Shown here: in pieces, positions 1 to 64,000 of the stretch
Position numbering within the stretch: position 1 is the first letter of the stretch
How the letters are laid out: each line of letters begins with the position of its first letter
DNA from: Zingiber officinale
Taxonomy: Eukaryota; Streptophyta; Magnoliopsida; Zingiberales; Zingiberaceae
Length of the DNA: 64,000 nucleotides
Direction of reading: 5' to 3'
NCBI RefSeq assembly: GCF_018446385.1
Contig: NC_055992.1
Coordinates: forward strand, 103,558,947-103,622,946
Program-made: the position numbers and the translations under genes
Notes under the pieces: generated by a model
The model's database searches: none
The model's input: only the letters and a program-made list of their open reading frames with translations
What the model was told of the DNA's origin: nothing

Positions 1-807
1 TTCTTCAAAGCTAAGAACTGAGCCTTTTTTTCTGTATCAAAAAAATCTTTTTAAAGTCACTTCAACCTTAATCGTACCCGGGTTTATTTGCTCTGCTACG
101 TGCGAACAGGGGAACATGGCTTGTTGGCTACTGACTTTGATTGAACAAACCACCCTGATAAAACATGCTTAGTGGTTCAATGAATCCGCAACTGGCAAGA
201 AAAGAAACAGTGCCGACTACATAATTCTGCTGAAACTTCTTTTTCTGCCTTTCCTTGCAACATTCACACATTTATAATTTGATTAACAAGAAAAAGAATA
301 TAACAAGTATGATGCAAATCGAGCACACTCTATGTATTGGTGTGTCCACTTAATTCTCTTACAAGAGATCGATACTTGGTTTTTCCTTTGTTTTTAACGC
401 AAACTCTGATTAATATCTATCAGCAACAAAAGTATACCCATACAAAACCGTTGTCTTGGAAGACTGTATCATCTTGTGGGGCATGTTGTCAAATCCACAC
501 GCTAAAAGCTATTTTTTAGTGATAAAAGAAAATAACAAATGGTGATGGAGGAGATGTACCTACAAAATGATAGTTATCAATCAGGCTGAGTTGTTGCCGT
601 TTTCAGCTGCTCATTCTCTGGATGTGTCAATTCTGTCCATTGTCTCTCTTCTTCTTTACGGTGGATTTCCTCCTGGAGAATGGCTGTCTCTCAAGATAAC
701 CTCCATCATAAATTGCCTCGAATCCTCCAGTTTTTGGCACGGCGGTCTTCTCTGGAAGTAAAAGAAGGGGATAAAGATCTGTTTGAAGAAGTGAAGTGTG
801 CTGTACA
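1..807. other. Upstream region of the MAP70 gene
   Basis: AT-rich sequence with no convincing gene. The part next to position 808 should hold the promoter and 5' leader of the MAP70 gene. Short open stretches here show no family resemblance, and I see no clear TATA box. An in-frame TGA at 784-786 lies before the first usable ATG at 808, which supports that start. An upstream non-coding exon cannot be excluded. Confidence 0.5.
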
Positions 808-3800
808 ATGGGCAGCTTGGGTGATGCAGCAGGAGCCAAGGAACTCTTTGCGAGTCTTTCTGACCCTGTAATAATTGAGCTCAACAGGCTACAAAATAGT
901 ATTTTGGGTACGTTTGTCCTTCAAACTTTTTTCCTTCACGAATTACTCTTCTACTTCTAGATCTTAGCCAAGTTGCTCAAACATGATTTCCTGCTCAAAA
1001 GGTCCAGTTCTCATTGAAGAATATGGGCATTCTGAAATACAAATTACACAGCTCATTTTTCTAAGTCCATTTTGGATTTCTTGAACTCGGAAAATTGCCT
1101 TGCTGCGGAAAGAGTTTAGTTCATACTCATAGAAAGTGCCAAATTTCCTAAGCTTAAGAATGAATATAAAGATCAAACTAGTGGGGTCTGAGTTTGACAG
1201 GATAAATTCTAAATATCGATTTCCAATGATGACACAGAGAAAGCTTTTATTAGAGATAAAATGACAGTCCCCACATATTCGCATACTACCTTCAACATAA
1301 ATATATGATTCATAAAAGTTTAGATTCTAGGTTACTTGCTAGAATCCTCAGCAAGCCGCTTCAACCTACAACAAATGATGCCAACTTTTATTCTTTCTGG
1401 ATGAAATCCAATGTAATTTTTGATAATCATAATTGCCTTCTTAATAACAGAGTTTTTGAAGTAAAATTCAGACTGGCTCAGAATTTTACTCATTTGTCAC
1501 AATAGTTGGGCTTACCTGTATGAAAGAAAAGTATCTGCATGAGTTCCCGTCCACTTGTTTCTCATCCGAATGATTCAGTTTCAATAACATCAAAGCAGTA
1601 CAAAGGATAAAAGGAAGTGGATTGACTACCAATCATTTTCTTTCCAACAGTTCTAGTTAGCATCAATTTCATGGATCCCATTACTAACCAAGTCTCCGTT
1701 ATGCTATTGTCGGAACAGGGGGTCCTACTTCTGGGCTATTTTTGTCCTTTTCTTATTGTAAACAACAGAAATTACTTTAGTTTCTGCAAGATCATTTGGC
1801 ATTATCTGAAAGTTGGGTCCTACAATAACATCAATGAAGCAATTGAGTTTGATTGCATAAATTCATTTGAACCGACTTGACTAAATTCTGAGCTTAACCT
1901 GCAGAGAAGGAAAGGGAGTTGGGACTTGCTAAAAATGAAATAAAAGCCTTGAAGGGAACTGAAATCTTGAAGGATAAGGCCATTATGGAGGCAAGTAGAG
2001 AATAAGAAAACAAGACAATTGATAACCACAACCAACCTTTTTTGAGTTTGTACTAACCTTTTCTATTTCATGTTCTCTAGTTAAGCAACCAACTGAAGAA
2101 AATGGATGAAAAACTAGGGATCACTGAGAAACAGCTTGAACAGAAGGTTTCCTCAATCATTACATTTTACATACAAAAATCTTGAAGAGTGATTAGTGTC
2201 TTGGCTGGCTGACAAACCCATCATCTGTTACATTGCAGAATCTTGACATCAAAAAACTAACCAACGAGACAAAAGAGGCGTTGGCAGCACAAATTTCTGC
2301 AGAAGCAATTTTAAGAAGGGTATATGCGAATCAAAAGGATGAGGAACTCACCCCTATCGAGGTTCTCATAGCACCACTTGAGTCAGACATCAAACAATAC
2401 AGAAATGAGGTACCATTCTTTAACACACTGCATTCGGGAGGAATGACTAAATTGTAGGTTTTTCAATATTCTGAACATTATAATTCCAGAAGCATGACCC
2501 GATTATGGATTTTTACATACTAATCACATGCAGATTGTAATGCTTCAAGAGGATATAAAAGCATTGGAAAGATTGACAAAGTCTAAAGAGGCAGCACTAG
2601 TGGAAGCGGAAAGTCTTCTGCATAATGCACTTGAACAAGTAAGGAATGTAGAAGTCATGAAAAACAAAAATCTCGAATTGAAAAGGCAAATAGAGATCTG
2701 CCAGGCATATTTCCTATCTTTAAATTATTACTTTTGCAAATTAACCAAGCATCAAACCGGGCTCAATGATATTTTTCTGCAGGAAGAAAACAAAATTCTG
2801 GAGAAAACTTACAGAAAGAAAGTTGTTGAAGTGGAAAAACTTATGAAAACAATTCATGAGCTTGAGGAAAATATTCTAGCTGGTGGTGCAAGTGCCAATG
2901 CGATAAGGGACTATCAGCGCAAGATCTCTGAGATAAATGTAGGTTTAAGTACATTAAGTATTGCAATTTGGCATTCTGTAGTTCTCCACTGGAGGCTAAA
3001 TTTTTAGAGGATCAATAAATGTATAGGAGGAGAAAAGGATGGTTGAGAGAGAACTGGCAAGAGTTAAAGTTTCGGCAGGTAGGATAGCTACAGCAGCAGC
3101 AAATGAGTGGAAGGATGATGGAGACAAAGTCATACCTGTCAAGCAGTGGTTGGAAGAGAGGAGAATTTTGCAGGTTTGCTAATTTCTATGGCAATTATCT
3201 TATATTCTTAATAAGTTCTATTCAGAAACTATCTATGAACACTTTCCTGTCCAATTGCAACAACATAGTTCCTAACATGTGTGCGCTTCCATTGCTAACA
3301 CAAAATTTTGGTAATAATATGATTTCCCCTGATAGCTCTTAGCATGCACAATTGTAGGGGGAGATACAGAGGTTAAAGGATAAGTTAACTTTAGCAGGAA
3401 GAACATTAAAGGCAGAGACTCAACTTAAGGTAAAAAACTTATCAATCAGTTCTAGTCTAAATTGACAATAATCAGTATTTTATAAGTTCCAACCTACCAT
3501 ATCACAGGAGAAACTAAGCTTGAGGCTGAAGACGTTGGAACAGTGCATGAAGCATTCAAGTCTTCCAGAAAAGACAAGAGACCTTTGTGAGAGGAAGAAG
3601 TGTGAATTGGCATCGCCCAAGGACCTCAAAAAGGTTTCTCATGCACCCAACAATGACACTGTATTGCAGAAGCCTAACTTAAATTCTGGAGATGTTGATA
3701 ATGCCCGAGGAATGGTGAGCTTAAACTCAAATGTTGTGAAAAAAAATTCACTAGCTTTGAGAAGCAGGTCATTCAATGACACTGGGAAGGAAAATGCAGA

Positions 3801-4246
3801 AACAAATGTCAGGTCCAATAGGTATGCAGATGATGTTATGATGGGAAGAAACCAGGTCAACCATGAGGTTAATGAAAAAAAATGTGGAGACAGCAAGTCA
3901 CAAAATGAGAACCAAGAAAATGGCTACGAAGATATGGTGTCTGGGTTTCTTTATGACAAACTGCAAAAAAAAGTTATAAACTTGAAAGAATCTCACAAGG
4001 ACAAGGATAATGTATTGATCATGAAAGATGAGGAAATCAAGGTTTATATAGAACAGTTCATTCTACTTGGTTTAATGCATAAGTGTTCTTGCTTAATGAA
4101 AATAATTTCTTTTATTTCAGTTTCTCCTAAGGAAGGTTGATGTGCTAACGAAGGCTGTAGAAGTGGAATCCAAGAAGAAAAGGAGAAATGCACGAGAAAA
4201 GGAAATGATCAAGTTAGAGAACAACAAGCATAATATTGACATCTGA
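808..4246 (+). CDS. MAP70: Microtubule-associated protein 70 (MAP70), ten exons
   Basis: Plant-specific coiled-coil protein. Known MAP70s bind cortical microtubules and act in cell shape and secondary wall patterning. Exons by reading frame and splice sites: 808-907, 1905-1990, 2081-2146, 2239-2409, 2534-2704, 2783-2938, 3027-3173, 3358-3429, 3508-4041, 4121-4246. They sum to 1629 nt, or 542 residues, with no break. Family hallmarks in order: SDPVIIELNRLQN, EKERELGLAKNEIKAL, NLDIKKLTNE, LRRVYANQKD, ALERLTKSKEAAL, LKRQIEICQEENKILEK, ILAGGASANAIRDYQRKI, ANEWKDDGDKVIPVKQWLEE and a final VDVLTKAVEVESKKKRR. Known family members are roughly 510-630 residues, so the length fits; the C-terminal tail after the last coiled coil looks short. 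The introns after exons 2 and 5 begin with GC, not GT. The ELNRLQN start resembles MAP70-5 more than MAP70-1, but I hold the subtype loosely. Confidence 0.93.
1991..2080 (+). other. GC-AG intron in MAP70 (intron 2)
   Basis: Exon 2 ends ATGGAG and the intron opens GCAAGT, the textbook GC-type donor (AG|GCAAGT). It closes at TTCTCTAG before TTAAGCAACC. Only this junction gives the family sequence (AIME followed by LSNQLKKMDEKL). Using the GT four bases downstream would shift the frame. Confidence 0.8.
2705..2782 (+). other. Short GC-AG intron in MAP70 (intron 5), stop-free
   Basis: The family sequence ICQEENKILEK is restored only if the intron starts GCATAT after TGCCAG and ends at TTTCTGCAG. 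It is 78 nt, a multiple of three, with no in-frame stop. Retaining it would therefore insert 26 residues without ending translation. The donor is weaker than the one at 1991. Confidence 0.7.
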
Positions 4247-6653
4247 ATCAGGTAGGTAAAACTTGATTTCGGAGGGTGTGTAGCTCACTTTTTCCATCTT
4301 TTACATTCACTTAAGCACACTGATATAAATTTAGATCTAAATGGTAATGTTTCTCTCTATTTTCTCATAAGTACATGCCAAAGTTGAGATCATCAATAAA
4401 CTAAGGTTGTGAATGTGTGTTATTTAATCTTGCTTCACTACTAAAAACATGATGGTTAGTTCTGCAGGTTTCCAAAGTGATTTGAAGCATCATATGAATT
4501 CAGAGCTTAGAATTTGAACATGACATCTAATAGCGTGTTGTATCTGGTGATTCTAATGTACAATTTCAACATCATAATAGAGAAGATTGTCCCTTCCCTT
4601 CTCTATTTTTAATCTTTTTATTGTGTATAACATACAGTTGAGTTCCGAGCATGTTGAATTTTGTATTTGAAGTAAAGTAATAGAAAGGAAAATTGGTGAA
4701 TCGTCTTCATAGACGGTAGGGCCAGTCATATGTATCTTTTGCTGGAACAATGAAATAAAGATGAAATTAATACTAGCCTAAAACAAGTTAATAAGTTAAA
4801 CTTGAATTGATTGATAACAACTTTAATTTGGAAAGAAATTTTGGCAGAAAATTACTTGTAATACTGCACTTGAAAAGAGTGCTAAGTTTAAACTACACTG
4901 TTCATCAATAAGCCTAAATGCATCCAACTATTGCGAAATGAACAAAGATCACTACTCATGCTTTGATGGAATTGATCAGATTTAGACAAACATGTAAAAA
5001 TGGATAAAAAAGGAGACTAGCTCTGCTTTTGCAGTTATCTATTGTGAAAAAAAAAATCTGTATCGGCTATGTTGCAGAATTTAGTTATCCCATTAGTTAC
5101 ATGCTCCAACATAGCCGATACTGTTCTAGTCTTCTCATATGGGTAGGAAATATTTTAACAGACTGCTTTAGAGGAGGAAAATTCTAAAGCAATAAGCACT
5201 TCATGGGCACATAATTATCATTGAACATTACTAATAAAAAATTGCGTGAAGCACTTACAAAAGGCATACTGAGCGTATGAATATAGGATGCCAAACATTT
5301 GAAGCAAGAAAATAGAAAACAATTATTGTTGGCTTGTGTGAGCTAGAATATTAAAATAGAAGTGAAAACAGATCAGATCATGAGCAGTATAAGGAAATAA
5401 TTTATCCAAGTCGTGACGGAGATAGCATTTGAGCTCGTAGTGGATGCATGCCAATCATTTGATAATTAATATGCCTGGGAAAATAACACCCATCAAATCT
5501 ATAATTACCATACAATATAACATAAGTAGGGGCGCTTTCAGCTATGGAACACTTACAGAAATCACATGAGGGATGTTTAAGTAAAGATCCTGAATCAAAT
5601 TTCAGAAACAGACCACCAGATTATAAGTTAAGATATATGAGCTAGTAGAAAAAATTGATAAAGTTGCAAAAGAATAGACAAAGCAAGGGTGCTTTAGAGT
5701 TGAAGATGGGATATCCACAAACATAAAATGGAGATGCATGAAGCAAGGTTGAGTCATCTGTTGGAAGATCCGCACTACACCTCTGTCAATTTTGCAGTGA
5801 TCTCCATTCTCACCTTCTTTTAGTTGTCAACAAGATCTTTATTTGAAGAATCATTATGTGTCATTTGGCAAAGAACATATCATTCTGCTGGGAATAGCAT
5901 ACAGAACAGGTCAACAATCCTCAACAGTGAGGTTTCCTCGACCTCATGTACAACCAATTACAATCTTTTGTTTCCCCAATTTAAAATGCATTGTTCTCTT
6001 CTCCATCTCTGCAAGGTGAGGTGAGGGTGCAAGGCTTCTTCCAAAGATCTTCGTCACTTAATAGGATGTCAAACAGGCCTACCAATATATAAGCGGAAAG
6101 TTATGGTTCACATTGGCCATGATTGGTGTGCATATATCTATAAATATATGTATATATGCAAAGCATGACATAATGACTACACACTATGGACCCAAGGCAT
6201 AGGCCAGAGAAAGGCAGCACCAGTTGTAGGCAGAATAGTTTTTTTTAAAAAAAAAAATAATTGTTTACATTTTAAGCATTTTACATATGAAGTTTTCAAT
6301 GATGTTTGATGATTAAATTAGATATATTACAATTTAACAGTTATATTTAAAAGTTTTAAAAATATATATACGAGAAATACAATTATGCAAAGTCAAGGCA
6401 CAGTCCTTTGAATGATCTACATGTGGGTCTCTCAAAACAATATAATGAGTATCTCAAGTTCATCAAAGTGTGTAACTGCTACTCGAAAGTTAAGGACAAC
6501 AGAATCAAGCAAAAGAATTCATTGAAACAGGAAGTATTTATTAGCAATTTTGCATGCATTAGAAATCAGCACTAACATCTCATTGACTACAAAATCAAGG
6601 AAAAACAATAACAGAAATATCATTTCGAGTATTCATTTATCTACCCGTGTATC
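4247..6653. other. Intergenic region between convergent genes
   Basis: AT-rich, no recognisable gene. A strong splice donor (CAG|GTAGGT) lies just after the MAP70 stop, at 4252, so the 3' leader may hold an intron. A perfect 15-bp inverted repeat sits at 5060-5121. Around 6180-6260 there is a repeat-like patch ending in T and A runs. Nothing else is supportable. Confidence 0.5.
5060..5121. repeat. Perfect 15-bp inverted repeat (hairpin)
   Basis: GTATCGGCTATGTTG at 5060-5074 is followed, after a 32-nt spacer, by its exact reverse complement at 5107-5121. It could form a 62-nt hairpin in RNA. It may be a foldback transposon remnant or a small-RNA precursor; the sequence alone does not decide. 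Confidence 0.6.
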
Positions 6654-8747
6654 CTAAGCAGCAACTTTGTAAGATGAGTTTCTTGACTCCAACCATGATT
6701 CAGCCGCAAGTTGTGTGGTTAGAAACCATCCAGCCTTGTCTGGTGCTTCATGAAATGGTGCACAGATTTCTCTCAAGTGAGACTGGAAAACAGATGCTAA
6801 CCCTTTTTCTGAATATTTATGTTTTCCATGCCCTGTGAAGATACCAAGTAATGGAGGCAAGTTTTCTCCATTCTGTAAGGATTTGGCTAGATCATTCATC
6901 CAAACATGTAATGCAGTTAGAGCAGCTCCATGTGAGAGACCCTTCACATATAAGGACCACTGTGTAGCAGATCGAGATTGAAGATCTGTATATATCTCAA
7001 GTTGAATTGCCAGGTCGAGAAGCACACACGCTCTTTCCAAATGGTTGAGGTTTACACAGAGATCTATCAAACAATTACTATAAGCTCTTTTTACTTCACT
7101 ACTCACGTTATGGAAGAGTAGTACAGCTTCTTGTCTAACTGTATCATTGTCACAAGCCTCGTCAACCAGCAAATTTACTAAAGAACCCAGCTGAGTATTT
7201 CCTCTTTCAATACAACCAATAATCTTCCCAAGTTCTTCTGTTGCCGTCTGAGCTACCACATTCAGGAGACAGCCACATAACCTATCATCAGGTTTGATCC
7301 CCCAACCTAGAAGTTTGTCAAATGCTTTAACAATGCTATCAGTTCTTCCAGCTTTGCCATAGCACTGGATTAGAGATGTAAGCACAAAAATATTTGGCTG
7401 ATACCCAGCTTCTGACATTTCATTCAACATGCTTTCAGCCTCAGAAACTTTTCCACTGCACGAGTATGCAGTTATCATAGCCGAGTAACTCCAACTATCT
7501 GGTTTGCAGGCATTTGATAGCTCCTTCATTTCATTAAAAATTTTCACTGCTTCATCAACTGAACCAACATCAGCGCACATTGACAAAAGCATGTTGTACA
7601 AGATAATATCAAGCTCCATTTCCTTCCTCATCTGCCTATACACGTCAAGCGCATCTTCAGCATATCTAGCTTTAGCATATGCTCGCAGAAGAGCTGAGTA
7701 TGTTGCTCTGTTAGGAGCCAACCCCTTGCTACACATTTCACGGTAAATAGTCTTGACTTGCCATGGTCTTCTGGCCCTGCCCATGGCATCCAACAACGTA
7801 TTGTAAATAACCAAATTAGGCTTAGCACCAAGGGCCTTCATCTCTTCGTACACATTCAGCGCCCCATCAAAATTACCTGAAATGCCATATACCCTAATCA
7901 CAGTCGCAAAAGTCACAGGATCAAGCCGCCACTTTTCTGCACGAGCACGGTCGTACAATTCAAGAGCCATCTCCACATTATTCAACCGACCATAAGCATC
8001 AATCATGGCCGAGTAGGTGATATCATCTGGGTGGCATCCAAACTCGGGCATTTTCTCAAACCACTCGACTGCTTTTTCGGGCTTGTTGCAGAACCTGGCA
8101 CAGCTTATCATAGTTGTGAATGTCACGTTATCCGGCTTAATTCCTTTTTCCAGCATCTCCCCCCAGAGGCCCTCCGCGCCCACCAAGTCCTTGGACTTTC
8201 TAAGAACCTTAAGCGTGACGTTGTAGAGAACTACCTCCCTGTCGATCTTGCGCTGGAACCAACGAAGAGCAAGAACGGCATTATGGGAGTTGGACATGCT
8301 GTTAAGGACGATGACGGCGTCCTGCACGGTTGCTGCGCTGCCGAAGGAGGCAAGGACGGCGGAGATGGAAGGATCGGTAGGGTCGGAGGAGTCTAGGGAG
8401 GCAGCGAGGAGGGCAAGGCGGGCGTAGCGGGAATCGGAGGAGCGCTGGCGGAGGCGGGAGGCGCGAGGGCTGTTGGGGTTGACCCAGATGGAGTTCTTGA
8501 AGGGCGATGGATGCGAAGATGGAGGAGAAGGAGGAGAGGAGATATGGTGGTCTTCTAGGGAGACGCTGAGTGGCTTGTGGAGATGCCGATGGAGATGAAG
8601 GAAGTGGGGAAAGGAAAGGGGGTGGGACGGAATGAAGCTTTTCCTTTTACTCCTGCATGAGGTCGAGGAAGCGAGAGGTAGAGGGAAGGAAGAGGAGGAG
8701 TGGAGTTGGGCAAAGGAAGGAGCTGCTGGAGAGAAGCAGAAAGTCAT
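6654..8747 (-). CDS. SVR7: Chloroplast PPR-SMR protein, SVR7/ATP4 type
   Basis: Single-exon gene of 697 residues. The start is the ATG at 8747; the codon before it is GTG. The first ~60 residues are rich in Ser, Pro, His and Arg with few acids, as in a plastid transit peptide. Tandem P-type PPR motifs run from about residue 170 to 490 (for example NVTFTTMISCARFCNKPEKA, DDITYSAMIDAYGRLNNVEM, NLVIYNTLLDAMGRARRPWQ). The C-terminus is SMR-like, with WSLYVKGLSHGAALTALHVW, TGHGKHKYSEKGLA and GWFLTTQLAAESWLESR. The whole length matches Arabidopsis SVR7 (At4g16390), and maize ATP4 is the known counterpart. Those proteins act in the plastid and support accumulation of ATP synthase and other photosynthetic transcripts and their translation. 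No break is seen. The gene converges on MAP70. Confidence 0.95.
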   Translation of the reverse strand: MTFCFSPAAPSFAQLHSSSSFPLPLASSTSCRSKRKSFIPSHPLSFPHFLHLHRHLHKPLSVSLEDHHISSPPSPPSSHPSPFKNSIWVNPNSPRASRLRQRSSDSRYARLALLAASLDSSDPTDPSISAVLASFGSAATVQDAVIVLNSMSNSHNAVLALRWFQRKIDREVVLYNVTLKVLRKSKDLVGAEGLWGEMLEKGIKPDNVTFTTMISCARFCNKPEKAVEWFEKMPEFGCHPDDITYSAMIDAYGRLNNVEMALELYDRARAEKWRLDPVTFATVIRVYGISGNFDGALNVYEEMKALGAKPNLVIYNTLLDAMGRARRPWQVKTIYREMCSKGLAPNRATYSALLRAYAKARYAEDALDVYRQMRKEMELDIILYNMLLSMCADVGSVDEAVKIFNEMKELSNACKPDSWSYSAMITAYSCSGKVSEAESMLNEMSEAGYQPNIFVLTSLIQCYGKAGRTDSIVKAFDKLLGWGIKPDDRLCGCLLNVVAQTATEELGKIIGCIERGNTQLGSLVNLLVDEACDNDTVRQEAVLLFHNVSSEVKRAYSNCLIDLCVNLNHLERACVLLDLAIQLEIYTDLQSRSATQWSLYVKGLSHGAALTALHVWMNDLAKSLQNGENLPPLLGIFTGHGKHKYSEKGLASVFQSHLREICAPFHEAPDKAGWFLTTQLAAESWLESRNSSYKVAA

Positions 8748-9132
8748 CACCTTGCTCGATTCTTCGCCGCTGTCGTCGCCGCCTCCTCCTCAGAAGCCGA
8801 CGGTGATGAGGGTTTGGTTTTGGGGACGATGACTGATGAGTTCGCTTCGCTGCCTTATCAGATTATTTGCATCGATTGCGTCCACTTCTTCAAGGGATTT
8901 ACGTCCCGATTGAGTTCCGAAAAGGAAACAAGTTTTATCGCAAGGACTATTTTGTAAAAAAAACGGTTTTTCGGGTAAAACCATAAGGACTTGTAACAGG
9001 ATAGAATTTAAACTAAACTTTTAAAGTTCTCTGACAAAACAATTTTATTATTACAAGAATTATGTGTTTCGATTCGAGAACAAATCTGGTAAGCAAGAGT
9101 TTGGACTTTTATAGCAAAATGAAGAAAAACAA
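8748..9132. other. 5' region of the SVR7 gene
   Basis: Holds the presumed promoter and leader of the minus-strand PPR gene and the spacer to the tRNA gene. The part near the gene is GC- and CT-rich, grading into AT-rich sequence. No other gene is seen. Confidence 0.5.
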
Positions 9133-9206
9133 TTCCATTGCCGGGATTTGAACCCGGGTCGCCTGGGTGAAAGCCAGGTATCCTAACCGGACTAGACGAC
9201 AATGGA
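9133..9206 (-). tRNA. tRNA-Glu (anticodon UUC)
   Basis: Read on the minus strand, the 7-bp acceptor stem TCCATTG/CAATGGA closes a 74-nt cloverleaf with discriminator A. The D arm contains the A box TAGTCCGGTTAGGATA. The anticodon arm CCTGG-CTTTCAC-CCAGG gives anticodon TTC (9169-9171 on the plus strand). The T arm carries the B box GGTTCAAATCC. No intron. It looks functional and matches the plant nuclear tRNA-Glu form. Confidence 0.95.
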
Positions 9207-10455
9207 ATGGTGCTCTGATTTCAAATTTAAATTATTTAAACTTTAAATATAATGTGATGTAATGTTTAAAATTCATGTAATATGGAAATTAGATGGAATT
9301 TCCAAATTAAATAAATTAATGTGACTTTAAATTTTGCTTATAGTTCAACTTTTATCTTGAGGTTGTGGCTTCACTCTTAAGGGTCTATCTATGCTCTTGA
9401 CTAAGGTTTGTTACTATATTGCATGAACCCATGATTTTGCTCTTATATAATTGGTGCTGTGGTATACTCATTTGGAGTTTGAACTTTTATCCTGAAGGGT
9501 GTTACTCTTCTTGTATAGTTGATGTTGAGCACATTCACTTATAACTATATTATTGATGTGGGGTTAAGTAAGGGGTTGCACGTGGTAGATTCTTGACTCA
9601 ATCAATATAGATTCAACATGATCCTTGATCCAATCAACATAGATTCCGAGTCACATAGGATCTCGATTGCACCCGAGTTGAGTCGGAGTGGGTTACGATG
9701 ATCTCGGATTAGGTCAATTACAATAACTTTTCCAAGTTCAACAAAGATTCGATCGAGTTAGTTCAAGTTTTGGTCCACCAATTTAGTAAAGTTGGTTCAA
9801 GTATGGCAAAGCAAGGATGCATCAGTTGCGGAAAGGACATTGGATCAAAAGGCTTGTCAGTTATCTTTGTCGGTAATAAGGGGCATTGTCGGGAAGGGTG
9901 TGTTGATTACTAATACGATGTGTTGTGAGTGGACCCAGAGGTAATATGAAATTGATGGTTAAGATGATGTAACAGTTAAAGTAAATGTGAGATGTCGGTC
10001 AAAGTAAGGGTGCATGTATCCGGATGAACCACCTTTCAGAAGTGAGGCTCCCAGTACGAATCCAGACGAACTTTAACCCAACCGGGGCCATGGGGCATAG
10101 TTCTTTATATCTTATGGACAAGTCTCTCAGTATACGGTCAATCGGTCTCACATCCATTCGAACTTAAGGGACTTAGCTCCTCATTCTTATGATACAAATT
10201 TCAATATACAGTCGATCGACCTAAAGTTTCAATCCGACTTAAGGGTCTAGTGCCCCACTCAGTGTCAACACACATAGAATAAACTCGGTCGGTTCCTACA
10301 ACAGTCAGGCATATGGTGCCCAACTCCCTGATTCTACAATACAACTCCCGACATATGGTCAGTCGACCAAAGTATCGGTCGAACTCATAGGGTATAGTTC
10401 CCCATCTCTCAGTGTTAAGGCAACTCTCAGGATATGGACGGTCAGCCAAAGAGTC
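9207..10455. repeat. Repeat-derived region, probably part of an old LTR
   Basis: No gene. From about 10100 the sequence is built of diverged tandem copies, roughly 80 bp each, of a motif like CAGTATACGGTCAATCGGTC followed by ACTTAAGGGACTTAG. The same motif continues directly after the copia element at 18928, so the copia element interrupts it. The left edge of this repeat is not clear. Confidence 0.4.
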
Positions 10456-10460
10456 GGTCT

Positions 10461-12812
10461 TGTTGGGTGTTATTCGGAATTATGTTCTGTTTCTCCTGTA
10501 CAAAAATTTGTACAAGCACAAAACTTTTCCTAGCAGCTCATGTACTCTACAGAAGTTAAACTTGAATTACAAATGAAACTTCACATTTTTAATCCAAGTT
10601 GTTCTTCAGAAATTAAACTTGGATTGGAAACGGAACTTAACATTTTTACTCCAAGTTCAACTCGTGTGTTCTTCAGAAGTTCAACCATATTACAGAAGTT
10701 GATTAAATATTTATTTCAAAGATTGACTTCCAGGTTAAACATGGTGAGGCACTCGGCCTTCTTGGGTATGGGATCATCCACCACTTCCTAGACAAAGCCT
10801 TTCAAAGGAATTGAATATTTAAACTTCTTACAATAACCTTAGATTTAACTATAGAGACCACAATAGAAACACAAAATCAAAACACAAAATCGATGGCCTC
10901 TTGTGTTGATATTTCAGGATTCATACAAAGAACATAAACTAATTATGCATCAGAAACAAATAATTAGTTATACCTTTCTTTGCAGCTAAAGATCTCTTGA
11001 TCTTCTGTTGTATTCCCCTCCTCTTGGACGTCATGTGGGTGATGATCTACCAAGATGAAATCCACCCGAACCTTCTTCTTTGCCTACAAGTTTCAGCCAC
11101 CCAAGGAATGCCAAAATAGGAAACTTCCTTCTCTTCTTCTTTCCCTCCAAGCAAACCAGCCACAAGAAGATGGGGCTTGATGTGCCTCCAGCCTTAAGAG
11201 AAGAAAACAAAGGGAGAAGAGAAAGAGAGAAGGGTCGGCCACCAAGGAAAAGAGAAGAGGGAAAGCTTAGGTTTCGGCCCTAAGGGAACAAGAGAAATAT
11301 GGAGATGTGTTATTCCCATAAGGCACCCTCTACCTCTCTTTTATAATCCTTGGTCATGGCATAAAAGAAAATTTTAATAATAATTAAAATCTCTCTTTTA
11401 AATTTCCTATTGTGATGGCTATAAATGGAAAGTTTAAAAAATTAAAATCTCTTTCTTTTAAACATTGTAGATGTCTAAAAAAGGAAAGATTTTAAAATTA
11501 AACTTCTCTTCTAAATCATGGTTACAAAAAAAGAAAGTTTTATCAAAATTAAAATCTCTCTTTTTAAACCATTATAGATGGCAACAAAAAAGGAAAGATT
11601 TTAAAATTTAAAACTCTCTTTTAAAACCATGTGGATGACTTCAAAAAAGGAAAATTTTAAAATTAAAATCTCTCTTTTAATCCTTTATAGATTGCTATAA
11701 AAGGAAATATTTTTTAAAAAAATAAAATATCTCTTTTTATTTCTTTAGTGGTCGGCCCCTTGCTTGGTCACCAAGCAAGGCTTGGCCGACCACATCTTGG
11801 ACACTAAGATGGGCTTGGTTAGGCCCTTGCTTGGGCACCAAGCAAGGATGTGGCCGACCCCTAGCTTGGGTAAGAAGCTGAGCTTTGAGTCGATAAAAAG
11901 ACTTTTAATAAGAGGCTACAACAGGGACCTAAAGGAGGAATTGGTTTTGGCCTCCTAATGAACTTGAGTTTCCTGTGTTCGATCCGAACGCCCAACTCAA
12001 GTTCATCATTAATAACTCATACCACTAAAGAGTCATTATTAAACTACCGCACCGATCCCATATTACACTATGGGTTCCTTCTTATCATGAGTGTATTAGT
12101 CTTCCTGTGTTTAAGATATCGAATGTCCATTAATTAAATGAGTTACTGACAACCCACTTAATTAATATCTAGCTCCAAGAGTAGTATCACTCAACTTCAT
12201 TATCATGTCAGACTAACTCCACCTGCATGGTTTACATGATAATCCTTATGAGCTCCTCAAGGGGACATTATCAACCTAGATAACTAGGACACAGTTTCCT
12301 TCTATAATCAACAACACACCATATAAATAATATTATTTCCCAACTTATCGGGCCTATTGATTTAACGAATAAATCTTACCCATTGATAAATCAAAGAAAT
12401 AAATACTAAGTATATGTGCTTGTTATTATATCAGGATTAAGAGTATGCATGTCCATAATAACAGAAGTTCTGTTCTTTTATGCAGTCAGTATAAAAAGAA
12501 ACAACCTCAAATGGTCCTATTCAATATACACATAGTGTACTAGTGTAATTTTATAGTCAAGATAAACTAATATCAAATTGTACTACAACCATTCCAATGG
12601 TTTGTCTCAATCCATCTTGGTTGTGAACTACTATTTATAATTTATAAGGAACTGATAACATGATCTTCTATGTGATACCACACACCATGTTATCTACAAT
12701 ATAAATTAAATGGATAACTGCATTTAACTAAATGCAAATATTTGACCAATGTGATTCTCATTTCAAAATAAATGTTCATACAAAAAGATACGCTTTAGTA
12801 TACATCATAACA
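10461..12812 (-). repeat. Copia LTR, left copy (3' LTR of a minus-strand element)
   Basis: Pairs with 16563-18922. It contains a palindrome around GCTTGGTCACCAAGC (about 11760-11780) and related TTGCTTGGGCACCAAGCAAG downstream. It also has runs of purine and pyrimidine blocks with GGAAAGATTTTAAAATTAAA-like repeats at about 11380-11740. Confidence 0.88.
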
Positions 12813-13137
12813 ATCTCCCACTTATACTAAAAGACTATGTTGTCATATATGCTGACATACATCTGATTCTCATCCCCTCAACATGCCCATAAAAAACTCT
12901 CGCCTGAAGGGCCTAAGTGAAAGGATCCAGGTTATCTGCTGATGCAACCTTGGCGATAATAACTTCTCCTCATTTTACGATGTCTCGTATTAGGTGGTAC
13001 TTGCGCTCAATGTGTTTACTTGCCTTATGTGCTCGTGGTTCCTTTGAGTTTGCTACTGCATTACTATTATCACAATAAATTATGATAATTTTGGGCAAAT
13101 CAGAAATCACATCTAAGTCCATCAAGAAGTTTCTGAG

Positions 13138-15458
13138 TCATGCAGCTTCTTTGGCTGCCTCAGAAGTTGCCACATACTCAGTTTCCATAGTGGAGTCCGA
13201 AACGTATTTCTGCTTAACACTCCTCCATATTATGGCTCCACCTCCTAAAGTAAACATATACCCCGAGGTTGACTTACTATTATCCCTATCTGATTGGAAG
13301 TCAGAATCCGTGTAACCCATAGGGAGCAAACCATCTGCCTGGTAAACCAGCATATAATCTCTAGTCCTTCTCAGGTACTTTAATATATGTTTTACAGCAG
13401 TCCAATGTCCCTGTCCTAGATTACTTTGATATCTGCTAACCATGCCCACGGCAAAACAGATATCTGGTCTTGTACATATCATTGCATATATTAGGCTTCC
13501 TACAGCCGAAGCATAAGGAACTGCCTTCATGTCCTCTATCTCCTTTGATGTTTTAGGACACATCTTTTTAGATAAAGATACTCCATGCCGAAAAGGTAGA
13601 AAACCTTTCTTGGAGTTTTGCATGCTAAAACGAGCTAGGATAGTATCGATGTATGAAGCTTGGGATAAGCACAACATTCTTTTCTTGCGATCCCTTATTA
13701 CTTTGATTTCAAGAATATGTCCACATTCTCCCAGATCCTTCATATCAAACTGCTTGGACAACAATACCCTTACGTCTAACAACACTTTGACATTGTTGCC
13801 AATGAGCAAAATGTCATCTACGTATAGTACAAGAAATACCACCACATTTCTATCACTCTTCTTGTATACACAAGACTCATTTGGACACTAAATAAATCCA
13901 TAAGATTAAACTGGATGTTCCAAGATCTCGAAGCTTGCTTCAGTCCATAGATAGACCGATGCTGCATCTTTATCTTGGAGTGCTTCATCATATGCCCAGG
14001 GATCATATTCATGTTCACCAGGGATCAAGTCTGAAAATTCTCCCAAAAACATGAATCTATCAGGTTGCCTAACAACCCTCCCACTACGACGAGACATTAC
14101 TTGTAATTGTGCATCATTTGTGATACGTGTTGCAGTTTCTTGTGGTATCTCATCTTGTACCGTTGGTACTAAGGTAGACATGTCTTCTCTTATTTCTTCA
14201 AGAACAATTTTACTCATGGGTTTGTGGTTCATTACATAGTCCTCTTCTAAAAATCGGGCATTGATGCTAACAATGACCTTCTGATCTTTAGAACTATAAA
14301 ATAAACCACCTTTCGTTCCTTTAAGATAACCCACAAACAAGCGAACTTCTGTACGTGATTCGAACTTATCAGTGTCTCCCTTCAGCACATGTGCTGGACT
14401 ACACCAAATCCGAATATGTTTCAGACTAGGCTTACGCTCATTCCACAATTCTGTGAGAGTAGAGGGTACTGACTTAGAAGGTACCAAGTTCAGAATGCAC
14501 ACTACTGTTTCCAGAGCATATCCCCAAAATGAATTTAGTAATTCTAAAAAGGAAAGATTAAAATCTCTTTCTTTTAAATTTCCTATTGTTGTATCGCGGG
14601 AGTTATTGGATTTAGAATATACAAATTGTTAACCAACGTACCAAAACATATAACTACCCTATTTTTCTTGACAACTACTTTGTCACCAAAAGAAACAGAA
14701 TATTCATCCATAAATAGTTTAGAAACTGAAATCAAGTTCTTTCTAAAACTTGGTACATAAAGATAATTTTTTAAAATCAATGTTTTATTTATATCACAGG
14801 ATAAATAAACATCTTCCACTGCAACAGCCGCCACTTTCGTAGCATTACCCATATAGACGGTGATTTCCCCTTCATGTAGTCGTCGGATTTCCTAGAACCC
14901 CTGTAATGAATTGCAGCCATGATCAGTGGCTCCCATATCTACACACCAGGTATCGGTAGATAACACCGCTAAATATGTTTCGACAACTAATGAATAAGAT
15001 ATACCTATATTGTTCTCATTTTTGCGAGGATAACCCGTTAAATGAGTCATCATCTTAAGGATATGATCCCTTACGACTGTCCCCTCAGTCATGGTGGTCG
15101 TCATTAAGATTCTCATGACCTCCTGTCTAGCAGCCCGATTCTGGTGTCCAAATAGTTCCTTGAGATTGAGCATCATATCATAGGCAGTGGGTAGGGCCTG
15201 ATGTTGATGTTGCAGCACATTTGACATAGAAGCCAAAATATAACACCGCGCCATCTCATCTACCTTGACCCATTTTCTTTGTCTCTCTATCTCCTCTTCA
15301 CTAGAATCCTTATCAGACACGCTCGGACAGACCTCAAGAAGTACGAACTTGTATCCTTCAGCAGTTAAGACAATGTCCAAGTTTCGTTTCCAATCAATGT
15401 GATTGGGACCAGTAAGTTTGTTTTCTTTCAATATAACAGCAAGAGGATTGAAAGCCAT
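13138..15458 (-). mobile_element. Coding remnants of the copia element (gag to RNase H)
   Basis: Several partial open stretches lie between the LTRs. They resemble copia Gag (WKRNLDIVL, YDMMLNLKELFG), the protease/zinc-finger neighbourhood, integrase (IRIWCSPAHVLKG, FVGYLKGTKGG), reverse transcriptase (YVDDILLIG, LGECGHILEIKVIRDR) and RNase H (GYTDSDFQSDRDNSKSTSGY). The order is the copia order, with integrase before reverse transcriptase. The set is incomplete and broken in several places. Confidence 0.85.
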
Positions 15459-16562
15459 TTGAAATCCTAAGAATCACAAAATATTTAATCAAAACTTTAG
15501 AATTTAAAATAATATTGATTCCTCAAACAATATCATTTAAATTCACCAACACCTCAAAATACCGTGAATTTTGTATGCCACGATAGTGTGGACATATACA
15601 AATTCAAATATTTGTAAGAGGAGGTTTTACCCATTAAGTTTATTATCTTGTCAACCTAACTTTATAACAAATAAAATTAATAGTTGGTTTGTCTTCGGTT
15701 ACACAAATAATAGCAGTGACTTCGATGGGGAGGATACTATTAAATGCGCCTAAGTGTATACCATTACTTGATACTTAGTCCATTAATTAGAATTGTGCCC
15801 CTTCAGATGGAGAAGATCACAAAAACCTAAATAATTTTCTATAATCATCCATAAAGGAAGTTTGATCTAGTGATCCATAAACAAACTCATTCGATGTGGA
15901 GGAAGGCACTCAAAGTCAACGCGCAAGTTTGAATGCATCACTTACAAACCAGTAATGTAGACCGTGAAATTTAAATAAATCCTCTCCCACTTTAGTTATT
16001 TAAAACGAGGAATTTTAACATGCACACACACACAACACATTAGCATAAAAGGCAATAAATATGAAAAATAATTTTCCAACTATTATGGCCTCATCCATAG
16101 TTGTCCTCCGTGTGCCACCAACCCTAGCCGCCGCCAACAAGTCATGTCATCGCGTCTATCTTGCTTTCTTTTCCGCTGCGCCTCTGGTCCTCAAATAACA
16201 CTACATCTCGTAAGGATACGATCCGCGATAAAAATAAAAGTTTACATTTATCGGTCCTATATTCCACAAGGGAATGTACATGTAATCTAGATCGAACAGA
16301 ATGTAAAATCCTAAAACTAATACAACTCCTGCTGTATTTAATAATTACAATTATGCACACACATAAAATGCCCTCGACATGCCCGAGGGTCCAATCACAC
16401 AAACACAATAGGGACATAATAGTTGGAACTAGGATGTCTGCAACCACAGAGTTAATCTATTTGCACATCCTACTATTATCCTGCCTAAATTTATGTATGA
16501 AAAGTGCATAATTTAACTGAAAACCAAACACACAGAGGCAGAAAACTAGCTCTGATACCAAA

Positions 16563-18922
16563 TGTTGGGTGCTCTTCGAAATTCCGTTCTGTTTCCCCTG
16601 TACAAAAATTTGTACAAGCACAGAACTTTTCCTAGCAGCCCATGTGCTCTACAGAAGTTAAACTTGGATTACAAACGAAACTTAACATTTTTAATCCAAG
16701 TTGTTTTTCAGAAGTTAAACTTGGATTGGAAACGAAACTTAACATTTTTACTCCAAGTTCAACTCATGTGTTCTTTAGAAGTTAAACCATATTACAGAAG
16801 TTGATTAAATATCTATTTCAAATAGTGACTTCTAGGTTAAACATGGCGAGTCACTCGACCTTCTTGGGTATGGGATCATCCACCACTTCCTAGACAAACC
16901 CTTTCAAAGAAATTGAATATTTAAACTTCTTACAATAACCTTAGGTTTAACTATAGAGACCACAATAGAAACACAAAATCGAAACACAAAATCGATGGCC
17001 TCTTGTGTTGGTATTTCAGGATCCATACAAAGAACACAAACTAATTATGCAGCGGAAACAAATAATTAGTTATACCTTTTTTTGCAGCTAAAGATCTCTT
17101 GATCTTCTGTTGTATTCCTCTCCTCCTCTTGGACGTCATGTGGGCGATGATCTACCAAGATGAAATCCACCCGAACCTTCTTCTTTGCCTACAAGTTTCA
17201 GCCACCCAAGGAATGCCAAAATAGGAAACTTCCTTCTCTTCTTCTTCCCCTCCAAGCAAACCGGCCGCAAGAAGATGGGGCTTGATGTGCCTCCGGCCTT
17301 AAGAGAAGAAAACAAAGGGAGAAGAGAAAGAGAGAAGGGTCGACCACCAAGGAAAAGAGAAGAGGGAAAGCTTAGGTTTCAGCCCTAAGGGAACAAGAGA
17401 AATATGGAGATGTGTTATTCCCATAAGGCACCCTCTACCTCTCTTTCATAATCCTTGGTCATGGCATAAAAGAAAATTTTAATAATAATTAAAATTTCTC
17501 TCTTTTAAATTTCCTATTGTGATGGCTATAAATGGAAAGTTTAAAAAATTAAAATCTCTTTCTTTTAAACATTGTAGATGTCTACAAAAAGAAAAGATTT
17601 TAAAATTAAACTTCTCTTCTAAATCATGGTTACAAAAAAAAGAAAGTTTTATCAAAATTAAAATCTCTCTTTTTAAAACCATTATAGATGGCAACAAAAA
17701 AGGAAAGATTTTAAAATTTAAAACTCTCTTTTAAAACTATGTGGATGACTTCAAAAAAGAAAAGATTTTAAAATTTAAATATCTCTTTTAATCCTTTGTA
17801 GATTGCTATAAAAGGAAATATTTTAAAAAATTAAAATCTCTCTTTTTATTTCTTTAGTGGTCGACCCCTTGCTTGGTCACCAAGCAAGGCTTGGCCGACC
17901 ACATCTTGGACACTAAAATGGGCTTGGTCGGGCCCTTGCTTGGGCACCAAGCAAGGATGTGGCCGACCCCTATCTTGGGTAAGAAGCTGAGCTTTGATTG
18001 GATAAAAAGACTTTTAATAAGAGGCTACAACAGGGACCTAAAGGAGGAATTGGTTTTGGCCTCCTGATGAACTTGAGCTTCCTGTGTTCGATCCGAACGT
18101 CCAACTCAAGTTCATCATTAATAACTCATACCACTAAAGAGTCATTATTAAACTACCGCACCAATCCCATATTACATTATGGGTTCCTTCTTATCATGAG
18201 TGCATTAGTCTTCCTATGTTTAAGATATCGAATGCTCATTAATTAAATGAGTTACTGACAACCCACTTAATTAATATCTAGCTCCAAGAGTAGTACCACT
18301 CAACTTCATTATCATGCCGGACTAAGTCCACCTATATAGTTTACATGATAATCCTTATGAGCTCCTCAAGGGGACATTATCAACCTAGATAACTAGGACA
18401 CAGTTTCCTTCTATAATCAACAACACACTATATAAATAATATTATTTCCCAACTTATCGGGCCTATTGATTTAACGAATAAATCTTACCCATTGATAAAT
18501 CAAAGAAATAAATACTAAGTATATGTACTTGTTATTATATCGGGATTAAGAGCACGCACGTCCATAATAACAGAGGTTCTGTTCTTTTATGCAGTCAGTA
18601 TAAAAAGAAACAACCTCAAATGATCATGCTCAATATACACATAGTGTACTAGTATAATTTTATAGTCAAGATAAACTAATACCAAATTGTACTACAACCA
18701 TTCCAATGGTTTGTCTCAATTCATCTTGGTTGTGAACTACTATTTATAATTTATAAGGAACTGATAACATGATCTTCTGTGTGGCACCACACACCATGTT
18801 ATCTACAATATAAATTAAATGGATAACTGTATTTAACTAAATACAGATATTTGACCAATGTGATTCTCATTTCAAAATAAATGTTCATACAAAAAGCTAG
18901 GTTTTTAGTATACATACTAACA
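16563..18922 (-). repeat. Copia LTR, right copy (5' LTR of a minus-strand element)
   Basis: Partner of 10461-12812, with the same TG...CA ends and the same internal palindrome block. Scattered point differences from the left copy give the element a middle age. Confidence 0.88.
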
Positions 18923-18927
18923 GGTCT

Positions 18928-20010
18928 GACTTAAGGGACTTTGTTCCCCACTTCTCTTATTAGTCTCCCAGCATATAGTCAGTCGGCCTCTAGACTGGTC
19001 AGACTACCTATAGGAGACAACATTGTCACGGAGTCATAACAACCTATCAGAGAATAATAGCTACTTGATAGAAAATATTCCTCCACCAAGGCATATATAT
19101 GAAACATAACCTTCCTTTAAGGATGTTTGTACAACTTATGTTGCCTAGCATTATTTAGCATATTCTGACATCTGACATTCTCAGTCGGCTCATTAATACA
19201 AGGATTATAAAAGATGGTTCATGTGCATAAAATAGAACCTTCCTCGAAGGATGGTTGTACACATTCCATTACTTAATATATTCTGATATCAGACATTCTT
19301 TGACACCTTATAATTACGAGGTTCTGAGAGTTAATATAAAAAGGGGTCCTCTCTGTTGGCCAGGTATGCTTCACAATGTTAGAATACGCATGCATCTAAT
19401 GTTCATCTTCTTCTCCACTTTTCGTTCAGCTATGATACTGAACTTGAGCGTCGGAGTATCTGGGCCAGCGACCCCCTCCTTGGTTTTTGCTTTAACGCTC
19501 TCTTTTGTTCTCTTTGTAGTGTGCGTAGGAAGCAGTGTCAAGTGACATCACTTCTCCATCCTAGAGTCTTCTTTCAGTCAACGATAGAATCATTTGCCAA
19601 CGTGTCATCTCCACCGCTTTTAGGCAGGATTGGTTATAAATACAATGACATGGAATGATGATACCAAATAAAGAAGAGGGGCAAGACCTTTCCTAAATGA
19701 AGGGGCTCTTTATTTTCTTGTCTATATAAGATAGCACTCTATGAAAGGAGTAGGTTGACACTGCAATTTCCTGCTCCATTCTTTTCTCTATTGGTTGACA
19801 CTACAATTTTCTTGTTCCGTTCTTTTCTCTATTCATTTGTCTAACGTTGGATTCATCACGTCAAAGTGTGCCTTGGCTCTCTTCTAACCACTTATTAGTC
19901 TCTTTCAGCAAAATCAGCTCACTAAGGTCTCACACTAGACATAGAGTCACGCGCACAAAGCCAACCCATTAAAAGTTACCCGAATAAAGTGGTTCCCCCA
20001 AGCGACATGT
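18928..20010 (+). repeat. Probable old LTR, promoter and 3' part
   Basis: Continues the ~80-bp motif family seen at 10100-10455 and then reads like the U3-R-U5 part of an LTR: a TATATAA box at 19723-19729, CT-rich stretches, then a duplicated segment TTGACACTACAATTTTCTTG at about 19795. No coding sequence. The right edge near 20010 is uncertain. I infer a solo or truncated LTR that received the copia insertion. Confidence 0.35.
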
Positions 20011-20225
20011 AACATGTTCGATAGAGGCTAACTTAGCAAAAAGTCAAAAAGATGATCCGTTGAGTCTTGATATATTCCTTCAATATTTGACTAATTTGCA
20101 ATAGGGGTTCAACTTATTCACCAATTAAAGGAGTATTTTCAAACTCTAAAATAAGTAGCAGCAACAATTAATTAAGTCAGGCCCGGCTCAAGGCATAGGC
20201 CATTAAGACCTATCACTACAAGAAA

Positions 20226-20545
20226 AAAGTTAACAGATAACGCTTTAAAAGCGTTGTCTATGTGGCTGAAAAAGCGTTGTTAAAAGCACTGTTGTTAAAA
20301 GTCTGCTCAAAGACAACACTTTAAAAACGTTGTCGTTTGTAGTAAAGACAACGCTTTTGCAATGCTTTAAAAGCGTTGTCATTTTTTGCAAAGACAACGC
20401 ATAAAAAGCGTTGTCTTTGTTAAAGACCACACTTAAAAAGCGTTATCTTTTTTAAAGACATCACATAAAAAGCGTTGTCTTTTTTAGTAAAGACAACAGT
20501 TTCACAATGCATAAAAAAGTGTTATTTTTTTTAGCAAAATACAAG
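20226..20545. repeat. CACTA subterminal repeat array, left
   Basis: About ten copies in both orientations of a motif like AAAGACAACGCTTTAAAAGC, alternating as imperfect palindromes. The right end has the mirror array at about 23440-23640. In En/Spm-type elements such arrays bind the transposase. Confidence 0.8.
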
Positions 20546-20814
20546 AAGTTTTAAACTATTATCTTTTAATACCAAAGACAAATAAAAGATAAATGAAAAT
20601 TAATCTACTTCAATCAACAACATATTATTAAATAAACAACTGAGATAAATATATAAATTATCATCGTTACACTTCTATAACAAACATAATTACTCGCATA
20701 CAAAGAAATTTTAATTAGAAGATACTCAAAACTAGTCTTATCATCTACATCTTATTACATGAACTTAAAGGATCTTGATAGATGCTACTTATCCTCTTAT
20801 AACTTGAATTCTCT

Positions 20815-20942
20815 TTACTCATTGACTTTAATCATCTTCTCGCTTAAATACCAAAGCTTTCTTGATAGTTCTTCGTCGAAGTACTTTCCAGTCACACTCC
20901 TGAGGTTCGGATGCAATGCCACATAACATGTAGTTGCTGCTC
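20815..20942 (-). pseudogene. Captured last exon of a TIC32-like short-chain dehydrogenase
   Basis: After an acceptor (CAG at 20943-20945) the minus strand reads AATTCYVALHPNLRSVTGKY, then FDEELSRKLWYLSEKM, ending in TAA at 20815-20817. The AATTCYVALHP...VTGKYF...KLW pattern is the C-terminus of plant TIC32/retinol-dehydrogenase-like SDRs (usually GVSGEYF...AKKLW). Only this exon is present, without the NAD-binding and catalytic parts. It lies in the CACTA and is a gene fragment. Confidence 0.8.
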
Positions 20943-21060
20943 CTGTAATCACGGAAATGTAGATAAATGAAATAAATCAAGTTCTCATAACATCAATGAC
21001 TATCATATTCAATGAAAATAAGAACATAACATCACCTAGAATTTGGAAAAAAAAACAAAC

Positions 21061-21268
21061 GAGAAGAGAGAAGTTCCTGGCCCTTTTTGTCTCCTCCAAT
21101 CTCAAAGTGCTTGCATCTCTAAGAGAACAAAATAGATATTAGCTATAGGTGGAAAAATTACAAAGGATAGAGAGGTAGAATATCAGTACAAACTTTTATT
21201 GGATGACGTGAATAATGCTCACAGCTCTGGCATTGAAGTGTCAACACAATCTTCTTTGTTGTTTTGGA
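21061..21268 (-). pseudogene. Captured fragment of ribosomal protein eL42 (RPL36a/L44), two exons
   Basis: Exon 21194-21268 reads [20 protein letters not shown] then RHPIK. After an intron, 21061-21118 reads [13 protein letters not shown]. This is the C-terminal half of eL42 (family [13 protein letters not shown]...[23 protein letters not shown]). A one-base loss near the end disrupts the final GTSLF codons, and the normal stop is gone. The intron is kept. It is a fragment inside the CACTA; the first half of the gene is missing. Confidence 0.88.
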
Positions 21269-21510
21269 CTGAAAAAAGAATTAGTTCTATTGCTTACAAT
21301 TTTATATAGTTGAGCATTAAATACAACTATGAATTTGTTTCAAGAAACTAGGCTCAAAACAAAAAACTTCATTGTCTCTAACCACTAAAACTAGCCTATT
21401 ATTTCGACCGCACCACACGATTATGAACTGATTATAAATTGGAAAGACAATAACAACAACATGGACACATCAGTAAGAACTCAGAAACTAGAGAGATGTA
21501 TAGGAAGCTT

Positions 21511-21580
21511 ATGTCTTCTTCATTAAAGCCTTCTCGACTTAGCGCTTCTTAGCAAACATCTTCCTCTTAATTCCCAGAAC
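21511..21580 (-). pseudogene. Captured fragment of NSA2 (ribosome biogenesis)
   Basis: After an acceptor (CAG at 21581-21583) the minus strand reads VLGIKRKMFAKKR, a stop codon in place of the usual Tyr, then VEKALMKKT. Plant NSA2 has ALGIKGKMFAKKRYAEKALMKKT here. NSA2 acts in maturation of the large ribosomal subunit. Only about 23 codons survive, with an internal stop. It sits within the CACTA beside the other fragments. Confidence 0.72.
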
Positions 21581-21753
21581 CTGTAAATAAATCGTAAATC
21601 TTTAAGACAGTTCCACACACATGGAAAATCCTTGTGTTAGAAGTAAATACCAGAGTTAAAAAAAATCCCATCCTTTTGGCAAACGCAAACTCTCATGGAC
21701 CACATAAAAAAATCCAAATAAACTATTCTCTTAGCTTCTCTGGTCAACTTTGA

Positions 21754-21916
21754 TCATTGTTCCTTATTCTGTAACTTCTTGACATTGTTAATCCTCATCA
21801 TTTGCAATGACTTAACAAACCTTGCACTTCTCATATCATCTTCTGACAATTGTGGAACTTGATCCTTTTTTCCTTTTTCATATGTTGACTTCCTTTGGCT
21901 CATTTCATCTTCTAGC
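21754..21916 (-). pseudogene. Unassigned coding-like stretch in the CACTA
   Basis: Open for about 54 codons and ending in TGA at 21754. It is charged and helical in character, including KSTYEKGKKDQVPQLSEDDM and RSARFVKSLQMMRINNVKKL. It behaves like another captured exon, but I do not recognise the family. Confidence 0.35.
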
Positions 21917-21964
21917 AGAATTTTATGCCCAAACTATCTAAATTGTACTTGGCCATGTTCACAG

Positions 21965-22650
21965 GGATGAGGAGTTGTTAGGTCAAGGCCTTGAATTGAA
22001 TGATGACTTGCAAAATGTACTTGCAAAGCACGATGCTATTGCTTCTGGTTCACCTCTGCAAGCTGGTGCATCTGAGTTGATCGAAAGGGACCCTGTGGCA
22101 CCTCAACCTACAAAACCTGAAGTCTCTGAATCCCTTCCAAGAACTCCAATTGTGCCTCAGTCTGCTAGTCAGTATGATGAGGAAGAGGAAGGCGAAGACG
22201 ATGATTATGCTCAGTCAGCTCGCAGGTTAGTTTTAGGTAGCTAATCTACCATATTTAGAAAGAAAGAAAAAAGACTGGTTAAAAACTTGTCTGTGCTTGT
22301 GCAGGAACTCCAAAGTCAATCCACCAAATTCTAGAAACAGCTCCATTGCAACCAGTGATCATTTGGGCTCTCGAAATGGAACTGATGTTACAGCTTCCTC
22401 CATAGCAGGAAGCATGGAGGCATCATCACCTCCTTCAGCCAGTAATGCTCCAGCACTTCCTGATCCTCCAACTTCAGTTAACACTTTCACCAAAGAACAA
22501 GACAAAATCAGCCTTTTGAGCATTACCTTGTCAAACCCATCACCACCCACACTCCTTTAACTCCTACAACGTCTGATCAAAATGTATCAATTATGCTGAT
22601 GTCGATAGCAATGCCAATGCCAATCCATTTGAACCAACTCAACTCTTAGC
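21965..22650 (+). pseudogene. Captured fragment of a TOM1-like (TOL) protein gene
   Basis: Exon 21965-22225 follows an acceptor (ACAG) and reads DEELLGQGLELNDDLQNVLA, KHDAIASGSPL and later an acidic EEEEGEDDDYAQSARR. A normal GT-AG intron (22226-22304) follows. The next exon reads NSKVNPPNSRNSS... and ALPDPPTSVNTFTKEQDKIS then LLSITLS. This matches plant TOM1-like proteins, which bind ubiquitin and act in endosomal sorting; the first motif ends their GAT domain. The VHS domain is absent. A stop and frame change occur after about 22555. The orientation is opposite to the other captured fragments. Confidence 0.85.
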
Positions 22651-22752
22651 TTTCAATGTTTTGAAGCTAAGAGAAGGGACTGCTTACTTGGATCTGAACT
22701 TCATTCGATCTAGTTCCCTTGAAGCTAATCAGAGAAAGGGGAGGATGGGTAC

Positions 22753-23004
22753 CTGAAACGGAGGTGAGCAGCGCGACCATGCTGCGGTAAAGCATAGTGA
22801 GGCCCTCCCGAGCGACGATTCTACGAAGGAGGTCGATGCCCGAGATGGATCATCGGGCAAGGGCAAAGGAATTTGAGGAAGCGAGAGTCGGCGGTGGCTG
22901 TTGCAGGCGGATACGAAGCGTGTCGAGTGGATAGCTGAAGGTGACCCTGACCATGCCGTTGATGCCCCCCAACTATTCACCAAGAACTCCGTCCAGAACT
23001 CCAT
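22753..23004 (-). pseudogene. Captured first exon of a mitochondrial carrier, BAC2-like
   Basis: It starts with ATG at 23004: MEFWTEFLVNSWG. A frame change follows, then GGINGMVRVTFSYPLDTLRI, RLQQ and LLRRIVAREGLTMLYRSM. It ends at a donor CAG|GTACCC. SYPLDTLRIRLQQ is a form of the carrier signature PxDxxRxR, and the opening resembles plant BAC2 (mitochondrial basic amino acid carrier). One frameshift and one stop are visible, so it is a fragment and not an active gene. Confidence 0.82.
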
Positions 23005-23440
23005 GATCTTCTACTCTCATGTACACCTCCCTCTTGCCCTAAAAAAAACTTGCACAGCCAAAGGGGGAGCCGATCCTGAAACCTACCAAGGAGGCAGCTT
23101 TGCACTCAATCGCTTACTTGTACCCAAAGATAGGCAAGGATGGAGACGAATAAGGAAGGGGGCGGAAACATTGGTTCTCCTCCTCCTGCGCTTGTGCTGG
23201 GATCAAGAAGTTGACGAAGACGGAGATGGAGCTTAGGGACAGTGGTTTCGGCGAAGGGAGTCTGCATGAAAGGAGATCGCGAGTTAGGAGGCCAGATTGC
23301 TAATTTAGGTTTCGGCGAGTGGAGGGTTTTTTGTTTTCGGCGTGAGGCTTTGTTGCGTGTGGGAGGATGTGTTGCGGAAAAATAATTGGGTAAGTTAAAA
23401 GTTTTAGTCAAATATCAATTGGTGGTTTAAAGACTAATAA
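23005..23440. other. CACTA interior, GC-rich stretch without an identified gene
   Basis: GC-rich sequence between the carrier fragment and the right subterminal repeats. It probably includes 5' flank of the captured carrier gene or another gene. I recognise no protein family in it. Confidence 0.35.
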
Positions 23441-23879
23441 AATTATTAATAAACAATGTTTTTTAAAAATAGTCTTTGACCCATAAAAATCATTAATAGA
23501 CAACGATTTTTAAAAAAGCGTTGTCTATTAGTTAGAAAATAAATAGATAGACAACGTTTTTCATTAAAAGCGTTGTTAAAAAAAAAAGACAACGCTTTTT
23601 TAAAAAAAAACGTTGTCTTTTAAGTGTTGTAAAATCTAATTTTTCTTGTAGTGTATGTCTAGGGCCCTAATTTTATTAGGATCCATTATTATTTTAAAAA
23701 ATAGATTTAATACCTAATATTTACATTTAATAGCTATACTTCTCAGGCTATATTAGGCATGCATGTATATTTTACTCCATATTTGGCTTGCTTCGATCTA
23801 GTGCTCTTTAGATTTTGCTTCAGATTTTACTTGTCACACCCCAGAAGAGTCCCTACCGATAAAATTTCGACAGCATCTC

Positions 23880-25637
23880 TGTTAGAACTTTCGAGTCGCA
23901 AAAACCACTTTTTGCATTGCAGAAACCCCGAAGTTCTTGCCACGGATCCGTGCGAAGATAAAAATTAACATATACATAGTTTCCTCCTAGATCTACACTA
24001 GATCTACATGGTAGAGATTATACCTTTGTAGCGAAGCCCTTCGCTTATCCCGCTCATCCAAGAGTTGTCGGATCTCGTAGCGTGTCAAGTGAACACCCCT
24101 CTATATGTATCCACACGGACAAAAGGTAGAGAAGAACCACTTAGAGTGTGCTAGCACTCTTGGGTGGCTCGGCAATGGAGGAGAGAGAGAGAACAAGAGA
24201 ATGAGAGGAGGAAGAAGAAAACTTCAATGAGCACACAATTGCTTTACTCACCATCAAGTGGTCGGCCACCTTATGAGAGGTTATATACCTCCATGTAATA
24301 CCAAGAGTCATGACTCTTGGTCTCCCTCATGAGGTGACACACACTTGATGTAGTCTTAATGATGTGGACCATCATCATTGGCCGACCCTATGCCAAGTCA
24401 CAATGAGGTGGAAATTGGTCAAGTCAAACTTGACCCTTCATTTTCCCTCTCAAGTCAAGTCAAACTTGACCCATTTATCTCCCATGGTTGATCAAATCTA
24501 ACCATTAATTCAAGTCAATTTGATTTAATGAATCTCTATTCATTGAATTAAATTGATTCAACGAGTCATAATCAAAATTAGACTCATTGGACACATGAAT
24601 CAAATTGAGTCCAACTCAATTAGTTTAATTTGGATTACTCTTAATCCAATTTGGTTCATCATATGAACCTAATCCTCTTGGTCCATCATATGAAGCTAAT
24701 CTCCATCTAATTGTCCTTTGTGTGTGACCCTATAGGTTCTTGTAACGTTGGCAATGCTCCTAAACTCATTTAGAAACATAAGTAATGAGTGGTATCTAGC
24801 AACACATCATTACTACCCAAGTTACAAGAATGTTGAGATCCAACATCACCTTTGTGACTACTAATTGTGACTCTCACAATATATGATATTGTCCTTCTAT
24901 CCTAGACATCTAAATTGATCAACTGAGGTATAGACCGTGTCATCCTCTAATCAATTTATATCTCGAACTCCAAGTAGACTCACTCTAATCAAATAAGCTC
25001 AATATCTTATATTGACTCATTTGGGCATGGTCATGCACTTAGTGGTCTCACTCTATCAAGAATCATGATGTCACTCCCGTCATATAGGAGGGATAGATCT
25101 CATCTACATCACTCACATCCCTCCACATAATTTGTTACATACCCAGTAATTGCCTTTATAGTCCACCTAGTTACGGGTGACGTTTGACGAAGTCAAAGTA
25201 TGCAACTCCTTATATAGGGAACCATGGTGACTTCAGGTCCAAGGACTCATAGTCATACTAATAGTCACATGAGAAAGTATATGACACTCATATAACGATC
25301 CATGATACTTTCTCATGGCGGGTCTTCAGTATGTGAGATCAAGTCATCAAGTTGACCTACATGCTAGTCTCAACGCATTAACATTGTCCCTGAATGTTAA
25401 TACTTGACTAGGAATGATTAAGAGTGGTGTTCTCTATATCATCTCACTATCGATTCAACCAATCTATTGATACAGATAAGAACCTTCTACTCAAGGACGA
25501 TATTACACTTAGTTATTTGGCACCAATACAAGTAAGTATAATAACCATAAAAAATGTCTTTATAAGTATATAGAAATATGATACATCGAGTCCATACAAC
25601 AATCATCATATGATTGGCTCTAGGGCTCTAACTAATA
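23880..25637. mobile_element. Solo LTR (copia-like)
   Basis: 1758 bp from TGTTAGAACTTT to ...CTCTAACTAATA, with short inverted ends (TGTTAG/CTAATA). The target repeat ATCTC is at 23875-23879 and 25638-25642. No internal region follows, so the element recombined to a single LTR. It lies in the first 50 bp of the long LTR that begins at 23832. Confidence 0.82.
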
Positions 25638-26369
25638 ATCTCCTTTGTAACGGTGACAATATGAAGCATATATACAAGAATATTCATACAATATAACCAT
25701 CAGCCCACACAGCTGGAATATATAGACGACCACGTAGTTATATACTCAGCCCACTCGGTTGGAATAAAATAAACACAACCACGTAGTTGTATATATATAT
25801 TAAACAACCCACTCGGTTGTACTATAAACCAACACAATAGAAAAATGATAAAGAAATCTCATACGAACTAAAATAACACACTGCTAGCTGACTAGGCTTT
25901 ATACAACAACCACAACAACATAAAATTCAACTCCACATAATAAACTCCAAAAGATAATCGAATTAATATAACACCAAATAAAAAATATGAATAAAGAATA
26001 AACGAAACCCGATGTAGTCTTCGAATGTGATGTAGGACCTGCAGCCAGGACTCTCCAAGCATCCTTGATTCATTTACCTGCTACCTAGCGAAAGAAAAAC
26101 CAGTTTGTGGGGTGGTGAGTGCTGAGACTCAGCGGGTAAAGGAAAGATGGTGCATGAACATAATATACAAATAGAGATTGAGCCAAAGATATACAGTCTC
26201 ATAAGAGGAATAGCAAATACTAAAATAAAACCGTAATATATGCTCTTGCCTGAAACCATATCCTAGGCTAGGTAATAGAAGATCAGGAGTAATACCAATC
26301 GACTACTGAACTGTTCATCGCTACCAAAGTATCATGTGAGGTAAAGACATTCTATCAATAAGTAAACTG

Positions 26370-28157
26370 TGTTGGGATCGTTCGTACTCGGCTAGAGAGG
26401 GGGGTGTGAATAGCCGCCCTAAATCGCTCGTTTCTTCCTACAATTCGTTAGCGCAGCGGAAAAATAAACTAGAAACGAAAGGAAGAATATCAAACCTTAA
26501 CACAGCGATGTACGAGGTTCGGAGATGATGCTCCTACTCCTCGGCGTGTCCGTAAGGTGGACGAACCCAATCAATCCGTCGGTGGATGAGTCCCCGGAAA
26601 ACCGGCTAATAAAAACTCCTTCTGGGTGGAGAAACCTCGCCACACTTGTTTGCAACAGCAAACAGGAGTACAAGTACAAAGAATAAGCAAGAAATACAAT
26701 AAGAATACACAAGCACTCTACCAAACTTGCTTTCTCGTCGACTGGAGTCCGGATGAAGCAGCAGCTTCAAAAACCCTAACAGCAGCAGTTGTTCTAGTCG
26801 GGGAAGCTCACGCGAAGCTTTCGGAAGGAACTCAACAGAGCTCTTATCGCAGCCCACAAATCTTCAGCAGAAGAGAAGGGAAAAAAGAAGGAAAAAGAAG
26901 TACCAAAGCCTTGATCTCCTTTTATAACCTGCGAACCTGCACAGTGAAGACAGAAGCCAGCGGAGAAGACGGAGCGACCCGTTGTGACTCAACGGTCGAA
27001 TCGTGGACCGATCAGGCTCCACCCTGATTGGTCCAGGACCCTTCTGATTGGTCTGGGGACCAATCAGGCCCTGGGCTGATCGGTCCCTAAACCGATCAGA
27101 TTGCTCCACAGAAAGTTGCCCAACTTTCTGTTCGTTTCCTGATCGGTCTGTGGACCGATCAGGCCACAGCTGGATCGGTCCACAGACCGATCCCACCTCT
27201 CTCGGCTGCGTCTCTGATCGGTCCCCAGACCGATCAGTAAGCCCACAGAACCTGATCGCCTTCTGTTTGTTATCTGATCGGTCACCAGATCGATCAGATA
27301 CACAAACGTATTGCTGGATCGGTCTGCAGACCGATCCAGAGCTTGGTTTTTGCCCAAACCAAGTTCCAAACCTTCCAAACCAATATTCGGTCAACCTTGA
27401 CCTATTGGTAGATCATGCTTAGCATCCGGTCACTCCCTTGACCTGCTAAGACTCCTCACCAAGTGTCCGGTCAATCCCTTTGACCCACTTGGACTTTTCT
27501 CTTCGTGTCAAGTATCCGGTCACTCCCTTGACCTACTTGACCTTCTCAACACCAGATGTCCGATCATCCTTGATCCATCTGGATTTTTCCTTGCCCGGCT
27601 TCACTCACCAGGACTTTCACCTAGCTTCACTCACTAGGATTTTCACACTGCCTAACATCCCAGTTAGGACTTTCTCACTGCCTGGCTTTACTCACCAGGA
27701 CTTTCCAACTGCCTAACATCCCAGTTAGGACTTTCCCACTGCCTGGCTTCACTCACCAGGACTTTCCACACTGCCTAACATCCCAGTTAGGACTTTCCCC
27801 GTGCCAAGTCTCCATACTTGGACTTTCCCAGCTACCTGCTTGGACTTTTCCCCGTGCCAAGTCTCCGTACTTGGACTTTTCCAGTGCCAAGTCTCCATAC
27901 TTGGACTTTTCGCGAATCAGGTCAACCAGGTCAACCTTGACCTAAGATTGCACCTACAATCTCCCAAACACCTATTCTTGTCAAACATCAAGAATACAAC
28001 TCTCTTCTCGTCAAACATCGACATGCAACTCAACTAGGTCAACCTTGACCTAAGGTTGCACCGACAATCTTCCAAGTCAAACATCAAAATACAACTCGAG
28101 TCAAGTCACCTCGAGTCGGGTCAACCAGGTCAACCTTGACCTAAGGTTGCACCAACA
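26370..28157 (-). repeat. LTR of the gag-only element, left copy
   Basis: It carries CTAGAGAGGGGGGTGTGAATAG near its left end. An array of palindromes of the type CTGATCGGTC...GACCGATCAG lies at about 27000-27330. Then come tandem blocks built on GGCTTCACTCACCAGGACTT and CAAGTCTCCATACTTGGACT (27560-27910). The end has repeated GGTCAACCTTGACC palindromes. Confidence 0.88.
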
Positions 28158-30038
28158 ATCTCCCCCTTTTTGATGTTTGACAAAACCCATAATCAAGTTA
28201 GGTTAACCCGATAACCTAACTTAGGTTTTCCAACCATCTTCCAATGTCCAATGTTCTTTCCTTGAACATTCTCTGGACATTCTCCCCTTAGGTTAACCCG
28301 ATAACCTAACTTGGGTTCTCCAATAATTCTCCCCCTTTTTGACACACATCAAAAAGAATTCCAATGTTCTTCCTCGAACATTCCTTGACATTCTTCCCCT
28401 AGCTTAGGTTAACCCGATAACCTAACTTGGGTTCTCCAATAATTCTCCAATGAACGCTCTCCCCTTTTTGACACACATCAAAAAGAAAAAGGAGAGTATC
28501 AAGGTCAAGAGTTTCTTCCTAATGAAAGTCCCATACCTTTCATTGAAACTCTTAATTTCCCCCTTGATACTAAACTCAACAATCAACTTAGTGATAATCC
28601 CATATCACTAATCCTCAAAAGTCTTAAGGAGTAAAAACTCCCCCTAAGAGTCAACTCTCCTTGACAATTAGGTAAAACTCCCCCTAAAGGTCAACTCCCC
28701 CTTGACCATTGCACCAACAATGTCTTGGAGAGTTTCAAACCTTTAGAAACCCGAAACTCAACTCCCACAGCTGAAATTTCAGACCACAGTCGAAATTCAG
28801 CAAATTCAGCATTTGGCACGCCCTGATCGGTCACCGGACCGATCAGGCCTTCCCTGGATCGGTCACAGTGACCGATCCACACAGACCTGGACCGATCAGA
28901 CTCCCTTATGATCGGTCCACAACTTTGACATTAGAAGTTTCTGATTTTTCTCCTTCCGAAATTCAGAAACCTCTAGAAAATCACAGAAAATTTGAAAAAT
29001 TATGAAAATTTGAGGATACATTCCTCATACCACATACTATCATGGAAAAATAGTTTTATCTGAAAATAACTTCCATTTTCAAATCTTGATACAAAGTTCA
29101 AAAACTTTGAAATAGTTCAAGTTTACCTCAACTTTGTATCAATTCGCTCAATGATGAATGCTATCACTAGAAAAGCTTCATCAAGGTTTTTCAAATCAAT
29201 TTTGAAATGATTTTAAACCCTTTAATTTGGGACCACAATCTTTGGACTATATGTACATGACTTGTACATAAGCTTTCCCTATGATCCCCAATTTCTTGAA
29301 TTAGGCTCATCTAGGTACAAGAACTATGCACCTTGATCCTAACTCATGATCCTAATATCTCACACACATCTAAAGTGTATCAAACACATCCAAGTCAATT
29401 TTGATGTGAGATATGAGTTTAGGTCATCTTAGGCTAAGTTCTCATGCATTTTCTAAACACCAATTTGATCTCAATATCAAATTGTGTTTGTCCTCAAATC
29501 AATTTCATTGATTATAATGCAAGAGATGATGACATGGCATAAAATGATATCATAAGTAAAAACATGTGCCAATGTCATGATGTCATGGCATAAAGTTTGA
29601 AAACTTAAATAAAGCATGACATATAAATAACCTAATCATTATCATGACATTTCAAATGATCATAAATTAAATATGATGTCATGACATGGCATATGGCAAA
29701 CAATCATGGTAAGTTAGCACAAATGAAATACCTAGATTACCTATCTAAGTATCCTTAATCACTTAGCTAATTTAACATCTAATCCTAGATTGCCCTTATA
29801 TCCCTAAGAGAAACCAAAATCCCAATTATGGTATTTCTCTAGGTTTTCCTCAAATTGTGCCACTTAAGATTAAAAATGATATTTCCACCATTAGGCACAT
29901 TTAGCTCTTCAAGGAGTAACTAGTAATTCTATTTCATTTTCAAAGGTTAACAAAACCTTGAAAATGCTCCTTGAGTGTCAATTTCCTCAAAGTTGGGCTA
30001 ACTACCCTTCTAAGCGGAGTTGACACTCTCTAACCCAT
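28158..30038 (-). other. Non-coding interior of the gag-only element
   Basis: No domains on either strand. It has three repeats of TTAGGTTAACCCGATAACCT (about 28198-28430), a short cluster of the GATCGGTC/GACCGATC palindromes at 28822-28920, then AT-rich sequence. It lies where pol would sit in a complete copia element. Confidence 0.6.
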
Positions 30039-31511
30039 CTATGAGGTAGAGAGGATGCTCCTAGGAACCCAATATCTATGTGAGCTCATTGGGTTTACTA
30101 AATATTCACTAGGGATGACTTCCCTAGCAACCCTCCTAATGACCCTCTTAGGCTTTGAAGCCTTGGTCATTTGGGACTCATCAAGATCAACTCTAGGGGT
30201 GACTCCCCTTGTGACCTTGGTGGTGGTCTTCCTAGCCCTAGGCTTTGTTCCATAATCGAATGGAACACTATGATAAGTGGGCTTGACCACTTGGGACTTA
30301 GGTTTGTGACCCAAACCTTTCTTGTCCTTGGACTTGGGTTTTTGACTCTTAAACCCTAGAGATGACTTCTCCATGTTTTTAAGAGCCTTTTCTAAATTAT
30401 CAAGTCTTGACCTCAAGACTTGATTTTCCCTCTCTAATACCTCAAGTGTTAATTTGTCATTTTCTCTTGAGATATTCCTAGGCATGTGTCTAGTCTTCTT
30501 GGGATTTCTACCTAGGTTTTCCTTAGCCTTAGATGAGTTAATCCTAGAGTTGGCCTTCCTAGTATTATCCTTATCTAAGTTAACATGTTTAGCACCTAAA
30601 CACATGTATTGATTTCTAAGGTTAACATGCTTATCATTCTTGACAATTGCAATAAGACTACTAGCATGTATCTTATTAGAAGTGCAAGAATGAACCTTAG
30701 AGGATACCTTAGGGTTTGCCTTCGCTCCCCCTTTACACGTGCTTGGTCTTTTGTCCTTGTGAGATTGCCTCCCCCTTGGACATTGACTCCTATAGTGTCC
30801 TCGTTGCTTGCATTGGAAGCACACCACGTGCTCCTTGCCCTTGCGTTTTGGGACTCCGACTTCCTTGATCTTTGGCGCCGGTGGAGTCTTCTTAGTCTTC
30901 TTTGGACATTTACTCTTGTAATGTCCAAATTCCCTACACTCAAAACACATTATATGCAATTTGCTAGAAACTAAATGGCTTGAGTTACCTAGAGGTGAGG
31001 ATGGATGAACGCTCTCTCCTTCATCCCTTCCGGAGGTAGAAGCTTCTTCTTGCTCCGAACTTGAAGAAGAACCCTCCTCCTCTTCTTCTTTAGATGTTGA
31101 GTGTCCCTCAACTTCTAAATCCACATCTCCATGAAGTAAGCTACTTGGCTCACTTGACTCCTCTTCATGGCTTGAAGTGGAGTTCCCCTCATGGAACTTA
31201 GCCAAGTTGTTCCACAACTCCTTGGCATTGTTGTATCCACCTATCCTACACAAAACATCATTAGGTAAAGAAAATTCAAAAATCTTCAATACCTCATCGT
31301 TGACTAGGGATTGGTGGACTTGTTCCTTGGTCCACTCCTTCTTCTCTAGGGTTTCTCCTTTCTTGTCCGTCGGAGGCTTGAAACCTAATTGGACACAACT
31401 CCAATTCTCAAGATTAGTCATAAGAAAATATTTCATTCTTACCTTCCAAAACGCGAAGTCGTCGCGATCGTAGAAGGGTGGAATGGTGATGTCGTCTCCG
31501 AGTTGATCCAT
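30039..31511 (-). CDS. Retrotransposon Gag, copia type
   Basis: 490 residues in one open frame from an ATG at 31511; it looks whole. The N-terminal domain PPFYDRDDFAFWKVRMKYFL and IGGYNNAKELWNNLAKFHEG is typical of copia Gag. An acidic Glu/Ser-rich linker (about residues 110-180) follows. Two CCHC zinc knuckles bind RNA: CFECREFGHYKSKC and CFQCKQRGHYRSQC. A basic, partly coiled-coil C-terminus ends the frame. It is the only coding region of the element at 26370-33372. Confidence 0.9.
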   Translation of the reverse strand: MDQLGDDITIPPFYDRDDFAFWKVRMKYFLMTNLENWSCVQLGFKPPTDKKGETLEKKEWTKEQVHQSLVNDEVLKIFEFSLPNDVLCRIGGYNNAKELWNNLAKFHEGNSTSSHEEESSEPSSLLHGDVDLEVEGHSTSKEEEEEGSSSSSEQEEASTSGRDEGESVHPSSPLGNSSHLVSSKLHIMCFECREFGHYKSKCPKKTKKTPPAPKIKEVGVPKRKGKEHVVCFQCKQRGHYRSQCPRGRQSHKDKRPSTCKGGAKANPKVSSKVHSCTSNKIHASSLIAIVKNDKHVNLRNQYMCLGAKHVNLDKDNTRKANSRINSSKAKENLGRNPKKTRHMPRNISRENDKLTLEVLERENQVLRSRLDNLEKALKNMEKSSLGFKSQKPKSKDKKGLGHKPKSQVVKPTYHSVPFDYGTKPRARKTTTKVTRGVTPRVDLDESQMTKASKPKRVIRRVAREVIPSEYLVNPMSSHRYWVPRSILSTS

Positions 31512-31572
31512 CTCTAGCTTGTGCTCCCTCGGGTGTTAATCCGGCGAAGAGCGACCTCGCTCTGATACCACT

Positions 31573-33372
31573 TGTTGGGATCCTTCGTACTTGGCTAGAG
31601 AGGGGGGGTGTGAATAGCCTCCCCAAATCGCTCGTTTCTTCCTACAATTCGTTAGCGCAGTGGAAAAGTAAACTAGAAACGAAAGGAAGAATATCAAACC
31701 TTAACACAGCGATGTACGAGGTTCGGAGATGATGCTCCTACTCCTCGGCGTGTCCGTAAGGTGGACGAACCCAATCAATCCGTCGGTGGATGAGTCCCCG
31801 GAAAACCGGCTAATAAAAACTCCTTCTGGGTAGAGAAACCTCGCCACACTTGTTTGCAACAGCAAACAGGAGTACAAGTACAAAGAATAAGCAAGAAATA
31901 CAATAAGAATACACAAGCACTCTACCAAACTTGCTTTCTCGTCGACTGGAGTCCGGATGAAGCAGCAGCTTCAAAAACCCTAACAGCAGCAGCTGTTCTA
32001 GTCGGGGAAGCTCACGCGAAGCTTTCGGAAGGAACTCAACAGAGCTCTTATCGCAGCCCACAAATCTTCAGCAGAAGAGAAGGGAAAAAAGAAGGAAAAA
32101 GAAGCACCAAAGCCTTGATCTCCTTTTATAACCTACGAACCTGCACAGTGAAGACAAAAGCCAGCGGAGAAGACGGAGCGACCCGTTGTGACTCAACGGT
32201 CGAATCGTGGACCGATCAGGCTCCACCCTGATTGGTCCAGGACCCTTCTGATCGGTCTGGGGACCGATCAGGCCCTGGGCTGATCGGTCCCTAGACCGAT
32301 CAGATTGCTCCACAGAAAGTTGCCCAACTTTCTGTTCGTTTCCTGATCGGCCTGTGGACCGATCAGGCCACCGATCCCACCTCTCTCGGCTGCGTCTCTG
32401 ATCGGTCGTGGAGACCGATCAGACTTCATGCTGACCGATCAGTAAGCTCACAGAACTGCGCTTTGCCTTCTGTTTGTTATCTGATCGGTCACCAGATCGA
32501 TCAGATACACAAACGTATTGCTGGATCGGTCTGCAGACCGATCCAGAGCTTGGTTTTTTCCCAAACCAAGTCCCAAACCTTCCAAACCAATATCCGGTCA
32601 ACCTTGACCTATTGGTACATCATGCTTAGCATCCGGTCACTCCCTTGACCTGCTAAGACTCCTCACCAAGTGTCCGGTCAATCCCTTTGACCCACTTGGA
32701 CTTTTCTCTTCGTGTCAAGTATCCGGTCACTCCCTTGACCTACTTGACCTTCTCAACACCAGATGTCTGATCATCCTTGATCCATCTGGATTTTTCCTTA
32801 CCCGGCTTCACTCACCAGGACTTTCACCTAGCTTCACTCACTAGGATTTTCACACTGCCTAACATCCCAGTTAGGACTTTCTCACTGCCTGGCTTTACTC
32901 ACCAGGACTTTCCAACTGCCTAACATCCCAGTTAGGACTTTCCCACTGCCTGGCTTCACTCACCAGGACTTTCCACACTGCCTAACATCCCAGTTAGGAC
33001 TTTCCCCGTGCCAAGTCTCCATACTTGGACTTTCCGCGTGCCAAGCTACCTGCTTGGACTTTTCCCTGTGCCAAGTCTCCGTACTTGGACTTTTCCAGTG
33101 CCAAGTCTCCATACTTGGACTTTTCACGAATCAGGTCAACCAGGTCAACCTTGACCTAAGGTTGCACCTACAATCTCCCAAACACCTATTCTTGTCAAAC
33201 ATCAAGAATACAACTCTCTTCTCGTCAAACATCGACATGCAACTCAACTAGGTCAACCTTGACCTAAGGTTGCACCGACAATCTTTCCAAGTCAAACATC
33301 AAAATACAACTCGAGTCAAGTCACCTCGAGTCGGGTCAACCAGGTCAACCTTGACCTAAGGTTGCACCAACA
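31573..33372 (-). repeat. LTR of the gag-only element, right copy
   Basis: Matches 26370-28157 closely, including the palindrome array and the tandem CACTCACCAGGACTT blocks. Small length differences fall in the palindrome region near 32340-32450. Confidence 0.88.
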
Positions 33373-33578
33373 AACTGGAGTTGAACAACATTCGATCAAT
33401 ACATATATAGCTCAACAAGTATAAATGTATGACATGGCAAAACGAACAACTGTAAACATAAGAAAGTAACAACATAGGCAGGTATAATAATAATAAAAGC
33501 GTATGCACTAATGGTCACTCTCGCCCCACCCTCTGTACCATGCCCCCTGTATGGTTTAGAGGTCGGGTAAGTGACAAA

Positions 33579-35294
33579 TGATAGATCGGATGCGAGCGAT
33601 AGAGGAGGAGGGGGGGGTGAATATCACTTCTTTTAAAACTCTTCTTTTACTTTTAAATTAAAATCGTGCAGCGGAAAGTAAAAAAGGGAGGCAGGTTCAT
33701 TTACTTTGTTCGGAGCCTAGCTCGACTCTTACTCAAAGGCCCGCGGTCCTCGACCGCACTGATGGGCAAAGCACTAAAACCCTTCTTTCCAAAATCTTTG
33801 AAAAGAAGCAGATTGTACAAGTACAATGAAATAAGATAGTAACACTCCTACTATCTTATTTTAATTTAAATGCAATATGAAAATAAATATACAGACAATC
33901 GTATGCGTAGGATGTAGCTTGGTCGGTACTCCCGGACGGAGTGACTTGCTGAGCTGTTGAAGATGTGTAGCACAATCCGTACGCGAAGAAGATCTTTTTA
34001 GATGATCAGAAGAGTTGTTGTGGCCTCAGACTTCGAGCCTCATTTTATAAGTGCCTTGGGCATTTGGTCGACCGATCCCTCTGTTCGGTCGACCGAACTC
34101 GCTCCCTTCCTTCCTGGCTAGAGTCTGACGCTGGCTCGATCTCCGGCAATCAATGCTCTTTAAGGGTTCGGTCGACTGATCATACCTTTCGGTCGACCGA
34201 ACAGGATCTTTTCCCTGTTCGTCACAATTAGCTGAGATCTTCTTTTAACGCTGTATTTAATGCTGATTGGATCGGTCGATCGGTCCTCGGGTTCGGTCGA
34301 CCGATCAGGCTTTTTCCTTTTCCTGCTGATCGGTGCTAATGAGTTGGCCAGTGTTAAGTCACCATGGATTGGTCGACCGATCCATGGTTGGGTCGACCGA
34401 TCAAGCTTTGACCAGACTGTACTCTGTTTTGGTCCAAACTGATACCTGCTTTGAGTTGACCTAGTTCGGTCGACCGATCCTCCTGTTCGGTCGACCAATC
34501 GAGTCGAACCTACAAAATAGTGTTAGATAATAATCCTGTAAAATAGAGATTAGCACAGTAATATTATAATGCATGAGTAGTATAAAAGATAGTAGAACAG
34601 TCTTGATCTCAACTTGGAAACCTTCCCGGTTTCTTCAGTTGGATCAGCGACCTTAGGTTGTTCCTTTCAGGAACCTGACCTCACTGTCGCTCCTCCAGTT
34701 ATTTACCTCAACTTACCTGCCAAACATGGTCCTCCAGACATGTTTGGACTTTTCCTGCTTAGTGTCTGATCGCCCGATCCACTAAGACTTTTCCTGCAAT
34801 ACTACATTAGCCAACAACAATAATAGTAATACAAAATACAATGGTAAACTTAAACCTAGATTTACCGAGATCCGTTGGTCTGGTCGACCGCGCGCGGTTG
34901 ACCGGAAACCATCCGAACAACCTTGCTTGGAGTTCATTCCTCCAAGACTTCTCGTTACATAAGGTTACCACCCCCTAGGGTTTTCTCAACCTGGCTTCAC
35001 TCACTAGGACCTAAGGTTACCACCCCCTAGGATTTTCTCAACCTGACTTCACTCACCAGGACCTAAGGTTACCAACCCTAGGATTTTCTCCACTTGGCTT
35101 CACTCACCAAGACTCAGTATTTGGCTACCCAGGGATCAAGTCCTCCAGACCTATCCACCTGGCTTCCACGATATACCAAGATTTTTCCCCTTGCCTAGCC
35201 TACAACTAGGACTTCCCTTGATCAAGTTCCATACTTAAGCATACTTAAACATATTTGTCTGACATTAAAACCTTGGAGGTCAATTGCACCAACA
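33579..35294 (-). repeat. LTR of the second gag-only element, left copy
   Basis: It has GGAGGAGGGGGGGGTGAATA near the left end. An array of TTCGGTCGACCGATC-type palindromes lies at about 34070-34500. Repeated GGCTTCACTCACTAGGACCT and AAGGTTACCACCCCCTAGG blocks lie at 34955-35110. Confidence 0.88.
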
Positions 35295-36559
35295 ATCTCC
35301 CCCTTTTTGATGTTTGACAAATATGTTTAAGTTAGATCAATTCAAAAAGATTTAGATTTATAACTTAAACCCATCTTCTCCCCCTTTTGTCATACAACAA
35401 AAAGAACCCTTTATAAATGACTTTAAGTGCTAAGGATTCCTAAGTTTTGCACCAACAATGATGGAATACTTTTAAATATTTTCAAGATATGCCTAAGGTA
35501 TTCCCTCACCCGTTTAAAATATAATAATAAGATGTATAATAGAGTTTTCAAAAATGATTCATAGAGATTTTGAAAAAGCCTCAATCCATGAAAAAATTGA
35601 GTAAATTTGCAGTATCTTTCTCAAAATAATTTTGAAGAATGTACTAAGTAAAATCTCTCAAGAATATGCTTCAAAAAGTATTTCAAGACTTAATGCTAAT
35701 ATAGAAGACTTAATGCTTGCAAAATTTCTTAGAATTTGTTTTGAAAAATATTTCAAACAATATTTTTCAAAAATATTTGTAAAGAGTTTTTATCAAGCAT
35801 CTTTTTCAAAGAGTATTTCGAAGCTAAGTTCAAAGACTATTTTCAAGTAATTTACAAGGAATCCTCTAAGTAAAATTTTATTTTCAAGGAATTTTCCAAA
35901 GTAATAATTTTTTAAACTATGATTTTTCAAAAAAAAATTAAAAACTATATGTTTGGAGAATATAATTGTGAGTTATATTGAAAGGATAATATTTGAGCTA
36001 CATATAAAGGATAAACTTTTGTAAGCCATTTTTCAAAAAATATTTTCAAGCCAATTTTAAAAATGTTCAATACTTAAGATAATTACTTAAGATATTTTTG
36101 CAAAAAAAAATAATTTGCTTTCAAAATTAGTTATCAAGTGATTAAAAGTTCAAAACAATTTGCAAAGTAATTCAGATTTTTTTTAAAAAAAAATGTTTAA
36201 ACTCAAAACTTTTCAAACCCTCTTTGAAGATATATTTTTAAAAAAATATGTCCTCTAGTAGAGTCTCTCCCCCTTAACCAGACACCCTCTTTAGATATCC
36301 TTGTTATACATAAGGAAGATATTCCTAGACATGTCTAAGGGTCATGGTTGACTTAAAGACTTAAGTGGTGAATAAGAATAATTTATATATAATACACTCA
36401 ATCAATCATCAATCAAGATTTGAAAAGTATTTCTTAAGAAAATAGATTTATAAGTTTTCAAAATTTAAAAACGATTTAAATTTAAATTTTCTTAGCATCT
36501 CACCCATTATAAATTTTCAAGTATGGTAATCTTATAATTGTGTGAGATGACTTTATTGA

Positions 36560-37575
36560 TTTTGAGTTTGTTGAAATTTAAATTAAATTTTAGTTAAACT
36601 TTGATTATTGTAAGTTAAATAGATTATTAATTAAGTTGATATAATGGTAACATTTATTTGGTGATTAAAGTTAAGATTTGAAGTTGAGATTTATTAAGAA
36701 TTAATTAAGTGTATTAAGTTAATTTAATTAAGTTAAACTAGTTAATGATTAGGGTTAAATAATTAATTTAGTTTATTTAATTAAGTTTTAAAATAATTTA
36801 TATTTTTAATAATTTTAATTAAGTTTTAAAATAATTTTAATTAAGATTTAAATTAAGTTTTAAAATAATTAAGTTTTAAAATAATTTTAATTAAGTTTTA
36901 AATTTAGTTTTAAAATAATTAAGATTCAAAATAAGTTTTAAAATAATTTTAATTAAGTTTTTAAAATAATTTTAATTAAGTTTTAAAAATAATTTTAATT
37001 AAGTTTTTTAAAAATAAGTTTTAAAATAATTTATAATTAAGTTTAAAATTAATTTTTAATTAATTGATTAAAAAGTTTTTAAGTTTTAAAACGTTTTTAA
37101 TTAAGTTAAAATAATTTTTAATTAATTGATTAAAAAGTTTTTAAGTTTTAAAAAGTTTTTAAGTTTTAAAAAGTTTTTAATTAAGTTAAAATAATTTTTA
37201 ATTAAGTTTAAAATTAATTTTTAATTAATTGATTAAAAAGTTTTTAAGTTTTGAAAAGTTTTTAATTAAGTTAAAATAATTTTTAATTAATTGATTAAAA
37301 AGTTTTTAATTAAGTTAAAATAAATGTTAATTAAGTTTAAAATTAATTTTTAATTAATTGATTAAAAAGTTTTTAAGTTTTAAAAAGTTTTTAATTAAGT
37401 TAAAATAATTTTTAATTAAGTTTAAAATTAATTTTTAATTAATTGATTAAAAAGTTTTTAAGTTTTAAAAAGTTTTTAATTAAGTTAAAATAATTTTTAA
37501 TTAATTGATTAAAAAGTTTTTAATTAAGTTAAAATAATTTCAATTAAGTTTAAAATTAATTATAATTATTTGATT
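36560..37575. repeat. AT-rich tandem repeat inside the second gag-only element
   Basis: Made almost only of blocks such as TTTTTAATTAAGTTAAAAT and TTAATTGATTAAAAAG in higher-order repeats. GC content is very low. It lies in the non-coding interior, where related families also expand tandem repeats. Confidence 0.8.
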
Positions 37576-38052
37576 ATTTAATTTATTTAAGATTAAACTT
37601 GAAAAAGGTTATTGAACCGATGTTAGATTCAAACTTAGCTTTGGGTTAATCAAGCAGGCATCCTAAGGATAAACTTTCAGTTCAGTGACGAAGCATATGA
37701 CCTTTTTCTGTATCAACGGTGGACCACTTGCTGAAGACTTTCCAAACTATTCCCGCCCAAAAAATTTAATACTAAATTTTGGTCTAACTAGTCCATGTTT
37801 GACTGGGGTAGCTTCGGTCAGATCCACTAAGTCTAGTGCACCAGGTAGAATTTCATATTCAGCCTAGACATGTATTCGACAAAGTTTCCTTGACGTACTA
37901 TCATCCCAATCCATTCCGATGCTATGTTGTTAGGGTTTGGTAAACCTTTTTAACTAACCGTTCTAAATTAAGAGAAGATGCATGACATAGTATATAACAA
38001 ATAAGTATGCAGGGCAATTCAAACAATTCAAACAAGTCATGCATGATACAAA

Positions 38053-38153
38053 TTGTTTATTAATATTATTGTTTTATTATTGTTGTTGTTGTTGTTATTT
38101 TTGTTATTATTATTATTGTTGTTGTTTTATTATTGTTATTGTTATTGTTGTTA

Positions 38154-38184
<31 letters not shown>

Positions 38185-38262
38185 GTTATTATTGTTGTTT
38201 TATTATTATTATTATTGTTGTTGTTGTTTTATTATTATTATTATTGTTATTGTTATAATTTA
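38053..38262. repeat. TTA/TTG trinucleotide microsatellite
   Basis: About 210 bp of mixed ATT and GTT triplets. The leucine- or tyrosine-rich frames here are products of the repeat and not genes. Confidence 0.92.
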
Positions 38263-38549
38263 GTTTCATAATTAAAAGGTACATGATTATAATTAAGTTT
38301 ACTAAAGTTTTGTTTTAGATTTGGTTTTGATTTATAATTTAAATCTAGATTATGTGAGTTGATAAAATTATTAATAATGTTTTCTAATTTATTATTTTTA
38401 TTTTTCAAAACATTATTTTATTTTTCTAGTTTTCTAAAGTTTGATTTATAGTTTAATTTCTTATTTTTACTTTCTAAATTTTTAGTTAAGTTCTGTTTAC
38501 TATTAGTTAATTTTAGATAATTATTATTTTGATTTAAATTCAAATGATC

Positions 38550-39416
38550 TTAAATAAATAAATTTTGATTAACTGGATCTGGGTCTTGATTAAGATTTGG
38601 ATTGATTTGATCAATTTTAATTGTATTTAAATTATTTAAATTTTTATTAATTAAATTAGTTTTGTTAAGTAAGGTAGGATTTTCATGCTTTTTTAGATTT
38701 ATAGTACAATTCAAATAGGAAGGATCTAAATCATACAATTTTTCATGTAACATAAATTGTTTTACCTTAATTGCTCCCCCTGAATCCTTAGGTCTTCTCT
38801 CCGGACATTGAGATTTGTAGTGTCCCATCTTTTTGGACTTGAAACATTCGATGTGGTCCTTCCTTTTCCGGACTCTAGGCATCGGTTCCTCTTTTGCCTC
38901 CGGTTGTGCGGATCGGTTCATCGGACATTTATTTTTGTAGTGTCCCTCTTCACTGCAATTAAAACATGTTATGTATTCTTTAAAATTTGTATTTAAAATA
39001 TTACCTTTTGAATCCTCATTAGGATTCTCCCCCTTGACCAATGTCGTTTCGGATTCAGGCTCGATTGTTTGGTCAGACTCGGGTTCAGATCCATCAGCCT
39101 CCTCCTCAGCCACTAGTGTGATGAAGCTGATTTGGTCTTGTTCTTCTAGATCTAGTTATGAGGATAGCTCTTTGGATTTGGATTCGAACTCACTTTCACC
39201 TTGATCTTCTAGCCTCGATGGAGTCTTATGAAGCTCGATCAATTTGGTCCACATCTCAAATGTGTTCTTGTAATCTTCTAATTGATATAAAACATTATTA
39301 GCTAAAACACTAATTAAAATATCAATTACCCTTGTGTTTGCTTCTGAGTTTTGAGAAGATTGTCTCAGTGCGATCCAGTTGTCAAAATTGTTGCTTCCAA
39401 CGAAGCATTCCATCAT
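38550..39416 (-). mobile_element. Gag-derived frames of the second gag-only element
   Basis: Minus-strand stretches resemble copia Gag: an N-terminal part with DNWIALRQSSQNSEANTRVI and YQLEDYKNTFEMWTKLIELH, an acidic linker, and zinc-knuckle sequences CFNCSEEGHYKNKC and a diverged CFKSKKMGHYKSQC. The order matches the Gag at 30039-31511. The gene is broken. Confidence 0.85.
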
Positions 39417-39672
39417 TTGCCTCCAGGAATTGAACTAGACTTGATCATGCGGAGGAGGGTCGTAGATACTTTGTCATTCTTGATATGATATCGACATTCT
39501 TGCAAGAAAAGATTTTAAAAAAATATTTCCAAGACTTTTGTCTTGGGATTAGTAGTGCTTGAAAGATAAAGACACAAAGGAAAAAGAATATACTAAAAGA
39601 AAAGAAAAAAGTTTTAAAATGCTTTGAAAAATGATTAAGTTATTTCAGAGCTAACGAGATTCTGATACTAAT

Positions 39673-41436
39673 TGATAGATCGAATGCGAGCGATAGAGGA
39701 GGGGGGGTGAATATCGCTTCTTTTAAAACTCTTCTTTTACTTTTAAATCAGAATTGTGCAGCGGAAAGTAAAAAGGGAGACAAGTTCATTTACTTCGTTC
39801 GGAGCCTAGCTCGACTCTTACTCGAAGGCCCGCGGTCCTCGACCGCACCTATGGGCCAAGCACTAAAACCCTTCTTTCCAAAATTTCCGGAAAGAAGCAG
39901 ATCGTATAAGTACAATGAAATAAGATAGTAACACTCCTACTATCTTATTTTAATTTAAGTGCAATATGAAAATAAATATACCGACAATCGTATGCGTAGG
40001 ATGTAGCTTGGTCGGTACTTCCGGACGGAGTGACTTGCTGAGCTGTTGAAGATGTGTAGCACAATCCGTACGCGAAGAAGAGCTTTTTAGATTATCAGAA
40101 GAGTTGTTGTGGCCTCAGACTTCGAGTCTCATTTTATAGGTGTCTTGGGTGTTCAGTCGACCGATCCCTGTGTTCGGTTGACCGAACCCGCTCCCTTCCT
40201 TCCTGGCTGGAGTCTGACGTTGGCTCGATCTCCGGCAATCAATGCTCTTTAAGGGTTCGGTCGACCGATCATGCCTTTCGGTCGGCCGAACAGGATCTTT
40301 TCCCTGTTCATCACAATTAGCTGAGATCTTCTTTTAATGCTGTATTTAATGCTGATTGGATCGGTCAACCGGTCCTCCGATTCGGTCGACCGATCAAGCT
40401 TTTTTCCTTTTCCTGTTGATCGGTGCTAATGAGCTGGCCAGTGTTGAGTCACCATGGATCGGTCGACCGATCCTCTGGTTCGGTCGACGGATCAAACTTT
40501 GACCGGACTGTACTCTGTTTTGGTCTAAACTGATACTTGCTTTGAGTTGACCTGGTTCGGTCGACCGATCCTCCTGTTCGGTCGACCGATTGGGTCGAAC
40601 CTACAAAACAATGTTAGATAATAATCCTGCAAAACAGAGATTAGCATAGTAATATTATAATGCATGAGTAGTATAAAAGACAGTAGAACTGTCTTGATCT
40701 CAACTTGGAAACCTTCCCGGTTTCTTCAGTTGGATCAGCGACCTTAGGTTGTTCCTTTCAGGAACCCGACCTCACTGTCGCTCTTCCAGTTATTTACCTC
40801 AACTTACCTACCAAACATGGTCCTCCAGACATGTTTGGACTTTTCCTGCTTAGTGTCTGATCGCTCGATCCACTAAGACTTTTCCTGCAATACTACATTA
40901 GCCAACAACAATAATAGTAATATAAAATACAATGGTAAACCTAAACCTAGATTTACCGAGATCCGCTGGTCCGGTCGACCGCGCGCGGTTGACCAAAAAT
41001 CATCCGAACAACCATGCTTGGAGTTCACTCCTCCAAGATTTCTCGTTACCTAAGATTACCACCCCCTAGGGTTTTCTCAACCTGGCTTCACTCACCAGCA
41101 CCTAAGGTTATCACCCCTAGGGCTTTCTCAACCTGGCTTCACTCACCAGGACCTAAGGTTACCACCCCTAGGGTTTTCTCAACCTGACTTCACTCACCAG
41201 GACCTAAGGTTACCACCCCCTAGGATTTTCTCCACTTGGCTTCACTCATTAAGACTCAGTATTCGACTACCCAGGGATCAAGACCTCCAGACCTATCCAC
41301 CTGGCTTCCACGATATACCAAGATTTTTACCCTTGCCTAGCCTACAACTAAGACTTCCCTTGATCAAGTTCCATACTTAAGCATACTTAAACATATTTGT
41401 TTGACATTAAAACCTTGGAGGTCGATTGCACCAACA
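39673..41436 (-). repeat. LTR of the second gag-only element, right copy
   Basis: Partner of 33579-35294. It holds the same TCGGTCGACCGATC palindromes (about 40150-40600) and one more CACTCACCAGGACCTAAGGT block than the left copy, which explains much of the length difference. Confidence 0.88.
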
Positions 41437-41441
41437 ACAAA

Positions 41442-43689
41442 CTGTACAACACTCCAGCTACCACTCTCTCGAGTGGCTGAGTGGATAGTTGCATAGTAGC
41501 TAACTAGCTACATCTGCGTCGGGAGTCCCTATTGCTCGCAACTCCAGCTTTCTCTACTCATGAGTGAGTGAGTGGGGGCACGACAGGACAAGCGGCATCT
41601 GCTCCAGCTACCACTCTCTCGAGTGGCCGAGCGTGCGACCCTGGTCAACGACTCTCTCAACCGCAAGGGAGAATTTGTCGTTAACATGCATGCAATGATA
41701 TGATGCGCAAAATACAACAGTCATCATATACATATAAACAGGAATCAGGTATGCTACATGAAACTAGCATGCTTAATACAATACATAAATAAACAACAAT
41801 CAAAGAATACAAGGTTGGTATCTAATATCTGCTAAATATCATAGATGACATCAAGAGACTGTATGGATATAGAAATGAATATCTCAAAGGTTTGAGTGGA
41901 AGTATCAAGCACAGGAAATATTTACGAGTGGAGGCAAGGTAAAACAGTCCTTATCCAAAAAAATATAGCTCATGCACCAAGTTCCAAAAAACTAAAGAGA
42001 GTAAAAGTAAAAAGTATCCGCCTTTATACGTAGACCATGTCAAGTAGTCCCACGTCAAGACGCTCGTCCCGAACCTCAGCTCTACGATCACATAGTGTAT
42101 GATATAACTAGCCAAGAATGAACTAGTTAGTTAAATCCATCATGAACCAAATAGTTAACTTAACCCTAATCTGATTAGGAATCTAAACATTAATTCCATT
42201 TCAATTATTAGCCCCGCATTTGACAATTAACCAATCTCATTAATCCGGTTAGGTTTAACTAAATCCATAACCTTCATTAGATTAGGTTTAATCCTTCTAA
42301 CATTCTAATAATGATTATGCTATCGTCCAAATTAACCTAACTAGAGAAACCAACTCATAATTGAATCTCTAACACATAACCAAATAGATTAAGCATTCTC
42401 AATCATTTTCCCTCCAATTAAGATCTATTACCAGGATAATCAATCCAAATCTCACTAATCAACACACTAATCCAACCCACATAATTCATCTAATACTTAG
42501 TTAACCATCTAACAACAATTCCACCATTTTACTCCTAAAAATAACTTCAACCTTAATACTTACCAAATTCTGATAATGATCACTGGTGGCTCATGATCCG
42601 AGTATACTCCACAGCTGGAAATCACTAGTGATACCCACTACTGCTCACACCTCCATCACATATTAGCCTAACAATCCAACCAACCTTTTAACCAACAGAT
42701 CAAATGCAAGAATAAATCAATACTGTACCAAACCAATATTCATCATAGCTTACCTTAATCCGATGCCTAACAATGTGTCCGTGTAGATAAAAGAGCCCCC
42801 TCCCCAATCATGGCTGGTCCGGCACAATCAGATGCCCAAAATCAACACCTTCACCTTCTCTGGTACAGTGAAATCACCACGGTGGTTCACAGCGGCATCA
42901 ATCGGTGATAGTGAGCTGGGATCGACACCAAAAGTGGCCAGCACCACAATAATCTTCGACAACAAGGGAGGTCAAGGCTAGGGTCAGGATTCCTCTTCTT
43001 GGTCGGAGATATGCTCACACGGCAGCGACTCGAAGAGAGCAATGCATTGGCGATGGCTCTAGGGCACGATCAAGAACTGAGGAGGGACGGCGACGGCCGA
43101 CGATCGACGCGATGGATCGAGACCGCAAGAGGGCTGCAACGAATCACAAAGAAGAGGGGGGAAAAGACTCCGCGCCTCAAGAGGGAGAGGGAGAGGGAGG
43201 AGGGACACTCGGTCGACGGTGGGTCGAATGGCGTTGGCGCGATCAACTCCCTTATGGCGTCGGCGTCGGAGGTCGAGTGACACGGCATCAGGCGATGTCT
43301 GCCGGGCAACATGGCTGGCTACGGTGACCGACAGTAGTGAGATCGCGAGGGAGGAGGAGGAGATGATCGGATCGAAGGGGAGAAGAAAAGAATCGGGAGC
43401 AAGGGTTCGGCGGAGATTAGGGATCAGGTAGGAGAATCGGCGTGAGGGAGAGGTGGCGTCGGGCTTAGGGCATGGGAGAAACGCAAGAAAAGAAAATAAA
43501 TAGAAAAATTAAACATTTCTTCGTTTAAATATGATAGCTTAAACAGACTTTCCCCTGATTCGATAATTTATCCCCTTAACATAATCATACGAGCTCCGAT
43601 TAAATTCCAAAAAATTCCTAAAAAGTCCAATAAGATTATTTTCTCAAATATCTTATTATTTAATTATTATTTTGTTACCGTATTTTACA
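41442..43689. repeat. Right piece of the long interrupted LTR
   Basis: It contains two copies of CCAGCTACCACTCTCTCGAG (about 41456 and 41606), AT-rich sequence, then a GC-rich block (42780-43470) and a final AT-rich tail ending at TTTTACA. Several short frames in the GC-rich block have no family resemblance, and I do not call them genes. Confidence 0.5.
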
Positions 43690-44175
43690 TTAATGGCTTC
43701 CAATGCAACTATTTTGCTTTAGATTTTGCTTCTTTCAATTTCCCTAGTGCTATTTAACTAATTTCAATGGCAATTACATTTAATTATATATTAATTATAA
43801 TATAACTATATAAGATAAATACACCCAATATCTTTTTTTCATCTCATTTTGTAATTAGTTGATCATCTATTCATTCTCTCATTAGTGCTCCATGTATTTT
43901 TTCCTCTTTTATCATTGATTCTCTAAGAAGACATCCTTCTCCTATCACTCAGTGATATTTTTTCGCTCTTTTCTTTTCCTCGGAATGTTCTTTATTATTT
44001 TGTATAAATGATAAATTATAGAACGAATGGACTATGAACCCAAACCTAGATTATTAACAATTGTATGAGAATTTTCTTATATATTTATGTCGATAATAGT
44101 CCAACTTTAAAATATCATTAAATTAAAATTACACTGTATAAATTTTTAAATCTAATATATTAAAAAAAAGCTAAA
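43690..44175. other. Short AT-rich spacer between mobile elements
   Basis: No gene or clear repeat. It separates the long LTR from the gypsy element and includes one of the presumed target repeats of each. Confidence 0.5.
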
Positions 44176-44180
44176 TCCGT

Positions 44181-45009
44181 TGATCCGGTGGTAAGGACGA
44201 AGGACCACTCGTTGGCGGGAGGTCAACGACACGTGGAGGTCAATGGTCAAGAGGGGCAATCTCAAGGTTGTGCCGAGCGGCCAGAGGTTGTGCCAAGCGG
44301 AGTGGCCGGCCGACCGGACATCCGGCCAAGGGTCTCCCGGACCGGACGGAAGACAACCAGACCATGGGTCGGGTTTTCGATGCTCCAGGTAAAAGAGGCT
44401 ATGGGTCGGGCGGACAGGCCGCTTGGTCGAGCCGCAGGACAATAAGGCGCAATTCCATCCGAGCACATGAGCAGAGCCTCCCAGGAGGCCATGAGCACCG
44501 AGCGGCTAGTCCGCTCGTCCCGGGATCAAGTAAGAGCGCTAGGAGACAAAAAGGACAACTGGTAACTTCGTCCTCGAGACATCTGCCGTCGACAAATAGC
44601 ATGGTCGACGGCCGGAGTGGGCAGAGTATCGTATGGTGGAAGCTTCCACCGTCACATCCGGGATATGCTCGGACGGTTGTGGAATGACGTCAGACATGCT
44701 TTTCTGACACAACCCTACTGAGGTATGTTTGGGGAAGCGTGCATGCATCGAGAAGCGTGCCCACGCCTCCCCGGGGTCCTATATAAGGACCCCCAGACTT
44801 CGACGAAGGTATGCAATCTTGATCACTGTAGCCACAGTAACGTTACTCTGCTTCTTCATTGCCTGACTTGAGCGTCGGAGGGTCATCGCCGGGAAACCTC
44901 TCCCGACTCAGCTTTTTTGCAGGTTCGCCGGAGGTCCACCTCAACATCAAAGGATAGCGGAGAGCGCCACATCCCCAGCGTCCGTTGACTCAGAGCTCGG
45001 ACAGGATCA
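44181..45009 (+). repeat. 5' LTR of the Tat element
   Basis: 829 bp. A TATATAA promoter box lies near 44781, after CTCCCCGGGGTCC. The LTR ends ACAGGATCA just before the primer site. Confidence 0.88.
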
Positions 45010-45054
45010 AATTGGCGCCGTCTGTGGGAACACACTTGAATCCGAGCAAAGACG

Positions 45055-46182
45055 ATGGAAGAAGCTGGACGCCAACTCATGGTGACGCTCTCCCCCGAAG
45101 AATTAGACGTGCTCATCCAAGCGCGGGCGGCCAAGATAGTCGAGCAACAGCAAAAGGCTCAAGCCGAACTGATAGCGCAACAGGCAACGTCGGCATCAGG
45201 CGGTCGGGCAGCACCAGATAACCGGCCGGAGCAGCTCTCAATATGGGGCCAGAACAAAGGTCCAACCGGCACTCAGGTGGAAGCTCCGCCCGCCCCGATA
45301 CCATTCCACCGGGCTTTATTCCAAACGCCGTCAGAAGTCGCGCAAGCCAACCTCGACCGAGGTTCTTCGTCTGACGAGGCACCCATTCGTGACGCAAGGA
45401 AGGGTAAGGCGCCCCGGACGGATTTGTCTCCCGAGCAGATCAACCGGCAATTCTCCGAGGCCATCCTACGCGACCCCCTACCAAGGCACTACACACCCCC
45501 CGCGATCGGGGAATATAACGGTACCACTGACCCAGATAACCATCTGAGTAAGTTCAACAACACCGCCACTTTACATCAATATACAGATGGGGTGAAGTGC
45601 CGAGTGTTCCTCACCACCCTTTCTGGGTCGGCACAACGGTGGTTCCGAAGGTTGCCGGACAGATCGATCACAAGCTTCAAAGAGTTCCGCACGGTGTTCC
45701 TCCATCACTTCGCGAGCAGCAAACGCTACCAGAAGACCAGCGTCAGTCTGTTTGTCATCAAGCAAGGCGCGAAGGAGTCGCTCCGAGCTTACATCCAACG
45801 CTTCAACCAGGTGGCCATGGACATTCCAACGGTCACCTCGGAAACCATGATGAACGCGTTCACACAGGGGCTTGTGGACGGTGAATTCTTCCATTCGCTC
45901 ATCAGAAAGCCACCTCGCAGCTACGACCATATGTTGAACAAGGCCAACGAGTACATCAACGTGGAAGAAGTGCAGATGGCGAGGAAAAAGGAAGCACCAG
46001 CCGAGCCACCAGCTCAAGCCGAACGGAAGCCGCCTTCCAACTATCAGCCACCAAGAGGACCCTGCGCAGAAATAGCTCGCCCTCATCAGCACACAAGGTC
46101 GCATGCCATCCAACAGGTGGCAGCCGATCAACCCAAGCCAAAAGGGAAGGTATGGACTCCCATGTTTTGCTCGCTCCACTAA
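45055..46182 (+). mobile_element. Gag region of the Tat element
   Basis: The frame reads as gypsy Gag: a Gln/Ala-rich N-terminus, then the capsid-like domain with KCRVFLTTLSGSAQRWFRRL, SFKEFRTVFLHHFASSKRYQ, ESLRAYIQRFNQVAMDIP and DHMLNKANEYINVEEV. The sequence between this and the protease shows breaks. Confidence 0.88.
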
Positions 46183-46620
46183 TCCGCCACACACAACACC
46201 CGGGATTGTCGGAATCTCCCTCCGATCGCTCATCCCGCTCCCAGGAGTTATCGTTGTCGATCCCCCTCACCTGATAGGCGAAATCGGCACCAATAGACCG
46301 GGCGACGGGCAGCCAGAGAATCTCCCGAGCGGCATCATCACCAGCCGCAGAGAGTTAATCCCCGGGCGTCGCATGAATGACCTAGGCCTTCCGCTCAGGA
46401 GGAGGAGAACAGAGGAAATGTCTCGAGGGGCGAAATCAACATCATCGCCGGAGGGCCGACTGGAGGCGACTCCAACAGGGCACGGAAGGCGCATGCAAGG
46501 CAACTCACGGTCCATGCGGTCGGCTGCAGTAGAGAGCGGGCGAACGGGCCTGAGATCAGCTTTGGGCCTAGGGACCTCGAAGGAGTCGAAGTCCCGCATG
46601 ATGACACCCTCATCATTCGA

Positions 46621-47127
46621 GTGGTAATAGCTAACTATACTATTCACCGCATCTTCATTGATACAGGCAGCTCGGTCAACATAATCTTCCGGAAGGCCTT
46701 CGACCAATTACAAATTGACCGAGCCGAGTTGCTGTCGATGACCACCCCCCTCTACGGGTTCACCTGTAACAAAGTTTTGCCAGTCGGACAGGTCCGACTG
46801 TCTATCTCGCTGGGAGAGGAGTCACTCAGAAGAACACGGACCGCCAACTTCATCATGGTCGATGCTCCTTCGGCATACAATGTTATCCTAGGGAGACCAG
46901 CTCTCAACGAGTTTCGAGCGGTCGTCTCCACCTTCTGCCAGAAGATCAAATTCTCGGTGGAAGACCAAGTTGGGGAGATCCGAGGAGATCAGCTTGCTGC
47001 TCGGCGATGCTATGTAGAGATGGTCCGAGCCGAGGCTAAATCCGCTCGAAAAGTGCCACGAGTCGAGGTAAACGCTATAACCGAAAAGCCACCTTCTCTA
47101 GTTTATGAAGAAAAGGAGGAGGTATAG
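46621..47127 (+). mobile_element. Aspartic protease region of the Tat element
   Basis: It contains the active-site form FIDTGSSVNIIF and the flap/C-terminal motif YNVILGRPALNEFRAVVS, as in gypsy proteases. Confidence 0.85.
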
Positions 47128-47399
47128 ATCCACCCTGCCCGACCGGAGGCCATTACTTTCATAGCGTCTGACCTGGAAGCAAGCCAGAAAGAGAAGCTGA
47201 TCAGATGCCTCCAGAAAAACTGCGACGTGTTCGCTTGGTCAACTCATGAGTTGCCAGGAGTTTCGCCGAGCATAGCGCAGCACGAGCTTCACGTCCGGCC
47301 GGATGCTCGGCCTGTAAAGCAAAGGAAGAGGGACTTCAGTGCCGAACAGAATATCATCATAAGGGACTTCAGCGAAGGTGGAGAAGCTCTTGGAGGTCG

Positions 47400-48496
47400 G
47401 CCACATAAGGGAGGTGCAGTTCCCGAGCTGGCTCGCAAACGTTGTGCTGGTCTCCAAACCAGGCAACAAATGGAGAGTTTGCATTGACTTCCGGGATCTG
47501 AACAAGGTCTGCCTGAAGGATTTCTACCCTTTGCCCCAGATCAATTAGCTGGTAGACTCCACAACCGGGTGCGAGCTGATATGCATGTTGGATGCTTATC
47601 AGGGCTACCATCAAGTGTCGCTCGCCCGAGAAGACCAAGAGAAGGTCAGTTTCGTCACTGCAGATGACACTTACTGTTACAACGTAATGTCGTTCGAGCT
47701 GAAGAACGCAGGAGCCACCTACCAACGGCTGATGAATAAGGTATTCCGGGAGCAGATCGGGCGCAACTTGGAAGTATACATAGATGATATACTTATTAAA
47801 TCATTCCGAGCGACAGACCTTTATGCGAATTTGGAAGAAACTTTCCAGACACTAAGAAGATACGGGGTCAAGCTGAACCCCCAGAAGTGCCTGTTCGGAG
47901 CAAAAGGCGGGCGTTTCTTGAGCTACATTGTGACCGAGAGGGGCATAGAGGCGAACCCCAGCAAGGTGAAGACATTACAAGATATGCCTCCTCCCAGAAA
48001 TCTTCGAGAAGTACAACGCCTCACCGGTCGGATAACGGCGCTATCACGATTCATCTCCCGAACGACTGACCGAAGCTTTCCTTTTTTCAAAATTCTGCGT
48101 AAGGCTACCAAGTTTCAATGGGACGAGGAATGCGATCGGGCGTTCGAGGAGATGAAGACTTATCTCAATTCTTTGCCCATGTTGGACAAACCGGTTGTAG
48201 GAGAGCCGCTCCGGATTTACTTGTCTTCGACCGAGCATGTTGTGGGCTCGGCATTAGTAAAGTCGAACGGCGAAGAGCAGCCCGTGTACTTTTTAAGCCA
48301 CATACTAAAGGATGTTGAATGTTGTTACATAGGTCTCGAGAAATTAGCTTTTGCCTTGATCCTCGCCGCGCGGAGATTGCACCCTTATTTTTTGGCGCAT
48401 ACAATCATCGTAATGACGAACAACCAGCTAGGAAGGGTACTCCTGAAATCCAGAAGCGTCCGGGCGGCTCATCAAGTGGACAACAGAGCTGAGTGA
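47400..48496 (+). mobile_element. Reverse transcriptase/RNase H region of the Tat element
   Basis: Recognisable motifs include MLDAYQGYHQVSLAREDQEK, VMSFELKNAGATYQRLMNKV, the YIDDILIKS catalytic box, GVKLNPQKCLFGAKGG and an RNase H start (LRIYLSSTEHVVGSALVKSN). The region is broken in several places. Confidence 0.88.
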
Positions 48497-48542
48497 GTTC
48501 GACATTTAGTATCAACTCCGCTCGGCGATTAAGGCACAGTCC

Positions 48543-50280
48543 TTGGCATATTTTGTGACCGAAGTGCAAAATCCCGAGCCCGATACTATGTGGAAAGTAT
48601 TTGTGGACGGATCGTCCACTCGGCTCGAAAGTAGAATTAGCATCCTGCTGCTCTCCCCTCAAGAAGAGCGGATGCACTTGGCCGTCCGGCTGGACTACCG
48701 AGCAACCAATAATGAAGCGGAGTATGAGGCCCTCATAGCCGGCCTGCAGGCCGCGCGGCACGTGGGAGCCATCCGGGTGACACTATTTTCAGACTCCCAG
48801 TTGGCTGCTCAGCAACTCTCAAGGACCTTCGAGATAAACAGCGTGAGGCTCAGGCTCTACGCGGAGGCCTTTGAAAAGCTCAAGACCAACTTCGTAGAGG
48901 TTGTCATACAGAAGATCCCCCGGGCTGAGAACCAGTCTACGGACGAGCTAGCCAAGCTCACTAGTTCAATTTCGCCGATCGTCCTCCAACAACCGATTAA
49001 GCAAGTGTCCCTGGTGGTGCACATCGATCGGATGGAAGGCCTCACTTTCCCGAGCGATTGGAGGACATCCATAATAGAATTTTTGCGATCGGAGGCCATG
49101 TCGTCCGATCGGGAGGAAGCCCAACTATTGAGGAGGAGAGCCGGCCGGTTCACGCTCATCGGGGACCAACTCTACAAGAAGGCATTCTCCCGACCGCTGC
49201 TAAAGTGCGTCAGCTCGGAGGACGCAGAGTACATTCTCCAAGAGGTACACCAAGGATCTTGCGGAGGTCATCTGGGCGGTCGATCTTTGGCTAGGAAGAT
49301 CTTGCTGGCCGGTTACTTCTGGCCAACTCTACAGGAAGATGTCGCTCGGACCGTCGCCACCTGCTTGTCTTGTCAGAGGTACCATAATTTCTCCCATAGG
49401 CCTATGATGGAAATGAAGGCGTCCACAGTATCCTTCCCGTTCGACCAATGAGACATGGATATCATAGGGCCTTTCTCCATGGCGACCGGTCAGCGGAGGT
49501 TTCTACTAGTGGCAGTCGACTACTTCTCCAAATGGGTCGAAGCCGAACCACTAGCCAAGATAACCGAGTAGATGGTCAAAAAGTTCATCTGGCAGCATAT
49601 AATCTGTCGGTTCGGCATCCCTTGTCGACTCATCTCGGATAACGGCCGACAATTCGTTGGTCAGGAGCTCGGAGAGTGGTGCAAAGGATACGGCATCGAA
49701 CAACACTTCACTTCCGTGGCGTATCCTCAGAGCAACGGTCAAGCCGAAGTGGCCAATCGGGAGATCCTGCGAATACTTCGGGTTCGGCTCTATCACATAG
49801 GAGGAAGCTGGGTGGATGAGCTGCCCGGCGTACTATGGGCCATCCGCACAACCCCAAAGGAGGGAACGGGAGTAACACCATTCCACTTGGTGTACGACAG
49901 CGAGGCGGTCGTCCCAGTCGAGGTCAGAGTGGAATCCGATCGGATCCAAAGCTACGATAAAGACAATGCCGAGCGGAGGCAGCTGGAGTTGGACCTGGTG
50001 GACAAAGCATGAGCTAAAGCAGTCGTCCGGCTGATGGCGTACAGGCAGAGAATGAAGCAGAATTACAACAGGCGTGTAATTCCCAGAGCATTCTAGGTCG
50101 GTGATCTTATATGGAAGAAGGTGAAGTCGGTCGGCGATGTGAGCAAAATGGTAGCTCCATGGGTGGGGCCCTTTAAATTCATCAAGAAGCTCCGATCAGG
50201 TGCCTACTACCTTGAAGATGAAGGCGGACGGCGGCTAGATCGACCATGGAGCGCAAACCACCTCCAGTCGTACCATGCTG
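48543..50280 (+). mobile_element. Second RNase H and integrase regions of the Tat element
   Basis: An archaeal-type RNase H (WKVFVDGSSTR, TNNEAEYEALIAGLQAA, SDSQLAAQQL) is diagnostic for the Tat lineage. It is followed by an integrase zinc-binding segment (HQGSCGGHLGGRSLARKIL, CLSCQRY), the core (GIPCRLISDNGRQFVGQELG) and a C-terminal part ending near 50283. Broken. Confidence 0.88.
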
Positions 50281-50407
50281 GATAAAAGGTGCACCAGTGT
50301 AATTCATTTTATGTACGTTCCGTTCGTATGTATCCTTTGACTGTAGGATTGAAGATAAGAAAAATTGTGAAGAGTGTGAGTGTTACTCGCCGAACGGCAA
50401 ACAACAT

Positions 50408-50853
50408 GAAGACCGTCGAGCGGTGACGTTAAACTCTAGAGTCGGACCGACGACTATAAACCCCCCGGCTTGAAGACCGTCGAGCGGCGACGTTAAACTC
50501 TAGAGTCGGACCGGTGACTATAAACCCCCCGTCTTGAAGACCGTCGAGCGGTGACGTTAAACTCTAGAGTCGGACCGGTGACTATAAACCCCCCGGCTTG
50601 AAGACCGTCGAGCGGCGACGTTAAACTCTAGAGTCGGACCGGCGACTATAAACCCCCGGTCCGAAGACCGTCGAGCGGCGACGTTAAACTCTAGAGTCGG
50701 ACCGGCGACTATAAACCCCCCGGTCCGAAGACCGTCGAGCGGCGACGTTAAACTCTAGAATCGGACCGGCGACTATAAACCCCCTAGCCCGAAGACCGTC
50801 GAGCGGCGACGTTAAACTCTAGAGTCGGATTGACGACTATAATCCCCCCCCTC
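50408..50853 (+). repeat. Tandem array, seven copies of a 63-64-bp unit
   Basis: Units start at 50408, 50472, 50536, 50600, 50663, 50727 and 50791. Each opens GAAGACCGTCGAGCGG, continues GACGTTAAACTCTAGAGTCG and ends in ACTATAAACCCCC. It lies just after the integrase region, where Tat elements are known to grow tandem repeats that can seed satellites. Confidence 0.93.
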
Positions 50854-51291
50854 CGAATGGGACAACGTCGCGCAGATAGACTAAGGCCCAGCATCTAGGG
50901 CCAATGACCAGCAAGCCTTGATCCTAAGGAAAGGAAGAAAACAATGGCGTGCGCTTACCACCGCCGATCAGCAAAAAACTAACGAAAGTTCCATGTAGGA
51001 TGAAGATCGTTAGACCGAGCGCCGCAGTTAGGAAAGACACTTGTAACAAGAAACTAACGGGAGTTCCATACAGAATGAAGGTCGTTTGACCAATCGAGGA
51101 AGTTAAGAAATTACATGCGGAAAAAAGGTCGAGCGACCGGTCGGCACGGTTACAAGGAGCACAACAAAAGGCTAACAGAACAAAAGTTGGCATTCCAAAA
51201 AACATTTAAAAGTTCGCCGACCGGGGGCAAAGTTACAGATGCTACTCATTAAAATTAAGGCTAGCCGATCGGGAGAATTACAGAAAATACT

Positions 51292-51963
51292 TCATTCAAG
51301 GAAATCGAAAACATGCTTCGGAATGGTGGTGAGAAGCGCCGCATGCTCCGTAGCAGGGATGACCTCGGATGCGGGAAGCTGGCCCTTGGACTTCAGATAG
51401 TCCGCCGTGGCGGTGATAGCCAACTCGAAGGCGATGACCAGCCGGTCGCAGACCTTCTCCACAAATTCCGCCGAGCGGATGTAGTTTTGCCTCAGGGCGG
51501 CGACGCGGCCTGGCTCCACCTCCTGGTACTCTTTGAAGGCGGCACGGGAAGCATCAAGAGCCTCCTGCAAAGCCTTCAAATCGTTCTTGAGTTTAGCCAC
51601 CTCCTCCGAGCGGCCTCTCTGCTCTCCTTCTAGCAGCTCGGCCAGCTCATTCACACGCTGCTCTAGAGCTCGGGCTTCCACATTCTTTTTATCCAGATAC
51701 GCGATAGCGGTGTTCTTCCGAGTGGTGGCGAGCTCAATCTTGCGATCATAGGTTTTGACCTGATTGTCAAGCTGGTCCAACATGTATGCTTGGTCGGCCG
51801 TCTTCTTCCTCTCGGCATCTAGCAGGTCCTTGGTTTTTGCGAGCTCCTTCTGCAGCTCAGCATAAGAGGGACCTCGAGAAGAAGACGGGCCGCTCGGACT
51901 CTTCAGTCTTTTCAGCTCCTCCTCCACCATTGTCAAGCGGTTGGCAACAACAATTTCTTCCAC
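51292..51963 (-). mobile_element. Antisense coiled-coil frame of the Tat element
   Basis: A 223-codon frame opposite to gag-pol, strongly heptad-patterned (VEEELKRLKS, LQKELAKTKDLLDAERKKTA, VNELAELLEGEQRG, LKNDLKALQEALDASRAA) and ending in a compact helical tail. Tat-lineage elements are known to carry antisense frames between integrase and the 3' LTR; their function is unknown. I do not count it as a host gene. Confidence 0.7.
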
Positions 51964-54900
51964 CCATCTCTGATATACAAAGGCATGTTGAAAGGCCGAC
52001 CGGGAAGGCTACATAAAAGGGCAGGAATGAAGCTTACCCTTGTAGACTGCTGCATATAACTGTCAGCCAGCTTGTCGATTGGTATCATGGCCACACGGGC
52101 CCGGGCGTCTGCCCACATCTCAGCGAGGGGCCCCTTGATGGTGATCATATGTTTCGGAGCTGTCGGCCGATCGGACTCGGCCATAAACGCCTCAGTGGGG
52201 AGGTGCAGGGTGGCCCTAATAGTGTGGTGCCGACCCGGAGTCGTGTGAGCGGATGTCAAGGGATCGGAAGCCGGGCTGGACATTGTAGATAGAATGCCCG
52301 AGCGGCGGACTTGGTGTGGTACAGGAGGTAGAGAGCAGACCGACACCACTTCAATGGGGGTCGCGGGCGCATCCAGTTGAGAGGGGGTTCAGTCGGAGGA
52401 GAGCGCCTCAACTGATGGCACTTTGTCGCGTTGAGATTCGGCGCCCGTCCGCTCGGATGCTTGCACTGCTGAGGTCGCCGAACGGAGCGGCATCTCAACC
52501 CGCCGTCTTTTCCTGTCGAGCGGGAGCTCGTCCTCCGGTTCGGAGTCTTCCTCCCGAACGGTCGGTTCCATGCTAGGAGTTGCACCGCCAGCCGCATCCA
52601 TAGGCGAAGCCTGAGCGGCCGACTCCCCTACCTGCGCTTCACTCTCGTCCTCATGAGAGCCGACCGGAGCAATGCCCAATTGCTCCATTTCCTTGGCCGC
52701 TGCCGCTTCAAGCGCGACCGCTTTCTTTTTCAAAATCCCGAACAGCACAGACTCCATTACGATGTTTGCTGCAAGGAAAGGAGAAAGAAATCAGTTAGAA
52801 CTCAAGGCAAATGTACAAGTGAAGTTCTTACCAAAGCTGCTCGGGAGGGGGGTTCGGCTCGGACTCAAACCGAATATATACATCACTCCTTCAGGTAGGA
52901 GCTTGTTGATGTCTAGCTTCAGACCGGCTAGCAGATTCGCTGCATGAAGATAGTCTGGTCGGATCTTAAACTTCTTCAGCTCGGGGGAGGTAGGTGGTCC
53001 GACCTGCCATTTGGTCCGGAAAGGAAGCCGACCGGGATACGAAGAAAAAAGTAATTCTCTTTCCAATGTTTGTTGGAAGAGGGCAGTTTATTAAAAAAGA
53101 CCAAACTAGGCCGAGCTTGAAACAGATAAGTGCCCGGCTCGGACTGCTTGGGATAATAGAAAATAAAAGAAAACTTCTGGGAGGAGGGGGATGTTTGTTA
53201 GGACCAAAAGTAGCTAGAGGGGGGGGGGGGTGAATAGCTCGTCGCGTTCGCTCGGTGCTCGGCGTTGCTTGTTCCTTCAAAGATGTGCAGCGGAAAATAC
53301 AGAAACAAACACACAACGCTAACACGGTTGGTTTTACTTGGTATCCACCTCACAAGAGGTGACTAATCCAAGGATCCACACCAACACACACACCCTCCAC
53401 TAAATAAAACTCTCCTTTGTGGTAACTACCAAGGGCGGAGAAGCCCTACAATACTCAATACAAGAAGAGAGGGAAAGGATACAAGAAATAAAAGCTTACA
53501 ATGAGTACAAAACCCTAACCCTAGCTTCTCTTCTTGGCTTTGATCCGCCTCTTGACTTGGAGAGCTTCCAAGATCCTTCAAGAACTGGCGATCTGAGCTT
53601 TGTGAGCACTGTGGAGGAGTTGACGAGAGCTCTGGAGTGAATCGGAGAACTTCTTTTGCAGCCATCGAACGCCTGCAGCTATAAACGATGTCAACGGTCG
53701 GATCCCGATCGATTCGAATGTTCCCAATCGATCGGGGAGGCTTTGGATCGATCCACGGATCGATCCAGAGCGCCTCTGTGCTCTGGAAACGCGCCTGGAT
53801 CGATCCACGGATCGATCCAGCGCTTATCGGGCGAAGCAGTCGCGTCCCAATCGATCCACTGATCGATTGGGACCTCTGGATCGATCCACGGATCGATCCA
53901 GAAGCTCTCTGTTTGCTGGGACAGGTCTGGATCGATCCAGAGCCTGGATCGATCCACTGATCGATCCAGCACTTGGTTTTTGTCCAAAACCAAGTCCTAA
54001 ACCTTCCAAACCAACATCCGGTCAACCTTGACCTGTTGGTATGTCATGCCTTGCATTTATCACTCCCTTGACCTGCTAGGACTCCCTTACCAAGTGTCCG
54101 GTCAATCCCTTTGACCCACTTGGACTTTTCTCTGTGCCAAGTATCCGGTCAATCCCTTTGACCTACTTGGACTTTTCTTTCATGCCAAGTATCCAGTCAA
54201 TCCTTTGACCTACTTGGACTTCCCAGCACCAGATGTCCGATCATCCTTGATCCATCTGGATTTTCCCTTGCCTGGCTTCACTCACCAGGGCTTTCACCTA
54301 GCTTCACTCACTAGGGTTTTCCATCTGCCTAGCTTCACTCACTAGGGCTTTCACCTAGCTTCACTCACTAGGGTTTTCCACTCTGCCTAGCTTCACTCAC
54401 TAGGACTTTCACCTGGCTTCACTCACCAGGATTTCCATCTGCCTAGCTTCACTCACTAGGACTTTCACCTGGCTTCACTCACCAGGATTTCCATCTGCCT
54501 AGCTTCACTCACTAGGACTTTCACCTGGCTTCACTCACCAGGATTTCCATCTTGCCTAACATACCAGTTAGGACTTCCCAGTCAAGTATCCAGTCAACCT
54601 TGACCTACTTGACTCTTCTTCAATCAATATCTTATTGTCAAACATCTAAACCCAAACCAAGACTCAGCTTGGTTACCCAGGTCAACCTTGACCTGAGGGA
54701 TATTGCACCAACAATGTTGTGTATCTTAAATAAGACCACGACTCCGCACAGAAGGCGAAAGGTGTTTGGAACCAATTGGGCGAGCGGAATGCCGAAGAAG
54801 TTGCAAACTTCAACGATGAAGAGGTGGAGGGGAAACCGCAGACCGGCTATGAATTGGTCGCGGAAAAGACAAAAGGCATCGCGCGGAGGGTTGTGCGGCC

Positions 54901-55231
54901 GAGCAGAAGGTGAAGGTAAAATCAGTTCGAAATCTGAAGGGATATCAAAAGCGTTTAGCAGGCTCTCGGCATCGTGCCGATCAAACCGCGACTCCATGGT
55001 GGTATACCATGGGTTGAGAGCGGGGTCCGGAACTACAGAAGAGGCAGAAATCGAAAGGGAAAGCAAATGTGCGAGAGAGAAGATGAGCAAAGCAGTAACC
55101 AGAAGACGAAACACGGCCAAAAGCGCAAAGAAAACACAGGAATCGAAGAGAGAAAGACAGAATAACCTTACAGACAAGAAGTTCGAAGGAAGAAGATGAG
55201 GGTTAGCCGGAGGGCCGATGGGCAGGGTCAC
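51964..55231 (-). mobile_element. Antisense transposon-protein-like remnants, split by a solo LTR
   Basis: Minus-strand segments include GPPTSPELKKFKIRPDYLHA and LLPEGVMYIFGL (52791-53066), and PPRDAFCLFRDQFIAGLRFP and VCNFFGIPLAQLVPNTFRLL (54740-55010). These are common in antisense frames of plant Tat elements (annotated as putative plant transposon protein). The solo LTR at 53196-54713 lies between them. Degraded. Confidence 0.6.
53196..54713 (-). mobile_element. Solo LTR related to the gag-only copia families
   Basis: 1518 bp from TGTTAGGACC to GCACCAACA, with target repeat ATGTT at 53191-53195 and 54714-54718. It shares the G-run motif (AGAGGGGGGG...GTGAATAG) and the CTTCACTCACTAGG-type tandem blocks (54270-54545) with the elements at 26370 and 33579. 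Its palindrome array is different: GGATCGATCCACGGATCGAT (53700-53970). The orientation is inferred from those relatives. It is inserted in the gypsy element. Confidence 0.88.
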
Positions 55232-55742
55232 CGGAAAGGGGAATGCAGCGAGAGCTTTGCGAACAAGAAAGCGGAGGTGCGGCGAAGGAACGGGGCGAAG
55301 GCATTATAAGGTTATACCCGATCGTCCTAAACCGTCGGATTCAGGTCACAGAGACCTAGGCTCACATCGCTCCGTCCATTTCAAACCGACGGACGTCGCA
55401 TCAGGCGTAAGGCGGGGGGGGGGGGGGGCGTACGATGATGTCAACAGCGCCACGTGGTGCTCGGTAAGAGGAAGCCATTTAATGAGCTACATCACGAGAC
55501 AAAACCCGCGTGCTCAACCATAATGGCGGAGATTTATACGCATTACGAGAAGATCCCGAGGACATCATCATAGGCCAATGGGGCAGCCTCGGCAATTAGC
55601 CGACCGACTCTATTTTTGTCCCCCAAGGGGTCGAGCGGAGGTATACTTTCGGAAGTAGCGGATCGGCTGTCGCTTGGCCAAACTCATAGTCCAGTCAGTC
55701 GGACTCAGCGCCTCCTTCGACTAGACTTGAGGGGGAGGCATG

Positions 55743-56757
55743 TGATCTGGTGGTAAGGACGATGGATCACTCGTTGGCGGGAGGTCAACGACACGTGGAG
55801 GTCAATGGTCAAGAGCGGCAATCTCAAGGTTGTGTCGAGCGGCCAGAGGTTGTGTCGAGCGGAGTGGCGGGCCGATCGGACATCCGGCCAAGGGTCTCCC
55901 GGACCGGACGGAAGACAACCCGACCAGGGGTCGGGTTTTCGATGCTTCAGGTAAAAGAGACTATGAGTCGGGCGGACAGGCCGCTCGGCCGAGCCGCAGG
56001 ACAATAAGGCGCAATTCCATCCGAGCACATGAGCAGAGCCTCCCAGGAGGCCATGAGCGCCGAGCGGCTGGTCCGCTCAGCCCGGGATCAAGTAAGAGCG
56101 CTAGGAGACAAAAAGGACAACTGGTAACTTCGTCCTTGAGACACATGCCGCCGACAAACAGCATGGTCGGCGCCGCCGGAGTGGACAGAGTATCGAAATT
56201 CCATCCGAGCACATGAGCAGAGCCTCCCAGGAGGCCATGAGCGCCGAGCGGCTGGTCCGCTCAGCCCGGGATCAAGTAAGAGCGCTAGGAGACAAAAAGG
56301 ACAACTGGTAACTTCGTCCTTGAGACACATGCCGCCGACAAACAGCATGGTCGGCGCCGCCGGAGTGGACAGAGTATCGTACGATGGAAGCTTCCACCGT
56401 CACATCCGGGATATGCTCGGACGATTACAGAATGGCGTCAGACATGCTTTTCTGACACAACCCTACTGAGATATGTTTGGGGAAGCGTGCACGCATCGAG
56501 AAGCGTGCCCATGCCTCCCCGGGGTCCTATATAAGGACCCCCAGTTTTCGACGAAGGTATGTAATCTTGATCACTATAGCCACAGTAACGTTACTTTGCT
56601 TCTTCGTTGCCTGACTTGAGCATTGTAGGGTTGTCGGCGGGAAACCCCTCCCGGCTCGACTTCTTTGCAGGTTCGCCGGAGGTCCACCTCAACATCAGAG
56701 GACAACGGAGAGCGCCATATCCCCAGCGTCCGTCGACTCAGAGCTCGAACAGGATCA
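55743..56757 (+). repeat. 3' LTR of the Tat element, with an internal duplication
   Basis: 1015 bp against 829 bp in the 5' LTR. The excess is a tandem duplication of about 184 bp: AATTCCATCCGAGCACATGA occurs at 56013 and again at 56197, with near-identical sequence between. A TATATAA box near 56528 and the ACAGGATCA end are kept. Confidence 0.9.
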
Positions 56758-56762
56758 TCCGT

Positions 56763-57429
56763 CATTATCATCGGTCCCAAGTCTGAATAAAAAATAATAA
56801 ATAAAAAATTATTTTTTTAAAAAATATTATTAGAGATCTATATTTTTTTTTAGCCTAAGGAAATTTTGAGACGATCCTGATTAAAGGAAATTTTGAGACG
56901 ATCCTGATTAAAGCAGATCAATTATCTAAAAGCCCTGAATAAGCCATCGCTAGTGAGTGTCCGGTAGCCCAGTAGGGATCCTATGGTCTGTAAATTGTGG
57001 ATCAGGGGATGATCCATTACATGAGGACTTTTGATTTAGATGAACCCCATATTTAAATAGGTAGGATCCATCCAAACCAAGAATGTAAAAAAATGAATTA
57101 TCTCCTAATCCGCAATTTACGGATCAGAAGATCCGTACTCCCGATAGCCACGATGACCATCTCCTCCCCTCCTTTCTCGTACTGCTGCTATCTCCGTTGT
57201 TACTGCCGTTGTTGCCGTGCTCTGGCATCCACAGTTTGATCGGCCCGGCCTGCTTAGTCACAAATCCAAAGCACAGGAGGGCGTGATTAGAGTAGAATTT
57301 TTTTACGATTAATAAATTTGTTATTTTTAATCATATGCACACTTCTGCGGTAAAGCCACAACGGTGACGGTATCGCCGATTACATGGCAGAGGTATGCCG
57401 ACCTGGAGGTGAGGGGATCGCTGACGCAC
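56763..57429. other. Spacer and promoter region before the GRP gene, with a foldback element
   Basis: AT-rich sequence. It holds a tandem duplication of GGAAATTTTGAGACGATCCT (about 56858 and 56885) and a foldback element at about 56955-57155. The last 250 bp should be the promoter of the glycine-rich RNA-binding protein gene. Confidence 0.5.
56955..57155. repeat. MITE-like foldback element upstream of the GRP gene
   Basis: The left arm has GTCTGTAAATTGTGGATCAG. The right arm has the inverted, slightly diverged CTGATCCGTAAATTGCGGAT (on the opposite strand), and the outer parts GGTAGCCC / GGCTATCGGG also match as an inverse pair. It is about 200 bp, non-coding. Exact ends and target repeat are not resolved. 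Confidence 0.55.
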
Positions 57430-57437
57430 TATATAAA
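57430..57437 (+). promoter_or_regulatory. TATA box of the GRP gene
   Basis: TATATAAA lies 106 bp before the ATG of the glycine-rich RNA-binding protein gene, a normal plant distance. Confidence 0.75.
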
Positions 57438-57455
57438 TGGAATGTCGGGGGCGGC

Positions 57456-57520
57456 TAGGGTTTTTGTGTTCTTTTAGGGGTGGGTTTTCTTCTCCTTCCC
57501 CGTTCGCCGTTTTAGGGTTT
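57456..57520 (+). promoter_or_regulatory. Two telo-box type motifs in the GRP leader
   Basis: TAGGGTTTT at 57456-57464 and TTTAGGGTTT at 57511-57520 are inverse forms of AAACCCTA. This motif is enriched near start sites of plant translation and ribosome-related genes and many GRP genes. Role inferred from position. Confidence 0.55.
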
Positions 57521-57542
57521 GGATCCGTTCTCGTCTTTCTCC

Positions 57543-58136
57543 ATGGCGGCTTCCGATGGTGAATACCGTTGCTTTGTCGGCGGCCTTGCTTGGGTTACAG
57601 ACGACTCCTCCCTCGAGCATGCATTCAGCGCCTATGGCGAGATTGTGGAATCCAAGGTTACGATCTACTCTATACCCCCTCTTAGATCTGGGCTTCCATG
57701 GATTTGTTTGATTTATTTCTTCCTATCTCGCGGATCTGATTGCTTTTCCTTTTTTTTCCAGATCATCAATGACCGGGAGACGGGGAGGTCAAGGGGCTTT
57801 GGATTCGTGACTTTCCGCGAGGAGAAGGCGATGCGGGATGCCATAGAGGGGATGAACGGGCAGCCCCTCGACGGTAGGAACATCACTGTCAACGAAGCCC
57901 AGAACCGTCGGAGCGGCGGAGGCGGTGGCGGAGGCGGAGGTTTCCGTAGCGGCGGCGGTGGATTCGGTGGCGGAGGGAATGGATACGGCGGCCGTCGTGA
58001 AGGGGGCGGTTACAGCCGAGGTGGTGGAGGGGGAGGCTACGGCGGCGGTGGGTACGGGTCACGTGACCGTGGCTACGGCGATGGCGAGTCCCGCTACCCG
58101 AAGGGCAACGCTTCCGATGGCTATTGGGGGAATTGA
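57543..58136 (+). CDS. Glycine-rich RNA-binding protein (GRP7/GRP8 type), two exons
   Basis: Exons 57543-57656 and 57762-58136 give 162 residues. One RRM spans residues ~8-84, with RNP2 CFVGGL and RNP1 RGFGFVTF. A Gly-rich tail with GGGYGG, RGG-like and GGYG repeats runs to the end ([10 protein letters not shown]). Such proteins bind RNA as chaperones and splicing regulators in cold, clock and stress responses; GRP7 controls its own mRNA by splicing. The intron sits after ...GEIVESK, just inside the RRM as in Arabidopsis GRP7. The ATG at 57543 follows a CC context; upstream in-frame codons are open but contain no ATG. AATAAA at 58317 is a likely poly(A) signal. The intron is 105 nt and stop-free in frame. 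Confidence 0.95.
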
Positions 58137-58316
58137 ACTTGATTCGTTGCCGCTGTGGCTTCGATGGATTGAGCTCCGTAGGTTTCTTATTATCGGTCTA
58201 GTTTATTTCAGTGGGTGTTTGATGTTGGATTATCCTTAATTCTAATCTTTTGATATCGTAAACTCTAGTATCTCGTTCAGGTTTGTTCGGAAAACCTGTC
58301 TTTGTTATGCGATTGA

Positions 58317-58322
58317 AATAAA
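58317..58322 (+). terminator. Likely poly(A) signal of the GRP gene
   Basis: AATAAA lies about 180 bp after the stop codon, a usual plant distance. Position-based inference. Confidence 0.5.
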
Positions 58323-60065
58323 ATTCTTCAGAAAAAGTATAGCACTTTCTGTTAGTTTTGAGCGATTAGTACTGCCGTTCACGCTGCCTCTGGCCGATTT
58401 GGCACTAAAATCACTCTTGGAATGATGAACTTATCGAGGCAAGTCTTGTCCTCCATTGAAAGCATGAATAAACTCATCGACGCGGCCCCTCACATCCTGC
58501 AATAAGCTTGATGCCATGGCTGGATAAACTGGACGAGTTCGCTGAATCGAGTATGGCCATAAGCATACACTTTGTGGTGCTATGGATGAACTAGGAAACA
58601 GAGTACTATTAGATTGGTTGATGTTCTTAACGATGGAGAGCAGCAAAGGAAACTGAAAAGGCTAAAGAGAAACTTGTTAATAAAAAATGGTGAAGACCCA
58701 GAGAAAGAAACTCTGAGAGAAGGAAGGGGATCGAGAGCTGGAGAGAGCGGTCGAAGGAGAAGAGATGGGTTGAACCGGCGTGGAAAATTTGTTGTCTTCA
58801 AAAAAACAAGGGGCGGGCGCCGCCAACAAACGTTGAACCGCATCGCAAACCTTGGACCGATCCCGAGTGAAATGACCAAAACGACCTTTTAGTTGCAGTT
58901 GCCTTTTTTATTCTTCTCAAAGATAATTTTTAAAAAGCAAAATAAAAAAATAATTATTCTAAATACTCTCCGTTAAATATTTTTACATTAGTTATTATCT
59001 TTATTTATCAATAGCTTCGAGATTTTTTAAATCCTGATGTATTTGTACAGTAGCATTCGATTAATTTATATAATTTTTTATTATTTTTAAAATAAATTCG
59101 ATATTGAGTTCACCTTTTTCTCTGTTTTTAACAAAGACAAAGGTCCAGTTTACTGAACCGTGTTTTGAAATTTTTAATTAAATGGGCGTTCCACCGTTAT
59201 AAAATAATACAAATATTTTTCTATACCCTAAAAAAAAAAATTTAAGACAAATTGTTAAATGATATTTTTTAAGTTTAAAATCAGGTTGTTACTAGTTCTA
59301 TAATTGATTGTAGATTTCTAAACGAGTTTCGATTTGATATATTAGACGCCTCATGATTTAACATGAATCAAAAGTTATAATCTTTTAAAATTTAAGGATT
59401 AACATTCACGTTATAGTAAATATGAAATCGTAATTACTAATATATAATAGCTATAAAATCGTAACGGTTAGCTACACAACAACTACGATTTTATAACTGA
59501 TACAACATTAATGTTAAATCATAAATTTTGAAATACCACAACTTTTGACTTGGATTGAATCATGAGACGTTCAATATATCAAATTGAAGTTCGTTCAAAA
59601 ATCTATCATTGATCATGGGGTGAAACTAGTAACAATCCAATTTTTAACTTAAAAAAATATCGTTTAATTTTTTTTAGAAGATTTCGATTAATTTTAACTT
59701 TTTTTTTCATACCCTAGCATCTACAAAATCATTGTTACTATAACTATATAGTAATTATGATTTTATAGTTGCTATAATGCATCCGACCGGTTCAAGATTT
59801 AAACATAAAATGCGTGTGTCAGAAATAAAATATTACATCATAGGACAGTTGAGTATTTGTACATAAAACTGTAGCCCCGTTTTGAAAAAAAAAATTAAAA
59901 TGGATGTCATCTTGGCGGTTCAAAAAATAAGAGACCTTGTTTTTAACATACGCAGCAAAAAAAAAAAAAACCCTTAGCCAGGACGAAATTCTCAAAGTCT
60001 CAATCCACACAATGCCCTTCACTTCAATGTTTTCTCATAAAGCAAGAGAGCTCCGTTCAGTTCTG
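58323..60065. other. Intergenic AT-rich region with a foldback element
   Basis: Contains no gene I can support. Short minus-strand frames near 58431-58879 lack family resemblance. A long foldback element lies at about 59240-59690. Confidence 0.5.
59240..59690. repeat. Long foldback (MITE-like) element
   Basis: The arm at about 59255-59400 (ATCAGGTTGTTACTAGTT, TTTGATATATTAGACGCCTC, ATGAATCAAAAGTTATA) is matched in reverse complement by the arm at about 59505-59670 (GGATTGTTACTAGTTTC, TTTGATATATTGAACGTCTC, AAGTCAAAAGTTGTG). The arms are diverged; the loop is about 100 bp. Ends and target repeat are unresolved. Confidence 0.65.
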
Positions 60066-60190
60066 CGACAATGGTGTAATGGTTAGGCTTTCAAATAGAT
60101 AATCAATAGATTTAAGATTTGAATCTCATCTGGCACTACATAAACCTCCTTTTATTGAGGTGGGAGGCCGGTTAATACACACAAACCAGT
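60066..60190 (+). repeat. tRNA-like sequence, possible SINE remnant
   Basis: GACAATGGTGTAATGGTTAG resembles a pol III A box, and about 36 nt later GATTTGAATCTC resembles a B box. A tRNA fold is not kept and the 3' part does not match a tRNA. It may be a decayed tRNA-derived SINE or a tRNA pseudogene. Confidence 0.35.
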
Positions 60191-60347
60191 GCAGTAGTTC
60201 AGAATTTCATTCATAATATTGATTGAACACTGACCTTAGAACATGTTTCTATCTATTTCAGACATACAGATCGCAAGAAAGGAATCACCTCCTAGAATGA
60301 GTTCTCCCAACCAAATTAACAACTTCAAACTATCCTTTAGACAGAAT

Positions 60348-60743
60348 TTAATCTTGTCGCGATGCCATCTCTGCATTTTTAGAACCAGAATTGCTCTCGG
60401 TCACAAGGTTCGATGAGGAGGAAGAAGAAGAATCAGAAGCAGCAGCAGCAGCCTGAGATGGATTCACCAACACCATGAAGCCAACGAAGACATGCATCAA
60501 GCAAAAGACAGGCCATACCTTTCTCTGCTTCCTAAGCTTAACGTAGTCGCTCATTCCTCGAATGGTCTTCTTGAGGCAGATCCTGTGCTGGTCCATGGAT
60601 GTGCTCACGAACTGGTCCAAGTGGTCCTTCACGTCATCCAGGAACCCGGCGTCCGGCTCCTTCTTCTTCCTGCACGGCGACGTCGTCGGCCGCCGCTCCG
60701 GGAGTTGCACCTCCGGCGCGCAGCCGTCGCCGGCCGACTCCAT
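60348..60743 (-). CDS. Small plant protein with one predicted membrane segment
   Basis: 131 residues from the ATG at 60743; farther upstream the frame is open but has no ATG. Residues ~33-75 (FLDDVKDHLDQFVSTSMDQH then RICLKKTIRGM) resemble a small plant-specific family of unknown function with the pattern FxDDVKxHxDxxxxxxMDxHxxCxKxTI. A hydrophobic stretch at ~76-94 (VWPVFCLMHVFVGFMVLV) could be a membrane segment. The tail is Ser/Ala-rich. AG|GTATGG at the start of that stretch could be a splice donor, so the C-terminal half may be intronic in some transcripts. I do not assign a function. Confidence 0.6.
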   Translation of the reverse strand: MESAGDGCAPEVQLPERRPTTSPCRKKKEPDAGFLDDVKDHLDQFVSTSMDQHRICLKKTIRGMSDYVKLRKQRKVWPVFCLMHVFVGFMVLVNPSQAAAAASDSSSSSSSNLVTESNSGSKNAEMASRQD

Positions 60744-62562
60744 ATATGGCCTCCCTCTCCTTCCTGTCACGGAAGAACTGAGACTGGAGCGTAAACAAGC
60801 AGCAGCTTTATGTGTTCGACGAAATGACGCGCAGTCAAATACAACGCGTGCAGCGAGCCAAAAGGCAGTCACAAAGCAGCAGCGTAGTCCGCAGGATCGG
60901 AGAAAAACAGAGAGCGGCGTCGATTGGTGCTCTGGGATTCAGCTTACGGAGGATACGCCACGGTGGAGTGAGGGAGCGTGGGGAGACGCGCCCCGCTTAT
61001 CAACAGGGGGACGAGTTGGAGCCGAGGGCAGCTGTGTTGGCGTTACGTAAGCAAAATCTAAGCATATTTTGCATAAAAAACCTTCTATCGTCTCACCTTA
61101 ATATTTGTTTTTTTTTTCCGGAGCTATGTTAAATATTTATAGTTTCATTTTTAATTATGATAAATTTATGAAAATTTTATCTCTAAATAGGCCACACAAT
61201 TAAAAACACTAAATTTTTAGATAGTTTATCATGAAAATTTCTTGATTTATCTTAATCATCGATAACAAAAATTCCATGGGTCATATTGATGATCGAGGTT
61301 TAACTGTTTTTTTTTTATTTTTAATTTTACGGGTAAAAATAAAAAAGATCCATTTTTAATTTTTTATTACACCTAATTTACTTTTTAATAAAAAAACCAT
61401 CCCATCTCACTGGTTAATAGTGTACCTTTAGCTCCCGCCCTATATGATTCTTCCTATTATTATTTTTCATGTGAGTTTTAAATGTGTGGAACATATTATA
61501 ATAACCACGAAATTGATATAATTATCATTTCATAATTATTATAATGTGAATAATAGATAAACAGATATCAACTTGATTATAATAATTATGGATAAATATC
61601 TCCCTTATGTATTAGTCATAATTTTAAAGATTAGTAATCAATCTCCCTTATGTATTAGTCATAATTTTAAAGATTAGTAATCGTCCATGCTCCGTGTTAA
61701 TCTTAAGACGAATTGATGAGAGTACTGGGACGCGAATTCTTCTTTTACCATCTTAGTTATAATAATTATGATTTTATAAATAAATTTGATTATAATTTTA
61801 TTTATGGATTTTATAATTTTGATTGGATTTATATTTTAATTTTATATATTTTCTTGATTGATTTAAATTATTTTAAAATTTATTTTTAATCATATGAATT
61901 TTTTCTTTAATATATAATATTGATTTTATCTCTATGGTTTACTAAATAAGTTTTAGAAACTGAAGTTTTAGTTAGTTAAATTCATATAACCCATGCTCGA
62001 ATCTCGATACAATGTAAATATTTTTAAATATATATTATAACAGCCACGATTTAATAATAATTATAAAATCATAATTATTATAGCATATCCCATCTATTCA
62101 TGATTTAAAAAAAAAAAAAAAGAAGAAGAAGAACGAAGGATAAGAGATTAAATATAGATTGAAGAGGGACAAAAAACGCTCTTTTGATTAAAAAGTAAAA
62201 AAGAGATGTCCATTACGATTCGGAAAAAAAAAATCAGAGCTTACCAACCAAAATTTATCTGATAGTAGTGCCAATCAAAATGGATTAGTAGTGCCAAGTG
62301 ATTACCAACCAAATCCGAGATTTATTGGCTAAAAATATGTCCTCCCAATCAAGAACAACTAAAAAACAAGTCTTGCGAACTCCCTTGTAGCGGTCCACCA
62401 GGCAGGGCAACAACCATCTCACAGATTATCTGCTACGATTTTATTTTAATTTTTATTGTGCTTTTGACTCTCAAAATAAATTAGAATTGCTGCTGCACTC
62501 TGCAGATCCAGCAGCAGTAGCAGCACTGATGCGTGATTTAACATCATAAGCTTTTCAAGGTT
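60744..62562. other. Intergenic region, AT-rich
   Basis: The part up to about 61050 is GC-rich and is the presumed 5' region of the small-protein gene. The rest is AT-rich and holds a 43-bp tandem duplication (CTCCCTTATGTATTAGTCAT at about 61600 and 61643) and an A-run followed by GAAGAA repeats near 62107. No gene is seen. Confidence 0.5.
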
Positions 62563-64000
62563 TCATGCAGGATTTGGCTTTTGTTGAATCCCACTCGGCC
62601 ATGTCAGGTTTTTAACCGGCTGTAAAACAGCTTCCACTTCATGCAAAAGATCCTCGTCGATTCCCAGGCTTGACAATTCTACTGCAGCAGCGAGATTTTC
62701 CTCGACCTGCAGAACAATTGAAATGCTTTACCAAGAATTTTGATCTTTGGAAGTAATGAAAACTTACAGAAGTTATTGTAATTAACAGATAATGCATTCC
62801 TGTGCTAGTTTAATTTATATCTTAAGAACACGAGCCCCCAACTATTTAAGATTGGTTAATCAAGAAAATGGAAGCATGAAGAGCAAGCATGGGGAAGGCG
62901 AAAAGGCAAATTTATGTGTTCGAGTTGAGTTTAGTACCTGCTTGGAAGAATTCATACCAACCAGCACAGTAGCAATTTCTTTATTCATCAAACTGTATTG
63001 TAGAGCTATCTTTGAAATGTTTTTCCCTTTCTCCTTACAGTGAGCAGCTGCAGCTTTGCAGGCAGACTAGAAAAATACATGTCAAAATTATTTTTTAAAA
63101 ATTTCTGGATATTAACAAAAAGGGAACTCGAAGCAATGTAACAAGAATAAAGTCTATTAGCAAACCACAAATGATTCTGAAACTAAGTCATATTCTTCTA
63201 TATTAGATTAAGAGGGATAAAACTATTAGCAAACCACAAACGATTCTTATGCATATCTTCAAATTTAGATACAAGCAATTTAATATCTCAAACGTCAAAA
63301 ATTTAAACACAAAGAGTACCTACTTTTCTTATACATAGCAACTGGATTGTCCACCAACCGAAAAGAATTTGAGTGCTACTAATTAACTTGGTTGAACATT
63401 ATTCTTCTGAAATTTTTTACTTATCTTCTATTTGTCTATTCGAGATCTTCAACTTGTGTGAAAGCAAAAGACATAGAAAATGCCAATAAAATGGAACCTT
63501 CTTATTAGACTAAACTATAGCTCCTGGAGTTGAGTGTGGCCGGAGTGAGCCAGCCAAATTGGACCTAAACTGAGAGATGTGCCTATGAAACTGGGATTGA
63601 GCTTGTAGTAAGGGTGCTGGATGAAACGGTCAGCAGACCGAGAAGTGTGCATCACCAAAAGGGGTGGGCTACCAGGTTTTGGTATAAATCTTAAAGCCTG
63701 AATCATGGTCAGCGGGTAAGAGTTCAGACAATTGAATTACTGTAATTTCCAAGCACAATTATAGGCCTCAGGAAATGCAACTCACATGGCCAAACAAGTT
63801 ATATTTTCACTCATGTGGTGTCAAGTGCCTCCCTAGTATCAGTGTAAGTTTGTTAAAGGGATTATGATTGAGTTTAACTTAATATTAGCAAGTATTCTGT
63901 ATGTATATCATCCCAGAATCAAGATATATAAATGTTAACACTATAAACAGCATATAAAGTCACTCTTAAAAAAATGATGAGAGAACAACTACCTTGAGCT
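62563..64000 (-). CDS. L-GalDH: L-galactose dehydrogenase, 3' part (cut by the window edge)
   Basis: Visible exons on the minus strand: 63993-64000 (ends ELK, donor CAAG|GTAG), 62938-63066 (SACKAAAAHCKEKGKNISKI ... LQYSLMNKEIATVLVGMNSS) and 62563-62706 (VEENLAAAVELSSLG ... LQPVKNLTWPSGIQQK, then a short tail and TGA). These match the C-terminus of plant L-galactose dehydrogenase (Arabidopsis At4g33670), an aldo-keto-reductase fold enzyme. It oxidises L-galactose to L-galactono-1,4-lactone with NAD in the Smirnoff-Wheeler ascorbate pathway, in the cytosol. Phases fit (129 and 144 nt). No break is seen. Upstream exons lie beyond 64000. Confidence 0.92.
63067..63992 (-). other. Intron of the L-galactose dehydrogenase gene
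   Basis: A 926-nt GT-AG intron between ELK and SACKAA. It is AT-rich except for a more balanced patch at about 63515-63720 that I do not recognise and that may be a repeat fragment. Confidence 0.75.

What the first reader, a model, noticed from the sequence alone, without database searches (positions are those of the whole stretch)
20214..23653. CACTA element carrying pieces of at least five unrelated host genes
Inside perfect CACTA ends with a TAT target repeat lie fragments of a TIC32-like dehydrogenase, ribosomal protein eL42, NSA2, a TOM1-like endosomal sorting protein and a BAC2-like mitochondrial carrier. A sixth coding-like stretch is unassigned. Four identified pieces are on the minus strand and one on the plus strand. 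Introns are kept in the eL42 and TOL pieces, which means DNA-level capture. Five sources in 3.4 kb is a high load. A chimeric transcript or small RNAs matching the parent genes could affect them.
Basis: partly seen in the sequence, partly recalled or inferred. Interest (0 to 1): 0.85.

Follow-up and report, generated by a model that had tools for sequence, protein, structure and literature searches.

The report
Gene-fragment-carrying CACTA transposon in ginger
A ginger jumping gene has picked up scraps of five unrelated plant genes in several steps, once swapping one scrap for another, and then multiplied in the genome; it is a well-preserved example of a known kind of transposon.

Summary
Window 20214-23653 is a 3,440-bp CACTA element with perfect 14-bp inverted ends, a TAT target duplication, subterminal repeats, and pieces of TIC32-like, eL42, NSA2, TOM1-like (TOL) and BAC2-like genes. 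The other haplotype (C8) carries the empty site. The genome is almost certainly haplotype-resolved cultivated ginger. Thirteen copies carry the TOL piece (one clade, 99/98); no allelic pair was seen among them. Host genes, or for TIC32 a host family, were found for each piece. Cargo came in steps. The TIC32 piece matches at least 150 places. eL42, NSA2 and BAC2 are old captures (70-79% identical to host loci). Six older copies hold a piece of the proteasome gene RPN7 where this one holds TOL. The TOL piece is 97% identical to 901 contiguous bases on C19/C20; short filler marks both seams, and by distance it arrived shortly before the copies spread. The 'sixth coding stretch' is the reverse strand of TOL donor DNA. 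Variation is even over codon positions, and eL42, NSA2 and TIC32 share no exact 21-mer with the host stretches read, so coding function or small-RNA effects on those parents look unlikely. It is a Pack-CACTA; soybean Tgm-Express1 (five unrelated fragments) is a direct precedent.

The parts
20211..20213 (.). target site duplication TAT (left)
   Evidence: single TAT at the allelic empty site on C8
23654..23656 (.). target site duplication TAT (right)
20214..20227 (+). 5' terminal inverted repeat CACTACAAGAAAAA
23640..23653 (-). 3' terminal inverted repeat
20236..20479 (.). 5' subterminal repeat array (11 of 17 motif places)
23499..23617 (.). 3' subterminal repeat array (6 of 17 motif places)
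20821..20943 (-). TIC32-like dehydrogenase C-terminal piece, inside the 5' 738 bp shared with other elements
20955..21274 (-). eL42 piece: two exon parts and the intron between
   Evidence: host C14:94788058 / C13:114765897
21435..21703 (-). NSA2 piece
   Evidence: host C15:68744160 / C16:57604841
21704..21738 (.). filler at the left seam of the TOL capture
21739..22639 (+). TOL (TOM1-like) piece, 901 bp contiguous with the donor: two exons, the intron between, and DNA upstream of them; stands where older copies hold an RPN7 piece
22640..22648 (.). short filler at the right seam of the TOL capture
22732..23232 (-). BAC2-like mitochondrial carrier piece: 5' leader, first exon and probably the start of intron 1
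   Evidence: host C3:73063239 / C4:62219384

Best explanation
A non-autonomous CACTA transposon (Pack-CACTA) of ginger. SHOWN: CACTA ends, 3-bp duplication, an allelic empty site, 13 TOL-bearing copies at separate places with the same seams, host matches for the pieces, and an older sister form with an RPN7 piece in place of TOL. INFERRED: an En/Spm-type transposase supplied in trans binds the subterminal repeats and moves it. Cargo was gained in steps on a chassis whose 5' end already held the TIC32 piece: eL42, then an NSA2-RPN7-BAC2 block; then a break inside one element was repaired with synthesis templated on the TOL locus now on C19/C20, losing RPN7 and leaving filler at both seams; that element then multiplied. 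The cargo is a passenger without coding function.
For: TSDs match in 11 of 13 TOL copies; L009 and L017 do not cleanly. Empty allele. Copies and donor: (20 of 20 candidates scored). RPN7 segment in 6 copies that lack TOL, two of them (C3, C4) alleles; identified. L023 and L054 align 245 bp past the element end, so that older insertion is on both haplotypes. TOL copies one clade, 99/98; same seams in 13 of 13. Copies to consensus K2P 0.9-2.5%, mean 1.7%; consensus to donor 1.8 and 2.1%. Codon positions 1/2/3 of variable sites: 10/11/10 and 8/13/7 in the two TOL exons. No transposase in the ten frames scanned, while 150 of 150 listed genomic PF02992 matches pass the cut-off.
Against: No autonomous partner with these ends was identified. 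The repair route rests on two seams: the 13-bp filler match has a rival source, a 12-bp match in the deleted RPN7 segment. Both donor alleles carry one extra A that 13 of 13 TOL copies lack, so the capture predates it or came from a close relative of that locus. The older copies do not form one group in the tree; L024 falls outside. Allelic absence was shown for this insertion alone. No transcript or small-RNA data.
Confidence: 0.87

Rival explanations
1. Same element, but the TOL piece was gained by merger of two neighbouring CACTA insertions flanking the TOL locus, followed by loss of inner ends (the model proposed from Arabidopsis Pack-CACTA), rather than by templated repair.
For: The model is described in PMC8903248 and PMC13317346 (passages seen). 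The left half ends at NSA2 and the right half begins before BAC2, as complementary deletions could produce.
Against: In the donor stretches held (L025, L026) only the 901 bp match the element; other matches are 34 bp or shorter. Both donor alleles keep the TOL segment, and the seams hold filler. None of this excludes an event whose traces were lost.
Confidence: 0.3
2. The cargo is functional: a chimeric transcript or small RNAs from the copies regulate the parent genes.
For: Copies are several and young; the TOL donor alleles share 487 and 458 of 881 exact 21-mers. Tgm-Express1 shows that such fragments can be spliced into transcripts (PMC1947982, passages).
Against: No exact 21-mers with the eL42, NSA2 and TIC32 host stretches read, 11 of 531 for BAC2; the TOL donor is frameshifted and seems truncated; variation among copies is flat over codon positions; the NSA2 frame holds a stop.
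Confidence: 0.04
3. A mis-joined contig or chance assembly rather than one mobile unit.
For: None found.
Against: 13 copies with the same seams at separate places, own target duplications in 11 of 13, allelic empty site.
Confidence: 0.01

Closest known systems
Tgm-Express1 (CACTA, soybean wp allele)
   Same: CACTA element with exon and intron pieces of five unrelated host genes (PMC1947982, abstract and passages seen)
   Different: 5.7 kb, sits in an F3H intron and is transcribed with it; five other genes. Here 3.4 kb, 13 copies, no transcript known, and an earlier form with a different cargo is preserved.
Pack-CACTA / Pack-TYPE elements (Arabidopsis, maize, rice)
   Same: Non-autonomous, CACTACAA ends, host coding DNA from several loci; in maize Pack-CACTA hold the most distinct loci among Pack-TYPE elements (PMC8903248, passages seen)
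   Different: Here donor, order of capture and a cargo replacement can be read in one genome.
CACTA with captured gene fragments in Chenopodium
   Same: Captured host gene fragments in CACTA elements (PMC8978399, passages seen)
   Different: The examples in those passages lie beside transposase-associated domains; here no transposase was found in the frames scanned.

Membership tests
CACTA (En/Spm, DTC) superfamily | Terminal inverted repeats beginning CACTA | tested here: met
   14 bp perfect
CACTA (En/Spm, DTC) superfamily | 3-bp target site duplication | tested here: met
   TAT here; 11 of 13 TOL copies; allelic empty site
CACTA (En/Spm, DTC) superfamily | Repeated subterminal motifs in both orientations | tested here: met
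   17 places, all near the ends
CACTA (En/Spm, DTC) superfamily | Mobilised by a Transposase_21-type transposase | not testable with these tools
   PF02992 matches exist in the genome; none was tied to these ends
Pack-CACTA (Pack-TYPE) | Lacks its own transposase | tested here: met
   Longest frame 119 aa; no transposase family in ten of the longer frames scanned; shorter frames not scanned
Pack-CACTA (Pack-TYPE) | Carries fragments of host coding genes found elsewhere in the genome | tested here: met
Pack-CACTA (Pack-TYPE) | Several copies with shared ends | tested here: met
Pack-MULE | MULE ends and a target duplication of about 9 bp (recalled) | tested here: not met
   3-bp duplication and CACTA ends
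Helitron | No inverted ends, no target duplication (recalled) | tested here: not met

The most novel reading that the evidence does not exclude
One slot of a Pack-CACTA element works as a replaceable cargo bay: a break inside an element was repaired from an unlinked gene locus, swapping an RPN7 fragment for a TOL fragment with templated filler at both seams, and the changed element then multiplied within a single crop genome, so donor, before-state, after-state and an empty site are all still readable.
Probability: 0.55. Interest if true: 0.5.

Novelty: new member of a known kind. Interest (0 to 1): 0.4.

Why it matters
More than one model exists for how CACTA elements gain host gene pieces (merger of neighbouring insertions, or repair from another template). 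This family keeps the states before and after one capture, the donor locus, both seams and an empty allele in one phased genome, so the models make different, checkable predictions. For ginger annotation, such copies risk being called as eL42, NSA2, TOL or carrier genes.

Tried and rejected
Sixth gene: rejected; antisense frame in TOL donor DNA. C21/C22 locus with NSA2-RPN7-BAC2 in the same order (L049, L050): no CACTA ends in the stretch held and the BAC2 part is decayed; read as an old relic of the same block on both haplotypes, with NSA2 found on C21 alone. C1:40032190 looked like a TIC32 parent by its 133-aa frame but the DNA beside it reads like the element's own ends. Autonomous partner: the PF02992 search listed 150 of 6,544 candidates and could not be tied to these ends. 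Empty-site tests at four more insertions (L012, L013, L015, L019; 4 of the 12 other TOL copies): for three the flank is a repeat whose other copies run uninterrupted over the joined site, so no allelic site could be picked out; L015 gave no match. Queries for L010, L011, L014 and L016 were made but not sent. Absolute dating was left out: no substitution rate was looked up. Paper search brought nothing used; of one search only the listing was seen.

Full report
Identity of the genome. The window lies in a 3.09-Gb assembly of 211 contigs. Contig C2 is 194,392,478 and C22 88,687,397 bases long. The haplotype-resolved ginger assembly has 22 pseudochromosomes of 88.69 to 194.39 Mb in 11 pairs, after a 3.09-Gb contig assembly (PMC8342452, passages seen). 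I take it to be that genome; no tool named it. Matches falling in pairs on C7/C8, C13/C14, C19/C20 and others fit.

The element. CACTA ends of 14 bp, TAT duplication, subterminal motifs only near the ends. On the other haplotype, C8:90782394-90782693 runs straight through the site with one TAT; 300 of 300 query bases align at 95%, with 40 of 650 candidates scored, and a longer alignment covers 1,525 columns at 94%. Substitutions between the two flanks are 51 of 1,094.

Copies. The whole-element search lists 91 matches with 40 of 3,855 candidates scored, so its counts are lower bounds. The TOL-segment search scored 20 of 20 candidates: 13 elements, the donor on C19 and C20, a 77% paralogue on C21 and C22, and short matches on C1 and C2. 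Of the 13 elements 11 have matching 3-bp duplications; L009 and L017 do not cleanly. Their 500-bp flanks show no allelic pair; the only matches join a 5' flank to a 3' flank of another copy and look like shared repeats. Only one allelic empty site, that of the window, was shown directly. Copy-to-consensus K2P is 0.9-2.5%, mean 1.7% over 13; the consensus is 1.8% and 2.1% from the two donor alleles, and the donor alleles are 1.3% apart. Mean pairwise K2P among copies differs by segment, from 2.3% (TOL) to 5.4% (3' end), which I did not explain.

Host parents. eL42: C14:94788058 and C13:114765897 at 79%, another pair at 70%; host exons and intron are read in L051. NSA2: C15/C16 at 78-79%. BAC2-like: C3/C4 at 78-79%, with an open first exon beginning MEFWPEF. 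TIC32-like: the 41-aa piece matches 150 places, the reporting limit of 443 candidates; most have a frame of about 50 aa like the element's, 27 of 150 carry a stop, and I did not check each. A recalled TIC32 peptide finds host loci on several pairs, led by C21/C22; the parent itself was not pinned down. TOL: C19:91994132 and C20:88235326, 901 bp at 97% including an intron. That locus has an extra A that breaks the frame in both alleles and is lacking in 13 of 13 element copies and in the paralogue. The 3' end of an 807-aa PPR frame lies 1.1 kb upstream, and none of the four frames of 40 aa or more between them matches a Pfam family; shorter exons could be missed. It is probably a truncated copy.

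Order of capture. Six copies have 665 bp of other DNA in place of TOL. It matches a locus on C18 whose exon reads as RPN7 (plant proteasome chain 8amz, E 2e-24, from two joined reading frames). One such insertion is on both C3 and C4, so that form is old; two of the six are these alleles. The C21/C22 relic has the same NSA2-RPN7-BAC2 order. A stretch with the 5' end and eL42 but no NSA2 match exists (L056, 4 kb read, no right end found). Eighteen further elements share the 5' 738 bp at about 90%, and several of them about 200 bp of the 3' end as well, with other interiors; in 6 of 18 a right end with a matching duplication was found. The midpoint-rooted tree of the 5' part puts the 13 TOL copies in one clade, 99/98; the older copies are not one group, and L024 falls outside. 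That eL42 came before NSA2 rests on presence patterns and is an inference.

Seams. In 13 of 13 copies the left seam has about 35 bp of filler and the right about 9 bp (L019 also has a local duplication). The left filler holds 13 bp equal to the reverse complement of sequence beside the right seam; 8 of 20,000 random window stretches do as well, and the draws were not kept clear of the element. A 12-bp match in the deleted RPN7 segment is a rival source. Such filler suits repair with template switching, but two seams of one event cannot settle it.

Function. Variation among copies over codon positions 1/2/3 is 10/11/10 and 8/13/7 in the TOL exons and uneven only within small numbers in BAC2 and eL42; donor against paralogue gives 29/20/38, an excess at third positions, and this element against the donor 1/7/5. 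Ten of the longer frames hold no transposase and, apart from GAT in TOL, no family above E 0.06. Exact shared 21-mers are 0 of 141, 0 of 316, 0 of 256, 11 of 531, 8 of 881, and 487 and 458 of 881 for TIC32, eL42, NSA2, BAC2, TOL paralogue and the two donor alleles; with up to 2 mismatches 3, 32, 28, 97 and 112 for the first five. One allele of each host gene other than the TOL donor, and only the stretches fetched, were compared. No RNA data were at hand.

Against known kinds. It meets the tested features of CACTA and Pack-CACTA. Tgm-Express1 is described as five unrelated host gene fragments in a 5.7-kb CACTA (PMC1947982); in maize, Pack-CACTA hold the most loci of the Pack types (PMC8903248). 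A paper search for ginger, Zingiber officinale, CACTA and haplotype-resolved gave none; ginger, Zingiber, CACTA gave 106, of which the ten listed are unrelated. This does not show that the family is unreported. The original Arabidopsis Pack-CACTA paper is not held; its model is known here from passages of a later research paper and a review.

Noticed in passing
L040 (G000:C12:84789028-84795762), sibling element: A sibling CACTA with the same 5' end carries a piece matching TOR kinase (mTOR chains E 4e-12): the chassis has taken up other host genes too.
   Followed up: partly
L049 / L050 (C21:14719800-14724400, C22:10573700-10577000): Old NSA2-RPN7-BAC2 block without CACTA ends in the stretch held; NSA2 found on C21 only. 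Relic, or the place where the block formed, is open.
   Followed up: partly
L025 (C19) and L026 (C20): TOL donor locus looks like a truncated, frameshifted gene copy 1.1 kb from an 807-aa PPR frame.
   Followed up: partly
window 6654-8750: 698-aa open frame on minus, PPR-like by eye; a likely host gene.
   Followed up: no
window 10546-18000: Similar 57-bp repeats at 10546-10657 and 16652-16759 around a copia-like frame (by eye) at 13138-13845 suggest an LTR retrotransposon.
   Followed up: no
window 27620-33125: The same 61-bp repeat array twice around a gag-like frame (by eye) at 30039-31511, perhaps two LTRs.
   Followed up: no
window 56013-56379: 184-bp unit in two copies with 100% matches, perhaps a recent tandem duplication.
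   Followed up: no
window 36797-38260: AT-rich tandem arrays (GC 0.19 for 36001-38000) and a TTA microsatellite.
   Followed up: no
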